NCBI RefSeq assembly: GCF_900114635.1
Contig: NZ_FOTQ01000001.1
Location: 682,001 to 746,000, forward strand
Reading direction: 5' to 3'
Length of the DNA: 64,000 nucleotides
Source: Shimia aestuarii
Lineage (GTDB): Bacteria > Pseudomonadota > Alphaproteobacteria > Rhodobacterales > Rhodobacteraceae
Position 1 is the first letter of the stretch; each line of letters opens with the position of its first letter. A model generated the notes under the pieces. That model was given only the letters and a program-made list of their open reading frames with translations. It was not told the DNA's origin and made no database searches. A program made the translations under genes and the position numbers. Below are positions 1 to 64,000 of the stretch, piece after piece.

Positions 1-1286
1 CAGCGACGGATCGTGACATCGGCGTAGGCTGGATCAAGTTCGATCAGGCAAGCCTTGCGCTGGGTCTGTTCGGCGGCCAGCAGGGTCGCACCGGACCCGC
101 CAAAGGCATCCAGCACCACATCTCCACGATGGGTCACGTCGAGAATCGCATCCGCGACCAGTGCAGTCGGTTTCACGGTCGGGTGGTCAACAAGATCAGC
201 CGCGCGGGTCTTGCCGAAGCTGTTCACGCCGGCGTAGTCCCAGACATTGGTGCGATTGCGCCCGTGCTTGCCCAATTCGACATTGTTGATGTGAGGGCCA
301 CCCGGTTTCTTGAAGATGCACACCAACTCTTGCTTGGACCGGTAAAGGCTGCCCATGCCGCCATTGGTCTTGTTCCAGACGCAAAGATTGATCAGCTCGA
401 ATCCGGCTTTCTTGCCGGCCGCGATCAGCTCTTCGATATGGCGCCAGTCCATGCAGACATCGGCAATGCCACCCTTGGGCAGGATCTCGAAGAGGTGCAC
501 CATGACCTTGCCGAGGAAGTCGCGGAACTCCGTGTCGGACATCTCGCCCGACGCCATGGCAAACTCACGATGGTTTCCGCCATTGCCCGAACGCACATGC
601 CCGTTCACCGGTACATTGTAGGGCGGATCGGTGAAGACCATCCGGGCGATCTTCCCATCCAGCACCCGGGTATAGCTTTCCTCCTCCAGGGAATTGCCAC
701 AGAGAACCCGGTGGTCGCCGAGAACCCAGAGATCACCCGGCCGCGTCACTGCCGGCTTGTCCGTCTGGGGCACCGGGACGGTTTCTGCCGGAGCCGCCTC
801 AGGGGCGACCGCCCCGCCGATGATGAGGTCGATCTCCGGCATCTCAAACCCGGTCAGGTCCAGATCAAAATCCAGGTCACCATCAAGGCGCAGATCCATC
901 AGCTCGGCAAATTCGATCTGCAGGGCCGCCTCGTTCCAGTCCGAGAGTTCCGCCAGCTTGTTGTCGGCGATACGCAAGGCACGTACTTCGGAGTCAGACA
1001 GGTGGGCCGCCACGACGGTCGGCACCGTCTTCATTCCCAGTGCCTTGGCCGCCTCGTAACGCCCATGGCCTGCGATGATGACATTGTTGCCATCCAACAA
1101 GATCGGCATGACAAACCCGAACTGCGCCACCGACGCCTTCAGCTTGCCGATGTTCTTTGCGCTGTGGACGCGGTTGTTGTTTCCGTAGGGTTTGAGGTCT
1201 GTGACCGGTGTCTGAACGACCTTGTCGGCCATCCAGATAGGTTTGTGCGATGCCGAGGCATCGGGTTTTTGATGGTGAGTACGCAT
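1..1286 (-). CDS. ParB-domain DNA adenine methyltransferase (3' end beyond window)
   Basis: The reading frame is open from an ATG at 1286 down to base 1 and runs off the window. An AGGAG ribosome site lies just upstream of the ATG. Residues about 15-105 are ParB/Srx-like, with IIAGHGRYEAAKALG and IADNKLAELSDWN. A DNA methyltransferase domain follows: the catalytic motif DPPY is near residue 219 and the SAM-binding motif FGGSGATLL near residue 394. Catalytic motif before SAM motif is the beta-class order, and DPPY suggests N6-adenine methylation. No restriction partner is visible in the window, so it looks like an orphan phage- or element-type methylase. It is divergent from the DUF2924-recombinase pair. 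Family assignment is firm; target site is unknown. Confidence 0.9.
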   Translation of the reverse strand, partial: MRTHHQKPDASASHKPIWMADKVVQTPVTDLKPYGNNNRVHSAKNIGKLKASVAQFGFVMPILLDGNNVIIAGHGRYEAAKALGMKTVPTVVAAHLSDSEVRALRIADNKLAELSDWNEAALQIEFAELMDLRLDGDLDFDLDLTGFEMPEIDLIIGGAVAPEAAPAETVPVPQTDKPAVTRPGDLWVLGDHRVLCGNSLEEESYTRVLDGKIARMVFTDPPYNVPVNGHVRSGNGGNHREFAMASGEMSDTEFRDFLGKVMVHLFEILPKGGIADVCMDWRHIEELIAAGKKAGFELINLCVWNKTNGGMGSLYRSKQELVCIFKKPGGPHINNVELGKHGRNRTNVWDYAGVNSFGKTRAADLVDHPTVKPTALVADAILDVTHRGDVVLDAFGGSGATLLAAEQTQRKACLIELDPAYADVTIRR

Positions 1287-1756
1287 GGGCGTCTCCTTTC
1301 GAAGGGCACCGTTTCAGTGCCGGATTGAAAGGATCGCTTTGGAAAAATCGGAGAGAGCATAAAACAGCAACTCCCCGGACCAACGATCCGGTGAATTGCC
1401 CCTTCGAATGCTCCCGGCCATATCCGCCGTAACCGGCGGTGCCGAATGCTGCCTGGGAGATGTCACCATCCCCCCTCGGGAACCTGTCCCTTGCAGGGCT
1501 GTGGGCATCATATGCTTCCAGACACCCAGGCGCAAGGAAAATATTTGTTGACGAGGAATGTAACACATTGAAAGTACGAAGAATTGTGGGGTTGGTATCG
1601 CACCGAGCGCCCCCAATTTGAGACAATTCCCAGCCAATTGCAGAAAAGACTGGACGAAGCGGCCAGACCACGCATCACTGGTCTCACGCCCGAAGAGTTC
1701 GGGCTCTCCTCAGTACCGGGCATCGACCCCCCACCCATGACCATGAGGAGACGCAC
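1287..1756. other. Divergent intergenic region, 470 bp
   Basis: This region separates the leftward methyltransferase from the rightward DUF2924 gene and must hold both promoters. The part around 1510-1620 is visibly richer in A+T than its surroundings and includes a TTGACG near 1547 that could be a -35 box, though no convincing -10 was found. A short plus-strand frame at 1584-1775 (63 codons) has no recognisable domain and overlaps the next gene, so it is not called. Confidence 0.5.
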
Positions 1757-2173
1757 ATGCCCCTGCCCACGCTGAATGACCTCGACGACCTCGACCGCGA
1801 TGCCCTGTCCGTCGCATGGCGCGAGATCCATGACAAAGCCCCACCCCCACGCATGAGCCAGGTCTTCATGCGCCGGGTGCTGGCCTTCGAGATCCAGGCA
1901 CAGATGTACGGAGGGTTGCCAAAGTCTCTCCTCAAGGAGCTTGCAAAACCCGGCCCATCCCGAACGCCCTCCAAAGCCGCCCCCGCCCTCAAGCCCGGTG
2001 GACGGTTGCTCAGGGAATGGAACGGGGTGACCCATGTGGTGGGCGTCACCGAAGACGGGTTCGTCTGGAACGGGGAGACCTACCGTTCGCTCTCGGTCAT
2101 TGCCCGCACCATCACCGGGGCGCATTGGTCCGGGCCCCGTTTCTTCGGGCTGAACAAGGGGGCAGGCAAATGA
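1757..2173 (+). CDS. DUF2924 domain-containing protein
   Basis: A 138-residue protein matching the DUF2924 family by its pattern: an N-terminal helical part with LAFEIQAQMYGG, then a C-terminal part with LLREWNGVTHVVGV, GFVWNGETYRSLSVIARTITG and HWSGPRFFGL. DUF2924 proteins commonly precede a large serine recombinase in alphaproteobacteria, and here the stop overlaps the recombinase start (ATGA). The ATG has an AGGAG seven bases upstream. Function is unknown; the pairing suggests a cofactor of the recombinase or a DNA-binding role (inference). Confidence 0.85.
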   Translation: MPLPTLNDLDDLDRDALSVAWREIHDKAPPPRMSQVFMRRVLAFEIQAQMYGGLPKSLLKELAKPGPSRTPSKAAPALKPGGRLLREWNGVTHVVGVTEDGFVWNGETYRSLSVIARTITGAHWSGPRFFGLNKGAGK

Positions 2174-3858
2174 GCAAGACCCGCAAGATCCGCTGCGCCA
2201 TCTACACCCGCAAGTCGTCCGAAGAGGGCCTCGACCAGGAGTTCAACTCGCTCGATGCCCAGCACGAGGCCTGCGCCGCCTATGTCGCAAGTCAGAAGCA
2301 CGAAGGCTGGAAACTGCTGCCCGCCCGGTACGACGATGGCGGCAAGTCCGGCGGCAATCTGGAGCGCCCTGCCCTGCAGCAGCTGCTGGCAGATATCGAA
2401 GCCGGTCTCATCGACATGGTGGTGGTCTACAAGATCGACCGCCTGACCCGGTCGCTTGCCGACTTTGCCAAACTGGTCGAGCAGCTCGAAGAGGCCGACT
2501 GTTCCTTTGTCTCTGTCACGCAGGCGTTCAATACGTCGTCTTCCATGGGGCGCCTCACCCTCAACGTGCTTCTCTCCTTCGCGCAGTTCGAGCGCGAGGT
2601 CACTGCAGAACGTATCCGCGACAAGATCGCCGCTTCCAAGAAGAAGGGGCTCTGGATGGGCGGCGTCCCGCCTCTCGGTTATGATGCCCATCCCGATCCG
2701 AACGCCCGGGAACTGGTGATGAACGACACCGAGGCGGCGACGGTGCGGCGCGTCTTTGACCTCTATGACGAGCTGGCACGCCTGAATGCCGTCATGCGGC
2801 AGGCGACCTCGGAAGGCCTTATCTCAAAGCGGCATGTATTTTCCACGGGTCGAGTGCAGGGCGGGAACCCGTTCACCCGGGGTCAAATCTACCATATTCT
2901 GCGCAACCCGACCTATCTCGGGCGCATCCGTCACAAGGACACGTCCTTTCCGGGGCAACACGCCGCCATCATCGACCAGCATCAATGGGACCGGGTGCAG
3001 GACAAGCTGGAAGCCGCCGCGATGCGCCGACGCGGCGGGAGTGGATCAGACCAAGCCACCTCGTCCACACCAACCGCGCCACTTCTGGGCAAGCTGCGCG
3101 ATGAGACCGGCGACATCCTCACCCCGTCTCACACACAGAAGGGCAGCCAACGCCATCACTACTATGTCTCGAACCGCCTGATCTACGGCAAGCCCGATCC
3201 CTCCGGCTGGCGCCTGCCCGCCAAGGCGCTGGAAGACGTCGTGACACAGGCGATCGCAGATCATCTTCGTCAGGCGGCCAAACACCATCAGGTCGTATCG
3301 GCTTCGGACGCACTGACATCGGCAACCGCCGTCAAGGCCACGGAGACCCTGGTGGCCGGGATTGAGCGAAATGGCCTCAGGGTAGTCGTCGACATTCTCA
3401 GGTCCGGGTCAATCAGCGACGGGCGGCTGCACCTTGATCTCTGCGCCAAGACCCTCGCAACGAGACTGAACCTGTCGAAAACGGAACTGAACCCGAGACT
3501 GTGTTCCGTCGATGTCCCCTTCACCATCCGCCGCCGGGGTGTCGAGATGAAGATCATCGCAGGCGAGATGGCGCCATCGCCCGACGCCACCCTGATCCGG
3601 GCGCTGCGCAATGCCCATGACTGGGTCGTCCAGATGAAGGCTGGGTCATCGGTCAAACAGATCGCCAGCGCGACTTCCATCTCGGAAAGTTACATCACAC
3701 GTATCGTTCCGATGGCATTCCTGTCGCCCCGAATCCAGCAGGCCATCCTCAACGGATCGCAGCCCACAGACCTGACGCTCGAAACCATTGCCCGCAGCAA
3801 GATACCGATGGGCTGGTCGGCTCAGGAATGCCTCTTCGGAATCGCCCAAATCGCCTGA
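2170..3858 (+). CDS. Large serine recombinase (site-specific)
   Basis: 562 residues from the ATG at 2170, which overlaps the DUF2924 stop. A longer in-frame start exists upstream but lies inside DUF2924. The resolvase catalytic domain begins AIYTRKSSEEGL (nucleophile serine in the RKSS stretch) and includes YKIDRLTRSLADF and LLSFAQFEREVTAERIRDK. A recombinase domain follows (GQIYHILRNPTYLGRIRHK). The usual zinc-ribbon region is present but without obvious cysteines (LLGKLRDETGDILTPSHTQKG). A C-terminal HTH-like stretch contains IASATSISESYITRIV. It likely catalyses integration or excision of the module that continues left of the window; attachment sites were not identified. Confidence 0.92.
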   Translation: MSKTRKIRCAIYTRKSSEEGLDQEFNSLDAQHEACAAYVASQKHEGWKLLPARYDDGGKSGGNLERPALQQLLADIEAGLIDMVVVYKIDRLTRSLADFAKLVEQLEEADCSFVSVTQAFNTSSSMGRLTLNVLLSFAQFEREVTAERIRDKIAASKKKGLWMGGVPPLGYDAHPDPNARELVMNDTEAATVRRVFDLYDELARLNAVMRQATSEGLISKRHVFSTGRVQGGNPFTRGQIYHILRNPTYLGRIRHKDTSFPGQHAAIIDQHQWDRVQDKLEAAAMRRRGGSGSDQATSSTPTAPLLGKLRDETGDILTPSHTQKGSQRHHYYVSNRLIYGKPDPSGWRLPAKALEDVVTQAIADHLRQAAKHHQVVSASDALTSATAVKATETLVAGIERNGLRVVVDILRSGSISDGRLHLDLCAKTLATRLNLSKTELNPRLCSVDVPFTIRRRGVEMKIIAGEMAPSPDATLIRALRNAHDWVVQMKAGSSVKQIASATSISESYITRIVPMAFLSPRIQQAILNGSQPTDLTLETIARSKIPMGWSAQECLFGIAQIA

Positions 3859-4217
3859 TCCCTGTTCGAGAAAATAACTTCCCTGATCTGCTCCCGAAAT
3901 TTCCCTGTTTACAGATTCAAATTCCCTGTTCCGATATGTAGGGAATTTGCCAACTAACCTGCTGAAATAGCCGCCGAAAACGATCTTGAAATCAGGCAAA
4001 ACAAACCGAATTTGTCGAATTTCCCTGTTAATCTGCCCGTATCAGGGAAATCCCACCCCAAACCTCACCGGCCAAAATGGCTCTCTGAGACTTCTGAGAA
4101 TGCTCTGGAAAATGCAGCGCCACGGTGCGTCTCAGTTCCAAAGCCCCGCCCGCAACCGACGGAAATCGCGGCACTAATCGCAACCAATTCTGCAGGGATT
4201 TCTGAGACAGGGGTCGG
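3859..4217. repeat. Non-coding region with dispersed TTCCCTG repeats
   Basis: This 359-bp gap between the recombinase and tRNA-Ser holds repeated short units. AATTTCCCTGTT-like copies start near 3898, 3919 and 4018, with a weaker ACTTCCCTGA at 3877. Inverted copies are TAGGGAATTT at 3939-3948 and CAGGGAAAT at 4043-4051. No gene is credible here. The repeats may be recombinase binding sites or a remnant repeat family (inference). Confidence 0.6.
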
Positions 4218-4307
4218 TGGCGGAGGAGGTGGGATTCGAACCCACGGAGGGCGTTAACCCTCGTCGGTTTTCAAGACCGGTGCATTCGACCACTCTGCCA
4301 CTCCTCC
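4218..4307 (-). tRNA. tRNA-Ser (UGA)
   Basis: The minus strand folds into a type II (long variable arm) tRNA. The acceptor arm GGAGGAG/CTCCTCC pairs, the anticodon loop CTTGAAA gives anticodon UGA, and the variable arm is GAGGGTTAACGCCCTC. The T arm is GTGGG-TTCGAAT-CCCAC. The discriminator is G and CCA is genome-encoded (4218-4220 on the plus strand reads TGG). It lies beside the serine recombinase module. Confidence 0.96.
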
Positions 4308-4502
4308 GACGCGACATGACTAATCGCGCGATTGCCCATGTGCAAGACGTGACAGGGTGATTTTTTGCCGATTGCACCTGCCGGACTTTTATTGCTTTGC
4401 ACATGGGGGTAAACTCTGCGCAAACAAACACGGTCCGGCCCGCGCGTATCGCGGTGTCGGGATCATCTGCGACAACGACCGCTGACAGGCAAGGGACAAG
4501 AC

Positions 4503-5381
4503 ATGGCACTCATCCGCACTCCAATCGGACCGGGACGGCGTGGCGCATCCGTCGCCGCATTGCTTCTCGTGATGTCGCTCGGTGCCTGCACCGACGGCGA
4601 GGAATTTGCGCTGTTCGGGAACAAGGAACCCACCGCGCCCACCACTGCCGGACAAACAACCAAGCTGGTGGAACGCGATGTCGAAGCCCCCGAGGTCTTT
4701 TCCAAGACCGAGGCCGGCCTCTGGGATGGGCGCCCGTCGCTGGGCGGGGTCTGGGCGGCGCACCCGGACGTGGCCGACCCGGAACGAGTCATCATCCGCA
4801 ACCAGGCCAACGGCAAGTTCGTGATCGGCGCACTGTTCCGCCGCGAACGGGAAATCCCCGGACCGCGCATCCAGGTCTCATCTGACGCCGCCGAGGCGCT
4901 TGGCATGCTCGCCGGTCAGCCCGTCGAACTGAATGTCACTGCGCTGCGGCGCGAGGAAGTGCCCGAGGATCCGCCAGCCACCGCCGAGGCGACATCCGAA
5001 GTCACCGAACCTGCTCAGGTCGAAGAGGCCCCGCTCGAACCGATTGCAGCGGCGACGGCGGCCATTGCCGCCGCCGAGGCCGAAGAAACCAAGCCGACAC
5101 CGCCCGCGGCCCAGTCGGAGGTTGCCCCCAAACCGCAATCCTCGTCGCTCAAGAAACCCTATGTGCAGATCGGCATCTTCTCGGTCGAGGCCAACGCCAA
5201 GACCGCCGCCGACCAGATGCGCACCGCCGGGCTTGAGCCGCAGATCAAGAAAACCACGTCCGGAAGCAAGACCTTCTGGCGCGTTCTGGTCGGGCCCGCG
5301 ACCTCGAAATCCGGCCTGAACGCGATGATCAAGAAAGTGCACGGCACCGGCTTTACCGACGCCTATGCCGTGACCAACTGA
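4503..5381 (+). CDS. SPOR domain-containing lipoprotein
   Basis: A 292-residue protein with a lipoprotein signal ending in a lipobox (MSLGAC, Cys near residue 29). A central region follows (about 75-150: LWDGRPSLGGVWAAHP to GQPVELNVTALRREE) that resembles the RlpA/DPBB-like part of such proteins. Then comes a Pro/Ala/Glu-rich linker and a C-terminal SPOR domain (about 218-290: YVQIGIFSVEANAKTAADQM, WRVLVGP). SPOR domains bind denuded peptidoglycan at septa. It lies 12 bp before the D,D-carboxypeptidase gene, fitting a shared role in cell-wall work at the envelope. Confidence 0.88.
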   Translation: MALIRTPIGPGRRGASVAALLLVMSLGACTDGEEFALFGNKEPTAPTTAGQTTKLVERDVEAPEVFSKTEAGLWDGRPSLGGVWAAHPDVADPERVIIRNQANGKFVIGALFRREREIPGPRIQVSSDAAEALGMLAGQPVELNVTALRREEVPEDPPATAEATSEVTEPAQVEEAPLEPIAAATAAIAAAEAEETKPTPPAAQSEVAPKPQSSSLKKPYVQIGIFSVEANAKTAADQMRTAGLEPQIKKTTSGSKTFWRVLVGPATSKSGLNAMIKKVHGTGFTDAYAVTN

Positions 5382-5393
5382 CGGAGACGCTGA

Positions 5394-6563
5394 ATGCCCC
5401 GGCTTTTTGCCACCCTTCTGGCCCTTGTGCTTGTGCTGATGCTGCCGCTGTCGGCGGCCCGCGCCTTTGAAACCCGCGCGACGGCGGCCTTTGTCATGGA
5501 TCAGTCCACCGGCACCGTGCTCATGGCCAAGAATGCCGACACCGCCCTGCCGCCGGCTTCGATGTCCAAGCTGATGACACTCTACATGGCGTTCGAGGCG
5601 ATCCGCGACGGGCGCCTGTCGACCGAAGAACGCCTGCCCGTGTCCAAACACGCGATGAGCTATGGCGGCTCGACGATGTTTCTGGACACGACCGACCGGG
5701 TCAAGGTGATTGACCTTCTGCGTGGGATCATCGTGCTTTCGGGCAATGACGCCTGTGCCGTGATCGCCGAAACACTGAGCCCGGACGGGACCGAAGCCGG
5801 GTTCGCTCGCCTGATGACCCGCAAGGCGCGCCAGATGGGCATGACAAACTCGACCTTCGCCAACTCCAATGGCTGGCCCGCGCCCGGACATCGCATGTCG
5901 ATGCGCGATCTGGTGCTGCTTGCCAACCGCCTGATCAGCGACTTCCCCGACTTCTACCCGATGTTCGCCGAAACCGAATTCAAGTTTGACGGCCGCGCCC
6001 CCCAGAACACCCGCAACCGCAACCCGCTTCTGAAGCTCAACATCGGCGCCGACGGTCTCAAGACCGGCCACACATCCGAAGCAGGGTATGGTCTTGTCGG
6101 GTCCGCCGTGCAGGGCGGACGCCGCGTGATCTTTGCCATTTCTGGCCTCGAGAGTACCGCCGCCCGTGCCGAAGTGTCCGAACAGATCGTTAACTGGGCT
6201 TTCCGCCAGTTCTCGCAATCCACCCTCGTCAAGGCCGGTGAGCGCGTGGCCGAGGCGGATGTCTGGATGGGCAGCCTGCCCCGTGTCGGTCTTGTCCCGA
6301 CCGAGGACATCACCGTGCTGCTCCCTGTTCTGGCCCAGAACAAGGTACAGGCCGAAGTGGTCTATCAAGGGCCGGTCAACGCGCCGATTACCAAGGGGCA
6401 GGAACTGGCCCAATTGGTGCTCAAACCGGAAGAACTGCCCGAAATCCGCGTGCCCCTCGTGGCCGAGAACGACATCTCCGAAGGGGGCTTTGCCGTGCGC
6501 CTGCGCACCGCGACCAACGTCTTGATGGGTCAGCTCGGGCTGACCCCGGCGGGGGCGCTTTGA
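5394..6563 (+). CDS. D-alanyl-D-alanine carboxypeptidase (PBP5/6 family)
   Basis: A 389-residue penicillin-binding protein of peptidase family S11. An N-terminal signal peptide ends near AARA. The three active-site motifs are present: SMSK at 56-59 (Ser56 nucleophile), SGN at 116-118 and KTG at 223-225. The C-terminal PBP5-type domain (about 275-375) carries the family's beta-rich region. It removes the terminal D-Ala from pentapeptide stems in the periplasm. It follows the SPOR lipoprotein by 12 bp, and tmk starts inside its stop region. Confidence 0.95.
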   Translation: MPRLFATLLALVLVLMLPLSAARAFETRATAAFVMDQSTGTVLMAKNADTALPPASMSKLMTLYMAFEAIRDGRLSTEERLPVSKHAMSYGGSTMFLDTTDRVKVIDLLRGIIVLSGNDACAVIAETLSPDGTEAGFARLMTRKARQMGMTNSTFANSNGWPAPGHRMSMRDLVLLANRLISDFPDFYPMFAETEFKFDGRAPQNTRNRNPLLKLNIGADGLKTGHTSEAGYGLVGSAVQGGRRVIFAISGLESTAARAEVSEQIVNWAFRQFSQSTLVKAGERVAEADVWMGSLPRVGLVPTEDITVLLPVLAQNKVQAEVVYQGPVNAPITKGQELAQLVLKPEELPEIRVPLVAENDISEGGFAVRLRTATNVLMGQLGLTPAGAL

Positions 6564-7186
6564 AACACGCCGCCTGCTTTATCACTTTCGAGGGCATCGA
6601 CGGGTCCGGCAAGTCGACACAGGCCCGCCGTCTGGCCGATGCCCTGCGCGCCGAAGGCTATGACGTTGTCCTGACCCGTGAACCCGGCGGCTCTCCGGGG
6701 GCCGAGGAAATCCGCTCCCTCGTGCTCGAAGGCGACCCAGACCGCTGGTCCGCTGAAACCGAGATCCTGCTTTTCACGGCGGCCCGCCGCGATCATCTCG
6801 AACGCACGATCCTGCCCGCGCTGGCGCAGGGCAAGGTGGTGATCTGCGACCGCTTTGCCGATTCAACCCGCATGTATCAGGGCCTGTCGCGCGGCGATCT
6901 GCGCGGCATTGTCGACCAGCTGCACGCCCTCATGATCGGGCGTGAACCCGACCTGACATTGCTGATCGACATGGACCCGGCCCTTGGCCTCACCCGCGCC
7001 AAGGCCCGCCAGACTTCCGAGGAGCGGTTCGAGGATTTCGGGCAGGCGCTTCAAGAACAGATGCGCCGCGGTTTTCTCAACCTCGCCAATGAATTTTCCG
7101 ACCGTTTCCGCGTCATCGATGGCGGGCGCAGCCCCGAAGAGGTTGCCCTAGACGTCACCCGCATCGCGCTGGAGCATCTGGCGTGA
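6560..7186 (+). CDS. tmk: Thymidylate kinase
   Basis: 208 residues starting at a TTG that overlaps the preceding stop by four bases. The P-loop is FEGIDGSGKST (residues 10-20), and the DR motif DRFADSTRMYQG and the TREPGG substrate loop are present. It phosphorylates dTMP to dTDP for DNA synthesis. The gene overlaps holB by GTGA, the order tmk-holB-tatD that is common in bacteria. The rare start may limit expression, but no in-frame ATG before the P-loop is available. Confidence 0.96.
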   Translation: MKHAACFITFEGIDGSGKSTQARRLADALRAEGYDVVLTREPGGSPGAEEIRSLVLEGDPDRWSAETEILLFTAARRDHLERTILPALAQGKVVICDRFADSTRMYQGLSRGDLRGIVDQLHALMIGREPDLTLLIDMDPALGLTRAKARQTSEERFEDFGQALQEQMRRGFLNLANEFSDRFRVIDGGRSPEEVALDVTRIALEHLA

Positions 7187-8301
7187 GCGAAGAGGCCCTC
7201 CCAGAAGCCGATCGCGTCCCCGGCGCGCCGCATCCTCGCGAGACCTTGCGCCTTTTCGGACAGGACGCCGCCCAGCGCGATTTCCTGCAGGCTCTGAACG
7301 CAGACCGTCTGCACCACGGCTGGCTGATCACCGGCCCGCTTGGCGTGGGCAAGGCGACGCTGGCTTGGCAGATCGCCCGCTTTCTGCTGGCCACGGCGGG
7401 CGAGGCCGATGGCGGCCTGTTCGGCGGCCCTCCCCAATATGACAGCCTGCAGGTCGATCCCGACCACCCCGCCGCCCGCCGCATCGCCGCGCGCTCCGAA
7501 CCGGGGTTGTTCTCGATCACGCGGACCGTAAACGAGAAAACCGGGCGCCTGCGCGACCAGATCGTGATCGACGACATTCGCGGCCTGACCCATTTCCTGC
7601 ACATGTCCTCTGCCGAGGGCGGGCGCCGCGTCGTGATCGTGGATGCCGCCGACGACATGAACATGAACGCCGCCAACGGCCTTCTGAAAATGCTCGAAGA
7701 GCCACCCGCGCGCACCACGCTCCTTCTGATCTCGCACCAGCCCTCACGCCTCTTGCCGACGATCCGTTCGCGTTGCCGCGAACTGCGCCTGCACCCGCTC
7801 TCTCCCGAGGACATGCACGCCGCGCTGCAACAGGCCGGGCTCGAGGTCGAGGAAACCCCGGCGCTTGCCGAACTTTCCGCCGGCTCAGTCGGCGAGGCCC
7901 TGCGCCTTGTCCGCCTTGGCGGGATGGAGATGTACCAGCATCTCGTTGCGCTTTTCTCCACCATGCCCGGCTTTGACCGCCAGCAGGCGCTGAAACTGGC
8001 CGAAGCCGCCGCCCAGCGCGGTGCCGCCGACAAGTTCGAACTGCTCCTGACCCTGATCGACACCTTCGTGACCCGCCTCGCGCGCACCGGCGCCACCGGA
8101 CAGCCGCCTCTGGTCGAGGCTGCCCCGGGCGAGGCCGCCCTGCTCTCCCGTCTGGCCCCCAACGCCCACAAAGCGCGCGAATGGGCCGTCGCGGCACAGG
8201 AAATCACCGATCGCAGCCGCCACGGTCAGGCGGTGAACCTTGACCCTGCCGCGCTGGTGCTTGATACGGTTTTCAGGATTCAGAAAACTGCCAGCGCATG
8301 A
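7183..8301 (+). CDS. holB: DNA polymerase III subunit delta'
   Basis: 372 residues from a GTG start overlapping tmk. AAA+ clamp-loader fold with a P-loop-like GPLGVGKATLAWQ near residue 50, Walker-B region VVIVDAADDMNMNAANGLLKMLEEPP, and sensor region LLLISHQPSRLLPTIRSRCRELRL. It is a stator subunit of the clamp loader that places the beta clamp on DNA. ATGA overlap with the TatD gene indicates one operon. Confidence 0.95.
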   Translation: MSEEALPEADRVPGAPHPRETLRLFGQDAAQRDFLQALNADRLHHGWLITGPLGVGKATLAWQIARFLLATAGEADGGLFGGPPQYDSLQVDPDHPAARRIAARSEPGLFSITRTVNEKTGRLRDQIVIDDIRGLTHFLHMSSAEGGRRVVIVDAADDMNMNAANGLLKMLEEPPARTTLLLISHQPSRLLPTIRSRCRELRLHPLSPEDMHAALQQAGLEVEETPALAELSAGSVGEALRLVRLGGMEMYQHLVALFSTMPGFDRQQALKLAEAAAQRGAADKFELLLTLIDTFVTRLARTGATGQPPLVEAAPGEAALLSRLAPNAHKAREWAVAAQEITDRSRHGQAVNLDPAALVLDTVFRIQKTASA

Positions 8302-9113
8302 GCGATATGACCGACCTGCCCGAAATCACCGACAGCCATTGCCATCTCGACTTCCCCGACTTCGAGGGGCAACTGGAAGACATCGTCGCCCGCGCGGGCC
8401 GGGCCGGCGTCACCCGCATGGTCACGATATGCACCCGCTTGCGCCTCGAACCGCAGGTGCGCGCCATTGCCGAAGCGCATGCGCCCGTCTTCTACGCCGC
8501 CGGCACCCACCCGATGAGCGCCGCCGACGAACCGCTGGCCACGCTCGACGAACTGGTTGCACTTGCCAAGCATCCGAAATTCGTCGGCATCGGCGAAACC
8601 GGGCTTGATTACCACTACACCGCCGAAAGCAAGGACATCCAACAGACCTCTCTGCGCGTACACGTAGAAGCAGCCCGCGAAACCGGTCTGCCGCTGATCA
8701 TTCACAGCCGCGACGCAGACGAAGACATGGCCCGCATCCTGACCGAAGAATTCCAGAACGGCGCCTATACCTGCGTCATGCATTGCTACAGCTCCGGCGC
8801 AGAGCTGGCGCGCCAGATGCTCGACCTAGGCTTTTACCTCTCCATGTCCGGCATCGCCACCTTCCCCCGCTCGCAAGAGGTGCGCGACATCTTTGCCGCT
8901 GCCCCCGTGGACCGCATCCTCGTCGAAACCGACGCGCCCTACCTTGCGCCGCCCCCGTTCCGCGGCAAGCGCAACGAACCCGCCTATGTCGAGAAAACCG
9001 CCCGCGTCGGCGCCGAGGTGTTCGGCATGGACTACGCCGAGTTCGCGGCCCAGACACAGGCCAATTTCGACCGCCTGTTCTCCAAGGCCCAGCTCAAGGC
9101 CAAAGCCGCATGA
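8298..9113 (+). CDS. TatD family metal-dependent hydrolase
   Basis: 271 residues with the TatD metal-binding signature DSHCHLDF near the N terminus, a GIGETGLDYHY motif, IHSRDADEDM, MHCYSSGAELARQMLDLGFY and the C-terminal VETDAPYLAPPPFRGKRNEP. TatD enzymes are TIM-barrel deoxyribonucleases; here it may also act as a general metallohydrolase. It sits in the tmk-holB operon with ATGA overlaps on both sides. Confidence 0.95.
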   Translation: MSDMTDLPEITDSHCHLDFPDFEGQLEDIVARAGRAGVTRMVTICTRLRLEPQVRAIAEAHAPVFYAAGTHPMSAADEPLATLDELVALAKHPKFVGIGETGLDYHYTAESKDIQQTSLRVHVEAARETGLPLIIHSRDADEDMARILTEEFQNGAYTCVMHCYSSGAELARQMLDLGFYLSMSGIATFPRSQEVRDIFAAAPVDRILVETDAPYLAPPPFRGKRNEPAYVEKTARVGAEVFGMDYAEFAAQTQANFDRLFSKAQLKAKAA

Positions 9114-9910
9114 GCGCCCGTCTGACCTTCACCATCTTGGGCTGCGGCAGCTCGGGCGGCGTCCCCCGTCTTGGCGGGCACTGGGGCGATTGCGACCCCG
9201 AGAACCCACGCAACCGCCGCACCCGCTGCTCCCTGCTGGTCGAGCGTGAAAACAATGACGGCAAGACGACCGTCCTGATCGACACCTCGCCCGACATGCG
9301 CCACCAGCTTCTGCGCGAAGAGATCGGCGCGCTTGACGCCGTGCTCTACACCCATTCCCATGCCGACCACGTGCACGGCATCGACGATCTGCGCATGATC
9401 GTCTTCAACATGCGCAAACGCATCCCGGTCTGGGCCGACGGCCCGACACAGGACGCGCTTTATTCCCGCTTCGGCTATGCTTTTGTGCAGCCCGAGGATT
9501 CGCCCTATCCGCCGATCCTCGACATGCACACGATCAAGGGCGACGTGACCGTCTCGGGCGCCGGAGGCGACATCACCTTCACTCCGATCGAAGTCAATCA
9601 CGGCAGCATCGACGCGCTCGCCTTCCGTGTCGGCGGGCTGGTCTACATGCCCGACGTGGCCGACATCCCCGACGATGCCTGGGACGCCCTGCAGAACATG
9701 GATTGCTTCATCCTCGACACCCTGCGCCGCACGCCCCACCCGACACACGCGCATTTCGAAAAGTCGCTGCAATGGATCGACCGCACCGCTCCCCGGCGCG
9801 CCGTGCTGACCAACATGCATATCGACCTCGACTATGCCACGGTCGACGCCGAAACCCCCGCCCACATCACACCGGCCTATGACGGCATGCAAATCACCTA
9901 CGATGTCTGA
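9110..9910 (+). CDS. MBL-fold metallohydrolase (PhnP-like)
   Basis: 266 residues from the ATG at 9110, overlapping the TatD stop; a longer in-frame extension runs back inside tatD and is rejected. The metallo-beta-lactamase motif THSHADHVHG is at residues 81-90. Further metal ligands are plausible at the VNHG stretch and in HTHAHFEKSLQ, and an N-terminal LGCGSSGGVPRLGGHWG typical of PhnP/RNase Z-like proteins is present. It probably cleaves phosphodiesters (for example cyclic phosphate), but the substrate is not shown. It is the last gene of the tmk chain. Confidence 0.9.
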   Translation: MSARLTFTILGCGSSGGVPRLGGHWGDCDPENPRNRRTRCSLLVERENNDGKTTVLIDTSPDMRHQLLREEIGALDAVLYTHSHADHVHGIDDLRMIVFNMRKRIPVWADGPTQDALYSRFGYAFVQPEDSPYPPILDMHTIKGDVTVSGAGGDITFTPIEVNHGSIDALAFRVGGLVYMPDVADIPDDAWDALQNMDCFILDTLRRTPHPTHAHFEKSLQWIDRTAPRRAVLTNMHIDLDYATVDAETPAHITPAYDGMQITYDV

Positions 9911-9922
9911 ACGGCTGCGCAT

Positions 9923-10852
9923 ATGCAGACGCTGATCTCGGTCATCCTGCCGGTCTTTGTGGTGATCGGCGCGGGCTATGTCGCCACTTGGCGCGGCTAC
10001 TTCACGCATAATCACGTCGACGGGCTGATGCGCTATGCCACCGGCATTGCCGTACCCGTCCTGCTGTTCCGCGCGATCTCTTCGCTGGATCTGGCCGCCG
10101 AATACAACCTGCCCATGATGGGCAGCTTCTATGCCGGGGCTTTCCTGTGCTTTCTCGCCGGGATGCTGGGGGCACGCTATTTCTTTGGCCGCGACTGGGA
10201 AGACGCCACCGCCATCGGCTTCATCTGCCTCTTCTCCAACTCCCTGCTCCTCGGCCTAGCCATCACCGAACAGGCGTATGGCCCCGACGCACTCACCGGC
10301 AACTATGCCATCGTCTCGATCCACGCACCCTTCTGCTATGGGCTGGGCATCACCGTCATGGAAATCCTGCGCGCCCGTGGCGGCAGTCGCCGCGCCATCG
10401 TGCCCAAGGTGCTCAAGGCGATGTTTTCCAACGCGCTGATCCTCGGGATCGGTCTGGGCTTCATCGTCAACCTTGGCCATATCCCTGTGCCCGACGCCAT
10501 CACTTCGGCGGTCAACCTCATCGCCGCCTCGGCCCTGCCGGCTGCGCTTTTCGGCATGGGCGGCGTCCTGTTCCGTTACCGCCCCGAAGGCGACATGCGC
10601 GTGATCCTATTTGCCTGCGCCATCGCGCTTGGCCTGCACCCGCTGATCACATGGACACTGGGTACACTCTCCGGCCTTGACCGCGACAGCTTTCGCTCCG
10701 CCGTGCTCACCGCCACCATGGCCCCCGGCGTCAACGCCTATCTCTTTGCCAACATGTATGGCCGCGCCCAGCGTGTCGCCGCTTCAAGCGTGCTGATTGC
10801 CACCGGCGCCTCGGTCTTCACCATCTGGCTCTGGCTCTTCGTGATCCCCTAA
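9923..10852 (+). CDS. AEC family transporter (auxin efflux carrier type)
   Basis: 309 residues and about ten hydrophobic membrane segments, with the AEC/malonate-permease pattern including NSLLLGLAI, ALPAALFGMGGVLFRY and ATMAPGVNAYLFANMYG. Such proteins export or import small carboxylates in the inner membrane; the substrate is unknown. It lies 12 bp after the MBL hydrolase and may be co-transcribed. A second, diverged AEC gene occurs at 41800-42729. Confidence 0.88.
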   Translation: MQTLISVILPVFVVIGAGYVATWRGYFTHNHVDGLMRYATGIAVPVLLFRAISSLDLAAEYNLPMMGSFYAGAFLCFLAGMLGARYFFGRDWEDATAIGFICLFSNSLLLGLAITEQAYGPDALTGNYAIVSIHAPFCYGLGITVMEILRARGGSRRAIVPKVLKAMFSNALILGIGLGFIVNLGHIPVPDAITSAVNLIAASALPAALFGMGGVLFRYRPEGDMRVILFACAIALGLHPLITWTLGTLSGLDRDSFRSAVLTATMAPGVNAYLFANMYGRAQRVAASSVLIATGASVFTIWLWLFVIP

Positions 10853-10938
10853 GGCAGACGCCCGACACACAACACCGTGACTTGAACCCCCGGCACCCGA
10901 GGTCCATATTCCTTGCCTCGCGCAAAGGAGCCAACGCC

Positions 10939-11598
10939 ATGACCATCGCCCCCATCCGAGTGGACATCATTTCAGACGTCGTCTGCCCCTGGTGCATTGT
11001 CGGTTACCGCCAACTGATCGCGGCCAGCGAGAAAGCCGGCGTGCCCGTGGAAACCTACTGGCACCCGTTCGAACTCAACCCCGACATGGTCCCCGAGGGT
11101 GAAAACACCGGCGAACACATCGCCCGCAAATACGGCAGCACCCCCGAACAATCCGCCTCCGCCCGCGCGCATCTCACGCAATTGGGCGCCGATCTCGGCT
11201 TCACCTTTGCCTTCACCCCCGAGAGCCGCATCTACAACACGTTCAACGCCCATCAGCTGCTGCACTGGGCCTCGGACATGGGAAAAACTCAGGACCTCAA
11301 GCTCGCGCTGTTTGACGCCTATTTCACTGACGGCAAAGACGTGTCCGATCCCGAAATCCTGATTGCGGTGGCCGAAACCGTCGGCCTTGACGGCGACGAG
11401 GCCCGCGCTGTTCTGAACGATCAGCGCTTTGCCCATACCGTGCGCGACAAGGAAGCTTTCTGGACTTCGCGCGGAGTGAGCGGCGTCCCGACGATGATCT
11501 TTGATGCGCGACAGGCCACTTCGGGCGCGCAGGGCGTCGACACTTTCACACAGGTGCTAACCCAGATGGCCGCGCAACCGCGCCAGGTCAGCCAATAA
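10939..11598 (+). CDS. DsbA family oxidoreductase (FrnE-like)
   Basis: 219 residues starting at the ATG at 10939, which has AAAGGAG eight bases upstream. The thioredoxin-fold active site is CPWC at residues 16-19, followed by the long helical insert and GVSGVPTMIF near the C terminus (cis-proline loop). There is no signal peptide, so it acts in the cytoplasm. FrnE/2-hydroxychromene isomerase-like proteins of this group are linked to disulfide chemistry and oxidative stress; the substrate here is unknown. It is convergent with the MoaD-like gene. Confidence 0.9.
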   Translation: MTIAPIRVDIISDVVCPWCIVGYRQLIAASEKAGVPVETYWHPFELNPDMVPEGENTGEHIARKYGSTPEQSASARAHLTQLGADLGFTFAFTPESRIYNTFNAHQLLHWASDMGKTQDLKLALFDAYFTDGKDVSDPEILIAVAETVGLDGDEARAVLNDQRFAHTVRDKEAFWTSRGVSGVPTMIFDARQATSGAQGVDTFTQVLTQMAAQPRQVSQ

Positions 11599-11605
11599 AT
11601 CTCGG

Positions 11606-11638
11606 TCAAAAAACCAAAGGGCGGCCTCAGCCGCCCTT
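11606..11638 (-). terminator. Rho-independent terminator of the molybdenum hydroxylase operon
   Basis: On the minus strand GGGCGGC and GCCGCCC (11619-11625 and 11630-11636) form a 7-bp stem followed by TTTGGTTTTTT. The stop codon of the MoaD-like gene lies in the loop. The position between convergent genes lets it also act weakly on the plus strand. Confidence 0.8.
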
Positions 11639-11878
11639 GATCCGTTGCATCAGGTACACTTCGGCCCCCTCGGGCACGGCGCTGTGGTGATCCGTGACCA
11701 GTTCGTCATCAATCACCACCGAAACGCCCGCCTCAAGGATCGGTTCAAGCCCCGGATAGGCGCCCGAAAGCGCCTCCAGAACCTGCCCAACCGTTCCCGC
11801 CTCGACCGCGACCACCCGCGCCCCGTCCGTGAACCGGGTCAGGCTGGACCACAGATGAACGGAAACCGCCCCGCTCAT
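11627..11878 (-). CDS. MoaD/ThiS family sulfur-carrier-like protein
   Basis: 83 residues with a ubiquitin-like beta-grasp pattern and a C-terminal Gly-Gly (IKGG). This is the thiocarboxylate-forming tail of MoaD and ThiS sulfur carriers. It overlaps the stop of the molybdopterin-binding subunit (ATGA), so it is the last gene of a molybdenum hydroxylase operon. This suggests it serves cofactor synthesis or sulfuration for that enzyme (inference). Housekeeping moaD is usually located elsewhere with moaE. Confidence 0.85.
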   Translation of the reverse strand: MSGAVSVHLWSSLTRFTDGARVVAVEAGTVGQVLEALSGAYPGLEPILEAGVSVVIDDELVTDHHSAVPEGAEVYLMQRIKGG

Positions 11879-14115
11879 TCCTTGGCCTTGAGTGCCGCCA
11901 GAACTGCGGGGGGTGACATCGGCAGGCTGCGCAGACGCACGCCCACCGCGTCATGGATCGCGTTGGCAATCGCAGGCAGCGGCGGCGTGATCCCGGTTTC
12001 CCCGACCCCACGCACCCCGTAAGGGTGGCCCGGATTGGGCACCTCAACGATCACCGTGTCGATCATCGGCAGGTCCGACGCCACCGGGATCCGGTAATCA
12101 AGGAACACCGTGTTCTGCAACCGCCCGTCCTCGCCATAGATATAGGCTTCGTTCAGCGCCCAGCCGATGCCCTGCACCGCGCCGCCCTGATACTGGCCTT
12201 CCACATAGGCCGGGTGAATCGCCCGACCGGCATCCTGCACCACGAGATAGCGCAGAATGGTCGTGCGCCCGGTCTCCGGGTCCACTTCGACATCCACCAC
12301 ATGGGTGCCAAAGCTTGCGCCCACACCTTCGGGTACCGATTCATGGTGTCCGGCAATCGGACCACCTGTCGAACTCATCTTGGCCGCGATCTCGGCAATG
12401 GTCATCGGCGGGAACTTCCCGGCATTCGGCCCGGCGGGCTGTGCCGCGCCATCGACCCATTCCACGGCCTCTGGATCAATGCCCCATTTGGCCGCCGCCC
12501 GGCGACACATCTCGCCAATCGCCTGCTCTGCGGCCATCACCGCCGCCTTGCCGCTGGCAAATGTCGCACGGCTTCCGTGGGTGGGCTCGTTCACGCCCAG
12601 CGCGCCGGTCTCGACCACGTTGACCCGCACGTCTTCATAGTCGATGCCCAGCGTTTCCGCCGTCATCAGCGCAATCGACGCCCGGCTCCCGCCGATATCC
12701 GGCGTGCCCACGGAAACCTGCGCCGTGCCATCCTCGGAAATCGCCAGCGAAACTGACGTGTCGCCGCTATGGTTGAACCAATAACCACTGGCCATACCGC
12801 GTCCCTGGTTCGGCCCCAACTCGGCCAACAGGTTCGGGTGCGCCTTCGTGGCCTGCAATACTTCTTCCAGCCCGATCGAACCGAATTTCGGCCCATAGCT
12901 GGCCTTGTCCCCTTCGTGCACCGCGTTTTTCAGGCGCACCTCCAGCGGATCAAGCCCCAGCTCACGGCACATCTCGTCGACAAGGCTCTCCACCGCAAAG
13001 GCCCCCATCGGGGAGCCCGGCGCGCGATAGGCCGCCGCGCGCGGGCGGTTGGCCAGAACGTCATAGCCGATATGTTCCACCGCCGGCATCTTGTAGGCGG
13101 CAAAGCCACACATCAGCGCGAAATCCACCGGCGCGCCCGGAAAGGCCCCGCCCTGCATGCGGAACTCGGCCCGCCCGGCGGTGATCTGTCCATCCTTGGT
13201 CATGCCGATCTTCACGTCCATCGACGCCGACGCCGTCGGCCCCGTGGCCCGCAGCACTTCGGAACGGGTCATCACAACCTTCACCGGACGCCCGCCCGCC
13301 TTCTTGCTCAGCGCAAGGCTCAGCGGTTCCATGAAGATCGTCGTCTTGCCGCCAAAACCGCCACCGATCTCGGATGGGGTCACGCGAAGCTGCGCCGGGT
13401 CGAGCCCCAGCACATCGGTACACATCTTGCGAATGAACCAATGGCCCTGCGTACAGACCCACATCTCGCCCCGGCCGTCTTCGCCCATCTGCCCCATGCA
13501 GGCATGCGGTTCGATATAGCCCTGGTGCGTGGCCTCGGTCTTGTAGGTCTTCTCCATGACAAGATCCGCGGCGCCGAACCCGGCTTCCACGTCGCCATGA
13601 CCGAACTCCATATAGCGCACCACGTTGGGTGGCATGCCTTCGGGCACGGTCGCATCCGCCGCGCCTTCCCGGATCACCGGCGCATCGGGCTTGATCGCGT
13701 CATCCACGTCGATCACATGCGGCAGCACCTCGTACTCGACCTCGATCAGCCGCGCCGCATCCTGCGCCACGAAAGCCGACGTCGCCGCCACGGCGGCCAC
13801 CGCATGCCCGTCATAAAGCGCGCGGTCCCCGGCCATGGTGTTTTCCTGCAGGTTCCACGCCTCTCCGGTCAGCCCCTCTGGGAAGTCGGCACGCGTGATC
13901 ACCGCCTTCACCCCGTCCAGCGCCTCGGCCTTCGAGGTGTCGATCTTGACGATCCGCGCATGCGCATGAGGGCTGCGCACCACCGCCGCCCAAAGCATGC
14001 CCGGAGCAGAGATATCCGCACCATAGCGCGCACGCCCCGTCACCTTGTCGAGCCCGTCCGGGCGGTCCGGCCGTGTGCCAACCAGTCTGAATTCTGTGAG
14101 TCCGTCCTTCGCCAT
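11875..14115 (-). CDS. Xanthine dehydrogenase-family molybdopterin-binding subunit
   Basis: 746 residues from the ATG at 14115 (a GTG one codon upstream is possible; GGGGAGG precedes both). Domains are the aldehyde oxidase/xanthine dehydrogenase a/b hammerhead (about 15-130) and the Mo-cofactor domain, with GGGFGGKTTIFMEPL, AYRAPGSPMGAFAVES and a C-terminal VGETGITPPLPAIANAIHDAVG. The active-site loop AYRAPGS is neither the form I CO-dehydrogenase AYRCSFR nor the form II AYRGAGR, so the substrate is probably an aldehyde, purine or aromatic heterocycle. It overlaps the 2Fe-2S subunit stop. Confidence 0.92.
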   Translation of the reverse strand: MAKDGLTEFRLVGTRPDRPDGLDKVTGRARYGADISAPGMLWAAVVRSPHAHARIVKIDTSKAEALDGVKAVITRADFPEGLTGEAWNLQENTMAGDRALYDGHAVAAVAATSAFVAQDAARLIEVEYEVLPHVIDVDDAIKPDAPVIREGAADATVPEGMPPNVVRYMEFGHGDVEAGFGAADLVMEKTYKTEATHQGYIEPHACMGQMGEDGRGEMWVCTQGHWFIRKMCTDVLGLDPAQLRVTPSEIGGGFGGKTTIFMEPLSLALSKKAGGRPVKVVMTRSEVLRATGPTASASMDVKIGMTKDGQITAGRAEFRMQGGAFPGAPVDFALMCGFAAYKMPAVEHIGYDVLANRPRAAAYRAPGSPMGAFAVESLVDEMCRELGLDPLEVRLKNAVHEGDKASYGPKFGSIGLEEVLQATKAHPNLLAELGPNQGRGMASGYWFNHSGDTSVSLAISEDGTAQVSVGTPDIGGSRASIALMTAETLGIDYEDVRVNVVETGALGVNEPTHGSRATFASGKAAVMAAEQAIGEMCRRAAAKWGIDPEAVEWVDGAAQPAGPNAGKFPPMTIAEIAAKMSSTGGPIAGHHESVPEGVGASFGTHVVDVEVDPETGRTTILRYLVVQDAGRAIHPAYVEGQYQGGAVQGIGWALNEAYIYGEDGRLQNTVFLDYRIPVASDLPMIDTVIVEVPNPGHPYGVRGVGETGITPPLPAIANAIHDAVGVRLRSLPMSPPAVLAALKAKE

Positions 14116-14597
14116 CACGCAGCCTCCCCACGCAGTTCCGCCGCCGCATCCATCACGGCGCGGATGATCTTGTCATAGCCGGTGCACCGGCACAGGTTGC
14201 CCGCCAGCCAATAGCGGACCTCTTCCTCGGTCGGGTTCTGGTTCTGATCCAGAAGCGCCTTGGCCGCCACAAGGAAGCCCGGCGTGCAGAACCCGCATTG
14301 CAGCGCCGCATGTTCGATGAACTTGCGCTGCAACGGATGCAGTTCCTTGTCTTCCGCCATGCCCTCGATCGTGCCGATCTCGCGGCCCTCGGCCTCGACC
14401 CCCAGCACGAGACAGGAACACACAAGCGTTCCGTCAAGCGTCACCGAACAGGCACCGCAATCGCCGGTGCCGCAGCCTTCCTTGGTTCCGGTCAGGCCAA
14501 GATTGTCGCGCAGGCAATCCAGCAGGCTGGCGCGCGGGTCGGCCAGAAACTCAACCGTGTCCCCGTTTACCTTCGTCGTTACGTGGGTCTTGCTCAT
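14115..14597 (-). CDS. 2Fe-2S subunit of molybdenum hydroxylase
   Basis: 160 residues with two [2Fe-2S] domains. The plant-type cluster ligands are C42, C47, C50 and C62 (GCGTGDCGAC... C), and the second helical domain has CGFCTPGF and CRCTGYDKI. It shuttles electrons from the Mo site to the FAD subunit in the cytoplasm. It is the second gene of the operon, between the FAD subunit (3-bp gap) and the Mo subunit (overlap). Confidence 0.95.
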   Translation of the reverse strand: MSKTHVTTKVNGDTVEFLADPRASLLDCLRDNLGLTGTKEGCGTGDCGACSVTLDGTLVCSCLVLGVEAEGREIGTIEGMAEDKELHPLQRKFIEHAALQCGFCTPGFLVAAKALLDQNQNPTEEEVRYWLAGNLCRCTGYDKIIRAVMDAAAELRGEAA

Positions 14598-14600
14598 GTC

Positions 14601-15461
14601 TCAGGCTCCTTTCGCGCGCGTATACGCGATCTTCGCGGCGCGCCCGGCCAACACGCCCGCCACATCCGTGCGGAACGCCACCGTTCCGCGTTTGTCGTCA
14701 ATCGGGTTGCAGGCGGCGCTTGCCGCCTTGGCCAGCGCCTCCAGCGCCGCGTCGTCCAGCGTCGTGCCAATGATGGCCTCGGCCGCCTCGGGCACCAGCA
14801 CCACCGTCGGCGCCACCGCGCCCAGCGCAACACGCGCCGCTGTCACCGTATCACCGTCAAGCGTCAGGCTGACGGCACAGCCCACCACCGCAATATCCAT
14901 CTCGGTGCGCGGAATGAAGCGCAGGTAAGCGTCGCCGCCATTCTGCCCGCGCGGCGGCAACAGGATCGCCGAAATCAGCTCCCCCTGCGCCAGCGTCGTT
15001 TTGCCCGGTCCCGCCGGGATGTCCTCAACCGATGCAGTACGCGTGCCGTCCTGTCCGGTGATCTCCACCGTCGCCCCGGCCGCCACCAGCCCCGGCACCG
15101 AATCCGCTGCCGGCGAGCCGTTGCACAGGTTCCCGGTCAGCGTCGCGCGCCCCTGCACCTGGGTCGAACCGACAAGCTCCATCCCCTCGACCACACCGGG
15201 CCAATCCGCCACCAGCGCGGCATGCGCGCCCAGTTGAATGCCCGGCACAGCGACGCCGATCCGCCAACCGCCATCCTCGGTCTGTTGGATGTCGGCCACC
15301 CCGGGTATCCCCTTGAGGTCGATCAGATCGTCCGGGAGCACCATACCGGCGCGCATCTGCACCAGCACATCGGTGCCACCAGCGAGAAACCGGGTGACTC
15401 CGGTGGTCGACGCCGCAAGCCGCGCGGCGTCTTCGAATGTCGACGGCGAATGATAATGCAT
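14601..15461 (-). CDS. FAD-binding subunit of molybdenum hydroxylase
   Basis: 286 residues of the CoxM/xanthine dehydrogenase medium-subunit family. FAD-binding motifs are ARFLAGGTDVLVQM-like (LAGGTDVLVQM near residue 26) and TLTGNLCNGSPAADSVPGL. A C-terminal CO-dehydrogenase flavoprotein domain follows. It is the first gene of the leftward operon FAD - 2Fe-2S - Mo - MoaD-like, with GGAAGG upstream of the ATG. Confidence 0.94.
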   Translation of the reverse strand: MHYHSPSTFEDAARLAASTTGVTRFLAGGTDVLVQMRAGMVLPDDLIDLKGIPGVADIQQTEDGGWRIGVAVPGIQLGAHAALVADWPGVVEGMELVGSTQVQGRATLTGNLCNGSPAADSVPGLVAAGATVEITGQDGTRTASVEDIPAGPGKTTLAQGELISAILLPPRGQNGGDAYLRFIPRTEMDIAVVGCAVSLTLDGDTVTAARVALGAVAPTVVLVPEAAEAIIGTTLDDAALEALAKAASAACNPIDDKRGTVAFRTDVAGVLAGRAAKIAYTRAKGA

Positions 15462-16019
15462 ATGACCTTCCTTCCTGGCGTTCCGTCAGGGGCCCGCGCC
15501 CCCGCGAAAAAGCATAGGGCGCGCAATTCCGCGCGCCTTTGTCCTAGTCTTGCGCCTGCAGCCCGTGCGGATCAAGCGCTGTTTTCATTCATGGAGCCGG
15601 CACAGCCTGCCCCATGTTCCTGACCTCGGGTCAACAAGATGGCCGGGGATACCGGGCCCGCCAACGCCCCTGATCGCGACACTACACACAGGCCTCCGCC
15701 TGCGGCGCCACGCGCCCTGCCGCTCCGACTCCCTTATCAGGGGGGCACATAACCACACGCACGGCATGCACGGCGAAACGCGCGTTGTTGGCTGATACTC
15801 TTACATGTTTGCGCTCTCGGGTTCGGGCAACAGCGACACATTTTTGCCGACAACCGACCCGAACTGCAAAACCGGAACAGCCCTGAACAGAACACACGCA
15901 CCGCACACGCCAAACGCCTGTTGCATCGGCCCGCTGGATTGGTTTGTCAGAAGATTTTCGGCGTCTGAGCCAAGGCAGGAACCCGGCATGGCCCGGGCGT
16001 TGCTATGGGCAAGGACCCA
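15462..16019. other. Intergenic region left of the integrative element
   Basis: This 558-bp gap lies between the FAD subunit start and the left attachment repeat. It must contain the promoter of the molybdenum hydroxylase operon near 15462-15550. Open frames here on both strands have atypical composition and no domain, and none is called. It is chromosomal flank that would join directly to the tRNA-Leu region in an empty site. Confidence 0.5.
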
Positions 16020-16043
16020 ATGGTGCGGTCGAGAAGACTCGAA
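16020..16043. repeat. attL, left copy of the tRNA-Leu 3' end
   Basis: These 24 bases, starting ATGGTGCGGTCGAG, are identical to 31063-31086, which cover the encoded CCA, acceptor 3' strand and T arm of tRNA-Leu(GAG). The rest of the tRNA is absent here, as expected for an attachment duplication rather than a second tRNA gene. Confidence 0.92.
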
Positions 16044-16091
16044 ACTCACCGAATTTCCGAAAAGCCTTAAAAATAAGGGGATAAGGAGCAA

Positions 16092-16128
16092 CGTCACACA
16101 TCCGTTCGTTACCCTTTGTGTGACGTTT
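16092..16128. promoter_or_regulatory. Left arm-type integrase site (candidate)
   Basis: CGTCACACATC at 16092-16102, then 12 bases, then TTTGTGTGACGTTT at 16115-16128. The same two words with the same spacing and orientation occur at 30972-31008 near the right end. A pair of identical sites just inside both ends is what arm-type binding sites of a tyrosine integrase look like; binding is inferred. Confidence 0.65.
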
Positions 16129-16179
16129 ATTCTGAGGCAACGCGCCACTCGCACGGAGTGGTGCAGTACAAGCGCAACC

Positions 16180-16743
16180 CTAGTCAGCTTGACCAACAAC
16201 GAACCCCATCTGACACCAGAACTCGTAGGTCTCTTTCGGAAGAGGGGGAACAAGGTCTGGCATCACATACGGAGGGTATCCATCCACGACGCTTTTCTTC
16301 ATCGGGAAGAAAACCCACTGGTAACCTGTATACGCGCCGAACTGGTTCTTAGCGTTGATGTAAAGGCATGCGGTTTGCCATCCGTGATTGCCGACGAAGA
16401 GGATCTTCTCTTTGATTTTTGCGGATCCGAAGTCCAAGAGGTACGTTTCCAGTTCCTCTGATACCGCAGCGTCGAGCAAGTCTGTCCATTCGGCTTGCCA
16501 TTGCTCTCGTCGTTTGAACTCGATGTCCAATGCAATCGAAGCGAAATTATTGTCGACATGATACCTCTTGGAGTATTCCGCCATAGCTTTTCTAGTCCCC
16601 GGCCCAGTCAGACCATCGATCTTCGATTCGTACAAACCAAGGCGAAACAATGCATGCTGCATAGCCCGAGTTCCGTTGCGGTCTGCAGCTACTGCAGAGG
16701 TCGAGAACAAACAAATCGCCATGATGGCAGAAAGTCTTTTCAA
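16180..16743 (-). CDS. Secreted peptidoglycan-binding-domain protein
   Basis: 187 residues from a TTG start at 16743 preceded by AGAGGA. A signal peptide (MKRLSAIMAICLFSTSAVAA) is followed by a PG_binding_1-like segment with QHALFRLGLYESKIDGLTGPGTRKAMAEY (residues about 29-57). The remaining 130 residues are not recognised and include YQWVFFPMKKSVVDGYPPYVMPD. It is the gene closest to attL and is probably cargo; an envelope or periplasmic role is inferred. Nothing links it to the restriction operon except position. Confidence 0.7.
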   Translation of the reverse strand: MKRLSAIMAICLFSTSAVAADRNGTRAMQHALFRLGLYESKIDGLTGPGTRKAMAEYSKRYHVDNNFASIALDIEFKRREQWQAEWTDLLDAAVSEELETYLLDFGSAKIKEKILFVGNHGWQTACLYINAKNQFGAYTGYQWVFFPMKKSVVDGYPPYVMPDLVPPLPKETYEFWCQMGFVVGQAD

Positions 16744-16855
16744 TAGAATATTCCTCTTGTCGCAAGTCTACTTTCGTCCGGTCAATTTCCGAAGCAATGA
16801 ACTGAAAGAGCATGTCTAGCAAAAAGCTGAAGCGCTCCTCAACATGGGAGGCCAC

Positions 16856-19180
16856 CTATTCCGCATACAGTTTTTCCTGCATGCGGAGGAAAGCCTTTTT
16901 GATAGCGGGTAAATCGCCTAACCTTGCTTTGCCCTCACTGACACTGCCGTACCGCGCTGTAAGGAAGGCCCCCAGCTTTTTGGTTGCTAGCTCTCTTTCC
17001 CCTCGTGCCTCATAGGCGCTTAGAATTGCAAGCAGCAATTCCTTCATGTCTCGTTTGGCGTCGGCAAGTCCGCCGGTGCGAACGACATTTGCGCGGTCGT
17101 GGCGCGTCTTGGGCGTATTGGTGAATAGAATGTAGCTCAGGACATCGAAAAGATCGCTGTCTGGCGCGTCAACCAACCTGCGTATGTCATCCAGCCTATC
17201 GCGGTCGTATCCACGATCAGAAAGCTGTTCGAGGAACCTCTCCCGATTATCAGGGGCACTCCACATAGCCCTGAGTTGATCCTCATCAGTGACGATCCCA
17301 GAAAGATCGCCGAACAACCGCTCTAGGAACTCGGCCGCAGTTATCGGCTTACCCTCAGGACTCCAGTAGGTCGTCGCGGAAACGTATTTGATACGACGGA
17401 CACTACCATCCGACAGTTTCACCTCGATTTTTGCGCGAGGGGGATCGTCAGGACCACCGCCACCCGGTTCCGGCGGTTCGCCCCCCGGTTCAGGTCCGGT
17501 TGGAGGGGTGCGCGGTCCTTTCGGGGGTTCTGGAGCCAGCGGTTCTCCGTCCCATTCTGGATCGTTGAAGTTTTCGTGCGCCCTCACGAAATCCCAAATC
17601 GTGAAGAAATCCTTACCTTCATAGGTTCGGGTCCCTCGCCCGATAATTTGCTTGAATTCGATCATGGAGCGAATTGGACGCATCAACACGATGTGCCGAA
17701 TGTTGCGCGCATCTACACCCGTGGAGAGCTTTTGCGAGGTCGTCAGAACCGTCGGAATGGTCTTGGCATTGTCTTGGAAGTCGCGAAGGTGCTGTTCCCC
17801 TACTGCCCCATCATTGGCCGTAACACGGTGGCAGTAGTTCGGGTTCGTGCTGTCTTTCACTTGGTTGATCAAGTCGCGCACCAATGCCGCATGATCTTGC
17901 GTAGCGCAGAACACCAGTGTCTTCTGCCGCTGATCGATTTGGCCCATGAACTCCCTCACGCGGCTCAATTCACGCTCGGGAATTACAATCCTGGTGTTGA
18001 AGTCACCTTCGGTGAAGGTCTCTCCGTCCTCGATCTCACCCGCGACCAATAAATCACTGCCGTCATAGACGTATTCGTCAATGGTGCTGGCCATCTGGCG
18101 AACCTTGAAGGGCGTAAGGAAGCCATCCTCGATCCCGTCGCGTAGTGCATACGTATAAACCGGCTCGCCAAAGTAAGCATAGGTATCAGCGTTATGCTTG
18201 CGCTTAGGCGTGGCCGTCAGGCCAAGCTGCGCCGCTGGTTCGAAATACTCCAGCAACCGCCGCCATTCGCTTTCGTCCTTGGCGCCGCCACGGTGGCATT
18301 CGTCAATCACGATGAAGTCGAAGAAGTCTGGCGGGTACTGGGTGTAGACCGGTTCGCCCTCGCCAGTCATGAAGGTTTGGAAGATCGTGAAGAACAGGCT
18401 CGCGTTTTTAGGAGGCATGCCCTTGTTCTTGCGAATAGTGTCCGGGTCAATCCGGGTCACAGCGTCACTGGGAAAGGCGGAGAAGGCGTTGTAAGCCTGA
18501 TCGGCTAGGATGTTGCGGTCGGCTAGGAACAGGATGCGTGGGCGGCGCACAGGCTCTCCTGAGAGATTCCATTTGGCCCGAAAGAGCTTCCAAGCGATCT
18601 GGAAGGCGATGGACGTCTTACCGGTGCCCGTGGCCAGCGTCAGAAGGATACGACGATCCCCCTTTGCCACAGCCTCCAGCGCAGCCGTAATAGCCTTGTG
18701 CTGGTAGTAGCGGAGTTCCCACTTGCCTCCATCGGTCTCGAAATCCACAGCGCCAAAACGTTCACGCCAGTCGTTTTGGTCGGTAAACGTACGGTCCCAA
18801 AGCTCATCAGGTGTCGGAAAGGGCAAGGACATGTCGCCCTCTGCCCCGTTGGCCATGTCGATCTGGTACCAATTCAATCCATTGGAGGCATATGCAAAGC
18901 GAGAGCCAAGACGCCCAGCATAGTCCTTTGCCTGCCCTACGCCGTCGCGATGGCTCAGCCCAGCGCGTTTTGCTTCCAGAACAGCGAGCTTCTGCCCCTT
19001 GTGGATCAAGACATAGTCAGCCGACAGACCTCGCCCGCGTGTACCACCTGACTGGATGCGCCCCGGACAAATTACCTCACGACGAACCTTGGAGCCATTC
19101 TGTCCCCATCCCGCCGCTGCAAGAACAGGGTCAATCCGCTCCGCACGGGTATCAGCTTCGGTTTCTTCGTGAATACTCAT
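16856..19180 (-). CDS. hsdR: Type I restriction enzyme, motor/nuclease subunit HsdR
   Basis: 774 residues. The N-terminal nuclease region has the PD-(D/E)xK pattern (DYVLIHKGQKLAVLEAKRA, about 53-71). The SF2 motor has Walker A LATGTGKTSIAFQ, DECH box IVIDECHRGG, TATPKRKHN and motif VI IIGRGTRTYEGKDFF. A Pro-rich linker (about 540-570) precedes the C-terminal EcoEI-type domain. It translocates DNA and cleaves unmodified DNA with HsdM2S. It is the last gene of the leftward operon, 4 bp after an unrecognised gene. Confidence 0.95.
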   Translation of the reverse strand: MSIHEETEADTRAERIDPVLAAAGWGQNGSKVRREVICPGRIQSGGTRGRGLSADYVLIHKGQKLAVLEAKRAGLSHRDGVGQAKDYAGRLGSRFAYASNGLNWYQIDMANGAEGDMSLPFPTPDELWDRTFTDQNDWRERFGAVDFETDGGKWELRYYQHKAITAALEAVAKGDRRILLTLATGTGKTSIAFQIAWKLFRAKWNLSGEPVRRPRILFLADRNILADQAYNAFSAFPSDAVTRIDPDTIRKNKGMPPKNASLFFTIFQTFMTGEGEPVYTQYPPDFFDFIVIDECHRGGAKDESEWRRLLEYFEPAAQLGLTATPKRKHNADTYAYFGEPVYTYALRDGIEDGFLTPFKVRQMASTIDEYVYDGSDLLVAGEIEDGETFTEGDFNTRIVIPERELSRVREFMGQIDQRQKTLVFCATQDHAALVRDLINQVKDSTNPNYCHRVTANDGAVGEQHLRDFQDNAKTIPTVLTTSQKLSTGVDARNIRHIVLMRPIRSMIEFKQIIGRGTRTYEGKDFFTIWDFVRAHENFNDPEWDGEPLAPEPPKGPRTPPTGPEPGGEPPEPGGGGPDDPPRAKIEVKLSDGSVRRIKYVSATTYWSPEGKPITAAEFLERLFGDLSGIVTDEDQLRAMWSAPDNRERFLEQLSDRGYDRDRLDDIRRLVDAPDSDLFDVLSYILFTNTPKTRHDRANVVRTGGLADAKRDMKELLLAILSAYEARGERELATKKLGAFLTARYGSVSEGKARLGDLPAIKKAFLRMQEKLYAE

Positions 19181-19184
19181 CAGC

Positions 19185-19907
19185 TCATTGTCCCGGGTTG
19201 CGAGGCTTCATGTCACGCAGGAAACGTTCCCAATGCGCCTTGGCAATGGTTTGCCCCTCTTCCAGCTCGGTCTCATCGCGCAGGAACTCTAGCGGGTACC
19301 ATTTACCGTTGCCCTCCTGATACAGGACCTGTTCATAGATGTTCCCTGTGTGTGAGATGCGCCAAGGTTCATAGGCCTCAGACAAGAGCGTATAGGCATG
19401 GTTCAGGCTGGTCGCCGGTTCGCTCGACACACACTCTGGCAGGATGATCTGCGAGGACTCCAACCCCACCGCTCGCCACCCTTGGACGGTAAGCCAGAGA
19501 CCACCGCTTTCCATGTCCGGCAATTGCCGCTGTCTGTCGTCGGCAGGGCCAATTTCGACCTCAACAAAGTTGCGCAAAGCTGACCGCCGTTCCCAGCGTT
19601 CAAACCATTTACCAAGACTTCGAGACGCGAAATCCGCAGGCAACGTCGCCTGTCGAAGTTCGTCGGTGACTTCTTCAGGACGGCTACCCGACAGCATTGC
19701 AATCAGCTTGGTACCCTTCTCAAGAATCCTGATCGCTTTCTTGCTGCGCAGCGATTTCAACAGAGCCGGATCGCTGATCTTGTCCTCGCTGATAATTAGT
19801 TCGCATTCCGCGCCGTCCGCAACTGGGACGGCACCGCCAAACTCCATTTCAAATGCACCGTCGACGAAGCGAATGGGTAGGCGGTGTTTTTTTGGTTGCT
19901 GGCTCAT
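19185..19907 (-). CDS. Unrecognised 240-residue protein inside the hsd operon
   Basis: I do not recognise this family. It lies between hsdS (10 bp upstream) and hsdR (4 bp downstream) and is clearly co-transcribed. The N-terminal 60 residues look like a small beta-rich domain (LPIRFVDGAFEMEFGGAVPVADGAECEL). A charged middle follows (ASRSLGKWFERWERRSALRNFVEVEIG), then a C-terminal part rich in aromatic residues (HAYTLLSEAYEPWRISHTGNIYEQVLY, WYPLEFLRDETELEEGQ). There is no signal peptide or membrane segment. Position suggests an accessory subunit or regulator of the type I system, but this is inference. Confidence 0.85.
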   Translation of the reverse strand: MSQQPKKHRLPIRFVDGAFEMEFGGAVPVADGAECELIISEDKISDPALLKSLRSKKAIRILEKGTKLIAMLSGSRPEEVTDELRQATLPADFASRSLGKWFERWERRSALRNFVEVEIGPADDRQRQLPDMESGGLWLTVQGWRAVGLESSQIILPECVSSEPATSLNHAYTLLSEAYEPWRISHTGNIYEQVLYQEGNGKWYPLEFLRDETELEEGQTIAKAHWERFLRDMKPRNPGQ

Positions 19908-19917
19908 GATGCTCCCT

Positions 19918-21012
19918 TCAAGTCAATTCACCCGCGAAGGCTTTCTGCACAAGGGATTGTCGAAGGTCTTCGAGGTCTTGAAGCTTCGCCTCGTAGAGCA
20001 CCTCAGCTCGTCCTATCTGTTCACTAATTGCATCCATGTGTTCGACTATTTTCTTTTGTGCATCGCGTGACTTTGGAAGCTCTACAACTTCATAATGCAC
20101 ATCGTTCCTGTTCAAAGTTGGAACGCCTGCCCCAGATGCAAATCGCGCAAGGTTAAAGCTCTTTAACATATGGAATACGAACCTAGGCTCGTTGCCGTGA
20201 AAATCTTTGACGTACAGTGCGGTATTAAGTGGCCAAAAATCTTCTTCGATGAAAAACACATTCCCAATACTCCCACTTCGCCCTGTTACGACACCCGGAC
20301 CTTTTACTTTTGCCTGTGAATGGGTGTCCGTTGGCCCACTCGACGTGACCAGTGGAAAACGTCCTCTCGTTCTGAGCCTTTTCGGAAGATCAAAACCACG
20401 TTGAAGCGTGGCAACATCACCCAACTTAAGTCTATGCCATCCTTCCTGAGTTTCTGGAGGATCAAGCGCAACACTTCGAGCGCTCTTCAACAACTCCTGT
20501 GCGTTTTGGAGGTTGGCTTCGGCATGGGCGCGAGCGCGAACCAGCCCCTCGAAGGCCTCGTCCAGAACCGCCACAATTCGCTGTTGTTCTTCGAGTGGCG
20601 GCAATGGGATTGGGATTTCCCGCAGTCGACCTTGGTTTAGCTTAGGAACCGTCATGCCAGATATGAACGGCATTAGGTCCGCACCGTTCAAGTAGTAGAT
20701 CAGCCAGCCATCCAAGACTTGGTCTCTATGCGGGCGGATCACATGAGCATGGTTGTTTACCCACGTCTTGCCCTCAATAGCGAAAGCTGAGTTTGCACCA
20801 GCTTCCCACTTCGCACCATCTTCGCCAATTAGAACCAATGGTTCATCGAAGAGGTATCCGTCCACGTGGTCAAGGACACCGGTAGCTCCATAGTATGGAT
20901 AAGGGCCGGCCTTCCTATCTTTTTTGGTGATCGGTTTTCTCAATCGGTCGAGCACATCCACTAGATCGCCCAGTGGCTTCGTTGGCCAGCCGAACTCAGC
21001 GATGTCCTTCAC
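19918..21012 (-). CDS. hsdS: Type I restriction enzyme, specificity subunit HsdS
   Basis: 364 residues from a GTG overlapping the hsdM stop (GTGA). Two target-recognition domains are visible (about 8-130 and 185-310), each followed by a long helical repeat: the first IPLPPLEEQQRIVAVLDEAFEGL and the second LPKSRDAQKKIVEHMDAISEQIG. It sets the bipartite DNA target of the complex. Both domains are intact and no frameshift is seen. Confidence 0.95.
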   Translation of the reverse strand: MKDIAEFGWPTKPLGDLVDVLDRLRKPITKKDRKAGPYPYYGATGVLDHVDGYLFDEPLVLIGEDGAKWEAGANSAFAIEGKTWVNNHAHVIRPHRDQVLDGWLIYYLNGADLMPFISGMTVPKLNQGRLREIPIPLPPLEEQQRIVAVLDEAFEGLVRARAHAEANLQNAQELLKSARSVALDPPETQEGWHRLKLGDVATLQRGFDLPKRLRTRGRFPLVTSSGPTDTHSQAKVKGPGVVTGRSGSIGNVFFIEEDFWPLNTALYVKDFHGNEPRFVFHMLKSFNLARFASGAGVPTLNRNDVHYEVVELPKSRDAQKKIVEHMDAISEQIGRAEVLYEAKLQDLEDLRQSLVQKAFAGELT

Positions 21013-22457
21013 AGCACCCCCCGAATGTCTTGGAGGATTTGCGTAGTCTCGGCATCCCGTGCCAGCATGTCGGTGATGATCTCTTCGGGGCTACGGAGCG
21101 CCTCGGCCTCGGGTGCGTTGGGATTCTTGACCGACAGGTCGTAGGTGTCCTCGTCCAGATCGGCGCGGTTGACGATCCAGCTTTGCGGCTCGTTTGGGCG
21201 GGTGCGTTGCAGCTCCACGAACTCCGCCAGATCGTCGTCGTTCAGCGGGCTGGTCTTGCCAAGGCTGCGGCCCGGATCAAGCTGGTAATACCAGATGTCC
21301 CGCGTCGGCGCGCCTTTCTCGAAGAACAGCACCACGGTTTTTACACCCGCCCCTTGAAACGTGCCTTGCGGGCAATCGAGAATAGTGTGTAGCTCGGCAA
21401 CCTCCAGCAATTCCTTGCGCAGCGCGACCGAGGCGTTGTCGGTGTTACTGAGGAAGGTGTTCTTGATCACCACCGCAGCACGTCCACCGGCTTTCAGTTT
21501 GCGGATGAAGTGCTGAAGGAAAAGATAGGCAGTCTCGCCCGTACGGATCGGAAAGTTCTGTTGAACCTCCCGCCGTTCGCCGCCACCAAATGGGGGATTG
21601 GCTAGGATAACGTCGTGACGATCCTTCTCCTGAATGTCCATCACGTTCTCGTTCAGCGTGTTGGAATGCAAGAGGTTCGGAGCTTCGATCCCGTGCAGGA
21701 CCATGTTCATGATCCCGATGATGTAGGCGAGACCCTTCTTTTCCTGTCCATAAAAGGTCTTGGCTTGCAAGGTCTCGAACTCGGACGCCGATAGGGTGTC
21801 AGTCCTCATGTAGTCGTAGGCCTCGCACAAGAAGCCCGCAGAACCACAAGCGCCGTCATAGATGGTTTCACCGATTTTCGGATCAGTCACCTTGATCATG
21901 GCCCGGATCAGCGGACGAGGCGTGTAGTATTCGCCCCCATTGCGGCCAGCGTTGCCCATGCGGCGGATACGGGTTTCGTAGAGTGCCGAAAGCTCGTGCC
22001 GTTCGGCTTGCGTGTTGAATGACAGGCTGTCCACCTGCTCCAGCACATCGCGCAGTATATAACCCGACCGGAACTTGTTGCGCAGCTCTGTGAACACCTC
22101 GCCGATTTTATACTGGATCGTCTGTGGTCCAGTGGCTGACTGCCTGAATGCAGCGAGATATGGGAACAAGTCCTGATCAACGAACTTGATCAGATCGTCC
22201 CCGATACGCGCGGTGTTGTGATCGAACTCTCCGCCCTTCTTTGGCGCGGCCCACTTGTCCCAACGGAAGTCTCCATCGATGATCGGTGTATAGTCTTCGC
22301 CATCTAGTTCAGCGCGATCCTGGCGTTCTGTTTCGAGGTCATGAAGGTACTTCAAGAACAAGACCCATGAGGTCTGTTCGACGTAGTCGAGTTCGTTGGC
22401 GATGCCCTCTTCTGCTCTCAGGTCTCGCTCAATCTTGTTGAATGCGTTTTCGTACAT
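21009..22457 (-). CDS. hsdM: Type I restriction enzyme, methyltransferase subunit HsdM
   Basis: 482 residues from the ATG at 22457; an in-frame TTG at 22472 would add five residues. The N-terminal HsdM helical domain is followed by the N6-adenine methyltransferase domain with SAM motif DGACGSAGFLCEA and catalytic NPPF (VILANPPFGGGE). GGEYYTPRPLIRAM is the family signature. It methylates the hsdS-defined site and protects host DNA. It is the first gene of the operon hsdM-hsdS-orf240-hsdR. Confidence 0.96.
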   Translation of the reverse strand: MYENAFNKIERDLRAEEGIANELDYVEQTSWVLFLKYLHDLETERQDRAELDGEDYTPIIDGDFRWDKWAAPKKGGEFDHNTARIGDDLIKFVDQDLFPYLAAFRQSATGPQTIQYKIGEVFTELRNKFRSGYILRDVLEQVDSLSFNTQAERHELSALYETRIRRMGNAGRNGGEYYTPRPLIRAMIKVTDPKIGETIYDGACGSAGFLCEAYDYMRTDTLSASEFETLQAKTFYGQEKKGLAYIIGIMNMVLHGIEAPNLLHSNTLNENVMDIQEKDRHDVILANPPFGGGERREVQQNFPIRTGETAYLFLQHFIRKLKAGGRAAVVIKNTFLSNTDNASVALRKELLEVAELHTILDCPQGTFQGAGVKTVVLFFEKGAPTRDIWYYQLDPGRSLGKTSPLNDDDLAEFVELQRTRPNEPQSWIVNRADLDEDTYDLSVKNPNAPEAEALRSPEEIITDMLARDAETTQILQDIRGVL

Positions 22458-22831
22458 GCTGCCCCGGATCAATTGCCATTCACAGGCGTTTCTTTCGATT
22501 GCCTGTTCAAGTTTCTCTTACCATGGCTCCAGTTCGGCACAAATGTCCAGCGACGCTCACCCCTAGGGTTGTGGTATTTTGTGGTCGCATCAGACTTGGA
22601 TTGTGCAACATTTTTGAAATTTTTTGCGCGCAAATCAAATGGCTTTCCGAAAGCAGATTATGTGAAAGAATGTCTAAATGGGTCCCTGCAACTGTTTTTG
22701 AAATTCGGTGAGTTCGAGAGCCACGGCACCTGTAACCCCAGTTTGTGATTGGACGTACCCCCGTCAGGAACCTTTGCCGCTTGGCAAAAGGCTCGCTGAC
22801 AGGGAGACCAATGGAAAGACAATGCCGGAGT
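22458..22831. other. Intergenic region between hsdM and resolvase
   Basis: This 374-bp gap holds the hsd promoter (leftward), as hsdM starts at its left edge. It also holds the 3' flank of the leftward resolvase gene. An A+T-rich stretch around 22600-22640 is the likeliest promoter area. Frames on the plus strand here show no domain. No terminator was recognised. Confidence 0.4.
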
Positions 22832-23467
22832 TTACATGCCCCAGCGGACCAGCGCCGCTTCTGCCGCAGCAGGGTCTTCTTTTATTCGCAGGACGGCTTG
22901 ACGCGATATACCTGCAGCTCGCGAGATTTCAGAAGTTCCGCTTCCCTGCGTTAGCAGATCACGAACCATCGTGAACGTCGCCCGATCAAAGCTAGGCTTC
23001 CTGCCGGGGTATTTCCGCGCATCGCCTTTTGCGTGGGCAATCCCTGCCCGCTGGGCCTGCTTCGTGGCTTCTGCCTGTGCCTGCGCAGTTGCCGCCATGA
23101 AAGCGATTAGCGCGTCCCGGACAGCCTGTTGCACGGGGTCTGTGGTGGAACCATCAAAGGTCATTCCGTTGATTACGGTCTTGATCACAACCCCTTTCCG
23201 CATGAACTCGCGGATTGTGTCGGTTACATCCGCGTAGTCCCGCCCAAGACGGTCGACCCACCGAACCACCAGAACGTCTCCAGAGCGCAGTTTGTCGAAA
23301 AGGCGGCGCCCCTCGGGACGTTCGGCAAGCTTGGTACTAATACCGGACACGCCTTGATCAGCGACCACGTCGTCGATCTTGAACCCAGCGGCCTCTGCGT
23401 GCGTTCTCTGATGCTCCAAGGTTTGGTCCGCTGTTGAGACGCGTGCGTACAGGATCGTCTGGGTCAT
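22832..23467 (-). CDS. Small serine recombinase (resolvase/invertase)
   Basis: 211 residues. The catalytic domain starts TILYARVSTADQTLEHQR, with the nucleophile serine in YARVS, and continues with DQGVSGISTKLAERPEGRRLF and VRWVDRLGRDYADV. The C-terminal HTH contains RDLLTQGSGTSEISRAAGISRQAVLRIKED. AGGTGA lies upstream of the ATG. It is distinct from the large recombinase at 2170. It may resolve dimers of the element or be left over from a nested transposon; inverted repeats upstream look like its res site. Confidence 0.93.
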   Translation of the reverse strand: MTQTILYARVSTADQTLEHQRTHAEAAGFKIDDVVADQGVSGISTKLAERPEGRRLFDKLRSGDVLVVRWVDRLGRDYADVTDTIREFMRKGVVIKTVINGMTFDGSTTDPVQQAVRDALIAFMAATAQAQAEATKQAQRAGIAHAKGDARKYPGRKPSFDRATFTMVRDLLTQGSGTSEISRAAGISRQAVLRIKEDPAAAEAALVRWGM

Positions 23468-23479
23468 TTTTGGTCACCT

Positions 23480-23595
23480 TTTGTCCGTAAGGGTAGTGTC
23501 CTTTGTTTATCGTGTCCGTTGATGATTCGATACCCTTACGGACACATTTTTTCGCAACAATCCAATTGACCGCAAGGGCATAGCCTTGCGGACAC
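23480..23595. promoter_or_regulatory. Candidate res site of the resolvase
   Basis: TGTCCGTAAGGGTA at 23482-23495 has a perfect inverted copy at 23531-23544. A third site CCGCAAGG/CCTTGCGG forms an inverted repeat at 23570-23591 and ends in GGACAC. Three related TGTCCGYAAGG sites just upstream of a resolvase fit a three-subsite res locus, which would also autoregulate the gene. Confidence 0.65.
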
Positions 23596-23994
23596 TCTAT
23601 AAAACTCTTGCCCTCCTTGTGGTTCAAAAAAGTCAAATAGAGGCCCTAGAAATTTGCGAACCGCAGGAAGCAGTTTGCCGAGGCAACCGTGTTAGAACGG
23701 TTAACATTGGCAGGCCTGACCGCTTAGCACAGATGGGCAGCCACAAAACGAGATTGATTCCTTCCGCATACGAAAAATGGGGGATGTTCACGAGACCCCA
23801 AACTTGCACACATGTTAAATATTTTGATGTTGCACTGTCAGAGGCAGGCGGCTGCTGTGATGGGCATTTCCGGTCAATTGGTCAGTTAACCAACCAAATC
23901 TGGGGGGATAGCGTGCAAGGCGATGCAGGCATTTGAGAACCGCTGCAACATAGAGAGCTTGTAAACTTACCCCTCCCATTGCAGCCTACTGGGT
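23596..23994. other. Intergenic region, no supported gene
   Basis: This is about 400 bp between the res-like site and the zinc-ribbon gene. A plus-strand frame at 23586-23936 (116 codons) has no recognisable domain, no ribosome site and starts inside the res-like repeat, so it is not called. The stretch 23810-23840 is A+T-rich and could hold a promoter for the zinc-ribbon gene. Confidence 0.4.
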
Positions 23995-24192
23995 ATGAAT
24001 TGCCCGTACTGCGACACAGACCTTTCACCCACTTCTATTGCCTGCCCACAGTGCGGGCACGATATGCTTTCAGATGACAATGCTATGGCCCACCCGCATT
24101 TTCCTCCGTCACCTCCTCCGCTCCCAGTAACGCACAGTTTTTGGCTCGTTGTTGCGTTTATCGGCATTCTACTGATTTTTTTCATGTTCTAG
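23995..24192 (+). CDS. Small zinc-ribbon membrane protein
   Basis: 65 residues: an N-terminal zinc ribbon (CPYC at 4-7 and CPQC at 18-21), a Pro-rich linker (HFPPSPPPLP) and a C-terminal transmembrane helix (FWLVVAFIGILLIFFMF). It is the only plus-strand gene in the element. The ribosome site is weak. Tail-anchored zinc-ribbon peptides are often of unknown role, and no function is claimed. Confidence 0.6.
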   Translation: MNCPYCDTDLSPTSIACPQCGHDMLSDDNAMAHPHFPPSPPPLPVTHSFWLVVAFIGILLIFFMF

Positions 24193-24251
24193 GCACAACC
24201 GCCGCCAAGTAGGCCCGATCCATGCGCGCTGCCTGTGTGCAGGTATCGGGG

Positions 24252-24572
24252 CTGATGACAGGGGTCTGATGACAAGGGGGGCTAGGCCCCGTCATCCCCC
24301 GGAAACATATGTTTTTACCCATTATCCTGTGTATCGGGGTGTGTGGGCCAAAAACATATCTTTCCTATAGTAATCCTGAATATACCTGCCATCAGAAGAA
24401 TACCTGCCATCAGAAGCCCCAAACCCCTTGTACACAAGGAGATTTCTGATGCCAGCCCTGATGCCAGCCTGATGCCACCCCCCTTTTCCGCTCTACCCCG
24501 ACATCAGAAAAACACTGGGCTGATGCCAGTCCTGATGACAACCCCTGCCCCTTGGCATCAGGCTGGCATCAG
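24252..24572. repeat. Iteron-like array (candidate replication origin)
   Basis: About ten copies of CTGATGNCA occur in both orientations: 24252, 24266 (GACA form); 24386 and 24404 (inverted, inside a 17-bp unit ATACCTGCCATCAGAAG repeated with an 18-bp period at 24382 and 24400); 24446, 24458, 24469 (11-12 bp apart); 24520, 24532; and inverted at 24553 and 24564. A near-palindrome AAACATATGTTT lies at 24303-24314. It is non-coding and sits directly downstream of the Prim-Pol gene, where satellite and plasmid origins often lie. Confidence 0.75.
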
Positions 24573-24576
24573 ACAG

Positions 24577-24602
24577 AAAAAAGGCCGCTAACGCGGCCCC
24601 TC
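24577..24602 (-). terminator. Rho-independent terminator of the Prim-Pol gene
   Basis: Read on the minus strand, GGCCGC-GTTA-GCGGCC (24583-24598) is followed by TTTTTT. It lies about 30 bp after the Prim-Pol stop and separates that transcript from the repeat array. Confidence 0.85.
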
Positions 24603-24627
24603 CTAAGTATCCAACACACAACCCCGA

Positions 24628-27600
24628 TCATATCAAATCCAGCTTCTCGAACCGGTACAGTGTACCGTGTTTATCCTTGTGAGCTTTTTTCAGAACATAC
24701 CGCCCATGGTGCTGCACCTCTTCGGTCTGTTCGTCGCGCCATTCCCGCACAGGGGACATATTGCCAATGAAACCGGCAATCGTGTTTCGGGCCTTATCAG
24801 GATAAAACACATTGCCAGACTCGTCGGTTAGGTAACCCCAGTTCTTCATGGCGATGCCCTCAACGTTCAGAACGTCCTTCATGATCGAGATAACGCGGTG
24901 GTCTGCATATTCGAACGGCTTCCGTTCGCCTACCTTGCCGACCTCCTTAGGGGCTGCGTGCGCCTCCCCCACGCGGAACAGGGTGGGAACCTTCAGTTGC
25001 AGATCGATCATCGCGTCGAGAAGTTCTGCTTCCGGCGAAACAGCTTTCACCGTCGTCTTCATCTTGTCCCGGTTGCCAAGGAAGCCCTTGATCCCTGCGG
25101 CCTCAAGGATGCCGCCAATGACCTTTGCGTGACTCTCAAAGCCCCCCAGCGCCTGCCCTGACCATTCAGGGCACCCCTTGGCAATCCAATTCTGAACGAG
25201 GGTCAACAGGCAGTGCAGGTATTCGCCCGCGTATGCGGGCACGTGTTCAGCCAGATTGTACTTGAAGGAGGTAGTCGGACGGTCGCCGGGGTTTTCCATT
25301 TCCGGATCAATGTCGATCAGTATCATCCGGTCTGCTAGCTCTTTGCTCAAATGGGTGCGATTTCCGGTGAACATGAACACGGCTCGCACGGCGGCGTCGA
25401 TCATTTCTGTGACACCCAATCGCCGCCCCGAATACAGCGGGTATGCCGTCATCGCCGCCGCCAGTTCCCCAAAATCCACTTTCCCGTCATCTGGCATGTT
25501 ATCGAAGAATATTTGAGGCCGACCGCTATCCACCGACGCCATCACCGTTTTTGACACTTCGTCCGCCTTGTTCGGCAGTGACTGAGGGGCGGGATTTTGC
25601 AACGTCGCCATGTATCCAATGTTGCTCAGCGCCAATGTGGCCCCACTTCTGGGCTGATCCTTTCGCCCCAAGTGCCCCGGAGTAGCCCCCAATATAAAAT
25701 CACGGCAAATGGACGTCATCCCCACCGACAACAAGTGACAGAACGACGGCGACTCTAGCCCGTCAACGATCCCGCCCCCGATGTAGGTCTCTTTCGTGAT
25801 CCTCTGGTCTTCGTCGCGTTCAATCTCGCACCCTGTCATTTGCTCACGTGACAGTGCATCAAGCGGGAAGTCGGCGAACACATCGACCAGTTTACTGACC
25901 GTCTCCCTGACCTCATCTTCGGTTGGAACGGCGCTGACCGGCGGGATAATCACGCCTTCCTTCGGCTTGTAGTACAGCCCAGACGCCGCATGATAACCCG
26001 GCTCTGTGATTAAGTTTTTGTCCACATCGTAGACAGGTGAACTGATCACGCGATGTAGCGCCGGGTACCCGGTCAGCGGCTTTTGGTACACATTATTGAC
26101 CACCCCTTGCGGGGCTTCACCAACTTCTCCTTTGCTCTCGAAGTCGATCCGGTCTTCCATCAACGCCTTATATCGGTCCTTACCAATAGCACGAATGTTA
26201 ATATTTCCGTTCTCATCTTCCCGGATATCCACAAGCCGTTCCGTGCTGTGGAATAGTTCCGGTTCGTTGCCTTGATCGGTCATAATTGCGTATGTTTCGG
26301 CGCATGCCTCGCGAAAGGATTCACTGACAGAGACAAGCGGGAAGTCCGAGTCGTGCACCGCGCCCTTCAGATGCTTCAACATCTTCCGGACTTCGGCGAT
26401 AGGAAGCCCCGACACCGTCTTCAGACGTTTTGCCAGTTCCTCTGCAATAACCGCCGTCAATGGTGCTTCGATCTGATCAATGAACGAATCCAAAGCTTCC
26501 TGTTCAGGGGTATCACCGAGGTTTTTGACGGCCTCTGACACATCGGCACGGGTTTCCAGCTTGATACCGTCGCCTGACGGCGACTTGCCGCTGTGCTCCT
26601 GACTTTCTGCGTCGAACTCTCCCCCGCCTGCGGCTTCGAATGCCGCCGCCTCCGCCTCTTTCGACCTGATATAACGCCGGGCGTTCTCGATCTCCTCCAA
26701 CAGGTGAGACTCGGTATCATACTTAGTGGACTTCCCACGCCCGCCCTTACGCTCCGCAACGGCAATCGCGTCCTGTAGCTGGGTCAAAAGCTCCGCAGTA
26801 TCTGCGTCTGCCCCATGCGCGCTGAACCATGAGCATGCGGCGCTGTAGATCGGGGCATTGAACCCCTTGCCCCCGGCGTGGTCTCCAATATTGGACAGGT
26901 GTGCCTCAAAGCCGCGACTGTCGCCGCTCGGTTCTTTCGGTTCATACACCTTCGACGGCGCTTGCCCTTCCGGACGGAGACGTCGCCCGTGCCCTGCCTT
27001 CGTCTGTGTCTGCTTTGAAGCTTCTAGCGCCGCTGTGACCAACCATTCCGGGGCTTCTGCACACTCAATCTCCCCCGGCGCGCAACCTTCTTTCCACTGG
27101 TAATAACCAAGTGACGGATGCACAGACGGAGCGGCCACAATACAGCCGTTCTTACCGCGAATGTCGATCTTTGGACCAACTTCGTTGCTGCTGTTGTGAA
27201 TCTGCACGTCAGCCTTGAAAATGCGGTGCTGCCCGCCGGAGCCGCTGACAGACGTCCACGTCTCGGGAAGCTTGCCGTGCTTTGCTTCTAGGTCGAGAAC
27301 AGACTGCATCCCTGTTTCGCCGTCCTCGTCCAAAACGAACATCCCGCAACCCGGAGGAAAAGTCAGTCCGACGTTACGTGGCTTGTCCACCGCCGCATAG
27401 TCATGGATGTCACCCTCTTTGTCAGCGGGGTACTTACCGTCCCCAGTCCATCGCGCGCCCAACTTGTCGTGGGACGTGGAAGACTCGTTCTGCCACCCCG
27501 CACCGCGTGGGTGTTTGATGCCTTTCCCCGAAGTGAGAGTCGGATAGCCTGTGTTGTAAAGTCCGTGGCAGTCGATTGCATGGAGACCGCAATCGCCATA

Positions 27601-27909
27601 GTGCATCGCTGCTGCCAACGTATAAGTATTGTGCAAGGCAGACCCGGCGTGACTCGGGTCGTCATAGTCACGCCGCAACCCTGCGTCAAAGAGCGTTGCC
27701 GCTGCTTGGTTCCAGTACCTTCCATAGGGGCGCTGTCGTGCATCTGCATAGGCATCCCTACCCCGCTTCGTATGGTAAGGATTCCGTTTCGACGGGACCC
27801 CCCAGATACCTTTGACTGGCAGGGGGTCAAATGGTAGCGGCGGCTTCGGTTTCGCTTTCTTCTCTGGTGCCTGTGTGTCGGCGGTCTTCTGGGCTGCTGC
27901 CTCAGTCAT
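24628..27909 (-). CDS. Prim-Pol / AAA-like replication protein
   Basis: 1093 residues from an ATG with AAAGGAG eight bases upstream. After a Pro/Lys-rich start, residues about 95-290 form a bifunctional primase-polymerase domain: DKLGARWTGDGKYPA, the acidic site GMFVLDEDGETG, SGSGGQHRIF and KIDIRGKNGCIVAAPS. Residues about 350-560 are helical. Residues about 700-1000 look AAA+-like, with Walker-B-like QIFFDNMPDDG, sensor FMFTGNR and Arg-finger region LADRMILIDIDPE. The expected P-loop lysine is not seen (ATPGHLGRKDQPRSGATL). It likely primes replication of the element at the adjacent repeat array. Confidence 0.85.
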   Translation of the reverse strand: MTEAAAQKTADTQAPEKKAKPKPPLPFDPLPVKGIWGVPSKRNPYHTKRGRDAYADARQRPYGRYWNQAAATLFDAGLRRDYDDPSHAGSALHNTYTLAAAMHYGDCGLHAIDCHGLYNTGYPTLTSGKGIKHPRGAGWQNESSTSHDKLGARWTGDGKYPADKEGDIHDYAAVDKPRNVGLTFPPGCGMFVLDEDGETGMQSVLDLEAKHGKLPETWTSVSGSGGQHRIFKADVQIHNSSNEVGPKIDIRGKNGCIVAAPSVHPSLGYYQWKEGCAPGEIECAEAPEWLVTAALEASKQTQTKAGHGRRLRPEGQAPSKVYEPKEPSGDSRGFEAHLSNIGDHAGGKGFNAPIYSAACSWFSAHGADADTAELLTQLQDAIAVAERKGGRGKSTKYDTESHLLEEIENARRYIRSKEAEAAAFEAAGGGEFDAESQEHSGKSPSGDGIKLETRADVSEAVKNLGDTPEQEALDSFIDQIEAPLTAVIAEELAKRLKTVSGLPIAEVRKMLKHLKGAVHDSDFPLVSVSESFREACAETYAIMTDQGNEPELFHSTERLVDIREDENGNINIRAIGKDRYKALMEDRIDFESKGEVGEAPQGVVNNVYQKPLTGYPALHRVISSPVYDVDKNLITEPGYHAASGLYYKPKEGVIIPPVSAVPTEDEVRETVSKLVDVFADFPLDALSREQMTGCEIERDEDQRITKETYIGGGIVDGLESPSFCHLLSVGMTSICRDFILGATPGHLGRKDQPRSGATLALSNIGYMATLQNPAPQSLPNKADEVSKTVMASVDSGRPQIFFDNMPDDGKVDFGELAAAMTAYPLYSGRRLGVTEMIDAAVRAVFMFTGNRTHLSKELADRMILIDIDPEMENPGDRPTTSFKYNLAEHVPAYAGEYLHCLLTLVQNWIAKGCPEWSGQALGGFESHAKVIGGILEAAGIKGFLGNRDKMKTTVKAVSPEAELLDAMIDLQLKVPTLFRVGEAHAAPKEVGKVGERKPFEYADHRVISIMKDVLNVEGIAMKNWGYLTDESGNVFYPDKARNTIAGFIGNMSPVREWRDEQTEEVQHHGRYVLKKAHKDKHGTLYRFEKLDLI

Positions 27910-28331
27910 TCACTTTCTCCTTTCATTGCACCCCGACTGGGCGCTGGGCACAGCTCCGCCGATCACAGAAACACTGTTTCTGCGCGATGGCGGACCACGA
28001 TGTGATGGTGCCCGATTAGATTGTGCCCACTACCTCTAGCAGGCGGATGAGTTGGACATGATGCACCTTTCTACGCACCCGTCAAATCACTGAAATGTCC
28101 GAAAAAATTTCTTTTCGGACATTCAGGCCGAAACTCGCCTTTAAGGCGAAAACTCTTTCTCTTTAAGACGAAATCTACGAAATTCTGTGAGTCCGCACCG
28201 CAACAGCCAAGAGAAATCTAGCCATGACGATGAGCTGCCTAGAGGACTCCGATTTGCCTGCCATACCCGAATCACACGAGACTAGTGGCTCGGAGACGAT
28301 GACCTTGTCGTTCCCAAAGTGGCATTATCGT
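27910..28331. other. Non-coding region with hairpins upstream of the Prim-Pol gene
   Basis: This 422-bp gap contains the Prim-Pol promoter. It holds a palindrome CAGAAACACTGTTTCTG near 27966-27982, a strong inverted repeat ATGTCCGAAAA (28095-28105) and TTTTCGGACAT (28112-28122), and TCGCCTTTAAGGCGA near 28136-28150. None has a clear U-tract, so operators are more likely than terminators. No gene is supported. Confidence 0.5.
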
Positions 28332-28565
28332 CTACTCTTCTAAGAGATTGACCGGCTCTGGACCGGCCACGGATCGCCACAGGCCATCTTCACAAAGCCA
28401 GAAGCCAGAGGCTCGAAGGCCTCGTGCCACAGCCAGCGGGCCAACCCTCAAATTGTTGCAGAGGTCCCTGCCTCGAACCACTACGACTGTGCCGCGCTCG
28501 ATCTCACTGAGACGGTCACAGACATACTCGATCACCGATAGCAGTTGTTTCGACATGTCAGCCAT
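28332..28565 (-). CDS. Small unknown protein, third gene of coupled trio
   Basis: 77 residues with ATG at 28565 overlapping the previous gene by eight bases (ATGGCTGA). The sequence has an acidic helical start (LLSVIEYVCDRLSEIERG) and a basic middle (VVVRGRDLCNNLRVGPLAVARGLRASGFW) that could be a small winged-helix DNA-binding fold, with GFWLCEDGLWRSV as the wing. This is a guess from pattern only. It is the last gene before the hairpin-rich region. Confidence 0.65.
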   Translation of the reverse strand: MADMSKQLLSVIEYVCDRLSEIERGTVVVVRGRDLCNNLRVGPLAVARGLRASGFWLCEDGLWRSVAGPEPVNLLEE

Positions 28566-28992
28566 TCTGGTGCAGCCTCTCCTGAATGCGATCTGCGAGG
28601 TAGCGGTCCAGCTCGCCGTTGCGTGCCAGCGTTACGCGTTGGTCTGGACGAAGTGAGGCCAGTTCTTCCTGACGCATCGCCTCTCGCTTCCTTTCGTCTG
28701 AGAAGGCGAGATTGCGCTGAGCGATTTCGTTTTCATTTACCAGTTTCTGGACGAAGACACCCCACTCGGCATGCGTAGTAGGTATACAACCACTTATTCC
28801 CTCCACACTCGCCAAGACCTCAGGGCATGTCGTACTTTCCTGAACGAGAACGTGCGCAACTATCGGCGAAAGACGGTCGCCGTAGAAACGAGCCAGCTCG
28901 ACGGCTACTTGCGTATGAAAGTCTTCCAGTCTCCGAAGTTGGGGCTTCGTAAGACCAGCCATGATATTCCGGATTGTGTTCTGATCAGACAT
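28558..28992 (-). CDS. Unknown helical protein, second gene of coupled trio
   Basis: 144 residues from the ATG at 28992, chosen because it overlaps the upstream stop by exactly eight bases (ATGTCTGA), as its own stop does with the next gene. Mostly helical and charged: GLTKPQLRRLEDFHTQVAVEL, FVQKLVNENEIAQRNLAFSDERK and LASLRPDQRVTLARNGELD. No known domain recognised. A role in element control or replication is inferred from position only. Confidence 0.7.
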   Translation of the reverse strand: MSDQNTIRNIMAGLTKPQLRRLEDFHTQVAVELARFYGDRLSPIVAHVLVQESTTCPEVLASVEGISGCIPTTHAEWGVFVQKLVNENEIAQRNLAFSDERKREAMRQEELASLRPDQRVTLARNGELDRYLADRIQERLHQNG

Positions 28993-29218
28993 TGTACCCG
29001 CCCTCCACAAACAAGGCCTTGGTCTGTTCAGGTGAAATGCCGAATGTCGCCTTTAGACGTGGCAGAAGAACGCCTATTGTGTAGTGCCGTTCTTGCCCCC
29101 CTGCCTTTGCAGCGGAAGCGATAGTGATATAGGGAAGCGGGTAAGGGCGTGACAGGGCGCGATACACACGGCCCTTAGATACGCCCAGCGCCCGCGCGAC
29201 TTTTGACGCGGTAAGCAT
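28985..29218 (-). CDS. Small HTH DNA-binding protein (AlpA/excisionase-like)
   Basis: 77 residues. An HTH opens the protein (LTASKVARALGVSKGRVYRALSR), followed by a wing-like stretch (LPYITIASAAKAGGQERHYTIGVLLPRL). Small proteins of this type beside a tyrosine integrase act as excisionases or as AlpA-like activators. It is the first of three translationally coupled genes and has AAGG upstream of the ATG. Confidence 0.75.
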   Translation of the reverse strand: MLTASKVARALGVSKGRVYRALSRPYPLPYITIASAAKAGGQERHYTIGVLLPRLKATFGISPEQTKALFVEGGYNV

Positions 29219-29267
29219 AGCGAAACCTTAGAGTTGTTATGTAGGAAAAACGCGCCCCCGGCACGGT

Positions 29268-29291
29268 GGGCCGACACCCCCGGTGTCGCCC
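29268..29291. terminator. Hairpin downstream of the integrase (candidate)
   Basis: GGGCCGACACC and GGTGTCGCCC (29268-29278 and 29282-29291) form a GC-rich stem with a short loop. On the minus strand a TTTTT follows only about 20 bp further on. It may terminate integrase transcription before the small HTH gene or act as an operator; the weak tail keeps confidence low. Confidence 0.4.
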
Positions 29292-29375
29292 TTTAGTGTG
29301 TGAATAATGCCACACAAGATCGCCTGTGTCAATGTAGACGCGCAAACGGTCACGCCATTTGCGTTGCCAGTTCTA

Positions 29376-30950
29376 TCACCCGCGCATGGGGTCGACCTTT
29401 TCCAACGACTCCAGCAAATAGGCCATGCCCGCACCGTCGCCGTACCCGCCCTCCACAGAGTCCTCATTGGCTCTTCCGGAAAGATAGCGGCGGTGCGGAT
29501 CCGACATATTGACGTTGTCGCAGGCATCCTTAAACCGGTGCCGGAACGAATGAAAAACCGCCTTGGTGTCAGTGATCTCCAACTTTTTCCGCAACAGGTG
29601 TGAGAATCGTTTGCCGTAGTTTGCTGACACGCGTCCGCGTTCGTCCGGTGTCAGTTCCTCCAGTTTTTTGCTGTTCCTCCCCCATTCATTGAAGGCGAAG
29701 GCGTCAGCCGCGCGCGCCTCAACCACGCCGCGCAGCCCCGCCGCAATCAATGCCGGGTGCACTGGCACCCACCGGACGGACGCCGCATTTTTGGTCTTCT
29801 GCTCTTCGCCTTCGTCCGTGATCTGCATCGACCAGACGCCTCCGATGTCCTTGAAGTCGCCCCTCATAAGTTGACAGGCTTCCTGCAGCCTAAGACCGTG
29901 GTGCGCCGCTATCCACGGCGCCCAGCGGTCGATTGTGGTCACGCCGTATTGATCCGCGTTCGATCCTTTGACGAATTCCAGAATTTTCCTGACCTCTGCT
30001 GCTGTAAAGGCGCGGCGGGGCTTTTCTGCGCTGTGCTTGGTCTTCGGTTTGACCAGCTTCATTCCAGCCCATGGATCAGGCTCCACAAATCGCCGCCCAA
30101 CCGCGTGCGACATGAGGCCTTTCAACATGTCGAAATATTTCTTCTGCGTCGAATAACCGATGGTCTCCGCCCCGGTCTTCTTCGCATCCGCGATAAGCTG
30201 CTGAACCGTCATTTCCCGACGCTTGCCGCTCTGCACTTTGGGCAGACCTTTTAGCACGTCCGTGAATTCGCGGAGATGTACGCCGGTCAGGTCCTGCAAC
30301 GCGATTTCGCCGTGAAACTCCGTGAAGCGGCGCACGTAGGTTCTAGCGTTCTCAGCAGTATGTACATCAACGGACGGTGCCCAATCCTCCACCAGATCAC
30401 GCAGGCTGAACACGTCGCCGACTAGTTCAACGCCTTCGCCGATTTGACGCAAGACCCGCCCCCGCGCATTTGTCTGTGCCTTTATCTCCGCTGACGCGGC
30501 CCTGTGCGCTGCCACTTCGACCTGCAAGGCCTCGGGGTCTACATCATCAAACACCTTGATCGGCTGACCGTTGGGACCTTCTACAATCTCTGCACCACCG
30601 GCGAAGGGTTCACCAGCCGCCATGAACGCCAGCGCGTCCTTGCCGTCCTGAAATTGTTTCAGCAGGCCTGACAGCCCGCCTGCGCGGTCCAAAAGTGCCT
30701 TCTGGTCCGGCGGCAGATGGCGGGCTAACGCCCGCCATCCTTCCTCTGCCTTTGATTGTTCAAGCTGCGCATCCATGATTGCCCGGATTGCCCGGACTTC
30801 CTTCTCAGCGGTTTTCGGGTCGCTGGTTTTCAGACTCTTCTGGTAGACCTCTTTACCATCCCAGTGCTTGCGGATTTCTTCCGGCACGCGAATCTTGGCC
30901 TGATATCGCCCCCGTAGCTGGATCGTTCCCTCAATCTTTGGCAGTGCCAT
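29376..30950 (-). CDS. int: Tyrosine integrase of the element
   Basis: 524 residues from an ATG preceded by GAGGTGG. The N-terminal arm-binding-type region (MALPKIEGTIQLRGRYQAK) leads to a core-binding SAM-like domain (about 200-290) and a catalytic domain. Catalytic residues are visible: Arg in HHGLRLQEAC, HxxR in HSFRHRFKDAC, and a C-terminal region LSGRANEDSVEGGYGDG with the likely nucleophile Tyr. It starts 113 bp from the tRNA-Leu attachment repeat and is the obvious integrase for the 24-bp att core. The long N-terminal part is typical of large alphaproteobacterial integrases. Confidence 0.95.
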   Translation of the reverse strand: MALPKIEGTIQLRGRYQAKIRVPEEIRKHWDGKEVYQKSLKTSDPKTAEKEVRAIRAIMDAQLEQSKAEEGWRALARHLPPDQKALLDRAGGLSGLLKQFQDGKDALAFMAAGEPFAGGAEIVEGPNGQPIKVFDDVDPEALQVEVAAHRAASAEIKAQTNARGRVLRQIGEGVELVGDVFSLRDLVEDWAPSVDVHTAENARTYVRRFTEFHGEIALQDLTGVHLREFTDVLKGLPKVQSGKRREMTVQQLIADAKKTGAETIGYSTQKKYFDMLKGLMSHAVGRRFVEPDPWAGMKLVKPKTKHSAEKPRRAFTAAEVRKILEFVKGSNADQYGVTTIDRWAPWIAAHHGLRLQEACQLMRGDFKDIGGVWSMQITDEGEEQKTKNAASVRWVPVHPALIAAGLRGVVEARAADAFAFNEWGRNSKKLEELTPDERGRVSANYGKRFSHLLRKKLEITDTKAVFHSFRHRFKDACDNVNMSDPHRRYLSGRANEDSVEGGYGDGAGMAYLLESLEKVDPMRG

Positions 30951-30971
30951 GTCGCCACCTCAAAATGGAAT

Positions 30972-31008
30972 CGTCACACATCATTGTGTGACATTTTGTG
31001 TGACGTTT
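30972..31008. promoter_or_regulatory. Right arm-type integrase site (candidate)
   Basis: CGTCACACATC (30972-30982), 12 bases, then TTTGTGTGACGTTT (30995-31008), repeating the left-end site. The 12-base spacer itself contains TTGTGTGACA, a further partial copy. The site overlaps the likely promoter of int, which would permit autoregulation. Confidence 0.65.
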
Positions 31009-31062
31009 TTCAAGCTTAGGGGCCTGTTGTTCTTAATGTTCTTTGTTTTCATGAGAAAAATG

Positions 31063-31086
31063 ATGGTGCGGTCGAGAAGACTCGAA
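31063..31086. repeat. attR, inside tRNA-Leu
   Basis: This is the right copy of the 24-bp direct repeat. It consists of the encoded CCA, the discriminator, the acceptor 3' strand and part of the T arm of tRNA-Leu(GAG). Because the tRNA on this side is complete, integration leaves the host tRNA functional. Confidence 0.92.
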
Positions 31087-31150
31087 CTTCCACTCCGGTT
31101 AAGGAACAGCGACCTCAACGCTGCGCGTCTACCAATTCCGCCACGACCGC
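31064..31150 (-). tRNA. tRNA-Leu (GAG)
   Basis: The minus strand gives acceptor arm GCGGTCG/CGACCGC, anticodon stem-loop CAGCG-TTGAGGT-CGCTG with anticodon GAG, a long variable arm, T arm GAAG-TTCGAGT-CTTC, discriminator A and an encoded CCA (31064-31066). It is the integration target of the 15-kb element. Confidence 0.96.
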
Positions 31151-31286
31151 ACATGCCCTGGTGGGTGAGGGGCGTATAGACGAGCCGGATTGGGATGTGA
31201 AGAGGCAAATGTGCCCTAATCGAAACTTTTGATGAATGCCTGTCCGGCCCGGTTTTGGAGCCGCACAGGCCGCCCCGAATTCCAGT

Positions 31287-32894
31287 TCATTCACCAAGCT
31301 TGAATGTCGGCAGCGCGGCGGCGGGTTGCGGTTGGGCCAATCCTCCGGGCGCGCGGCTCACCGCGGCACGCAACAGGGCGACGCGCTCGGGCTGTCCGGG
31401 GGCAAAGGCCGCCTCGGCCCCGCCCTCAAGCGCCTCGATCGCCATCATGTACCACCCCTGCGCCCGCTCCGGGTCGGCGGCGGCGCCATATCCCTGCGCC
31501 ACGTGATGCCCGACCAGTTCGCCATAGGGCTTCTGCCCCAGACCAACCATCAGCAGCGCCGACCCAAGCGCCACATCCATCTGGTCGCGACGATAGCCCG
31601 AGAACAGGCAGATCTTGGCGGTGTTTGCCAGCTGATCAATCGACATGTTCGAGGTCAGGACAAATTTCTGCACTTCACCGGTCAGCGCCGCCGCATCCGT
31701 GGTGCCAAGCTTGGCCACATAGGGGGCCAGCGCCGGGCCAAACGCATCACATTGCTTATCGACCTGTGCCGCGGTCACGCCCTGAAGCGCGCTGGTCATG
31801 TTTTCTCCGGTTCCGATCGCGTATGTCCGCGCCAGGCAGAATTGTTCGCTCATGGCCAGCTCGGGATCGTTCATGTTCGACACGGTCATGAAACCGCCGT
31901 TCGAACTGGTGAGCAGCGACACCTTGGAACAATGGCTGGCCAAAGACGGCGCCGCCGCCTCTTTCGGGCCGGTGTTGAAAAGCGTGATTCCGTTCAGCCC
32001 ATTGCCCGCATTCTGATTTGACACCTTGGTCGATGGCGGCGGCGTGTTGATGACCGGGGTCGGTTGTGGCGCCACCACAACCTGCGTCGTGCTCGACTGG
32101 CTCACGCGACAGACGCTCTGGTGGCACGAGAACATCGCCGGCGTGGCGTCATTGGTCAGGAAATCATTGCGCTTGTAGCCCTGGGAGGACGACGCGAACA
32201 CCATGACCGTACAGCTCTGATCGCCGCACCAGAACGAGCTGCCCGTGACCGATGTGTCGAGAATATAGTCCGTCTTGCCATCCCCGTTCAGGTCGACCAG
32301 TTGGATGAACCCAGAGCGCTGCATCAGCTGTTCCGCGCTCGGTTCCGAACTTTGGGCCACCTCGTCGATCGCCTGGCTGACCTCGACCGGCATCCCGGCA
32401 TAGCCCGACGCGTTGGGCGTGCGCACGCCCGTCGCCTCTTCATGCCAGACCGCCAACAGGCTGCGAACTCCGTGTTGGTGCGACTGCATCGCCTTGACAA
32501 CCTGTGCCCCCCCAACCTGCGCGCGGTTATAGGACGTGACGAGGAAATCGCGTTCATACTGTGTCAGGTTGCCGGTCGCGGGAAACCCGACATAGACCTG
32601 GTACTGAGTGATCGCGGCCTTGCTGCGGCGCCCCATCACCCCATCAGGAGACCCGGCATTGAACCCGAAATAGTTCAGCGCGGTCTGGGTTTCGCGGTTA
32701 TAGGCGCGGGTGGCGGAATAGCGCGCCGCCGCCGCCTGTTTGCGCCGCTTGTCCTTGTGCGCCTCGTTCACGATGACGCCGCCGATAATCCCGCCGACGA
32801 TTGCGGCACCGACGTCGCTGGCCAGCGCGGGGGCCGCCCCGGACGTGGCAAGAAACACCGCCGCAATCGTTGCCTTGATCGACTTGTTGAACAT
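31287..32894 (-). CDS. Peptidoglycan-binding-domain periplasmic protein
   Basis: 535 residues from the ATG at 32894 (GGGAGACAGGGG upstream); an in-frame start six codons earlier is less likely. A signal peptide ends near APALAS, followed by a glycine-rich hydrophobic segment ([13 protein letters not shown]). A PG_binding_1-like domain has [31 protein letters not shown] (about 68-98). A middle region includes [17 protein letters not shown], a calcium-loop or FG-GAP-like DxNxDG motif. The C-terminal 250 residues are helical with repeats like [28 protein letters not shown]. The exact role is unknown; probably envelope-associated. Confidence 0.8.
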
Positions 32895-33065
32895 CCCCTG
32901 TCTCCCTATCACTTTGTGAAATTGACCCCCAAAAGGGTTAAGAATGCCTTGAGCCTACCCCAATCCCCGCCCTCCGCGAAGAAAAACCTGCGCGGCTGCG
33001 CGCTCTGGACATTCGCCCCGCAGACCTTTTACTCGATACCAACCGCATATCTTCTGGGGCACAGC

Positions 33066-33737
33066 ATGGTTGAATGGATCATCACGGACGGCCTGACCGA
33101 TTACGACGAGGCCGTCACCTTCATGGAGACCCGCGCCGCCGCCATCGCGGCAGGCGAGGCCGAGGAATGTATCTGGCTGGTCGAGCACCCTCCGCTCTAT
33201 ACCGCCGGAACATCGGCCAAACCCGCCGACCTGACCGATCCGGACCGGTTTCCGGTCTACACCTCCAAGCGCGGCGGCCAATACACCTATCACGGCCCCG
33301 GACAGCGCGTCGCCTATGTGATGCTCGATCTCAACAAGCGCGGGCGCGATATCCGCGCCTTTGTCCAGCAGCTCGAGGAGTGGGTGATTGCCACCCTGGC
33401 AGAGTTCAACCTGCGCGGCGAAATCCGCGACGGGCGCGTTGGTGTCTGGATCACCCGCGATGACAAACCCCTCACCGTGACCGGCCAGAAACCCGAGGAC
33501 AAGATTGCCGCGATCGGCATCCGCCTGCGCAAATGGGTGAGCTTCCACGGCATCTCGATCAACGTTGAACCCGACCTCGATCACTTCACCGGCATCGTGC
33601 CCTGCGGCATCACCGAACATGGCGTCACCTCGCTGGTCGATCTCGGCCTGCCGGTCACGATGGATGACCTCGATGTCGCCCTGCGCCGCTGTTTCGAAGA
33701 CATCTTTGGCGACGCGGCTGTGCCCCCCGCGTCCTGA
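33066..33737 (+). CDS. lipB: Lipoyl(octanoyl) transferase
   Basis: 223 residues from the ATG at 33066; a much longer in-frame extension upstream is antisense to the previous gene and is rejected. LipB motifs: [13 protein letters not shown] (residues 68-80), catalytic Lys146 in [13 protein letters not shown] and catalytic Cys180 in GIVPCGI. It transfers octanoate from acyl carrier protein to lipoate-dependent enzymes (pyruvate and 2-oxoglutarate dehydrogenase, glycine cleavage). Stand-alone gene. Confidence 0.96.
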
Positions 33738-34011
33738 CGCCCCCAAAGGTGCCCCCCCGGACACCAGCCTGCAAGCGACCGCATTCAAGAGGGCGCGCGC
33801 CCACATTTTCGCGATCGATCGCAAGCGGCTGAAACTCGCCGGTTCTTCCGCCTGCATCGGCATGGTGCAGCCTGATTCTTACGCTTTGGGACCTGTTTCT
33901 TTGGTTTGCCCGCCTACCCGATTGAACCCGCTTCTTGCCTCCATATGTCGGTCCCGAGCAAAGGCTCGAAAGACCCGTGAATGGGCCCCTTGAATGGGAA
34001 AGGACAAGACA

Positions 34012-34536
34012 ATGAAAACCGCATCCGCACTCACCGCTGTCGCCCTCGTCGGCGCCATGGCCACCCCGGCCCTTGCAACCGACTGGACCGGCTTTTACGG
34101 CGGCGCCCAGCTGGGCTTTGGCGAAAGCCAATCCGCTGGCGTCCGCGACGATAACGCCTTCGGCGGCCTTCAGGCCGGGTACAACTACGACTTCGGCGAC
34201 TGGGTTGCAGGGGGTGAAATCGAATACCGGCGCCCCGACAACCGGCTTGGGTTTGGCACCTTCGATGAATCCGTCGCCCTCAAGGGCCGCCTTGGCTACG
34301 ATTTCGACGGCACGTTGTTTTACGGAACCGCTGGCGTGACCCGCGGATCGGTAAGCACCGGGGCCGGGTCGATGACAGATGACGGGTTCGTGTACGGGTT
34401 CGGCGTCGAACGCATGCTGTCAAACAACTGGAGCGTCGGCCTCGAAGTGCTCAAGGCAGAATACAACAGCTTTGGCACCACCGGTCGTCGGCTCGAAGAC
34501 ACCAGCGCGGCGCTGAAGTTCAATTATCGTTTCTGA
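34012..34536 (+). CDS. Outer-membrane beta-barrel protein
   Basis: 174 residues from the ATG at 34012, which has GGAAAGGA correctly spaced; a start at 33994 would place that ribosome site inside the gene. A signal peptide (MKTASALTAVALVGAMATPALA) is followed by a small porin/OmpA-type barrel (TDWTGFYGGAQLGFGES, GLQAGYNYDFGDWVAGGEIEY, LKGRLGYDF) ending in the typical C-terminal phenylalanine (KFNYRF). Found in the outer membrane; transport or adhesion role unknown. Confidence 0.88.
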   Translation: MKTASALTAVALVGAMATPALATDWTGFYGGAQLGFGESQSAGVRDDNAFGGLQAGYNYDFGDWVAGGEIEYRRPDNRLGFGTFDESVALKGRLGYDFDGTLFYGTAGVTRGSVSTGAGSMTDDGFVYGFGVERMLSNNWSVGLEVLKAEYNSFGTTGRRLEDTSAALKFNYRF

Positions 34537-34558
34537 ACAGTCGCGAATCGCTGATCAT

Positions 34559-34586
34559 GGGCGCCGGGCTTGCGGCGCCCTTTTTT
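34559..34586 (+). terminator. Rho-independent terminator
   Basis: GGGCGCC (34559-34565) pairs with GGCGCCC (34574-34580), followed by TTTTTT. It ends the outer-membrane protein transcript. Confidence 0.92.
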
Positions 34587-34727
34587 CGTGGTTTTCCCTC
34601 ACAAAACACAAACAATACTCACGTTTCCGCCGACAAGGCCCCCGCGCGCTTTTGCACGTTGCACTTCGGCGCGGATTGCACAAAGGTGCGCCCCGGACGC
34701 GAAGTAACCCAATTGAAGAGGCAAAAC

Positions 34728-35141
34728 ATGAAACTCATCATTGCATCAGCCGCCGCAGCTCTGGCCCTCGCCGCCCCCGCATTCGCCGAGGGTGACGCCG
34801 CGAAAGGCGAGAATGGCTTCAAGAAATGCAAATCCTGCCACATGATCGAATCGCCGGAAGGTGAAACCATCGTCAAGGGTGGCAAGACCGGCCCCAACCT
34901 CTATGGCGTGATCGGCCGCGTTGCCGGTTCGGCAGACTTCAAATACGGCTCGGGCCTCGCCGAGGCCGCAGAAGCGGGCTTTGTCTGGACCGAGGAATCC
35001 GTTGCCGCCTATGCCGCCGATCCCAAGGCGTGGCTGGCCGACAACGGCTTTGACGCCAAGTCGAAGATGTCCTTCAAGCTGAAGAAGGGCGGCGAAGACG
35101 TTGCTGCCTATCTGGCATCGGTCGCACCGGCTGCAGAATAA
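34728..35141 (+). CDS. Cytochrome c2-type electron carrier
   Basis: 137 residues from the ATG at 34728; the upstream in-frame extension is non-coding. A signal peptide ends at AAPAFA, the heme site CKSCH is near residues 36-40, and the distal methionine ligand is in KSKMSFKL. The size and fold motifs (GPNLYGVIGR, YAADPKAWL) match class I periplasmic c2/c550 cytochromes that feed electrons to terminal oxidases. ctaD for an aa3-type oxidase lies 1.2 kb downstream. Confidence 0.92.
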   Translation: MKLIIASAAAALALAAPAFAEGDAAKGENGFKKCKSCHMIESPEGETIVKGGKTGPNLYGVIGRVAGSADFKYGSGLAEAAEAGFVWTEESVAAYAADPKAWLADNGFDAKSKMSFKLKKGGEDVAAYLASVAPAAE

Positions 35142-35159
35142 ATCTTTCGCATCCCTGCG

Positions 35160-35198
35160 AAAACCGCCCCCGTGCCCGCGTGGCGCGGGGGTTTTTTT
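35160..35198 (+). terminator. Rho-independent terminator of the cytochrome gene
   Basis: CCCCCGTGCC-CGCGT-GGCGCGGGGG forms a strong stem, followed by seven T. It is close behind the cytochrome stop. Confidence 0.85.
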
Positions 35199-35225
35199 CT
35201 GTGCTTGGCGTCGCGAAACGGCGTG

Positions 35226-36050
35226 TTACCCGTCGCCCTTCATCACCGCTGCAATCTCCGCGCCCGGCATTGCGCGCTCGGAATAGCCGAACGTCCCCGC
35301 ACCCAGCACTTCCTCCGCCGCATCCCGCACAGCGCCAAACGCGGCGCGGGCAAAACTGCCGCCGACGCTGATCCGCCGCACCCCCACCGCCGCCAACTCG
35401 GCAACGCTATAGAACGGCGGCCGCAGCCCCATCACCACGTTCACCGGCTTGTCGACCGCGCGCACCACCGTGGCAATCGCCTGCAAATCCGGCAACCCCG
35501 GCGCATAGAGCACATCCGCCCCGGCCTCGCCAAACGCCTGCAGCCGTCGAATCGTGTCATCCAGATCGGGATGCCCCCACAGGTAATTCTCGGCCCTTGC
35601 GGTGATCATCAGGTGTCGGCCCTTCGCGCCGTCCACCGCCGCACGTACCCGCGCGACTGCTTCCTCGAAGTCATAGATCGGGCGCGCCGCATCCCCGCTG
35701 GCATCTTCCACCGATGCCCCGACCAGCCCGGCCTCCGCCGCCAGCCGCATGGTCTCTTCCACCGCCTCGGGCGTGGCACCATAGCCGTTTTCAAGGTCAG
35801 CCGACACCGGCACCTCGACCGCCCCGGCGATTCGGCGCGCGTTCTCCAGCACCTCGTCCCGGCTCAGCGCCCCCTGCCCGTCGCATCGCCCCAAGCCAAA
35901 GGCCAGCCCCGCGCTGGTGGTCGCCAGCGCCGCGAATCCCATCGACGCCAGCAACCGCGCCGTGCCCGCATCCCACGGATTGGGCATCACGAACGCACCC
36001 GCGCCCGCGTGCAATGCCTTGAAACGTTCATGCTTTTCCGCCCGGTCCAT
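35226..36050 (-). CDS. Isocitrate lyase/PEP mutase family protein
   Basis: 274 residues from the ATG at 36050 (AGGAGGG upstream). TIM-barrel family with MPNPWDAGTARLLASMGFAALATTSAG, the metal-binding region DLENGYG, VGASVEDASGD and ITARAENYLWG. Members cleave or rearrange C-C or C-P bonds of 2-oxo acid derivatives (2-methylisocitrate lyase, PEP mutase, oxaloacetate decarboxylase). The catalytic-loop KKCGH-type signature of isocitrate lyase is absent, so the reaction is uncertain. Confidence 0.85.
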   Translation of the reverse strand: MDRAEKHERFKALHAGAGAFVMPNPWDAGTARLLASMGFAALATTSAGLAFGLGRCDGQGALSRDEVLENARRIAGAVEVPVSADLENGYGATPEAVEETMRLAAEAGLVGASVEDASGDAARPIYDFEEAVARVRAAVDGAKGRHLMITARAENYLWGHPDLDDTIRRLQAFGEAGADVLYAPGLPDLQAIATVVRAVDKPVNVVMGLRPPFYSVAELAAVGVRRISVGGSFARAAFGAVRDAAEEVLGAGTFGYSERAMPGAEIAAVMKGDG

Positions 36051-36202
36051 CCGCCACCCTCCTGCGATTTGCGCCCGATCACCCTCGCACATTCACGAAC
36101 ATAAGGCGAACATTATCCAAAACACGTCAAATTCCGACGCCAAATCCCCCGAAACCCCTGCATTTCCCGCCGCGCCGCGCGTTTCGGGTGCGACACTTTT
36201 TT

Positions 36203-36216
36203 TTGATCTGGGTCAA
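36203..36216. promoter_or_regulatory. FNR/FnrL-type box upstream of ctaD
   Basis: TTGATCTGGGTCAA is a near-perfect FNR-family palindrome (TTGAT-N4-GTCAA; consensus TTGAT-N4-ATCAA). It lies 104 bp upstream of the ctaD start in the gap to the divergent gene. It would let oxygen or nitric-oxide-responsive regulators control the oxidase. Confidence 0.6.
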
Positions 36217-36319
36217 ATACGGAGATTGCGACCTTGGCCCGACACATCTAAAAACGACGATGAACCAGGCGCCGGGGAACCCCCGCAGCGCCTTTTAATG
36301 CACCAACAGGAGGCAAGGC

Positions 36320-37993
36320 ATGGCAGACGCAGCCATTCACGGCCACGACCATCATGACGAGCGCGGTTTCTTCACCCGCTGGTTCATGTCGACCAACCAC
36401 AAAGACATTGGTCTTCTCTATCTGATCGTTTCGGCCATTGTCGGCCTGATCGCAGTTTTCTTCACCGTTCTGATGCGCCTCGAGCTGATGGAACCCGGTG
36501 TTCAGTACATGTGCCTCGAAGGCGCCCGTTTCCTGGGCGGCGGTGACGGCCCCTGTACCCCGAACGGCCACCTCTGGAACGTGCTGATCACCTATCACGG
36601 CGTCCTGATGATGTTCTTCGTGGTGATTCCGGCCCTGTTCGGGGGTTTCGGCAACTATTTTATGCCGCTGCAGATCGGTGCTCCCGATATGGCATTCCCG
36701 CGCATGAACAACCTCAGCTTCTGGCTTTATGTCGCCGGGACCTCGCTGGGTGTTGCGTCGCTGTTCAGCCCGGGTGGCAACGACCAGCTCGGTTCGGGCG
36801 TGGGCTGGGTGCTTTACCCGCCGCTGTCGACGCTCGAAGGCGGCATGTCCATGGACCTCGCCATCTTCGCCGTGCACGTTTCCGGTGCCTCGTCGATCCT
36901 CGGTGCGATCAACATGATCACCACCTTCCTGAACATGCGCGCGCCGGGCATGACCCTGTTCAAGGTTCCGCTGTTCTCGTGGTCGATCTTCGTCACCGCA
37001 TGGCTCATCCTGCTGGCCCTGCCGGTTCTGGCTGGCGCCATCACCATGTTGCTGACCGACCGTAACTTCGGCACGACCTTCTTCGACCCGGCCGGTGGCG
37101 GTGACCCGATCCTCTACCAGCACATCCTGTGGTTCTTCGGTCACCCCGAAGTGTACATCGTGATCCTGCCCGGCTTCGGCCTTGTCAGCCACGTGTTCGC
37201 CACCTTCGCCCGCAAGCCGGTCTTCGGTTACCTGCCGATGGTCTGGGCGATCATCGCGATCGGTGCCCTCGGCTTCGTCGTGTGGGCGCACCACATGTAC
37301 ACCGTCGGCATGTCCCTGACCCAGCAGTCCTACTTCATGCTGGCCACCATGGTCATCGCGGTACCGACAGGCGTGAAAATCTTCAGCTGGATCGCAACCC
37401 TCTGGGGCGGCTCGATCGAGTTCAAGACGCCGATGCTCTTTGCCTTCGGCTTCCTGATCCTGTTCACCATCGGTGGTGTGACCGGCATCGTTCTGTCGCA
37501 GGCTGGTGTGGACCGTGCCTATCACGACACCTACTATGTCGTGGCGCACTTCCACTACACCATGTCGATGGGGGCCGCCTTTACCATCTTTGCCGGTGTC
37601 TACTTCTACATGGGCAAGATGACCGGGCGTCAGTACCCCGAGTTGGCGGGCAAGATTCACTTCTGGATGTTCTTCATCGGTGTGAACCTGACCTTCTTCC
37701 CGCAGCACTTCCTGGGCCGTCAGGGCATGCCGCGCCGCTACATCGACTACCCAGAGGCATTCGCCTACTGGAACAAGATCTCGACCTACGGTGCCCTGCT
37801 CTCGTTCGCGTCGTTCCTCCTGTTCTTCGGCATTGTGTTCTACACACTGTTCCGTGGCGCCCGCGTCACCGAGAACAACTACTGGAACGAATACGCGGAT
37901 ACGCTGGAATGGACCCTGCCGTGCCCGCCGCCGGAGCACACCTTTGAAATCCTGCCCAAGCAGGAAGACTGGGACAAAGGCCACGCGCACTGA
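36320..37993 (+). CDS. ctaD: Cytochrome c oxidase subunit I (aa3 type)
   Basis: 557 residues and twelve membrane helices. Heme-copper oxidase signatures are present: [29 protein letters not shown] (Cu-B His and cross-linked Tyr), [10 protein letters not shown], and the heme a/a3 ligand helix [18 protein letters not shown]. It reduces oxygen to water in the inner membrane and pumps protons. The D-channel region is standard A-type. The gene stands alone, away from subunits II and III, as in other Rhodobacteraceae. A strong terminator follows. Confidence 0.98.
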
Positions 37994-38016
37994 CGCAGCG
38001 TCACGACCAAGATACC

Positions 38017-38045
38017 AAAAGGGCCCCGCACGGGGCCCTTTTTTT
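38017..38045 (+). terminator. Rho-independent terminator of ctaD
   Basis: AAAAGGGCCCCG-CA-CGGGGCCCTTTTTTT, a textbook stem and T-run 24 bp after the ctaD stop. Confidence 0.95.
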
Positions 38046-38094
38046 GTGCCCGCGTCCGGGGCAGGCTTCTCCCGATCAAGGAGGAAAGCGACAC

Positions 38095-39261
38095 ATGGAT
38101 GCCAATGACATGACCCGCTTCGGGTTTGACCTGACCGAGACCCAACTCGAAATCCGGGACATGATGCTGCGCTTTGCGACCGAGCGCCTCGCCCCCGGCG
38201 CCGCCGACCGCGACCGGACCGAGATCTTCCCCCATGCATTGATCAACGAACTGGCCGCCATGGGCACCATGGCCATGAAATCCGCGCCCGAGGATGACGG
38301 GCCGGGGCTCGACAACACCGGCTATGCGCTCGCCATCGAGGCCCTGTCGCGCTTTGATGCCTCCATCGCCGTCGTCGCCGTCGCCTCCAACCTTGCCGCC
38401 GCGATCCTGTCGAAAGGCGCCACCGCCGAGCAGCGCGCCCGCTACCTCGCCCCCGTGGCACGCGGCGAACGTGGCGCGCTTTCCTTTGCCCTGACCGAAC
38501 CGGGCGCCGGGTCCGATACGGCGGCCATCCGCACCCGCGCCACGCGCGACGGTGACGGCTGGGTGCTCAATGGCGAAAAGCAATGGATCACCGGCGCGGC
38601 GGGGGCACAGCTTTTCACCGTCTTCGCCAAGACACCAACTGAAACCAACCCCAACGCGGCCTCCTGTTTCGTGGTGCCCGCAGACACGCCCGGCTTCCGC
38701 CTTGGCCGGATCGAAGACAAAATGGGCCTGCGCTCTTCCGGCACCGCGCAACTCTTCTTCGAAGACTGCCAGCTTCCCGCCGACGCGCTGATCGGCGCGC
38801 CGGGGGACGGGTTCCGCCTTGCCCTTTCGGGCATCTCCGCCAGCCGCGTGGCGATCGCCGCGCAATCCATCGGCATCGCCGAACGCGCCTATGCGCTTGG
38901 CCTCGACTACGCCACCCAACGACAAGCCTTCGGGCGCCCCGTGGCCGGATTCCAGAACAGCCGGTTCGCCATTGCTGACGCCCGCACCGCGCTCGACCAA
39001 TGCTGGCTCCTGATGCTGCGCGCAGCCCGGTTGCTCGACCGGGGCATCCCCATCCGCGCCGAGGCGTCCATGGCCAAGCTCGCCGCCTCCGAAACCTGTG
39101 GCCGGGTGGTCGACCAGATGCTCCAGCTGCATGGCGGCAACGGCTATTCCCGCGACTACGAGATCGAACGCCTTTATCGCGATGCCCGCGTCATGCGCAT
39201 TTTCGAAGGCACCAGCGAGGTTCAGCGCGAAGTCATCGCCCGCGACATCCTTGGCTCTTGA
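38095..39261 (+). CDS. Acyl-CoA dehydrogenase
   Basis: 388 residues from the ATG at 38095 (AAGGAGGAAAG upstream). FAD-containing acyl-CoA dehydrogenase with N-terminal helical, middle beta (LTEPGAGSDTAAIRTRA, GWVLNGEKQWITGA) and C-terminal helical domains (RQAFGRPVAGFQ, LHGGNGYSRDYEIERLYRDARV). The catalytic Glu is in IFEGTSEVQREVIAR. It oxidises an acyl-CoA to the enoyl-CoA in fatty-acid or branched-chain amino-acid breakdown; substrate is not determined. Confidence 0.93.
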   Translation: MDANDMTRFGFDLTETQLEIRDMMLRFATERLAPGAADRDRTEIFPHALINELAAMGTMAMKSAPEDDGPGLDNTGYALAIEALSRFDASIAVVAVASNLAAAILSKGATAEQRARYLAPVARGERGALSFALTEPGAGSDTAAIRTRATRDGDGWVLNGEKQWITGAAGAQLFTVFAKTPTETNPNAASCFVVPADTPGFRLGRIEDKMGLRSSGTAQLFFEDCQLPADALIGAPGDGFRLALSGISASRVAIAAQSIGIAERAYALGLDYATQRQAFGRPVAGFQNSRFAIADARTALDQCWLLMLRAARLLDRGIPIRAEASMAKLAASETCGRVVDQMLQLHGGNGYSRDYEIERLYRDARVMRIFEGTSEVQREVIARDILGS

Positions 39262-39310
39262 TCCTGCGCCCCCCTGTCGCTCTACTGTTGCTCACGCGAC
39301 AGGAAAACAG

Positions 39311-39811
39311 ATGCCCCACCGCTGGACAGAAGACGATCCAGGCACCAAGACCGTGCTCACCCTCTGGCCGCACCGCTCGCTGCCACGCCGGGGGTTTGCG
39401 GCGATGATCCTGATGGCCTTCACGCTGGGCACCATCCCTCTCTACGGGCTTCTGGGCACCGTGTTCCTCTGGGGCATCCTGCCCTTTATCCTGATCATGG
39501 TCGCCGGACTCTGGTGGGGGCTGGAGCGGTCCTACCGCGACGGCGATATCCTCGAAGAACTCTCCCTTGATGGCCCCACGCTTACCCTGCGGCACCGCCC
39601 TGCACGCGGCCCCGCCAAGATTTGGGAGTGCAACGTCTACTGGGCGCGGAGCGAGATGCATGTCCATGGCGGCCCGGTACCCCACTACGTCACCCTGACA
39701 GGCAATGGCCGCACCGTCGAAATCGGCAGCTTCCTGTCCGAGGACGAGCGCAAGGCGCTCTACACCGAACTTGACGATTTCCTGAAAACCCAGCCGCAGC
39801 ACCGCGCCTGA
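39311..39811 (+). CDS. DUF2244 integral membrane protein
   Basis: 166 residues from the ATG at 39311 (AGGAAA upstream). Two central transmembrane helices (FAAMILMAFTLGTIPLYGLLG and VFLWGILPFILIMVAGLWWGL) are followed by a cytoplasmic beta-rich part (WECNVYWARSEMHVHGGPVPHYVTL, IEIGSFLSEDER-like end), the DUF2244 layout. In related genomes these lie near cytochrome oxidase genes; function is unknown. Confidence 0.85.
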   Translation: MPHRWTEDDPGTKTVLTLWPHRSLPRRGFAAMILMAFTLGTIPLYGLLGTVFLWGILPFILIMVAGLWWGLERSYRDGDILEELSLDGPTLTLRHRPARGPAKIWECNVYWARSEMHVHGGPVPHYVTLTGNGRTVEIGSFLSEDERKALYTELDDFLKTQPQHRA

Positions 39812-39869
39812 GGTATCCAGCCGGGCAACAGGGCGTGCGCCGCATTAACCCGCCCCGCGGCGGTGTCTC

Positions 39870-39911
39870 ATACCGACGCAATACCGACGTGATACCGACG
39901 TATTACCGAAA
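39870..39911. repeat. 11-bp phased tandem repeat (copy A)
   Basis: ATACCGACG repeats at 39870, 39881 and 39892, with a degenerate fourth unit (ATTACCGAA) at 39902, period 11 bp. It lies between the convergent DUF2244 and TetR genes. The same array recurs at 47646. Confidence 0.85.
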
Positions 39912-39936
39912 CGGATCTTCCTGCGGTTTCAGCGTA

Positions 39937-40563
39937 TTAACCCCGATTCGCCCCGAAACGCGCCATGAAGGTCTCGACCGCGCCATCGACCACCCGGTCA
40001 ATCTCGTCGCCACTGAACACCGTCTGCACCCCCGTCACCAGCCGCAGGAACACCCCGGCCTTGCACAGCTCCGGAAACTGGTCCGCGGCAAGCTCCACAT
40101 CCGCAATCTCCAGCTCACCCCGCGCGATCCCCAGTTCGAGAAACTCGATCATCCCGGCCCGCATCACCATAGGTCCGCTTTCATAAAACTGTCGCGCCAG
40201 CTCGGGAAACCGCTCCCCCTCACCGATGCAGACCCGGAACATGTTGCGCCCGAAATCGGACAGGATGATGCCAATGAACGCTCTCCCGACCGCACCCAGC
40301 ACCTCGGGCACGGGGCGCTCGATGTCGATCTCCGCCTCCATCCGCTCCGCCTGTCGCTCGCATTCCAGGCGCGCCACCTCCATGAAAAGGTGCCTCTTGT
40401 CAGGGAAATAGGCATAAAGCGTCGCCTTGGACACACCCGCCTTGCGCGCGATCTCGTCCACGCCGATACCTTCGAACCCATGCTGCATGAACAACGTCCG
40501 CGCGCTTTCGACAACCTGGTCGAACTTGCGCCCCTTGCGAATGACTTGTACGGCCTCGTTCAT
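39937..40563 (-). CDS. TetR family transcriptional regulator
   Basis: 208 residues. The N-terminal TetR HTH reads SARTLFMQHGFEGIGVDEIARKAGVSKATLYAYFPDKRHLF (about 20-60). The C-terminal ligand-binding domain (about 85-200) is a TetR_C-type helical domain. It is divergent from the membrane ferritin gene, with an AACTGATCAGTT palindrome just upstream of its own start, so it probably represses itself and perhaps mbfA. The ligand is unknown. Confidence 0.93.
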   Translation of the reverse strand: MNEAVQVIRKGRKFDQVVESARTLFMQHGFEGIGVDEIARKAGVSKATLYAYFPDKRHLFMEVARLECERQAERMEAEIDIERPVPEVLGAVGRAFIGIILSDFGRNMFRVCIGEGERFPELARQFYESGPMVMRAGMIEFLELGIARGELEIADVELAADQFPELCKAGVFLRLVTGVQTVFSGDEIDRVVDGAVETFMARFGANRG

Positions 40564-40594
40564 CGGCGTCCTTTCCTGCGAGACCCCGAATATA

Positions 40595-40606
40595 AACTGA
40601 TCAGTT
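40595..40606. promoter_or_regulatory. Palindromic operator of the TetR gene (candidate)
   Basis: AACTGATCAGTT is a perfect 12-bp palindrome, extended by a partial copy CAGTTT at 40607-40612. It lies 32 bp upstream of the TetR start and about 70 bp upstream of mbfA. Similar ACTGATCAGT words are typical TetR operators. Confidence 0.65.
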
Positions 40607-40639
40607 CAGTTTCGGCAAGTTCTGACCCCGGTTGTCATT

Positions 40640-40667
40640 CCCGCGCACCCGTCCTAGCCTGCGCGGG
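40640..40667 (+). promoter_or_regulatory. Hairpin before the mbfA start
   Basis: CCCGCGCA (40640-40647) and TGCGCGGG (40660-40667) form a perfect 8-bp stem with a 12-nt loop that ends six bases before the mbfA start codon. It could mask the ribosome site, since no clear Shine-Dalgarno is otherwise visible. Confidence 0.45.
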
Positions 40668-40673
40668 ATACAT

Positions 40674-41660
40674 ATGGTGAATCGCATGCGTTTCTTGACC
40701 CAACGAAAACACTTCAAGGATCTGAACGAACAGGAAATCATCGCGCTCGCGATTTCCTCCGAAGAGGATGACGCCCGCATCTACCGCAGCTATGCCGAAA
40801 TGCTGCGCGCCGAATTCCCCGGCACCGCAGCCAAGTTCGAAGGCATGGCCGCCGAGGAAGACCAGCACCGCAAACGCCTGATCGACCTGCACGTCCGCCG
40901 CTTCGGCGACACCATCCCCCTGATCCGCCGCGAACATGTCGCGGGCTACTACGCCCGCCGCCCGGTCTGGTTGGTCTCCAACCTCGGCATCGACCGCATC
41001 CGTACCGAGGCCGAAGCCATGGAGCGCGATGCCGAACGCTTTTATCTCGCCGCCGCAAAACGCACGACCGACGCCGATACCCGCAAACTGCTGGGCGATC
41101 TCGCCGCCGCCGAGGCAGGCCACCAGGAAACCGCACAACGTCTGGAACAGGAAAACCTCGACGACGAAACCCTCTCGGACGAAAACGCCACCGCCCGCCG
41201 CCAGTTCATCCTGACATGGGTGCAACCCGGCCTTGCGGGCCTCATGGATGGGTCGGTCTCCACCCTCGCCCCGATCTTCGCCACCGCCTTTGCGACGCAA
41301 GACACTTGGACCACCTTCCTCGTCGGCCTCGCCGCTTCGGTTGGCGCCGGTATTTCCATGGGCTTTACCGAGGCCGCCTCGGATGATGGAGAGCTTTCCG
41401 GACGCGGCTCGCCGGTCAAACGCGGCTTTGCCTCGGGCATCATGACCACTGTCGGCGGGCTGGGCCATGCCTTGCCCTACCTGATCCCGGACTTCTGGAC
41501 CGCGACCGTGATTGCCCTGATCGTGGTTTTCATCGAATTGTGGGCCATCGCCTGGATCCAGAACAAGTTCATGGAAACCCCGTTTCTGCGCGCCACATTC
41601 CAGGTGGTGCTCGGCGGCGCGCTCGTCTTTGCCGCAGGCGCGCTGATCGGCAGCGGCTAG
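40674..41660 (+). CDS. mbfA: Membrane-bound ferritin-like iron exporter MbfA
   Basis: 328 residues from the ATG at 40674 (an ATG at 40686 is also possible). The N-terminal ferritin-like/erythrin domain has di-iron ligands (SSEEDDARIYRSYAEML, AAEEDQHRKRL, DAERFYLAA, AEAGHQETAQ). The C-terminal domain has the VIT1-type membrane helices (GLAGLMDGSVSTLAPIFATAF, GISMGFTEAASDDGE). Known alphaproteobacterial MbfA exports iron from the cytoplasm and protects against peroxide. In rhizobia it is Irr-controlled; here a TetR gene is divergent. Confidence 0.92.
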   Translation: MVNRMRFLTQRKHFKDLNEQEIIALAISSEEDDARIYRSYAEMLRAEFPGTAAKFEGMAAEEDQHRKRLIDLHVRRFGDTIPLIRREHVAGYYARRPVWLVSNLGIDRIRTEAEAMERDAERFYLAAAKRTTDADTRKLLGDLAAAEAGHQETAQRLEQENLDDETLSDENATARRQFILTWVQPGLAGLMDGSVSTLAPIFATAFATQDTWTTFLVGLAASVGAGISMGFTEAASDDGELSGRGSPVKRGFASGIMTTVGGLGHALPYLIPDFWTATVIALIVVFIELWAIAWIQNKFMETPFLRATFQVVLGGALVFAAGALIGSG

Positions 41661-41680
41661 CGCCCTTCTGCTTTCTTTTT

Positions 41681-41740
41681 CCTGAAATACCCCGGGGGTG
41701 TATTGTGCCTTCAGGCTCAAGAGGGGGCTGGCCCCCTCAG
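41681..41740. repeat. GAAATACYCCGGGGGTGT + GC hairpin repeat (copy A)
   Basis: GAAATACCCCGGGGGTGT at 41685-41702 is followed by hairpin GAGGGGGCTGGCCCCCTC at 41723-41740. The same combination appears at 55531-55565. It lies after mbfA and before an AEC transporter. Confidence 0.6.
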
Positions 41741-41799
41741 CCCCACCCCAAACCGGTCAAATCTATTGACCAAATCCGCAAAGCTGTTAACACGTCAAC

Positions 41800-42729
41800 A
41801 TGCTCGCGATCTTCCTGAAAACCCTGCCCTTCTTTGCGATCATCGGCCTTGGCTACTGGGCCGGGCGCACACGGTTTTTCAGCGCCGAAGCCACCGCCTA
41901 TCTGACCAAGTTCGTCTTCTACTTCGCGCTCTCCGCCATGCTCTTCCGCTTTGCCGCCAACCTCAGCCTTGCCGAAGTGCTGAACTGGACCCTCGTGGGC
42001 GCCTATCTCTGGGGCACGGCCGTTGTCTATGGCATCGCCACCGCCGTGGCCTTCATTCGTCGCCTGGACGTGCCCACCGCCGCGATGGAGGCGCAATGCG
42101 CCGTGATCGGCAATGTCGGCTTCCTTGGCGTGCCCATGCTGGTGCTGCTGCTGGGGGATCAGGCCATCGGCCCGGTCATGCTGGTGCTTGCCGTCGATCT
42201 CATCGTGTTTTCAAGCCTGATCGTCATCCTGATCACCGGCGCACGCGACGGGCGCATGAGCCTTGGCATCCTGCGCACTGTGGGACTTGGCCTGATCAGG
42301 AACCCGATGATCGTCGCCATCTCCAGCGGTCTGATCTGGTCCGCGCTGGCACTCCCAATTCCCGACCCGATGAACGAGTTCCTTGCCATTCTGGGTGGCG
42401 CGGCCACACCCGGCGCGCTGTTTGCCATCGGAGCCTCGCTTGCGACAAAATCCGCAGAACGCGTGCATGTGGCGCTTTGGCTCAGCGCCTGCAAGCTGGT
42501 GCTGCATCCGATCTTCGTGGCCATTGGCGTGCTGGTCCTCTTCCCCATCGACAGCTATTCCGCCGGTGTGGTCATCTCCGCCGCGGCCCTTCCCGTGGCG
42601 GGCAATGTCTACATTCTCGCCCAGCATTACGGTGTCGCGCCACACCGCGCATCCGCCGCCATCCTGTTCTCCACCCTGCTCAGCATCGGCACGGTTTCGG
42701 TTGTCATTGCATGGGTCTCCCAACTCTGA
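41800..42729 (+). CDS. AEC family transporter
   Basis: 309 residues with about ten hydrophobic segments and the AEC pattern (GNVGFLGVPMLVLLLG, GLGLIRNPMIVAISSGLIW, GAATPGALFAIGASLA, SAAALPVAGNVYILAQHYG). It is a secondary carrier in the inner membrane, substrate unknown. It lies 40 bp before fghA and may share its transcript. It is diverged from the AEC gene at 9923. Confidence 0.88.
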   Translation: MLAIFLKTLPFFAIIGLGYWAGRTRFFSAEATAYLTKFVFYFALSAMLFRFAANLSLAEVLNWTLVGAYLWGTAVVYGIATAVAFIRRLDVPTAAMEAQCAVIGNVGFLGVPMLVLLLGDQAIGPVMLVLAVDLIVFSSLIVILITGARDGRMSLGILRTVGLGLIRNPMIVAISSGLIWSALALPIPDPMNEFLAILGGAATPGALFAIGASLATKSAERVHVALWLSACKLVLHPIFVAIGVLVLFPIDSYSAGVVISAAALPVAGNVYILAQHYGVAPHRASAAILFSTLLSIGTVSVVIAWVSQL

Positions 42730-42769
42730 CATCGTGACCACAACATCGCGAAACGACAGGGAGAAATTG

Positions 42770-43603
42770 ATGGAAACCGTATCCGAAAACCGTGCCTTCG
42801 GCGGCGTTCAGGGCGTCTACAAACACCACTCCCACAGCTGCCATTGCGACATGACCTTTGGCCTGTTCCTGCCCGAAGAGGCGCGCGATGGTCCGGTGCC
42901 CCTGCTCTGGTACCTCTCGGGTCTAACCTGCACCCACGAGAACGCCATGGTCAAAGCCGGGGCCCAGCAATGGGCCGCCGAACAGGGCATCGCGATTGTC
43001 TTTCCCGACACCTCGCCGCGCGGCGAAGGGGTCGCTGACGACGAGGCCTATGACCTGGGACAGGGTGCCGGTTTCTATGTCAACGCCACCCAGAAACCCT
43101 GGGCACCGCATTTCAACATGTGGGACTACATTGCCGAAGACCTGCCTTCGTTCCTGCAGGAAGAGTTCCCGATCGACATGAGCCGCCAATCCATCTGCGG
43201 GCATTCCATGGGCGGGCACGGCGCGCTGACGCTGGCCATGGCGCTTCCCGGTCGGTTTCGCTCTGTCTCGGCCTTTGCCCCGATCGCCAACCCCACCGCC
43301 GCAGAATGGGGTCGGAAACAACTGCGCGCCTATCTTGGTGACGACGAAGCGGCCTGGGCCGCCCATGACAGTTCGGTGCTGATGCGGGACAAGGGCTTTG
43401 ACGGCCCCCTGCTGATCGACGTCGGCTCTGACGACCAGTTCATCGACCTGTTGCGTCCCGAAGCCCTTGCCGGCGCCATCACCGAGCGCCGCCAGCCGGC
43501 GACATTCCGTCTGCAAAAGGGTTATGACCACAGCTACTTCTTTGTCTCGACTTTCATGGAAGACCATGTCGCCTTCCATGCCGAGGCGCTCTACGCCGAC
43601 TGA
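42770..43603 (+). CDS. fghA: S-formylglutathione hydrolase
   Basis: 277 residues from the ATG at 42770 (GGGAGAAATTG upstream); the longer in-frame frame overlaps the AEC gene and is rejected. Esterase-D family with nucleophile Ser146 in GHSMGGHGAL, oxyanion region LSGLTCTHENAM, and catalytic His in GYDHSYFFVSTF. It hydrolyses S-formylglutathione to formate and glutathione in formaldehyde detoxification. The glutathione-dependent formaldehyde dehydrogenase gene is not in the window. Confidence 0.95.
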   Translation: METVSENRAFGGVQGVYKHHSHSCHCDMTFGLFLPEEARDGPVPLLWYLSGLTCTHENAMVKAGAQQWAAEQGIAIVFPDTSPRGEGVADDEAYDLGQGAGFYVNATQKPWAPHFNMWDYIAEDLPSFLQEEFPIDMSRQSICGHSMGGHGALTLAMALPGRFRSVSAFAPIANPTAAEWGRKQLRAYLGDDEAAWAAHDSSVLMRDKGFDGPLLIDVGSDDQFIDLLRPEALAGAITERRQPATFRLQKGYDHSYFFVSTFMEDHVAFHAEALYAD

Positions 43604-43687
43604 GATCAGCCTCGACTGGGCGACATACCCCCCTTGATCACGCTCGGGTTCGGGCGCAAGATAAACGAACGGACAGGAGGACTTACC

Positions 43688-43879
43688 ATGGCAACATATC
43701 GCTGTAGCGCCTGCGGAATGGGCGTAAACGCCACATGCGCGGACTGCAATGAACCGCTGGTCAACGCCACGCTCACCAAGGACGACGGCACAACCGTGCA
43801 GATCTCGAAATGTCCCAAGTGCGAGGGCAAGATCAAATCGCCCATGTGCTGCGGACAGGACATGACCTGCGAAGTCTGA
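43688..43879 (+). CDS. Small zinc-binding protein
   Basis: 63 residues from the ATG at 43688 (AGGAGGACTTACC upstream). Cysteine pairs are CSAC, CADC, CPKC and CC (CRCSACGMG-like start, CADCNEPLV, CPKCEGKIKSPMCCGQDMTC), fitting two zinc ribbons. Such short proteins are conserved in Rhodobacteraceae and of unknown role. Confidence 0.8.
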   Translation: MATYRCSACGMGVNATCADCNEPLVNATLTKDDGTTVQISKCPKCEGKIKSPMCCGQDMTCEV

Positions 43880-43930
43880 GCAAACGCCCGCAAGGGCTGC
43901 CGCACCCGCATCCTTCAGGACCCCATCGCG

Positions 43931-44380
43931 ATGACAGCCCTTTACGTTGATGCCGACGCCTGCCCGGTCCGGGCCGAAGCCGAACGCGTGGCCACCCGCC
44001 ACAAGGTCACGATGTACGTGGTCTCTAATGGCGGCTTGCGTCCCTCGCAGAACCCGCTGGTCGAGACCGTGGTCGTGCCCGACGGGCCGGACGTGGCCGA
44101 CATGTGGATTGCGGACCGCGCCGGTCCCGGCGACATCGTGATTACCGCCGATATCCCTCTGGCCGCGCGCTGTGTCGAAAACGGCGCGCGGGTGCTCAAA
44201 CCCAATGGCGAGACGCTGACCGCAGCCAATGTCGGCAACGCGCTGGCCATGCGCGACCTGATGAGCGACCTGCGCTCTGCCGACCCGTTCCGACAGGGCG
44301 GCGGCAAACCCTTTTCCAAAGCCGACCGCTCGCGCTTTCTCGACGCGCTCGAACGCGAAATGCGCGCGGCCAACCGCTGA
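43931..44380 (+). CDS. YaiI/YqxD family protein (UPF0178)
   Basis: 149 residues beginning with the family's [18 protein letters not shown] and including [34 protein letters not shown], followed by [19 protein letters not shown]. The Asp-rich pattern resembles PIN/NYN-type nucleases; the function is not established. Confidence 0.92.
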
Positions 44381-44488
44381 GAACTCGGCGCGCCAACCAT
44401 AGCCAGCCCTTTCACAGGACGTTTATTTGGCCGTTTCGTCCATTTGGGCGTACCCTCTTGCGGAACCGCATCTCGGAAAGGACATGCC

Positions 44489-44893
44489 ATGCGCGTCTTC
44501 GCCTCTCTTCTTGTTGCTGCCCTCGCAGCGGCCACCCCACTCACCGCGCAGATGGTGGCCGACGTCAAGTTCCAGCCCGGCAATTACGGCACAATGGTCT
44601 CCGGCACGATCACGGGCGACGAGTATTTCGACTACCGGCTGGGCGCCAATGCCGGACAACAGATGTTCGTCGAACTGGCCGTGGCCGGCACCAACGGGAC
44701 CGGCACGGTCTACTTCAACATCCTGCCGCCCGGCAGCACCGGCGAAGCCATCTACAACAGCTCGATCAACGGCAACACGACCACGATCGACCTGCCGTCC
44801 AAGGGGGATTACACGATCCGCGTCTACCTGATGGGCAATGACCGGGATACGGGCAAAACCGTGGGCTACAACGTCGACCTCTCGATCCAATAA
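44489..44893 (+). CDS. Periplasmic PliG/PliI-like lysozyme-inhibitor-type protein
   Basis: 134 residues from the ATG at 44489, after GGAAAGG. Signal peptide MRVFASLLVAALAAATPLTA. The mature part has DYRLGANAGQQMFVELAV, VYFNILPPGSTGEAIYNSS and DLPSKGDYTIRVYLMGNDRD, the pattern I recall for periplasmic g-type lysozyme inhibitors and related beta-sandwich proteins. The inhibitor function is inferred from that resemblance only; a plain PPC-like beta domain is the alternative. Confidence 0.6.
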   Translation: MRVFASLLVAALAAATPLTAQMVADVKFQPGNYGTMVSGTITGDEYFDYRLGANAGQQMFVELAVAGTNGTGTVYFNILPPGSTGEAIYNSSINGNTTTIDLPSKGDYTIRVYLMGNDRDTGKTVGYNVDLSIQ

Positions 44894-45022
44894 CACGCAT
44901 CTCCCCGCCCCCTTGGGCCACGGGGAGGGCGGATGGGCGTGGACCAACGGGGCGGCCGCGAAATTTGTCTGTCTGTCGCATTTTCGCTAGACCATCCCGA
45001 AAGCGACAGGCCAACTGCCCCA

Positions 45023-45976
45023 ATGACCAACCGTTTTCCCATGGGGCCGCTCTCGGCCCTGATTGCCACGTTCTTTTTCTCGATCAACGACGTCACCATC
45101 AAGTTTCTTTCCGGTGACTACGCCCTGCACGAGATTGTCCTGTTTCGCTCGGCCATCGGGCTGACGCTGCTCCTGCTGATCATCGTGCCGCTGGATGGTG
45201 GCTTCCATGTTCTGCGGACCCGGCGCCTCGGCATGCACATGCTGCGCGGGGTCTGCGTGGTCTTTGCCAACACCACCTTCTTTCTCGGCCTTGCCGTATT
45301 GCCGCTGGCCGATGCCGTCGCGGTGTTCTTTGTCTCACCGCTGATCATCACCCTGTTCTCGGCCATCTTCCTCAAGGAGAAAATCGGTCCCCGCCGCATC
45401 GCCGCCGTGGCTGCGGGCATGATCGGCGTGCTGATCATGATCCGCCCCGGCGGAGACAGCTTCAACCTCGCCATGCTGCTCCCGGTCGTGGCCGCCTTTG
45501 CCTATGCCGCGCTGCATGTCATGACCCGCAAGATCGGCGTCACCGAAAGCGCGGCCACCATGTCGGTCTATATCCAGCTTGTCTTCATCATTGTGAGCGG
45601 CACGGTGGGACTGACCGTCGGCCATGGCCAGTTCGATAGCGGCTCCGGCGGCATGTTCGATTTTCTGCTGCGCGGCTGGTTCTGGCCCAACACCGCCGAC
45701 CTTCCCTTGCTGGCCCTGCTCGGCCTTGCCAGCGCCTGTGGCGGCTATTTCATCTCCCAAGCCTACCGCATCTCCGAAGCCAGCCTGATCGCGCCCCTCG
45801 AATATGCTGCCATGCCAATGGCCGTGGCTTTCGGCGTCGTGGTCTTTGACGAATGGCCACAGCCCAGCACTTGGGCGGGCATGGTGCTCATCATCGGGGC
45901 GGGGCTGTTCGTCTTCTGGCGCGAAAGCCGCACCGGGCAAATCGAAGAGGTCGAAAGTCCCCGCACGCGCCGCTGA
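45023..45976 (+). CDS. DMT/EamA family transporter
   Basis: 317 residues from the ATG at 45023 with ten membrane helices in two EamA halves (FFFSINDVTIKFLSGDY..., PVVAAFAYAALHVMTRKIG). Drug/metabolite transporter superfamily; the substrate is unknown. Confidence 0.9.
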   Translation: MTNRFPMGPLSALIATFFFSINDVTIKFLSGDYALHEIVLFRSAIGLTLLLLIIVPLDGGFHVLRTRRLGMHMLRGVCVVFANTTFFLGLAVLPLADAVAVFFVSPLIITLFSAIFLKEKIGPRRIAAVAAGMIGVLIMIRPGGDSFNLAMLLPVVAAFAYAALHVMTRKIGVTESAATMSVYIQLVFIIVSGTVGLTVGHGQFDSGSGGMFDFLLRGWFWPNTADLPLLALLGLASACGGYFISQAYRISEASLIAPLEYAAMPMAVAFGVVVFDEWPQPSTWAGMVLIIGAGLFVFWRESRTGQIEEVESPRTRR

Positions 45977-46055
45977 TCCGGCTTCACGGGTTTTCTCCGC
46001 GCGCGATCCCCACTAGGGTCCGCAGCAAAAGCATATCTCCCGAAAGGTATTCCGC

Positions 46056-46679
46056 ATGTCCCGCATCGACGCCGTGATCTTTGATATCGGCAATGTCCTG
46101 ATCGAATGGCAGCCCGAAAACTTCTATGATCGCGTGATCGGCCCCGAGCGCCGCCGCGCCTTTTTTGACGCCACCGACATGCACACCCATCACCTTGAAA
46201 TCGACCGGGGCGCCTCGCTCCCCGGCATGATCGGCGACCTGATCCCGCGCTATCCCGAATGGGAGCGCGAATTGCGCATGTGGAACGACAACTGGAACGA
46301 TCTGGCTCAGCCCGCCATTCCCCATTCCGTCCGCCTGCTGGAGGCACTCAAGCGCAACGGCGTGACCGTTTTCACCCTGACCAATTTCGGCCATGACAAC
46401 TTTCCGATCTCGCAACAGGCCTTTCCCTTTCTCACCCTGTTTGATCGCGAATATGTCTCGGGCCGCCTCAAACTGATCAAGCCGGACCCGGAAATCTATG
46501 AACATGTCGAACAGGATTGCGGCATCGCCCCGGATCGGCTCCTGTTCACAGACGACCGCGACGACAATATCGCCTCTGCCGCCGCGCGTGGCTGGCAGGT
46601 ACACCATTTCACCGGGCCGCAGGGCTGGGCCGACCGGCTGGTCGCCGAAGGCCTGCTGAGCGAGGAGGACGCCAAATGA
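46056..46679 (+). CDS. HAD family hydrolase (IA subfamily)
   Basis: 207 residues with HAD motif I DIGNVLIEW (nucleophile Asp), motif II FTLTNFG, motif III Lys in RLKLIKPDPEIYEHV and motif IV FTDDRDDNI. Similar to YihX-type phosphatases. Its stop overlaps the ornithine cyclodeaminase-like gene (ATGA), so both are in one operon. Confidence 0.93.
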   Translation: MSRIDAVIFDIGNVLIEWQPENFYDRVIGPERRRAFFDATDMHTHHLEIDRGASLPGMIGDLIPRYPEWERELRMWNDNWNDLAQPAIPHSVRLLEALKRNGVTVFTLTNFGHDNFPISQQAFPFLTLFDREYVSGRLKLIKPDPEIYEHVEQDCGIAPDRLLFTDDRDDNIASAAARGWQVHHFTGPQGWADRLVAEGLLSEEDAK

Positions 46680-47587
46680 CCACGATCATCGAATTTGCCG
46701 AAGGCGAGAAAAACCTCGACTGGATCGGACTGACCGACGCGCTCGCCGCCGGGCATCACCTGCCCAAGGCCGAGATTTCCGACAGCTTCCTCTATCGCGG
46801 CAAGGACACGCTTTTGCAGCGACAGGCATGGATCGACGGGCTGGGCATCGGTGTGAAATCCGCCACCGTCTTTCCCGGAAATCCTGCACAGGACGTGCCG
46901 ATGATCCACGGCGCAGTGACCCTGTTCGACGACGCACATGGGCGGCTCGAAGCCTTGCTGGATTTCCACCTTGTGACCAAGTGGAAAACCGCTGGCGACA
47001 GCCTTCTGGCCGCCCGTCGCCTCGCCCGCCCGGACAGCCGCAAGATCCTCATCGTCGGCGCGGGCACCGTCGGGCGCAACCTGCACGCCGCCTATTCCGC
47101 CGCCTTCCCCGAAGCGCGCTTCACCGTCTGGAACCGCACGCCGGAAAACGCCGCGAAAATGGCCGATGAAATCGACGGTCTCGCGGTGGCAACCGATCTT
47201 GAAACCGCCGTGGGCGAGGCCGACATCATCACCAGCGCCACCATGTCCACCGAACCAACCCTGCGCGGCGACTGGCTGCAACCGGGCCAGCATGTCGACC
47301 TGATCGGCGCCTACCGCCCCGACATGCGCGAGGCCGACGATACTGCCCTGCAACGCGCCCGCGTCTTTGTCGACAGCTTTGACACCACGCTCGACCATAT
47401 CGGAGAGCTGAAAATCCCGCTCGCCTCCGGTGCCATCACCCGCGATCATGTGCTGGCCGACTACTATGACCTCGGCGCTTTCCAAAGACAGTCCGACGAC
47501 GAAATCACCCTGTTCAAAAACGGTGGCGGCGCGCATCTTGACCTGATGACTTCCCGCTACATTCTCGACCGGTTCAAGACATCCTGA
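46676..47587 (+). CDS. Ornithine cyclodeaminase family protein
   Basis: 303 residues from the ATG at 46676 overlapping the HAD stop; the longer frame lies inside the HAD gene. Rossmann motif VGAGTVGRNLHAAYS, with the family's WIDGLGIGVKSATVFPGN and LGAFQRQSDDEITLFKNGGGAHLDL. Members are ornithine cyclodeaminase, alanine dehydrogenase, delta1-pyrroline-2-carboxylate reductase or mu-crystallin-like imine reductases; the substrate is not resolved. Confidence 0.9.
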   Translation: MTTIIEFAEGEKNLDWIGLTDALAAGHHLPKAEISDSFLYRGKDTLLQRQAWIDGLGIGVKSATVFPGNPAQDVPMIHGAVTLFDDAHGRLEALLDFHLVTKWKTAGDSLLAARRLARPDSRKILIVGAGTVGRNLHAAYSAAFPEARFTVWNRTPENAAKMADEIDGLAVATDLETAVGEADIITSATMSTEPTLRGDWLQPGQHVDLIGAYRPDMREADDTALQRARVFVDSFDTTLDHIGELKIPLASGAITRDHVLADYYDLGAFQRQSDDEITLFKNGGGAHLDLMTSRYILDRFKTS

Positions 47588-47645
47588 AATGACGATCCCC
47601 TGAATGCCCCGCACGCACCCTTAACCAGAGGGGTTGGGGGCATTC

Positions 47646-47690
47646 ATACCGACGCAATACCGACGTTATACCGACGTGATACCGAAGCGG
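47646..47690. repeat. 11-bp phased tandem repeat (copy B)
   Basis: ATACCGACG units start at 47646, 47657 and 47668, with ATACCGAAG at 47679; period 11 bp. It lies between the convergent ornithine cyclodeaminase-like and MFS genes. It matches copy A at 39870, and both are followed by a CCCCGATTCGCC word. Confidence 0.85.
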
Positions 47691-47735
47691 GTTTTTCCCG
47701 TTAACCCAGCCCCTTAGCCCCGATTCGCCGTCGGA

Positions 47736-48971
47736 TCATGCCGCAACGGCCAACGCGCGCTTTTCCCGGATCGGCAGATGCACGATCGCGCTGAACGCGC
47801 CGACACCCACCCCGATCCACCAGACCAGCGTGTAATCGCCATAAGCGTCGTACATCCGTCCGCCCAGCCAGACGCCCATGAAGCTTCCCAGCTGGTGGCT
47901 GAAGAACACGATCCCGTAAAGCGTTCCCATGTAACGCAGCCCATAAAGATGCGCGACCAGACCCGAGGTAAGCGGCACCGTCGCCAGCCACAGCGACCCC
48001 ATGGCGATCGAGAAGATCACGACGCTGGTCGGGGTGATCGGCAACAGGATGAATACCGCTGCTGCCACGGTGCGCCCAGTGTAAATCCATGCCAGCAAAT
48101 ACTTTTTCTGGAACCGCTTGCCCAGCCACCCGGCCGTCAGCGTGCCGACGATATTGGCCAGACCAATCAGTGAAATCGCCACCGCCCCGAGCGCCGAGGT
48201 GGTACTCACCCCGATACTGGCCAGCGTCCCTGAGGGATCAATTGCCCCGCACATCTCGGTGATCATCGCGGGAAAATGCGCGGTGATGAAGCCCAGCTGA
48301 TAGCCGCAGCTGAAGAACCCAAGAAAAATCAACGTGTAAGACGGGTCGCGAAAGGCTCGACGCAGGATCGCGCCCATGCTTTCTTCCAGCTCGACCTTGC
48401 TCACCGCCGGGGCGCGCATCATCGGCAGAAGCAACAGCATCGCAAGGATCGCCGCCGCGAAGACAAGGAACGTGCTCTGCCACGTCAGGAACCCCAGCAT
48501 CCACTCCGCCAAGGGCGCGCCAAACACCTGCCCCCCCGACCCCGCCGCCGTCACGATGGCCAGCGACATGGAACGGTTCTCATCGCTGCTGGCCCGGCCA
48601 ACCACTGCCAGAATGACCCCGAACCCGGTGCCAGCAATGCCGAATCCTACAAGGATTTCATAGAGTTGATGCGCCTCAGGGCTGACTGCGAAACTCGACA
48701 GAACCAGCCCTGCCGCATAGGTCACTGCCCCCAGAATGATGGCCTTGCGATCCCCGATCTTCTCGGCAATGGCGCCAAAGATCGGCTGCCCGATCCCCCA
48801 GGCGAGGTTCTGAATGGCAATCGCCAATGAAAACTCGCTGCGCAGCCACCCGAATTCTTCGGCGATCGGGATCTGGAACACCCCGAAACTCGCCCGCACG
48901 GCAAAGGACACAAGGATAATGATGCAGCCGACGATCAACACCGGTGTAAAAATCGAATGCCGTTGCTCCAT
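47736..48971 (-). CDS. MFS transporter
   Basis: 411 residues from the ATG at 48971 (AGGAG upstream); an earlier start at 49052 is less likely. Twelve membrane segments in two halves, with MFS loop motifs IFGAIAEKIGDRKAI and LTAGWLGKRFQKKYLLAW. The N-terminal FGVFQIPIAEEFGW and the general pattern resemble the oxalate/monocarboxylate-type OFA group. Substrate unknown. Confidence 0.9.
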   Translation of the reverse strand: MEQRHSIFTPVLIVGCIIILVSFAVRASFGVFQIPIAEEFGWLRSEFSLAIAIQNLAWGIGQPIFGAIAEKIGDRKAIILGAVTYAAGLVLSSFAVSPEAHQLYEILVGFGIAGTGFGVILAVVGRASSDENRSMSLAIVTAAGSGGQVFGAPLAEWMLGFLTWQSTFLVFAAAILAMLLLLPMMRAPAVSKVELEESMGAILRRAFRDPSYTLIFLGFFSCGYQLGFITAHFPAMITEMCGAIDPSGTLASIGVSTTSALGAVAISLIGLANIVGTLTAGWLGKRFQKKYLLAWIYTGRTVAAAVFILLPITPTSVVIFSIAMGSLWLATVPLTSGLVAHLYGLRYMGTLYGIVFFSHQLGSFMGVWLGGRMYDAYGDYTLVWWIGVGVGAFSAIVHLPIREKRALAVAA

Positions 48972-49121
48972 GGCGGGTCTCCTGTGCGCGCCGCACACCT
49001 TCGCGCGCAGGCCCGCCATGGTCAATTCAGCATTTGTTCCCCCCCTTATCACGATCCGTCATGCCCGCCTGCGCGCTTGGTGCACCTTCCCTCTGACGCG
49101 CGCATTGGCTAAGGGAAGATC

Positions 49122-50186
49122 ATGACCACGCTGCCCGAGATATACGCCGCCAAGATCGCGGCCGGAGAGCTTCACGCCGACGACGCGCAAGAGGCCGTCT
49201 TGCCCCAGTTCGAACGCATCCGCGCCGAACTTGCCAAACCGGTGAAAAAGGGATGGTTCCGCAAGGCCACCCCCGATCCTGTCGAGGGCCTGTACCTCTG
49301 GGGTGGCGTCGGACGCGGCAAGTCCATGCTGATGGATCTTTTTGTCGACTCTCTGGATGTCCCGGTGCGTCGCGTGCATTTCCACGCCTTCATGCAGGAA
49401 ATCCACGAGGCCATGCACAAGGCCCGAAAGTCCGGTGTCGAGGACGCCATCCAACCTGTCGCCAAGGCGGTCGCCGAAAGCGTCCGCGTCCTCGCCTTTG
49501 ACGAAATGCAGATCACCGACATCACCGACGCGATGATCGTCGGACGCCTGTTCGAACAGCTTTTTGAGGCCGGAACCGTCGTCGTCACCACCTCGAACCG
49601 CGTACCGGACGATCTCTACAAGGACGGCCTCAACCGTCAGCTTTTCCTGCCCTTTATCGGCCTGATCAAGGAGCGCCTGCGTGTCTGGGAGCTCGTCAGT
49701 CCAGTCGACTACCGCCAGAACCGCCTATCCGGCAATCAGGTCTATTTCGTGCAGGCCGGCACCGAGGCCCGCGCCCAGATCCGCGCCATCTGGCAGGACC
49801 TTTCCGGGGGCACGGCAGACCCGCTTGTACTCACGATCAAGGGACGGAAGGTCGAACTGCCTGCGTTCCGCAACGGGGTGGCGCGGGCGACCTTCTTCGA
49901 CCTCTGCTCCAAGATGCTCGGACCGGGCGATTACCTCGCCATTGCCGATGCCGTCAAGGTTTTGATCCTGGAGGATATTCCGCGTCTTTCGCGCCACAAT
50001 TTCAACGAAGCCAAACGCTTTGTCACCCTGATTGACGCTCTTTATGAGGCCAAGGTGCGCCTGATCTGCTCCGCCGCAGCGGAACCCGAAATGCTCTATG
50101 TCGAGGGCGAAGGCACGTTCGAATTCGAACGCACTGCCAGCCGCCTGCGCGAGATGCAGGATGCGGAATGGGGTCAGTCGGACTGA
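49122..50186 (+). CDS. zapE: Cell division protein ZapE (AFG1-like ATPase)
   Basis: 354 residues with Walker A GGVGRGKS at 61-68, Walker B VLAFDEMQITDI, arginine region TTSNRVPDDLYKDGLNR and the family end RFVTLIDALYEAKVRLICSAAAEP. ZapE is a Z-ring-associated ATPase in E. coli; AFG1 homologues act in membrane-protein quality control. Stand-alone gene. Confidence 0.95.
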   Translation: MTTLPEIYAAKIAAGELHADDAQEAVLPQFERIRAELAKPVKKGWFRKATPDPVEGLYLWGGVGRGKSMLMDLFVDSLDVPVRRVHFHAFMQEIHEAMHKARKSGVEDAIQPVAKAVAESVRVLAFDEMQITDITDAMIVGRLFEQLFEAGTVVVTTSNRVPDDLYKDGLNRQLFLPFIGLIKERLRVWELVSPVDYRQNRLSGNQVYFVQAGTEARAQIRAIWQDLSGGTADPLVLTIKGRKVELPAFRNGVARATFFDLCSKMLGPGDYLAIADAVKVLILEDIPRLSRHNFNEAKRFVTLIDALYEAKVRLICSAAAEPEMLYVEGEGTFEFERTASRLREMQDAEWGQSD

Positions 50187-50201
50187 CCCCACACCAAACG
50201 A

Positions 50202-52339
<2,138 letters not shown>

Positions 52340-52340
52340 T

Positions 52341-53189
52341 TTACGCCGCGCATTCCAGCAACAATGTACCCGCCGCCGTGTTCGAGATCGGAATGTGATA
52401 GTTCCGCGTGATCTCGGTCACGTCATCCCCAAGCGCCCCGCGCATCATCATCCACATCAGGAATTCGGTGCCCTGCGCGCCCGCCTTTTCGACCAGTTCC
52501 ATGCGGGAAATCTTGGTCAGCTCTTCTGGGTTCGACACGATGTTCTCAAGGCAATATTGATCGAATTCCTTGTTGATGAACCCGGCCCGCTCGCCGTCCA
52601 ACTGGTGGCTCAGCCCGCCCGTGCCCAAGATCACGATCTTCGCATCCTCGGGGAAAGACCGCAGCGCCTTGCCCAGCGCCTTGCCGAAATCCAGCGCCCG
52701 TTTCAACGTCGGGATCGGGTGCTGCACCGTGTTGGCGCTGATCGGCACCGCGCGTGGCATGTCCGGGTTGTTCGGCGCCCCCGGCCAGAACAGCTGCATC
52801 GGCACCACGAACCCATGGTCCACCGCCAGTTCCTGACACGAAGTAATGTCGAACTCGTCCGCCACCATGCTCTCGATGATATGCCAGCTCAGCTCCGGCG
52901 CGCCGGGGAACGGATCAAGGCTCGGCAGCCCCCACCCCTCGTCCTCGTTGCGATATTCCTGCGCCGCGCCAATGGCAAAGGTCGGCATCTGGTCGAGAAA
53001 GAACCCAAGCCCGTGGTCGTTGTAGATATTCACCACATAATCCGGCTTATGCTCCTTGATCCAGGCATGCACCTTTGGATAGCCGTCAAAGAACGGTTTC
53101 CAATAGGGATCGTCATAAAGCTCCTTCTGGATCGCGTTGCCCACCGCCGGAATATGCGAGGTGGTGATCCCGCCAAGTACTTTCGCCAT
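52341..53189 (-). CDS. ligB: Protocatechuate 4,5-dioxygenase beta subunit (PmdB type)
   Basis: 282 residues of the class III extradiol dioxygenase family. Iron ligands are His12 (TTSHIPAVG) and His59 (YNDHGLGFF). GTGGLSHQLDGERAGFINKEFD contains the catalytic-His region, and Glu is in GTEFLMW. The wording EYRNEDEGWGLPS and FPGAPELSWH is closer to Comamonas PmdB than to Sphingobium LigB (from memory). Opens the protocatechuate ring to 4-carboxy-2-hydroxymuconate-6-semialdehyde. It is the last gene of the leftward operon, 12 bp after ligA. Confidence 0.93.
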   Translation of the reverse strand: MAKVLGGITTSHIPAVGNAIQKELYDDPYWKPFFDGYPKVHAWIKEHKPDYVVNIYNDHGLGFFLDQMPTFAIGAAQEYRNEDEGWGLPSLDPFPGAPELSWHIIESMVADEFDITSCQELAVDHGFVVPMQLFWPGAPNNPDMPRAVPISANTVQHPIPTLKRALDFGKALGKALRSFPEDAKIVILGTGGLSHQLDGERAGFINKEFDQYCLENIVSNPEELTKISRMELVEKAGAQGTEFLMWMMMRGALGDDVTEITRNYHIPISNTAAGTLLLECAA

Positions 53190-53201
53190 GATCTTTCCTC
53201 C

Positions 53202-53558
53202 TCAGGCCTGGCTTTTCAGGAATTCCTGGAATTCCTCGGTGGTGCGTCCGGTCTGCAACCCGCCCACGTCCTGCACACTCAGCTGGAAGATGCCGGCCAG
53301 CTTTGCGAGGTAATAGATGTTCCCCCCCGCTGCGATCATGCCCAGGATATCGCTGTTGCGAATGGCCTGTTTCTGTTCGTCGTTCAGACCGTATTTCTCC
53401 ATCCAGCCTTCCGGATCGGCCTTGAAGGCCTCGCGGTTCTCGGCCTTGTTAAAGCCATAGCACATCTTGTTGAGCGCATAGCCTTTCATCGCCATCTTGC
53501 CGTCAAAGACCGTCGTACCTGGAATGTCGATATGATAGTCATGCGTATCGTGCGCCAT
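53202..53558 (-). CDS. ligA: Protocatechuate 4,5-dioxygenase alpha subunit (first copy)
   Basis: 118 residues from the ATG at 53558, chosen because the AGGAGG lies six bases upstream; the ATG one codon earlier is too close. LigA signature: IPGTTVFDGKMAMKGYALNKMCYGFN and DEQKQAIRNSDILGMIAAGGNIYYLAKLAG. It shapes the active site of the LigB partner. Pairs with the adjacent ligB; a second LigAB pair is at 59386-60644. Confidence 0.92.
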   Translation of the reverse strand: MAHDTHDYHIDIPGTTVFDGKMAMKGYALNKMCYGFNKAENREAFKADPEGWMEKYGLNDEQKQAIRNSDILGMIAAGGNIYYLAKLAGIFQLSVQDVGGLQTGRTTEEFQEFLKSQA

Positions 53559-53573
53559 CATCGTCCTCCTTGT

Positions 53574-54461
53574 TCAGCGGCCCCAATAGAGCCGCATGGG
53601 GTTATCCACGAGCAGTTTTCTCTGTTGCTCAGGTGTTCGCGCGATTTTCGGGATGTAATCGACCAATGCCCCGTCATCGGGCATGTGTGATTTCATGTTC
53701 GGATGCGGCCAGTCTGTGCCCCACAGGACCCGGTCCTCGAACCGGTCGACAATGGCTTGATAAAACGGAATGACATCGTCATAGGGCGGACCCGCCTTGG
53801 TCAGGCGTTCCGGGCAGGTCACCTTGGTCCAGATATTCTCATTCTCTGCCATCAGGTTGATAAACCGTTCGAAATCCGGGTGTTCCACGCCTTTTTCCAC
53901 GTCCGGGCGGCCCATGTGATCGACCACGATGATACCCGGCAACTGTTTCAGGAACGGCTCCAGCTCCTCAAGATCGGCGGCCTCGAAATAGACCACGATG
54001 GACCAGCCGAACTCCTGGATCCTCTCGGCAATGCCGATGAACACCTCTTTGGGCGTGGCATCCACAAGCCGTTTGACAAAGTTGAAGCGCACCCCGCGCA
54101 CCCCGGCCTCGTGCATCTCGGCAAGTTCCTCGCGGGTGACATCCGCCCCCACGCTTGCCACCCCGCGCGCCAGGTCCCCGGCAGCCCGGCAGGCATCGAC
54201 CATGGCCCTGTTGTCCTTGCCGTGGCAGGTGGCCTGCACGATCACGTTGCGCGAAAACCCCAGGTAATCACGCAGCTCGAACAGCTTGTCCTTGCCCGCA
54301 TTGCAGGGTGTGTACTTGCGCTCGGGCGCAAAGGGAAATTCCGGGCTCGGCCCGAAGACGTGGCAATGCGCGTCCACCGCTCCCTCGGGCAGCACGAAAT
54401 CCGGCTTTTTGGGGTTGGGGTGAAACACCAGCCAATCCGCGTCCATGACCTGCTCACTCAT
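53574..54461 (-). CDS. ligI: 2-pyrone-4,6-dicarboxylate hydrolase
   Basis: 295 residues, amidohydrolase superfamily. Metal site VDAHCHVFGP, then PFAPERKYTP, VIVQATCHGKDNRA, VRGVRFNFVKRLVD, VVDHMGRPD and a C-terminal WGTDWPHPN with the catalytic Asp. Hydrolyses the 2-pyrone to 4-oxalomesaconate. Its ATG overlaps the galD stop; 15 bp separate it from ligA. Confidence 0.93.
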   Translation of the reverse strand: MSEQVMDADWLVFHPNPKKPDFVLPEGAVDAHCHVFGPSPEFPFAPERKYTPCNAGKDKLFELRDYLGFSRNVIVQATCHGKDNRAMVDACRAAGDLARGVASVGADVTREELAEMHEAGVRGVRFNFVKRLVDATPKEVFIGIAERIQEFGWSIVVYFEAADLEELEPFLKQLPGIIVVDHMGRPDVEKGVEHPDFERFINLMAENENIWTKVTCPERLTKAGPPYDDVIPFYQAIVDRFEDRVLWGTDWPHPNMKSHMPDDGALVDYIPKIARTPEQQRKLLVDNPMRLYWGR

Positions 54462-55504
54462 GCGAACACCTCTCCATCCATCAATTTCCGCGCCGTGCGC
54501 AGGATCGCCGCCTCGCGCACCGCACCAACACCGTCCAGCGTCACGACCACCGTCATTTCTCCCGTCGGGTGCTCCACCGCGAGATGACGCACTGCCCCCT
54601 CGCCACGCGCCGCGAGGTCAAAGGCCACCGACCCGTCGATCAGACAAGCGGTCGCCACGCTCACCGCGCCCAAGACGCCAATTGTCTTGTGGCACCGATG
54701 CGGAATAAACGTCCGCGTGCCAATCGCCCCACCGTCGCGTGACGCGCTCACCATGGTCATCTTCGGCACCGACTTCTTGGAGACATCGCCCAGATTCATC
54801 AGCGGCCCACAGGCCAGCCGGATCGCCTCCAGCCGGGCGCGCAATTCCGCATTTCCTTCAAGCGCCTCCGGCCCCTCTTTGCCGGTAATCCCCAATTCCG
54901 CCGCGCGCAGCACAACGCAGGGCATGCCATTGTCGATCATCGTGACGGCCACGCCCTCGACCTTGTCCACAGCATTTCCTGTCGGCAGCAGTGCCCCACA
55001 GGACGACCCCGCCGTATCCTTGAAGGCCAACGGCACCGCCGCCGCCGTCCCCGGTACGCCATCAATCCGCGCCGCTCCGGCATAGGACACCACGCCCCCC
55101 GGCGTCGCCACCCGCGCCACCGCAACCTGTCCGGTATTCTCCATGTAGATCGTGACCGGCGTCTCGTCGCCCTTCACCCCGACCAACCCACGCTCAATGG
55201 CAAAGGGGCCAACCCCGGCCAGGATATTCCCGCAATTCTGCGCATCCGTCACGATCGCCTGATCCACGAAGACCTGCAAAAACAGGTAATCCACATCCAC
55301 GCCTTCGCGCTCAGATCGCTTCACCACCGCAACTTTCGACGTCAACGGATCGGCCCCGCCCATGCCGTCGATCTGGCGGGTATCGGGCGACCCCATCACG
55401 CGCAGCAGGAACGCATCCCGGTCTTCGGGCAGATCATCCGCAAGGAAATACCCGCCCTTGGACGTCCCCCCGCGCATCCACATGCACCGCACGCCTCCGC
55501 TCAT
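54458..55504 (-). CDS. galD: 4-oxalomesaconate tautomerase
   Basis: 348 residues of the PrpF/diaminopimelate epimerase fold. Motifs: RCMWMRGGTSKGGYFLADDLP, QIDGMGGADPLTSKVAVV, NCGNILAGVGPFAIERG and SCGALLPTGNAVD. Converts the enol and keto forms of 4-oxalomesaconate. There is a 93-bp gap from galC that holds a GC-rich repeat; ATGA overlap with ligI. Confidence 0.92.
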   Translation of the reverse strand: MSGGVRCMWMRGGTSKGGYFLADDLPEDRDAFLLRVMGSPDTRQIDGMGGADPLTSKVAVVKRSEREGVDVDYLFLQVFVDQAIVTDAQNCGNILAGVGPFAIERGLVGVKGDETPVTIYMENTGQVAVARVATPGGVVSYAGAARIDGVPGTAAAVPLAFKDTAGSSCGALLPTGNAVDKVEGVAVTMIDNGMPCVVLRAAELGITGKEGPEALEGNAELRARLEAIRLACGPLMNLGDVSKKSVPKMTMVSASRDGGAIGTRTFIPHRCHKTIGVLGAVSVATACLIDGSVAFDLAARGEGAVRHLAVEHPTGEMTVVVTLDGVGAVREAAILRTARKLMDGEVFA

Positions 55505-55526
55505 CCCAATACCTTCTCTTCATTTT

Positions 55527-55565
55527 GCCGGAAATACTCCGGGGGTGTGGGGGCAGCGCCCCCAC
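55527..55565. repeat. GAAATACYCCGGGGGTGT + GC hairpin repeat (copy B)
   Basis: GAAATACTCCGGGGGTGT at 55531-55548 overlaps the hairpin GTGGGGGC-AGC-GCCCCCAC region at about 55547-55565. Second copy of the unit seen at 41685. It sits inside the catabolic operon between galC and galD, where it could dampen read-through. Confidence 0.6.
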
Positions 55566-55597
55566 GCGGTCGGATCGCGCCAGCGATCCGAAACCCC

Positions 55598-56290
55598 TCA
55601 GACGTATTTCAAACCCTTCTCGGCCAGCCGCGCCCGCATCTCATAGATATCAAGCCCCAGCTCACCCGCTTCAAACCGCGCCCGCTTGGCCGCCTCGTTG
55701 GCCTCGCGCTCACGCGCCTTTTCCAGCACCTCCGCCGCGTCCTCGCGGCGCACCACGCAGACCCCGTCATCATCGGCCACGATGATGTCTCCCGGATTGA
55801 CCAGCGCGTCGGCACAAACCACCGGCACATTCACCGATCCCAGCGTTTCCTTGATCGTTCCCTGCGCAAACACGGCCTTGGACCAGACAGGGAAATCCAT
55901 CTCGCTCAGGTCGCGCACATCCCGCACCCCGGCATCTATGATCAACCCGCGACAGCCCCGCGCCTTGGCCGAGGTCGCCAGCAGGTCCCCGAAATACCCC
56001 GCATTCGACGGCGTGATCGTGCCCAGCACCATCACGTCGCCTTCCTGCAACTGCTCGATCGCCACATGGATCATCCAATTGTCACAGGGCGGGGCAAGGA
56101 TCGTCACTGCAGACCCGGCAATCCGCGCGCCCGCATAGATCGGGCGCATGTAATCGGCCAAAAGCCCCTTTCGCCCCTGCGCTTCGTGAACCGTGGCCAC
56201 GCCACACTCCGCCAGTCCGTCAATGATCGATTGATCGGCGCGTTCGATTTTCTGGACGACAACGCCAGTGGTTCCCGCCTGATAGGTCAT
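55598..56290 (-). CDS. galC: 4-carboxy-4-hydroxy-2-oxoadipate aldolase
   Basis: 230 residues of the RraA-like class II aldolase family. [24 protein letters not shown] is the substrate/metal region, followed by [21 protein letters not shown]. Splits 4-carboxy-4-hydroxy-2-oxoadipate to pyruvate and oxaloacetate (also written ligK). ATGA overlap with galB. Confidence 0.92.
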
Positions 56291-57024
56291 TCCAACTCAT
56301 CCACCGTGCGGGGAAAGATCGTCTGGAATCCTTCGGCATATTTCGCCGCGCGCCCCCCGGCCATCCCGCCCGAGTTGCGACGGAAATGGTTGGCCCGGTT
56401 TTCGGCCACGTTCTTGTAGAAGTTCCACAGGTGCTCCTGCCCCTGCATGCACTGAATCGCGGCCCATTTCTTGTCCCAGACGTCCGTGATGTCGAGAAAC
56501 ACACTCGGCTTCCATTCCATCTGTTCGGTCTGGTGCGGCTCGAACAGGTAAAGCTGCGGCGCGCCGAGAACCTTCTGTCCCGGGTTATGCCCCCAGGCCT
56601 GCGCGATCATCCGGCATTCCAGCGCAAATTGCGTCGTGTTCATGTGGTCCGTGTTGTAAGGGTCCCACTTGGAATGGCTCATCATGAATTTCGGCTGCAC
56701 TTCGCGGATCACGTCCACCATGCGGTCCTGCGTCTCGCGGCCCAGATCGAGCGGGTAATCGCCGACGTCAAAGAATCGGATGTCGTTCACACCCAGCGCC
56801 GCAGCCGCGTTTTCCGCTTCTTCCCGGCGCGCGGCCTTGACCCGCTCAAGCGTCATGCCCTCCTGCTTCCACAGCTTCGCGCTTTCCCCGCGCTCGCCAT
56901 AGGACAGGCACACAACCGTCACCTCGTATCCCTTTTCCTGATGCAGCGCGATCGCGCCCCCGGCGCGCCAGACGAAATCGGCGGAATGCGCACTGATCAC
57001 TAGCGCGGTTTTCTTGTCGGACAT
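56287..57024 (-). CDS. galB: 4-oxalomesaconate hydratase
   Basis: 245 residues from the ATG at 57024; the ORF extends to 57108 but this start matches family length. PIG-L/LmbE-type metal site [17 protein letters not shown], then [20 protein letters not shown] and [22 protein letters not shown]. Adds water to 4-oxalomesaconate. First gene of the leftward operon galB-galC-galD-ligI-ligA-ligB, divergent from the LysR-type regulator. Confidence 0.93.
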
Positions 57025-57134
57025 GTCCTGATGCTCCAAGCGTTTTCGTGATTGCCTCCACCCTACATCCTCATCCCAGCTATTGCCTATTTCGAAATCA
57101 GTTCCCAATATAAGGTTATGCTATAGAGGCCCAC
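57025..57134. promoter_or_regulatory. Divergent promoter region galB / LysR gene
   Basis: This 110-bp space must carry the promoter of the gal-lig operon and that of the regulator. An A+T-rich stretch contains ATAAGGTTAT (57110-57119) inside TATA-N9-TATA, a possible LysR-type dyad. No reliable -10/-35 pair was assigned. Confidence 0.4.
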
Positions 57135-58364
57135 ATGCAGACTGGCTTTCCAAACATTCGCCACATGCGCGTCTTCCTCGAAGCGGCCCATACCGGCTCG
57201 GTATCCGCTGCGGCCGAACGCTGCCACCTCTCCCAGCCCGCCGCGACACAGGCCATCACCCGGCTGGAAACCGATCTTGGCACCCCGCTCCTGATCCGCC
57301 GCCGTCAGCAGTTTGCGTTGACCCCATGTGGTGAAGCCTTCGAGAAACGCGCCACAGCAGCGCTCAAGCACCTGTCTGACGGCGCGCGCGCCGCGTTGCG
57401 CAGTCAGGGCAAAACCAGCCGCCGTCCCACCTTCGACCGCGCCGTCACGGCGGCCCAGCTGCGCACTCTCATCGCCATCGCCAACACCGGCAGCTTTACC
57501 GTCGCCGCGCGCCATCTCGACCTGTCTCAACCGACCGTGCACCGCGCCGCACGCAGCCTCGAAGCCCTCGCGGGCGTCCCCCTCTTCACCGCCCGCCCGT
57601 CGGGTGTCGCGCTGACCCCCGCCACCGAGGCTTTTGTGCTTGGGGCCAAGCTGGCTCAAGCAGAAATCCGGCAGGGCGTCGAAGAGATCAGCCGCGAACT
57701 GGGTGAGGATCAGGGGACATTTGTCCTTGGCAGCCTGCCCTTGGCGCGCACATCCATCGTCCCAAAGGCGATCCACGCCATGATCTCGGCGACCGCCGGC
57801 GTTCAGATCCGTGTCGTCGACGGGCGCTACCCGGAACTCTTGCGCTCCCTGCGCGAAGGCGATCTCGATTGCCTGATCGGCGCATTGCGATATCCGCCCC
57901 CGGCGGATGACATCACCCAGACCCTTCTGTTTCGCGACGCGCTGGCCATCGTTGCGCACCCCAACCACCCGCTCGCCGGGCGCTCCAACCTGAGGCTGGA
58001 GGATACGCTTGCCTACCCGTGGATTGCCCCCCCCCGCGAAACACCTGCCGGGCAATACCTGTTTGACACGCTGCGCATTCATGAACGCGACCAAACCCCG
58101 GTGCGTGTGGTCTCGTCTTCGATGGTCACGCTACGCGGCATCCTCTCGCAAGGCGATTACATTTCCATCGTGTCCCGCCACCAGATCAGCGTCGATGAAT
58201 CCCTCGGCATGATCACCGCGCTCGATATCCCGCTCGAAGGCCATTACCGCGACATTGGCCTCACCACTCGCAGGGACTGGCGCCCGACGGAAACACAGGC
58301 TCAATTCATTGATTACCTGCATAACTTCAGCCACCTGCCCGAGGACGAGCCCGCGCGTGACTGA
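57135..58364 (+). CDS. LysR family regulator with two HTH domains
   Basis: 409 residues, about 100 longer than a standard LysR regulator, because the HTH domain is duplicated. HTH1 (about 8-68) reads FLEAAHTGSVSAAAERCHLS and LSQPAATQAITRLETDLGTP; HTH2 (about 104-165) reads IANTGSFTVAARHLDLSQPT and VHRAARSLEALAGVPLF. A LysR substrate-binding domain follows (about 185-400: GTFVLGSLPLARTSIVPKAI, VVDGRYPELLRSLREGDLD). It is divergent from galB and 100 bp before the second lig operon, so it probably regulates protocatechuate ring cleavage (GalR/LigR role; inference). Confidence 0.92.
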   Translation: MQTGFPNIRHMRVFLEAAHTGSVSAAAERCHLSQPAATQAITRLETDLGTPLLIRRRQQFALTPCGEAFEKRATAALKHLSDGARAALRSQGKTSRRPTFDRAVTAAQLRTLIAIANTGSFTVAARHLDLSQPTVHRAARSLEALAGVPLFTARPSGVALTPATEAFVLGAKLAQAEIRQGVEEISRELGEDQGTFVLGSLPLARTSIVPKAIHAMISATAGVQIRVVDGRYPELLRSLREGDLDCLIGALRYPPPADDITQTLLFRDALAIVAHPNHPLAGRSNLRLEDTLAYPWIAPPRETPAGQYLFDTLRIHERDQTPVRVVSSSMVTLRGILSQGDYISIVSRHQISVDESLGMITALDIPLEGHYRDIGLTTRRDWRPTETQAQFIDYLHNFSHLPEDEPARD

Positions 58365-58464
58365 CAGCTACATAGCTTTTTTCAATACTGCCCCAGTCAA
58401 TTGAATTGGCCGCACGGGGCGCGGAAATGCTAGCAAGGTGCGAAACTCAAGGAGACTGTCGCCC

Positions 58465-59367
58465 GTGCCCCCCAATCCCCCGAAACTCGCGTTCATCGGA
58501 TTTGGCGAAGCAGCGCAGGCTTTCACGCGCGGATTGCGGCAGGAGATGGCGACGCTGGCCATCTCTGCCTTTGACATCAAGACAGACGGGCCAGAGGCAG
58601 CAGCCAAAAGGGCCGATTACACCGCCGCCAACGTACAGGGCGCCGAAAGCAGCGCCACCGCAACCCTCGGCGCGGACCTCATCTTCTCACTCGTCACTGC
58701 CGATCAGGCAGAGGCAGCCGCCAAGGCTGCGGCCTGCTGCGATCTCGACGGCGCGCTCTATCTTGACGGCAACAGCTGCGCTCCCGACGCCAAACGCCGC
58801 GCAGCACAAACCATCAAGGGCGCAGGCGGGCGCTATGTCGACTTGGCAATCATGACCCCGGTGCAACCGCACCTGCACAAATCCCCCTGCCTTCTGGCTG
58901 GCCCAGATGCACAAGCCGCGCAGGAAATCACTCGCGCCCTTGGCATGGAAACCAAGCTTGCCGGGCAGGACATCGGCGCAGCTTCTACCCGAAAAATGGT
59001 GCGTTCCATCATGATCAAGGGGCTCGAGGCGCTGACGCTGGAATGCTTCCTCGCCGCGCGACAGGCCGGGGTCGAGCACCACATCCTCGCCTCGCTTGAA
59101 ACCAGCTTTCCCGGTTTCGACTGGCCAACCCGCGCGCCCTACATGATCGAACGCAGCCTGACCCACGGCCTTCGCCGCGCCGCCGAAATGCGCGAGGTGG
59201 CCCAAACCGTCACCGACCTTGGCCTTGACCCGCTCATGGCCACCGCCACCGCCGCGCGCCAGCAACAGATGGGCGACCTTGGCCTTGATGCCGCATCCAT
59301 CGGCACGGACAATCTCGCCGCGCTCACCGACGCCATTCTCGCCGCGCTTGCGGCCGAGCAACCCTAA
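58465..59367 (+). CDS. NAD(P)-binding dehydrogenase-like protein (DUF1932)
   Basis: 300 residues from a GTG at 58465 with AAGGAGA ten bases upstream. N-terminal Rossmann motif FIGFGEAAQAF and a 6-phosphogluconate/3-hydroxyisobutyrate dehydrogenase-like fold (GADLIFSLVTADQA, YLDGNSCAPDAKR). The C-terminal DUF1932 domain includes STRKMVRSIMIKGLEAL, ECFLAARQAGVEHHIL. It is the first gene of the rightward operon with ligA2-ligB2-ligC. Its step in the pathway is unknown. Confidence 0.85.
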   Translation: MPPNPPKLAFIGFGEAAQAFTRGLRQEMATLAISAFDIKTDGPEAAAKRADYTAANVQGAESSATATLGADLIFSLVTADQAEAAAKAAACCDLDGALYLDGNSCAPDAKRRAAQTIKGAGGRYVDLAIMTPVQPHLHKSPCLLAGPDAQAAQEITRALGMETKLAGQDIGAASTRKMVRSIMIKGLEALTLECFLAARQAGVEHHILASLETSFPGFDWPTRAPYMIERSLTHGLRRAAEMREVAQTVTDLGLDPLMATATAARQQQMGDLGLDAASIGTDNLAALTDAILAALAAEQP

Positions 59368-59385
59368 GCGAACAGGAGGCCCGCC

Positions 59386-60644
<1,259 letters not shown>

Positions 60645-60655
60645 GGACCAATCCC

Positions 60656-61600
60656 ATGAGAATCTGCGTAGCAGGCGCATACGGCGCCTTTGGTATCAAA
60701 CATCTCGACGCGTTGGCCGCGATTGACGAGGTCACCGTGACCTCGGTCATGGGTCCGACCAAGGCCAAGATCGAAGCCCTCGCCGCCGAGCGCGGCATCC
60801 CCCACGCCGCCACCACGCTCGACGAATGCCTCGCCCGCGATGACGTCGACGCTGTGATCCTCGCCACGCCCACGCAAGTGCACGCCGAACAGGCCATCGC
60901 CTGCATGAAGGCGGGCAAGCCGGTGCTGATCGAGATTCCCATGGCCGACTCGCTGGAAGACAGCAAAGAGATTTGCCGCGTGCAAAAGGAAACCGGTGTG
61001 CTGGCCATGGCCGGACAGGTGCGTCGTTTCAATCCCTCGCATCAGTGGATTCACAACAAGGTCGCGGCGGGTGAGCTGAAGATTCAGCAGATGGACGTGC
61101 AGACCTATTTCTTCCGCCGCTCCAACATGAACGCCAAGGGCGAACCGCGCAGCTGGACCGACCACTTGCTGTGGCACCACGCCTGCCACACCGTCGACCT
61201 GTTCCAGTACCAGACCGGCGAAACCGCCAGCCAGGCGTTTGGTCTCGAAGGCCCCCACCACCCGGAACTGGGCATCGCCATGGACATGGCCATCGGCATG
61301 AAAACCCCGTCGGGCGCGATTTGCACCCTGTCGCTGTCGTTCAACAATGACGGGCCGCTCGGCACCTTCTTCCGCTATATCTGTGACAACGGCACCTATA
61401 TCGCGCGTTATGACGACCTTTATGATGGCAACGAGAACCCGATTGATCTTTCGGACGTGGCCGTCTCCAACAACGGGATCGAGCTGATCGACCGCGAATT
61501 CATCGCCGCGATCAAGGAAGGGCGCGAACCCAACGGCACCGTGCACGATGTGCTCGACGCCATGCGCACACTGGACCGGATCGAACAAAGCTTCGCGTGA
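60656..61600 (+). CDS. ligC: 4-carboxy-2-hydroxymuconate-6-semialdehyde dehydrogenase
   Basis: 314 residues, Gfo/Idh/MocA fold. N-terminal nucleotide site ICVAGAYGAFGIKHL, EIPMADSLEDSKEICR and MAGQVRRFNPSHQW, then the substrate domain HLLWHHACHTVDLFQY. Oxidises the hemiacetal of the ring-opening product to 2-pyrone-4,6-dicarboxylate with NADP. Last gene of the rightward operon and the only ligC here, so both LigAB pairs must feed it. A terminator follows. Confidence 0.95.
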   Translation: MRICVAGAYGAFGIKHLDALAAIDEVTVTSVMGPTKAKIEALAAERGIPHAATTLDECLARDDVDAVILATPTQVHAEQAIACMKAGKPVLIEIPMADSLEDSKEICRVQKETGVLAMAGQVRRFNPSHQWIHNKVAAGELKIQQMDVQTYFFRRSNMNAKGEPRSWTDHLLWHHACHTVDLFQYQTGETASQAFGLEGPHHPELGIAMDMAIGMKTPSGAICTLSLSFNNDGPLGTFFRYICDNGTYIARYDDLYDGNENPIDLSDVAVSNNGIELIDREFIAAIKEGREPNGTVHDVLDAMRTLDRIEQSFA

Positions 61601-61624
61601 TCCCGCTTCAATCCGCAGCAAGCC

Positions 61625-61654
61625 AGAGGTCGCCCCGGGGCGGCCTCTTTTCTT
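61625..61654 (+). terminator. Rho-independent terminator of the ligC operon
   Basis: AGAGG(T)CGCCCC and GGGGCG(G)CCTCT form an almost perfect stem followed by TTTTCTT, 25 bp after the ligC stop. Confidence 0.85.
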
Positions 61655-61717
61655 GTGGGCACCGCGCTTTCGCCCTAGCCTGACCAGTATCAACGACTGA
61701 TGCCGAAGGTTTCCGCC

Positions 61718-62257
61718 ATGCCCAACATCGTTTTCATCGCAACCAGCCTTGATGGTTTCATCGCTGACAAGAACGGCGGCTTGGACTGGCTGGAAAGCGT
61801 TCACAACCCGGATGGCGACGACGGCGGCTTTGCCGCCTTCATGGAACGCGTCGATGCCGTGGTCATGGGGCGGGTCACGTTTGAATCCGTGGTCGGGTTC
61901 GGCGTTGGCTGGCCCTATCCCAAACCCGGCCTGATCCTCTCCAGCGCCCTGACCACCGCCCCCGTGGGCTTTGAGGACCATGTCCGCTTTGCCAGCGGCA
62001 CACCCGCCGAAATCACCCGGATCGCGCGCCAGCTCGGCTACGAAACACTCTATATCGACGGCGGCGCCACGATTCAGAACTTCCTGCGCGATGATCTTAT
62101 TGACGAGGTGATCATCACCGAGTTCCCATTGCTGCTTGGCGATGGCACCCGTCTTTTTGGCCCGCTCGATCACCCTATGATGTTTGACCTCGTGGGCACT
62201 GCAACGATGCGCGGGCAACTCCTGCAAAAACGGTATCGTCGCAAACGCTCCGGCTGA
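61718..62257 (+). CDS. Dihydrofolate reductase family protein (RibD C-terminal type)
   Basis: 179 residues from the ATG at 61718 (GAAGG upstream); an ATG at 61700 is also in frame. NIVFIATSLDGFIADKNGGLDWL, VVMGRVTFESVVGF and YIDGGATIQNFLRDDLIDEVIITEFPLLLGDGTRLF are the RibD_C/YyaP-type signatures. A pyrimidine or folate-like reductase of unknown substrate. Stand-alone. Confidence 0.88.
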   Translation: MPNIVFIATSLDGFIADKNGGLDWLESVHNPDGDDGGFAAFMERVDAVVMGRVTFESVVGFGVGWPYPKPGLILSSALTTAPVGFEDHVRFASGTPAEITRIARQLGYETLYIDGGATIQNFLRDDLIDEVIITEFPLLLGDGTRLFGPLDHPMMFDLVGTATMRGQLLQKRYRRKRSG

Positions 62258-62377
62258 GCAGCGGGAAACAGCGCATCCTGCCCCGTCACGCAAGCGTTTC
62301 TTGACGCAAATTGGACTCGCTTTCTACACTCGAGATATGGCGCCCCCGAACGCGCCTGACAGAAAAGGAGGTCCGCA

Positions 62378-62677
62378 ATGCATCCCGATCTGAAAGCCCG
62401 CCGTCGCATGGTGATCCATGCGTCCCGTGCCTACTTGGTGGCTGACCTGTCCCTGCGCCGCGCACTCGAAGACGCGCGCGTTCTTGTCCCTGACGTGATT
62501 GACCACAATGTCTGGCGCATCGGCCATCCCGGCTCGCGCATCCGCCGCCTTTACGACGAACGCCACCGCGCGATGGAGCGCATGGAGGTCGCCCGTCTGA
62601 AGCTCGACCTCGCCCGCCGTCGCCTGATGGAGCGCCGCAGCCCACGCCAAGTGCTGGCGATCACCTATTCGGGTTAA
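62378..62677 (+). CDS. Small basic helical protein
   Basis: 99 residues with AAAAGGAGG upstream of the ATG, so translation is likely. Long amphipathic helices rich in Arg (YDERHRAMERMEVARLKLDLARRRLMERRS), no signal peptide or membrane segment. I do not recognise the family. It is a separate transcript unit between a DHFR-like gene and convergent nrdJ. Confidence 0.75.
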   Translation: MHPDLKARRRMVIHASRAYLVADLSLRRALEDARVLVPDVIDHNVWRIGHPGSRIRRLYDERHRAMERMEVARLKLDLARRRLMERRSPRQVLAITYSG

Positions 62678-62748
62678 AAGAACCGCACATGGCATCACGC
62701 GTCGATTACACAGCGCGCAATGCCACACACACAGACATATTTAGCCGC

Positions 62749-64000
62749 TCACCCGCATTTCGAATGGCCGCAGCTCATGCAGGTCATGCAGCCTTCGACC
62801 ATCTGCAGATCGAACTGACCACAGCTCGGGCAGGCCTTGCCGCGCGGCGCTTCGCCTACGGCCATCACCTGCGCCTGCGGGTCGGATTTGAGCCCCATGC
62901 CCTCGCCTTCGATGAACCCGATGGCGATCATGTGGCGCTCGATCACGCCGCCAATCGCGGCGAGGATCGACGGGATGTATTTCCCCTCCATCCACGCCCC
63001 GCCGCGTGGGTCGAACACCGCCTTCAGCTCCTCGACGACGAAAGACACATCCCCCCCACGCCGGAACACCGCCGAAATCATCCGGGTAAGCGCCAGCGTC
63101 CACGCGTAATGCTCCATGTTCTTGGAGTTGATGAACACTTCGAACGGGCGGCGATGGCCATTGATAATCACATCATTCACGGTGAGGTAAATCGCGTGCT
63201 CGCTATCGGGCCACTTGAGCTTGTAGGTCGCGCCCTCCAGCGACTGCGGCCGCTCCAGCGGCTCGGACATATAGATCACTTCCCCTGAATCCGCGACGTG
63301 ATCGGCGGGGTTCTCGCCCGGCGCCTGATCCTCTTTCTCGCTCACGGCAAGAACCGATCCAGTCACATCATTGGGACGATAGGTCGTGCAGCCCTTGCAG
63401 CCCGTATCCCATGCCTGCATGTAGACATCCTTGAACGCGTCAAAGCTGATGTCCTCGGGGCAGTTGATCGTCTTGGAAATGGACGAGTCGATCCATTTCT
63501 GCGCCGCCGCCTGCATCCGCACATGGGCCGACGGCTCCAGCGTCTGGGCGTTCACGAAATACTCGGGCAATTCGCGCTCGCCAAACTTGTCGCGCCACAT
63601 CTGCACCGCGTAATCGACCACTTCTTCTTCAGTGCGCGATCCGTCTTTTTGGAGCACCTTGCGCGTATAGGCATAGGCAAAGACCGGCTCGATCCCCGAC
63701 GAGACATTCCCGGCATAAAGCGAGATCGTCCCGGTCGGCGCGATCGAGGTCAGCAGGGCGTTGCGGATGCCATGCTCGGCAATCGCCGCCTTCACGTCTT
63801 CATCCATCTGCGCCACCAAGCCGCCCGACAGGTATTTCTCCTTGTCAAACAGCGGGAAGGCACCCTTTTCCTTGGCCAGCTCCACCGACGCCAGATAAGA
63901 CGCCCGCGCAATCGCCTTCATCCAGGTTTCGGTCTGCGCCGCCGCGTCTTCGCTGCCATAGCGCAGCCCCAGCATCAGCAGCGCATCCGCCAGCCCGGTC
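62749..64000 (-). CDS. nrdJ: Vitamin B12-dependent ribonucleotide reductase (5' part beyond window)
   Basis: The reading frame is open to the right window edge, so only the C-terminal 416 residues are here. Class II catalytic-barrel region LTSIAPTGTISLYAGNVSSGIEP, then SISKTINCPEDISFD and CKGCTTYRPNDVTGSVL. The C-terminal zinc ribbon is CPSCGQF and CMTCMSCGHSKCG. Reduces ribonucleotides in an adenosylcobalamin-dependent, oxygen-independent way; this long form with the zinc-ribbon tail is usual in alphaproteobacteria. A possible B12 riboswitch would lie outside the window. Confidence 0.97.
   Translation of the reverse strand, partial: TGLADALLMLGLRYGSEDAAAQTETWMKAIARASYLASVELAKEKGAFPLFDKEKYLSGGLVAQMDEDVKAAIAEHGIRNALLTSIAPTGTISLYAGNVSSGIEPVFAYAYTRKVLQKDGSRTEEEVVDYAVQMWRDKFGERELPEYFVNAQTLEPSAHVRMQAAAQKWIDSSISKTINCPEDISFDAFKDVYMQAWDTGCKGCTTYRPNDVTGSVLAVSEKEDQAPGENPADHVADSGEVIYMSEPLERPQSLEGATYKLKWPDSEHAIYLTVNDVIINGHRRPFEVFINSKNMEHYAWTLALTRMISAVFRRGGDVSFVVEELKAVFDPRGGAWMEGKYIPSILAAIGGVIERHMIAIGFIEGEGMGLKSDPQAQVMAVGEAPRGKACPSCGQFDLQMVEGCMTCMSCGHSKCG

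Follow-up and report, generated by a model that had tools for sequence, protein, structure and literature searches.

The DNA analysed here, a window of 64,000 nucleotides from Shimia aestuarii, contains a GC-poor element of 15 kb at a tRNA-Leu(GAG) gene, and this locus raises the question of what kind of mobile element it is and how it would move between cells. An earlier note on the same DNA had proposed a phage satellite or PICI-like element rather than a prophage or ICE. In the present analysis the locus is read as a complete 15-kb integrative replicating island of the phage-satellite type, with a probability of roughly 0.58.

Ends and genes of the element

The element is bounded by a perfect 24-bp direct repeat (16020-16043 = 31063-31086) that copies the 3' end of tRNA-Leu(GAG). 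The distal copy (16020..16043, plus strand) lies far from the tRNA, and the tRNA-proximal copy (31063..31086, plus strand) is inside the intact host target gene (31064..31150, minus strand). When up to 3 mismatches were allowed, only these two copies were found in the 64 kb and shuffled sequences gave 0; the bracketing duplication described in the earlier note was thus recovered exactly. The start of the integrase ORF is separated from the tRNA by 113 bp, as expected from the earlier statement that the integrase adjoins the intact tRNA. Repeats derived from a tRNA 3' end, together with a tyrosine integrase beside the intact gene, identify a tRNA-targeted integrative element. The GC content between the repeats is 0.55, compared with 0.625 in the rest of the window.

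Arm-type repeats (TGTGTGACG) were present inside both ends, as an inverted pair at the left end (TGTGTGACGTT, 16089..16128) and as three sites at the right end (TGTGTGAC, 30969..31008). With up to 2 mismatches, TGTGTGACGTTT occurs five times in 64 kb, all 46-94 bp inside the two att cores. As 3.7 copies would be expected in the window, the count is not above chance and the motif is supported by its position, not by its number; placed in this way, the arm-type sites also indicate that the two ends are parts of one element. At 22695..22714 there is an inverted copy (18/20) of the stretch immediately internal to the left att core, and the two bracket the cargo block. Among 14 elements in which such an inverted copy of the distal end was sought, this was the single case.

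The tRNA region had at least a partial match in all 25 genomes of the genus. In the comparison with congeners proposed in the earlier note, the right flank could be aligned outward from the tRNA over >1.2 kb in 6 of 24 congeners. The left boundary had no uninterrupted match among the congener loci compared, because the left neighbour differs there: the transporter at 9923-10852 of the window ends ∼180 bp from the tRNA in genome G310 and is ∼1.2 kb away from it in G296. Near the tRNA, the congener loci, of which ∼1.5 kb beyond it was covered, showed none of the 5.2 kb of genes present at 10850-16019 of the window, and some of these genes have close homologues elsewhere in six congeners. No third copy of the att repeat that would place them in the element was present in the window, and no phage genes were found among ten flanking genes scanned. 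Integrase matches occurred in 4 of 24 congeners, with 26-33% identity and sited away from their tRNA-Leu.

The main genes are on the minus strand and point away from the tRNA. The tyrosine integrase (29376..30950, minus; phrog_1; PF20172, PF13102) comes first and is followed by a 77-aa HTH protein (28985..29218, minus) in an excisionase/AlpA-like position, 60% identical in G204, whose HTH matches are weak and below the cutoff. Next are a 150-aa protein (28558..29010, minus), relatives of which occur in the elements G204 (56%) and G163 (30%), and a second 77-aa protein (28332..28565, minus) without a family match. The 150-aa protein gave one DUF match below the cutoff and, modelled alone with AlphaFold, a poor structure (mean pLDDT 62.4). 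The gene order given in the earlier note was right, and its trio of HTH proteins shrank to the one at 28985-29218. After Rep and the iterons, the order continues with a small serine recombinase of the resolvase/invertase type (22832..23467, minus) and a type I restriction system, also announced in the earlier note, composed of the methyltransferase HsdM (21009..22472, minus), the specificity subunit HsdS with two Methylase_S stretches (19918..21012, minus) and the 774-aa restriction subunit HsdR (16856..19180, minus). Inside the hsd operon, between hsdS and hsdR, lies a gene for a 240-aa protein without a family match (19185..19907, minus). The last gene encodes a 187-aa cargo protein (16180..16743, minus) which matches phrog_2320, of unknown function, with E 3e-8; weak matches to two endolysin PHROGs (E 0.0035 and 0.0046) were also obtained. 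A 65-aa ORF on the plus strand (23995..24192), with a start that looks zinc-ribbon-like by eye and weak matches only, may not be a gene. The arm-type repeats, the serine recombinase at 22832-23467 and the 240-aa gene between hsdS and hsdR are absent from the earlier note.

No capsid, portal, terminase or tail gene was found among the 12 distinct ORFs scanned between the att repeats, and the element does not qualify as a prophage. A conjugative or mobilizable element (ICE, IME or AICE) with an unrecognized transfer gene is very improbable: Prim-Pol and integrase occur together in actinomycete AICEs, but none of the relaxase, T4SS, FtsK/Tra (including an FtsK-type translocase) and partition families was matched at E ≤ 0.01 when ten ORFs were compared with Pfam. 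The statement in the earlier note that recognisable virion and conjugation genes are lacking thus holds for the ORFs scanned.

Rep and the iteron array

Rep (24628..27909, minus; 1093 aa) combines an N-terminal Prim-Pol domain (PF09250, E 5.5e-25), as read in the earlier note, with a C-terminal module common to phage proteins. The protein is a mosaic, residues 13-447 being 73% identical to the Rep of G204 and residues 448-1092 56% identical to that of G261a; for G204, where the homology runs past a TGA, the listed open frame only was used. The C-terminus shares 33-35% identity with proteins of six Rhodobacter/roseobacter phages, among them RcXuper, whose protein matches the module with 34% identity over 420 residues (E 8e-63). 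The module would be helicase-like.

Directly downstream of rep, an array of nine CTGATGMCA iterons, oriented both ways and accompanied by a perfect 20-nt inverted repeat, was found at 24252..24572. One further copy is present elsewhere in the window, for which 1.25 copies would be expected, so that the iterons of the earlier note are real. Folded as single-stranded DNA, the iteron stretch was better than 100 of 100 shuffles (z -6.3). From these sequence properties, the array is the probable replication origin.

The association of rep with iterons is not confined to this locus. One 9-mer was repeated at least 6 times within 900 bp downstream in 12 of 19 rep genes and in 0 of 614 control genes of the same regions (Fisher P 6e-21, nominal since the control stretches overlap). 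The 19 genes had enough downstream sequence; G405 was left out, with <600 bp after rep. The seven rep genes without an array are those of G163, G217a, G202, G369, G232, G046b and G341. The iteron motifs vary between elements, even between this element and G204 with their common Rep N-terminus, which suggests that Rep-iteron pairs are element-specific.

Rep, iterons and resolvase together are a plasmid-style maintenance set, and the locus could accordingly be read as an integrative plasmid-like replicon. Rep and the iterons would then keep it briefly as a plasmid after excision, with no dedicated helper phage, and it would spread by transformation, generalized transduction or mobilization in trans. 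In line with this explanation, a tblastn search against plasmids found remote rep relatives in 18 plasmid records, with no more than 37% of the protein covered. Against it stand the Rep C-terminus, common to phages of related hosts, and the Pfam comparison of the ten ORFs, in which no relaxase, T4SS or partition family was matched. A replicon of this kind is considered rather unlikely, and the island of phage-satellite type is preferred, also in view of the relatives described below.

Related elements and possible packaging

In 394 genomes of the same family, the integrase gave nine matches at E ≤ 1e-40, its own included. At all nine loci the integrase has a tRNA as its neighbour, which is Leu(GAG) in six cases, Thr(GGT) in two and Pro(TGG) in one. 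The five closest integrases come from five other genera and likewise sit at tRNA-Leu(GAG). Pseudohalocynthiibacter aestuariivivens BS-W9 (NCBI: Rhodobacterales, Paracoccaceae) is among the Leu(GAG) hosts. Three tRNA-Leu(GAG) relatives could be delimited by 23-25-bp repeats to 12.87, 14.75 and 24.96 kb; in the first two, repeated arm-like motifs can be discerned by eye at each end. The pair of integrase and Prim-Pol was thus found at other tRNA-Leu sites, as the earlier note had suggested looking for. In element G140 (L153) a 42% identical integrase at tRNA-Leu(GAG) is accompanied by Rep with adjacent iterons and a serine recombinase within 14.75 kb; it differs from the present element in its TerS-like gene, its iteron motif and its cargo. 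An integrase homologous to theirs at tRNA-Leu(GAG), iterons adjoining rep and a serine recombinase place the present element with G261a and G140 in one tRNA-Leu(GAG) family.

Rep relatives were found in 27 of the 394 family genomes with a three-row profile and in 38 with a nine-row profile, and in 6 of 376 genomes of a class sample, own included in each case. Scanning of IMG/VR with Rep, integrase and two alignments gave no relative. In a genome collection Rep found no match, and the integrase alignment found two loci, both known here as G082 and G036. For nine of the 38 rep loci examined, the stretch retrieved contained no integrase and no serine recombinase; the presence of Rep is thus insufficient to define the family, and some of these loci may be prophages. 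Several elements with Rep (e.g., G204 and G217b) have an integrase of another type, which indicates that parts are exchanged.

Fourteen elements, own included, have tRNA-derived repeats with rep inside. Their sizes are 12.87, 14.29, 14.66, 14.75, 14.76, 14.84, 15.04, 15.05, 15.65, 15.82, 15.96, 17.70, 23.54 and 24.96 kb, with a median of 15.05 kb and 11 of 14 between 12.9 and 16.0 kb. Twelve carry a serine recombinase, 11 a seed-matched integrase and five a TerS-like gene. For this count wider flanks were fetched and the repeat pair had to contain rep; G217a was included with a repeat of 14 bp only. Left out were a remnant in G397 (7.76 kb), G369 and G232 (repeat pair without rep), and G140b, G389 and G065 (21.98, 30.94 and 18.11 kb), whose Rep is a weak match to the profile (E ∼1e-36 to 1e-41). 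Loci without a repeat pair (e.g., G160 and G261b) and those truncated at a contig end (G082, G341 and G405) were outside the count. A strict 15-kb capsid rule was considered and rejected when the extended flanks gave elements of 17.7, 23.5 and 25.0 kb; with the latter two, any capsid-size constraint must be loose.

The recurrence of the element also bears on the possibility that a prophage or another element has decayed here and persists only because of its restriction system. Virion genes are absent, and a related remnant does exist in G397, where 7.76 kb lie between 16-bp repeats and a TerS-like stretch is fused to the Rep C-terminus. However, the att repeats are perfect, the ORFs of integrase, Rep and hsd are uninterrupted, and integrase and Rep, with one match each in the own genome, have lengths comparable to those of their relatives. 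Moreover, the core of integrase, Rep and recombinase recurs, and no virion family was matched among 20 proteins of relatives (two sets of ten). Decay is therefore improbable, and a complete satellite-type island is favoured.

A small TerS-like protein was found in eight relatives (G140, G261a, G261b, G160, G156, G163, G036 and the G397 remnant), its gene lying between those for integrase and Rep in most cases. With a seven-row profile of this protein, the Pam5 small terminase was matched at E 7e-4 and a designed coiled-coil chain obtained a better score; three of seven members gave a weak match to a small-terminase PHROG (best E 0.015). There was no Pfam match, a profile-profile comparison of a five-row family with three PF03592 proteins was negative, and one member found no match in a phage collection by tblastn. 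The protein is therefore called TerS-like, not TerS, and even this name is a weak assignment by similarity. No TerS-like copy or remnant was detected in the present element by a six-frame HMM search of the window, nor was any other gene redirecting packaging found in it. The lack of a packaging gene in this copy would suit a plasmid-like replicon, against which the TerS-like gene of the eight relatives and the size mode of ∼15 kb argue.

If the island is a satellite, its packaging would rely on a DNA site or on another gene, since a TerS-like copy is lacking, by analogy with PICMI; PMC10803314 reports no terS, sid or ppi homologue for PICMI and suggests headful packaging. The host genome contains a prophage with integrase, capsid, portal and terminase on contig C18 (∼224-236 kb), whose terminase match spans one TAG; this resident prophage is only a candidate helper. 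A second cluster of head genes, on contig C11, looks by eye like a gene transfer agent.

Comparison with known satellites and proposed life cycle

The abstract of PMC13376191 describes phage satellites as att-bounded elements of 7-20 kb that lack structural genes and encode an integrase as well as regulatory and replication functions. The present element corresponds to this description, its regulator being weakly supported. According to PMC10803314, it is for enterobacteria, Firmicutes and vibrios that satellites have been documented best. A limited literature search found none of this kind for the present group of Rhodobacterales, in agreement with the earlier note. P4-like elements are described from Enterobacterales, and the origin of P4 is iteron-type, which is one likeness to the present element. 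Others are the absence of virion genes and the integrase, primase-helicase Rep and defence hotspot (PMC8628076 and PMC10803314). In contrast, ten proteins of this element gave no match at E ≤ 0.01 to PF07455, PF04606, PF10554, PF05930 or PF03288, the Pfam families that PMC8628076 lists for the P4-like markers psu, delta, epsilon, AlpA and alpha. With PICIs, which PMC10803314 places in Firmicutes and Gammaproteobacteria, the element shares the size class, the att repeats, the set of integrase, small regulator and primase/rep and, in some of its relatives, a TerS-like gene; it has none itself, so that the TerS criterion for PICIs excludes it. PICMI of Vibrionaceae likewise have a small excision/replication core, defence cargo and no capsid-remodelling gene, but integrate beside fis, whereas this element uses tRNA-Leu(GAG) and differs further by its serine recombinase and R-M operon. 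VEIMEs and tycheposons, which PMC10803314 names as chromosomal islands that are transduced among marine bacteria, may be likened to it by this description.

As the PICI, P4-like and PICMI criteria tested did not apply, the element is filed in a probable new satellite-like family that recurs at tRNA-Leu(GAG). Of the earlier classification, the preference for a satellite over a prophage or ICE survives, on the recurrent tRNA-end family, the ∼15-kb mode, the terminase-like genes in relatives and the iterons at rep; the PICI label is dropped for want of a TerS-like gene or remnant.

In the life cycle proposed, the tyrosine integrase would recombine the two copies of the tRNA-Leu 3' end and release a circle, with the small HTH protein as a possible excision factor or regulator. 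Rep, with its primase-polymerase and its helicase-like module, would bind the adjoining iteron array, whereby the element would be replicated, and the serine recombinase would probably resolve multimers. A helper phage would package the DNA and carry it into a new cell, where it would re-enter at tRNA-Leu(GAG). The type I R-M operon would be defence cargo. Transfer in phage particles appears to be the best-supported route of spread.

More tentatively, the elements may represent an undescribed phage satellite family, largely of one Rhodobacterales family, with tRNA-specific integrases, chimeric Prim-Pol/helicase-like Reps with their own iteron codes, a serine recombinase, a terminase-like adaptor in some, exchangeable defence cargo and a size that is usually ∼15 kb and set by the helper capsid. 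A family with clear ends, a single Rep gene and an element-specific iteron code lends itself to direct tests of helper use, of origin recognition by Rep and of the carriage of defence genes, the relative P. aestuariivivens BS-W9 being one strain suited to such work.

Inverted repeat and genes of the cargo block

The cargo block of the element, composed of the type I restriction-modification operon and a gene for a 187-aa protein, is flanked by an inverted repeat with 18 of 20 matching positions (window 22695-22714 and 16043-16062). Among 40 control stretches the top score was 15/20, and the same comparison of inverted copies in the 13 other elements resulted in 12-14/20, compared with 18/20 in the Shimia aestuarii element. 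The sequence beyond the inner copy of the repeat resembles a decayed att end. For the 240-aa protein encoded between hsdS and hsdR (window 19185-19907), no match was identified in Pfam, PHROG or PADLOC.

Surroundings of tRNA-Leu(GAG) and related loci

To the left of the element, DsbA-like and molybdenum-hydroxylase (cox-type) genes occupy the gap between a transporter gene and the element (window 10850-16019); in the congener G310, this transporter is the neighbour of the tRNA. In genome G082, the integrase at tRNA-Leu(GAG) is 57% identical, and an ORF close to it (L151:35-1708) resembled, by eye, the N-terminus of Cas9. The remnant in genome G397 is located close to tRNA-Leu(GAG), has a 16-bp repeat pair and contains an ORF (L135:6281-7402), one part of which is TerS-like and another part of which corresponds to the C-terminus of Rep.

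Other possibly mobile and phage-type genes in the source genome

Elsewhere in the source genome, contig C18 (L162) harbours a resident prophage whose genes include those for capsid, portal and terminase. Contig C11 (L161) carries a second cluster of head genes, which looks like a gene transfer agent. Within the window, a large serine recombinase of 613 aa (window 2017-3858; phrog_95, E 9.5e-97) adjoins tRNA-Ser(TGA) (window 4218-4307), and this pair possibly represents another mobile element.
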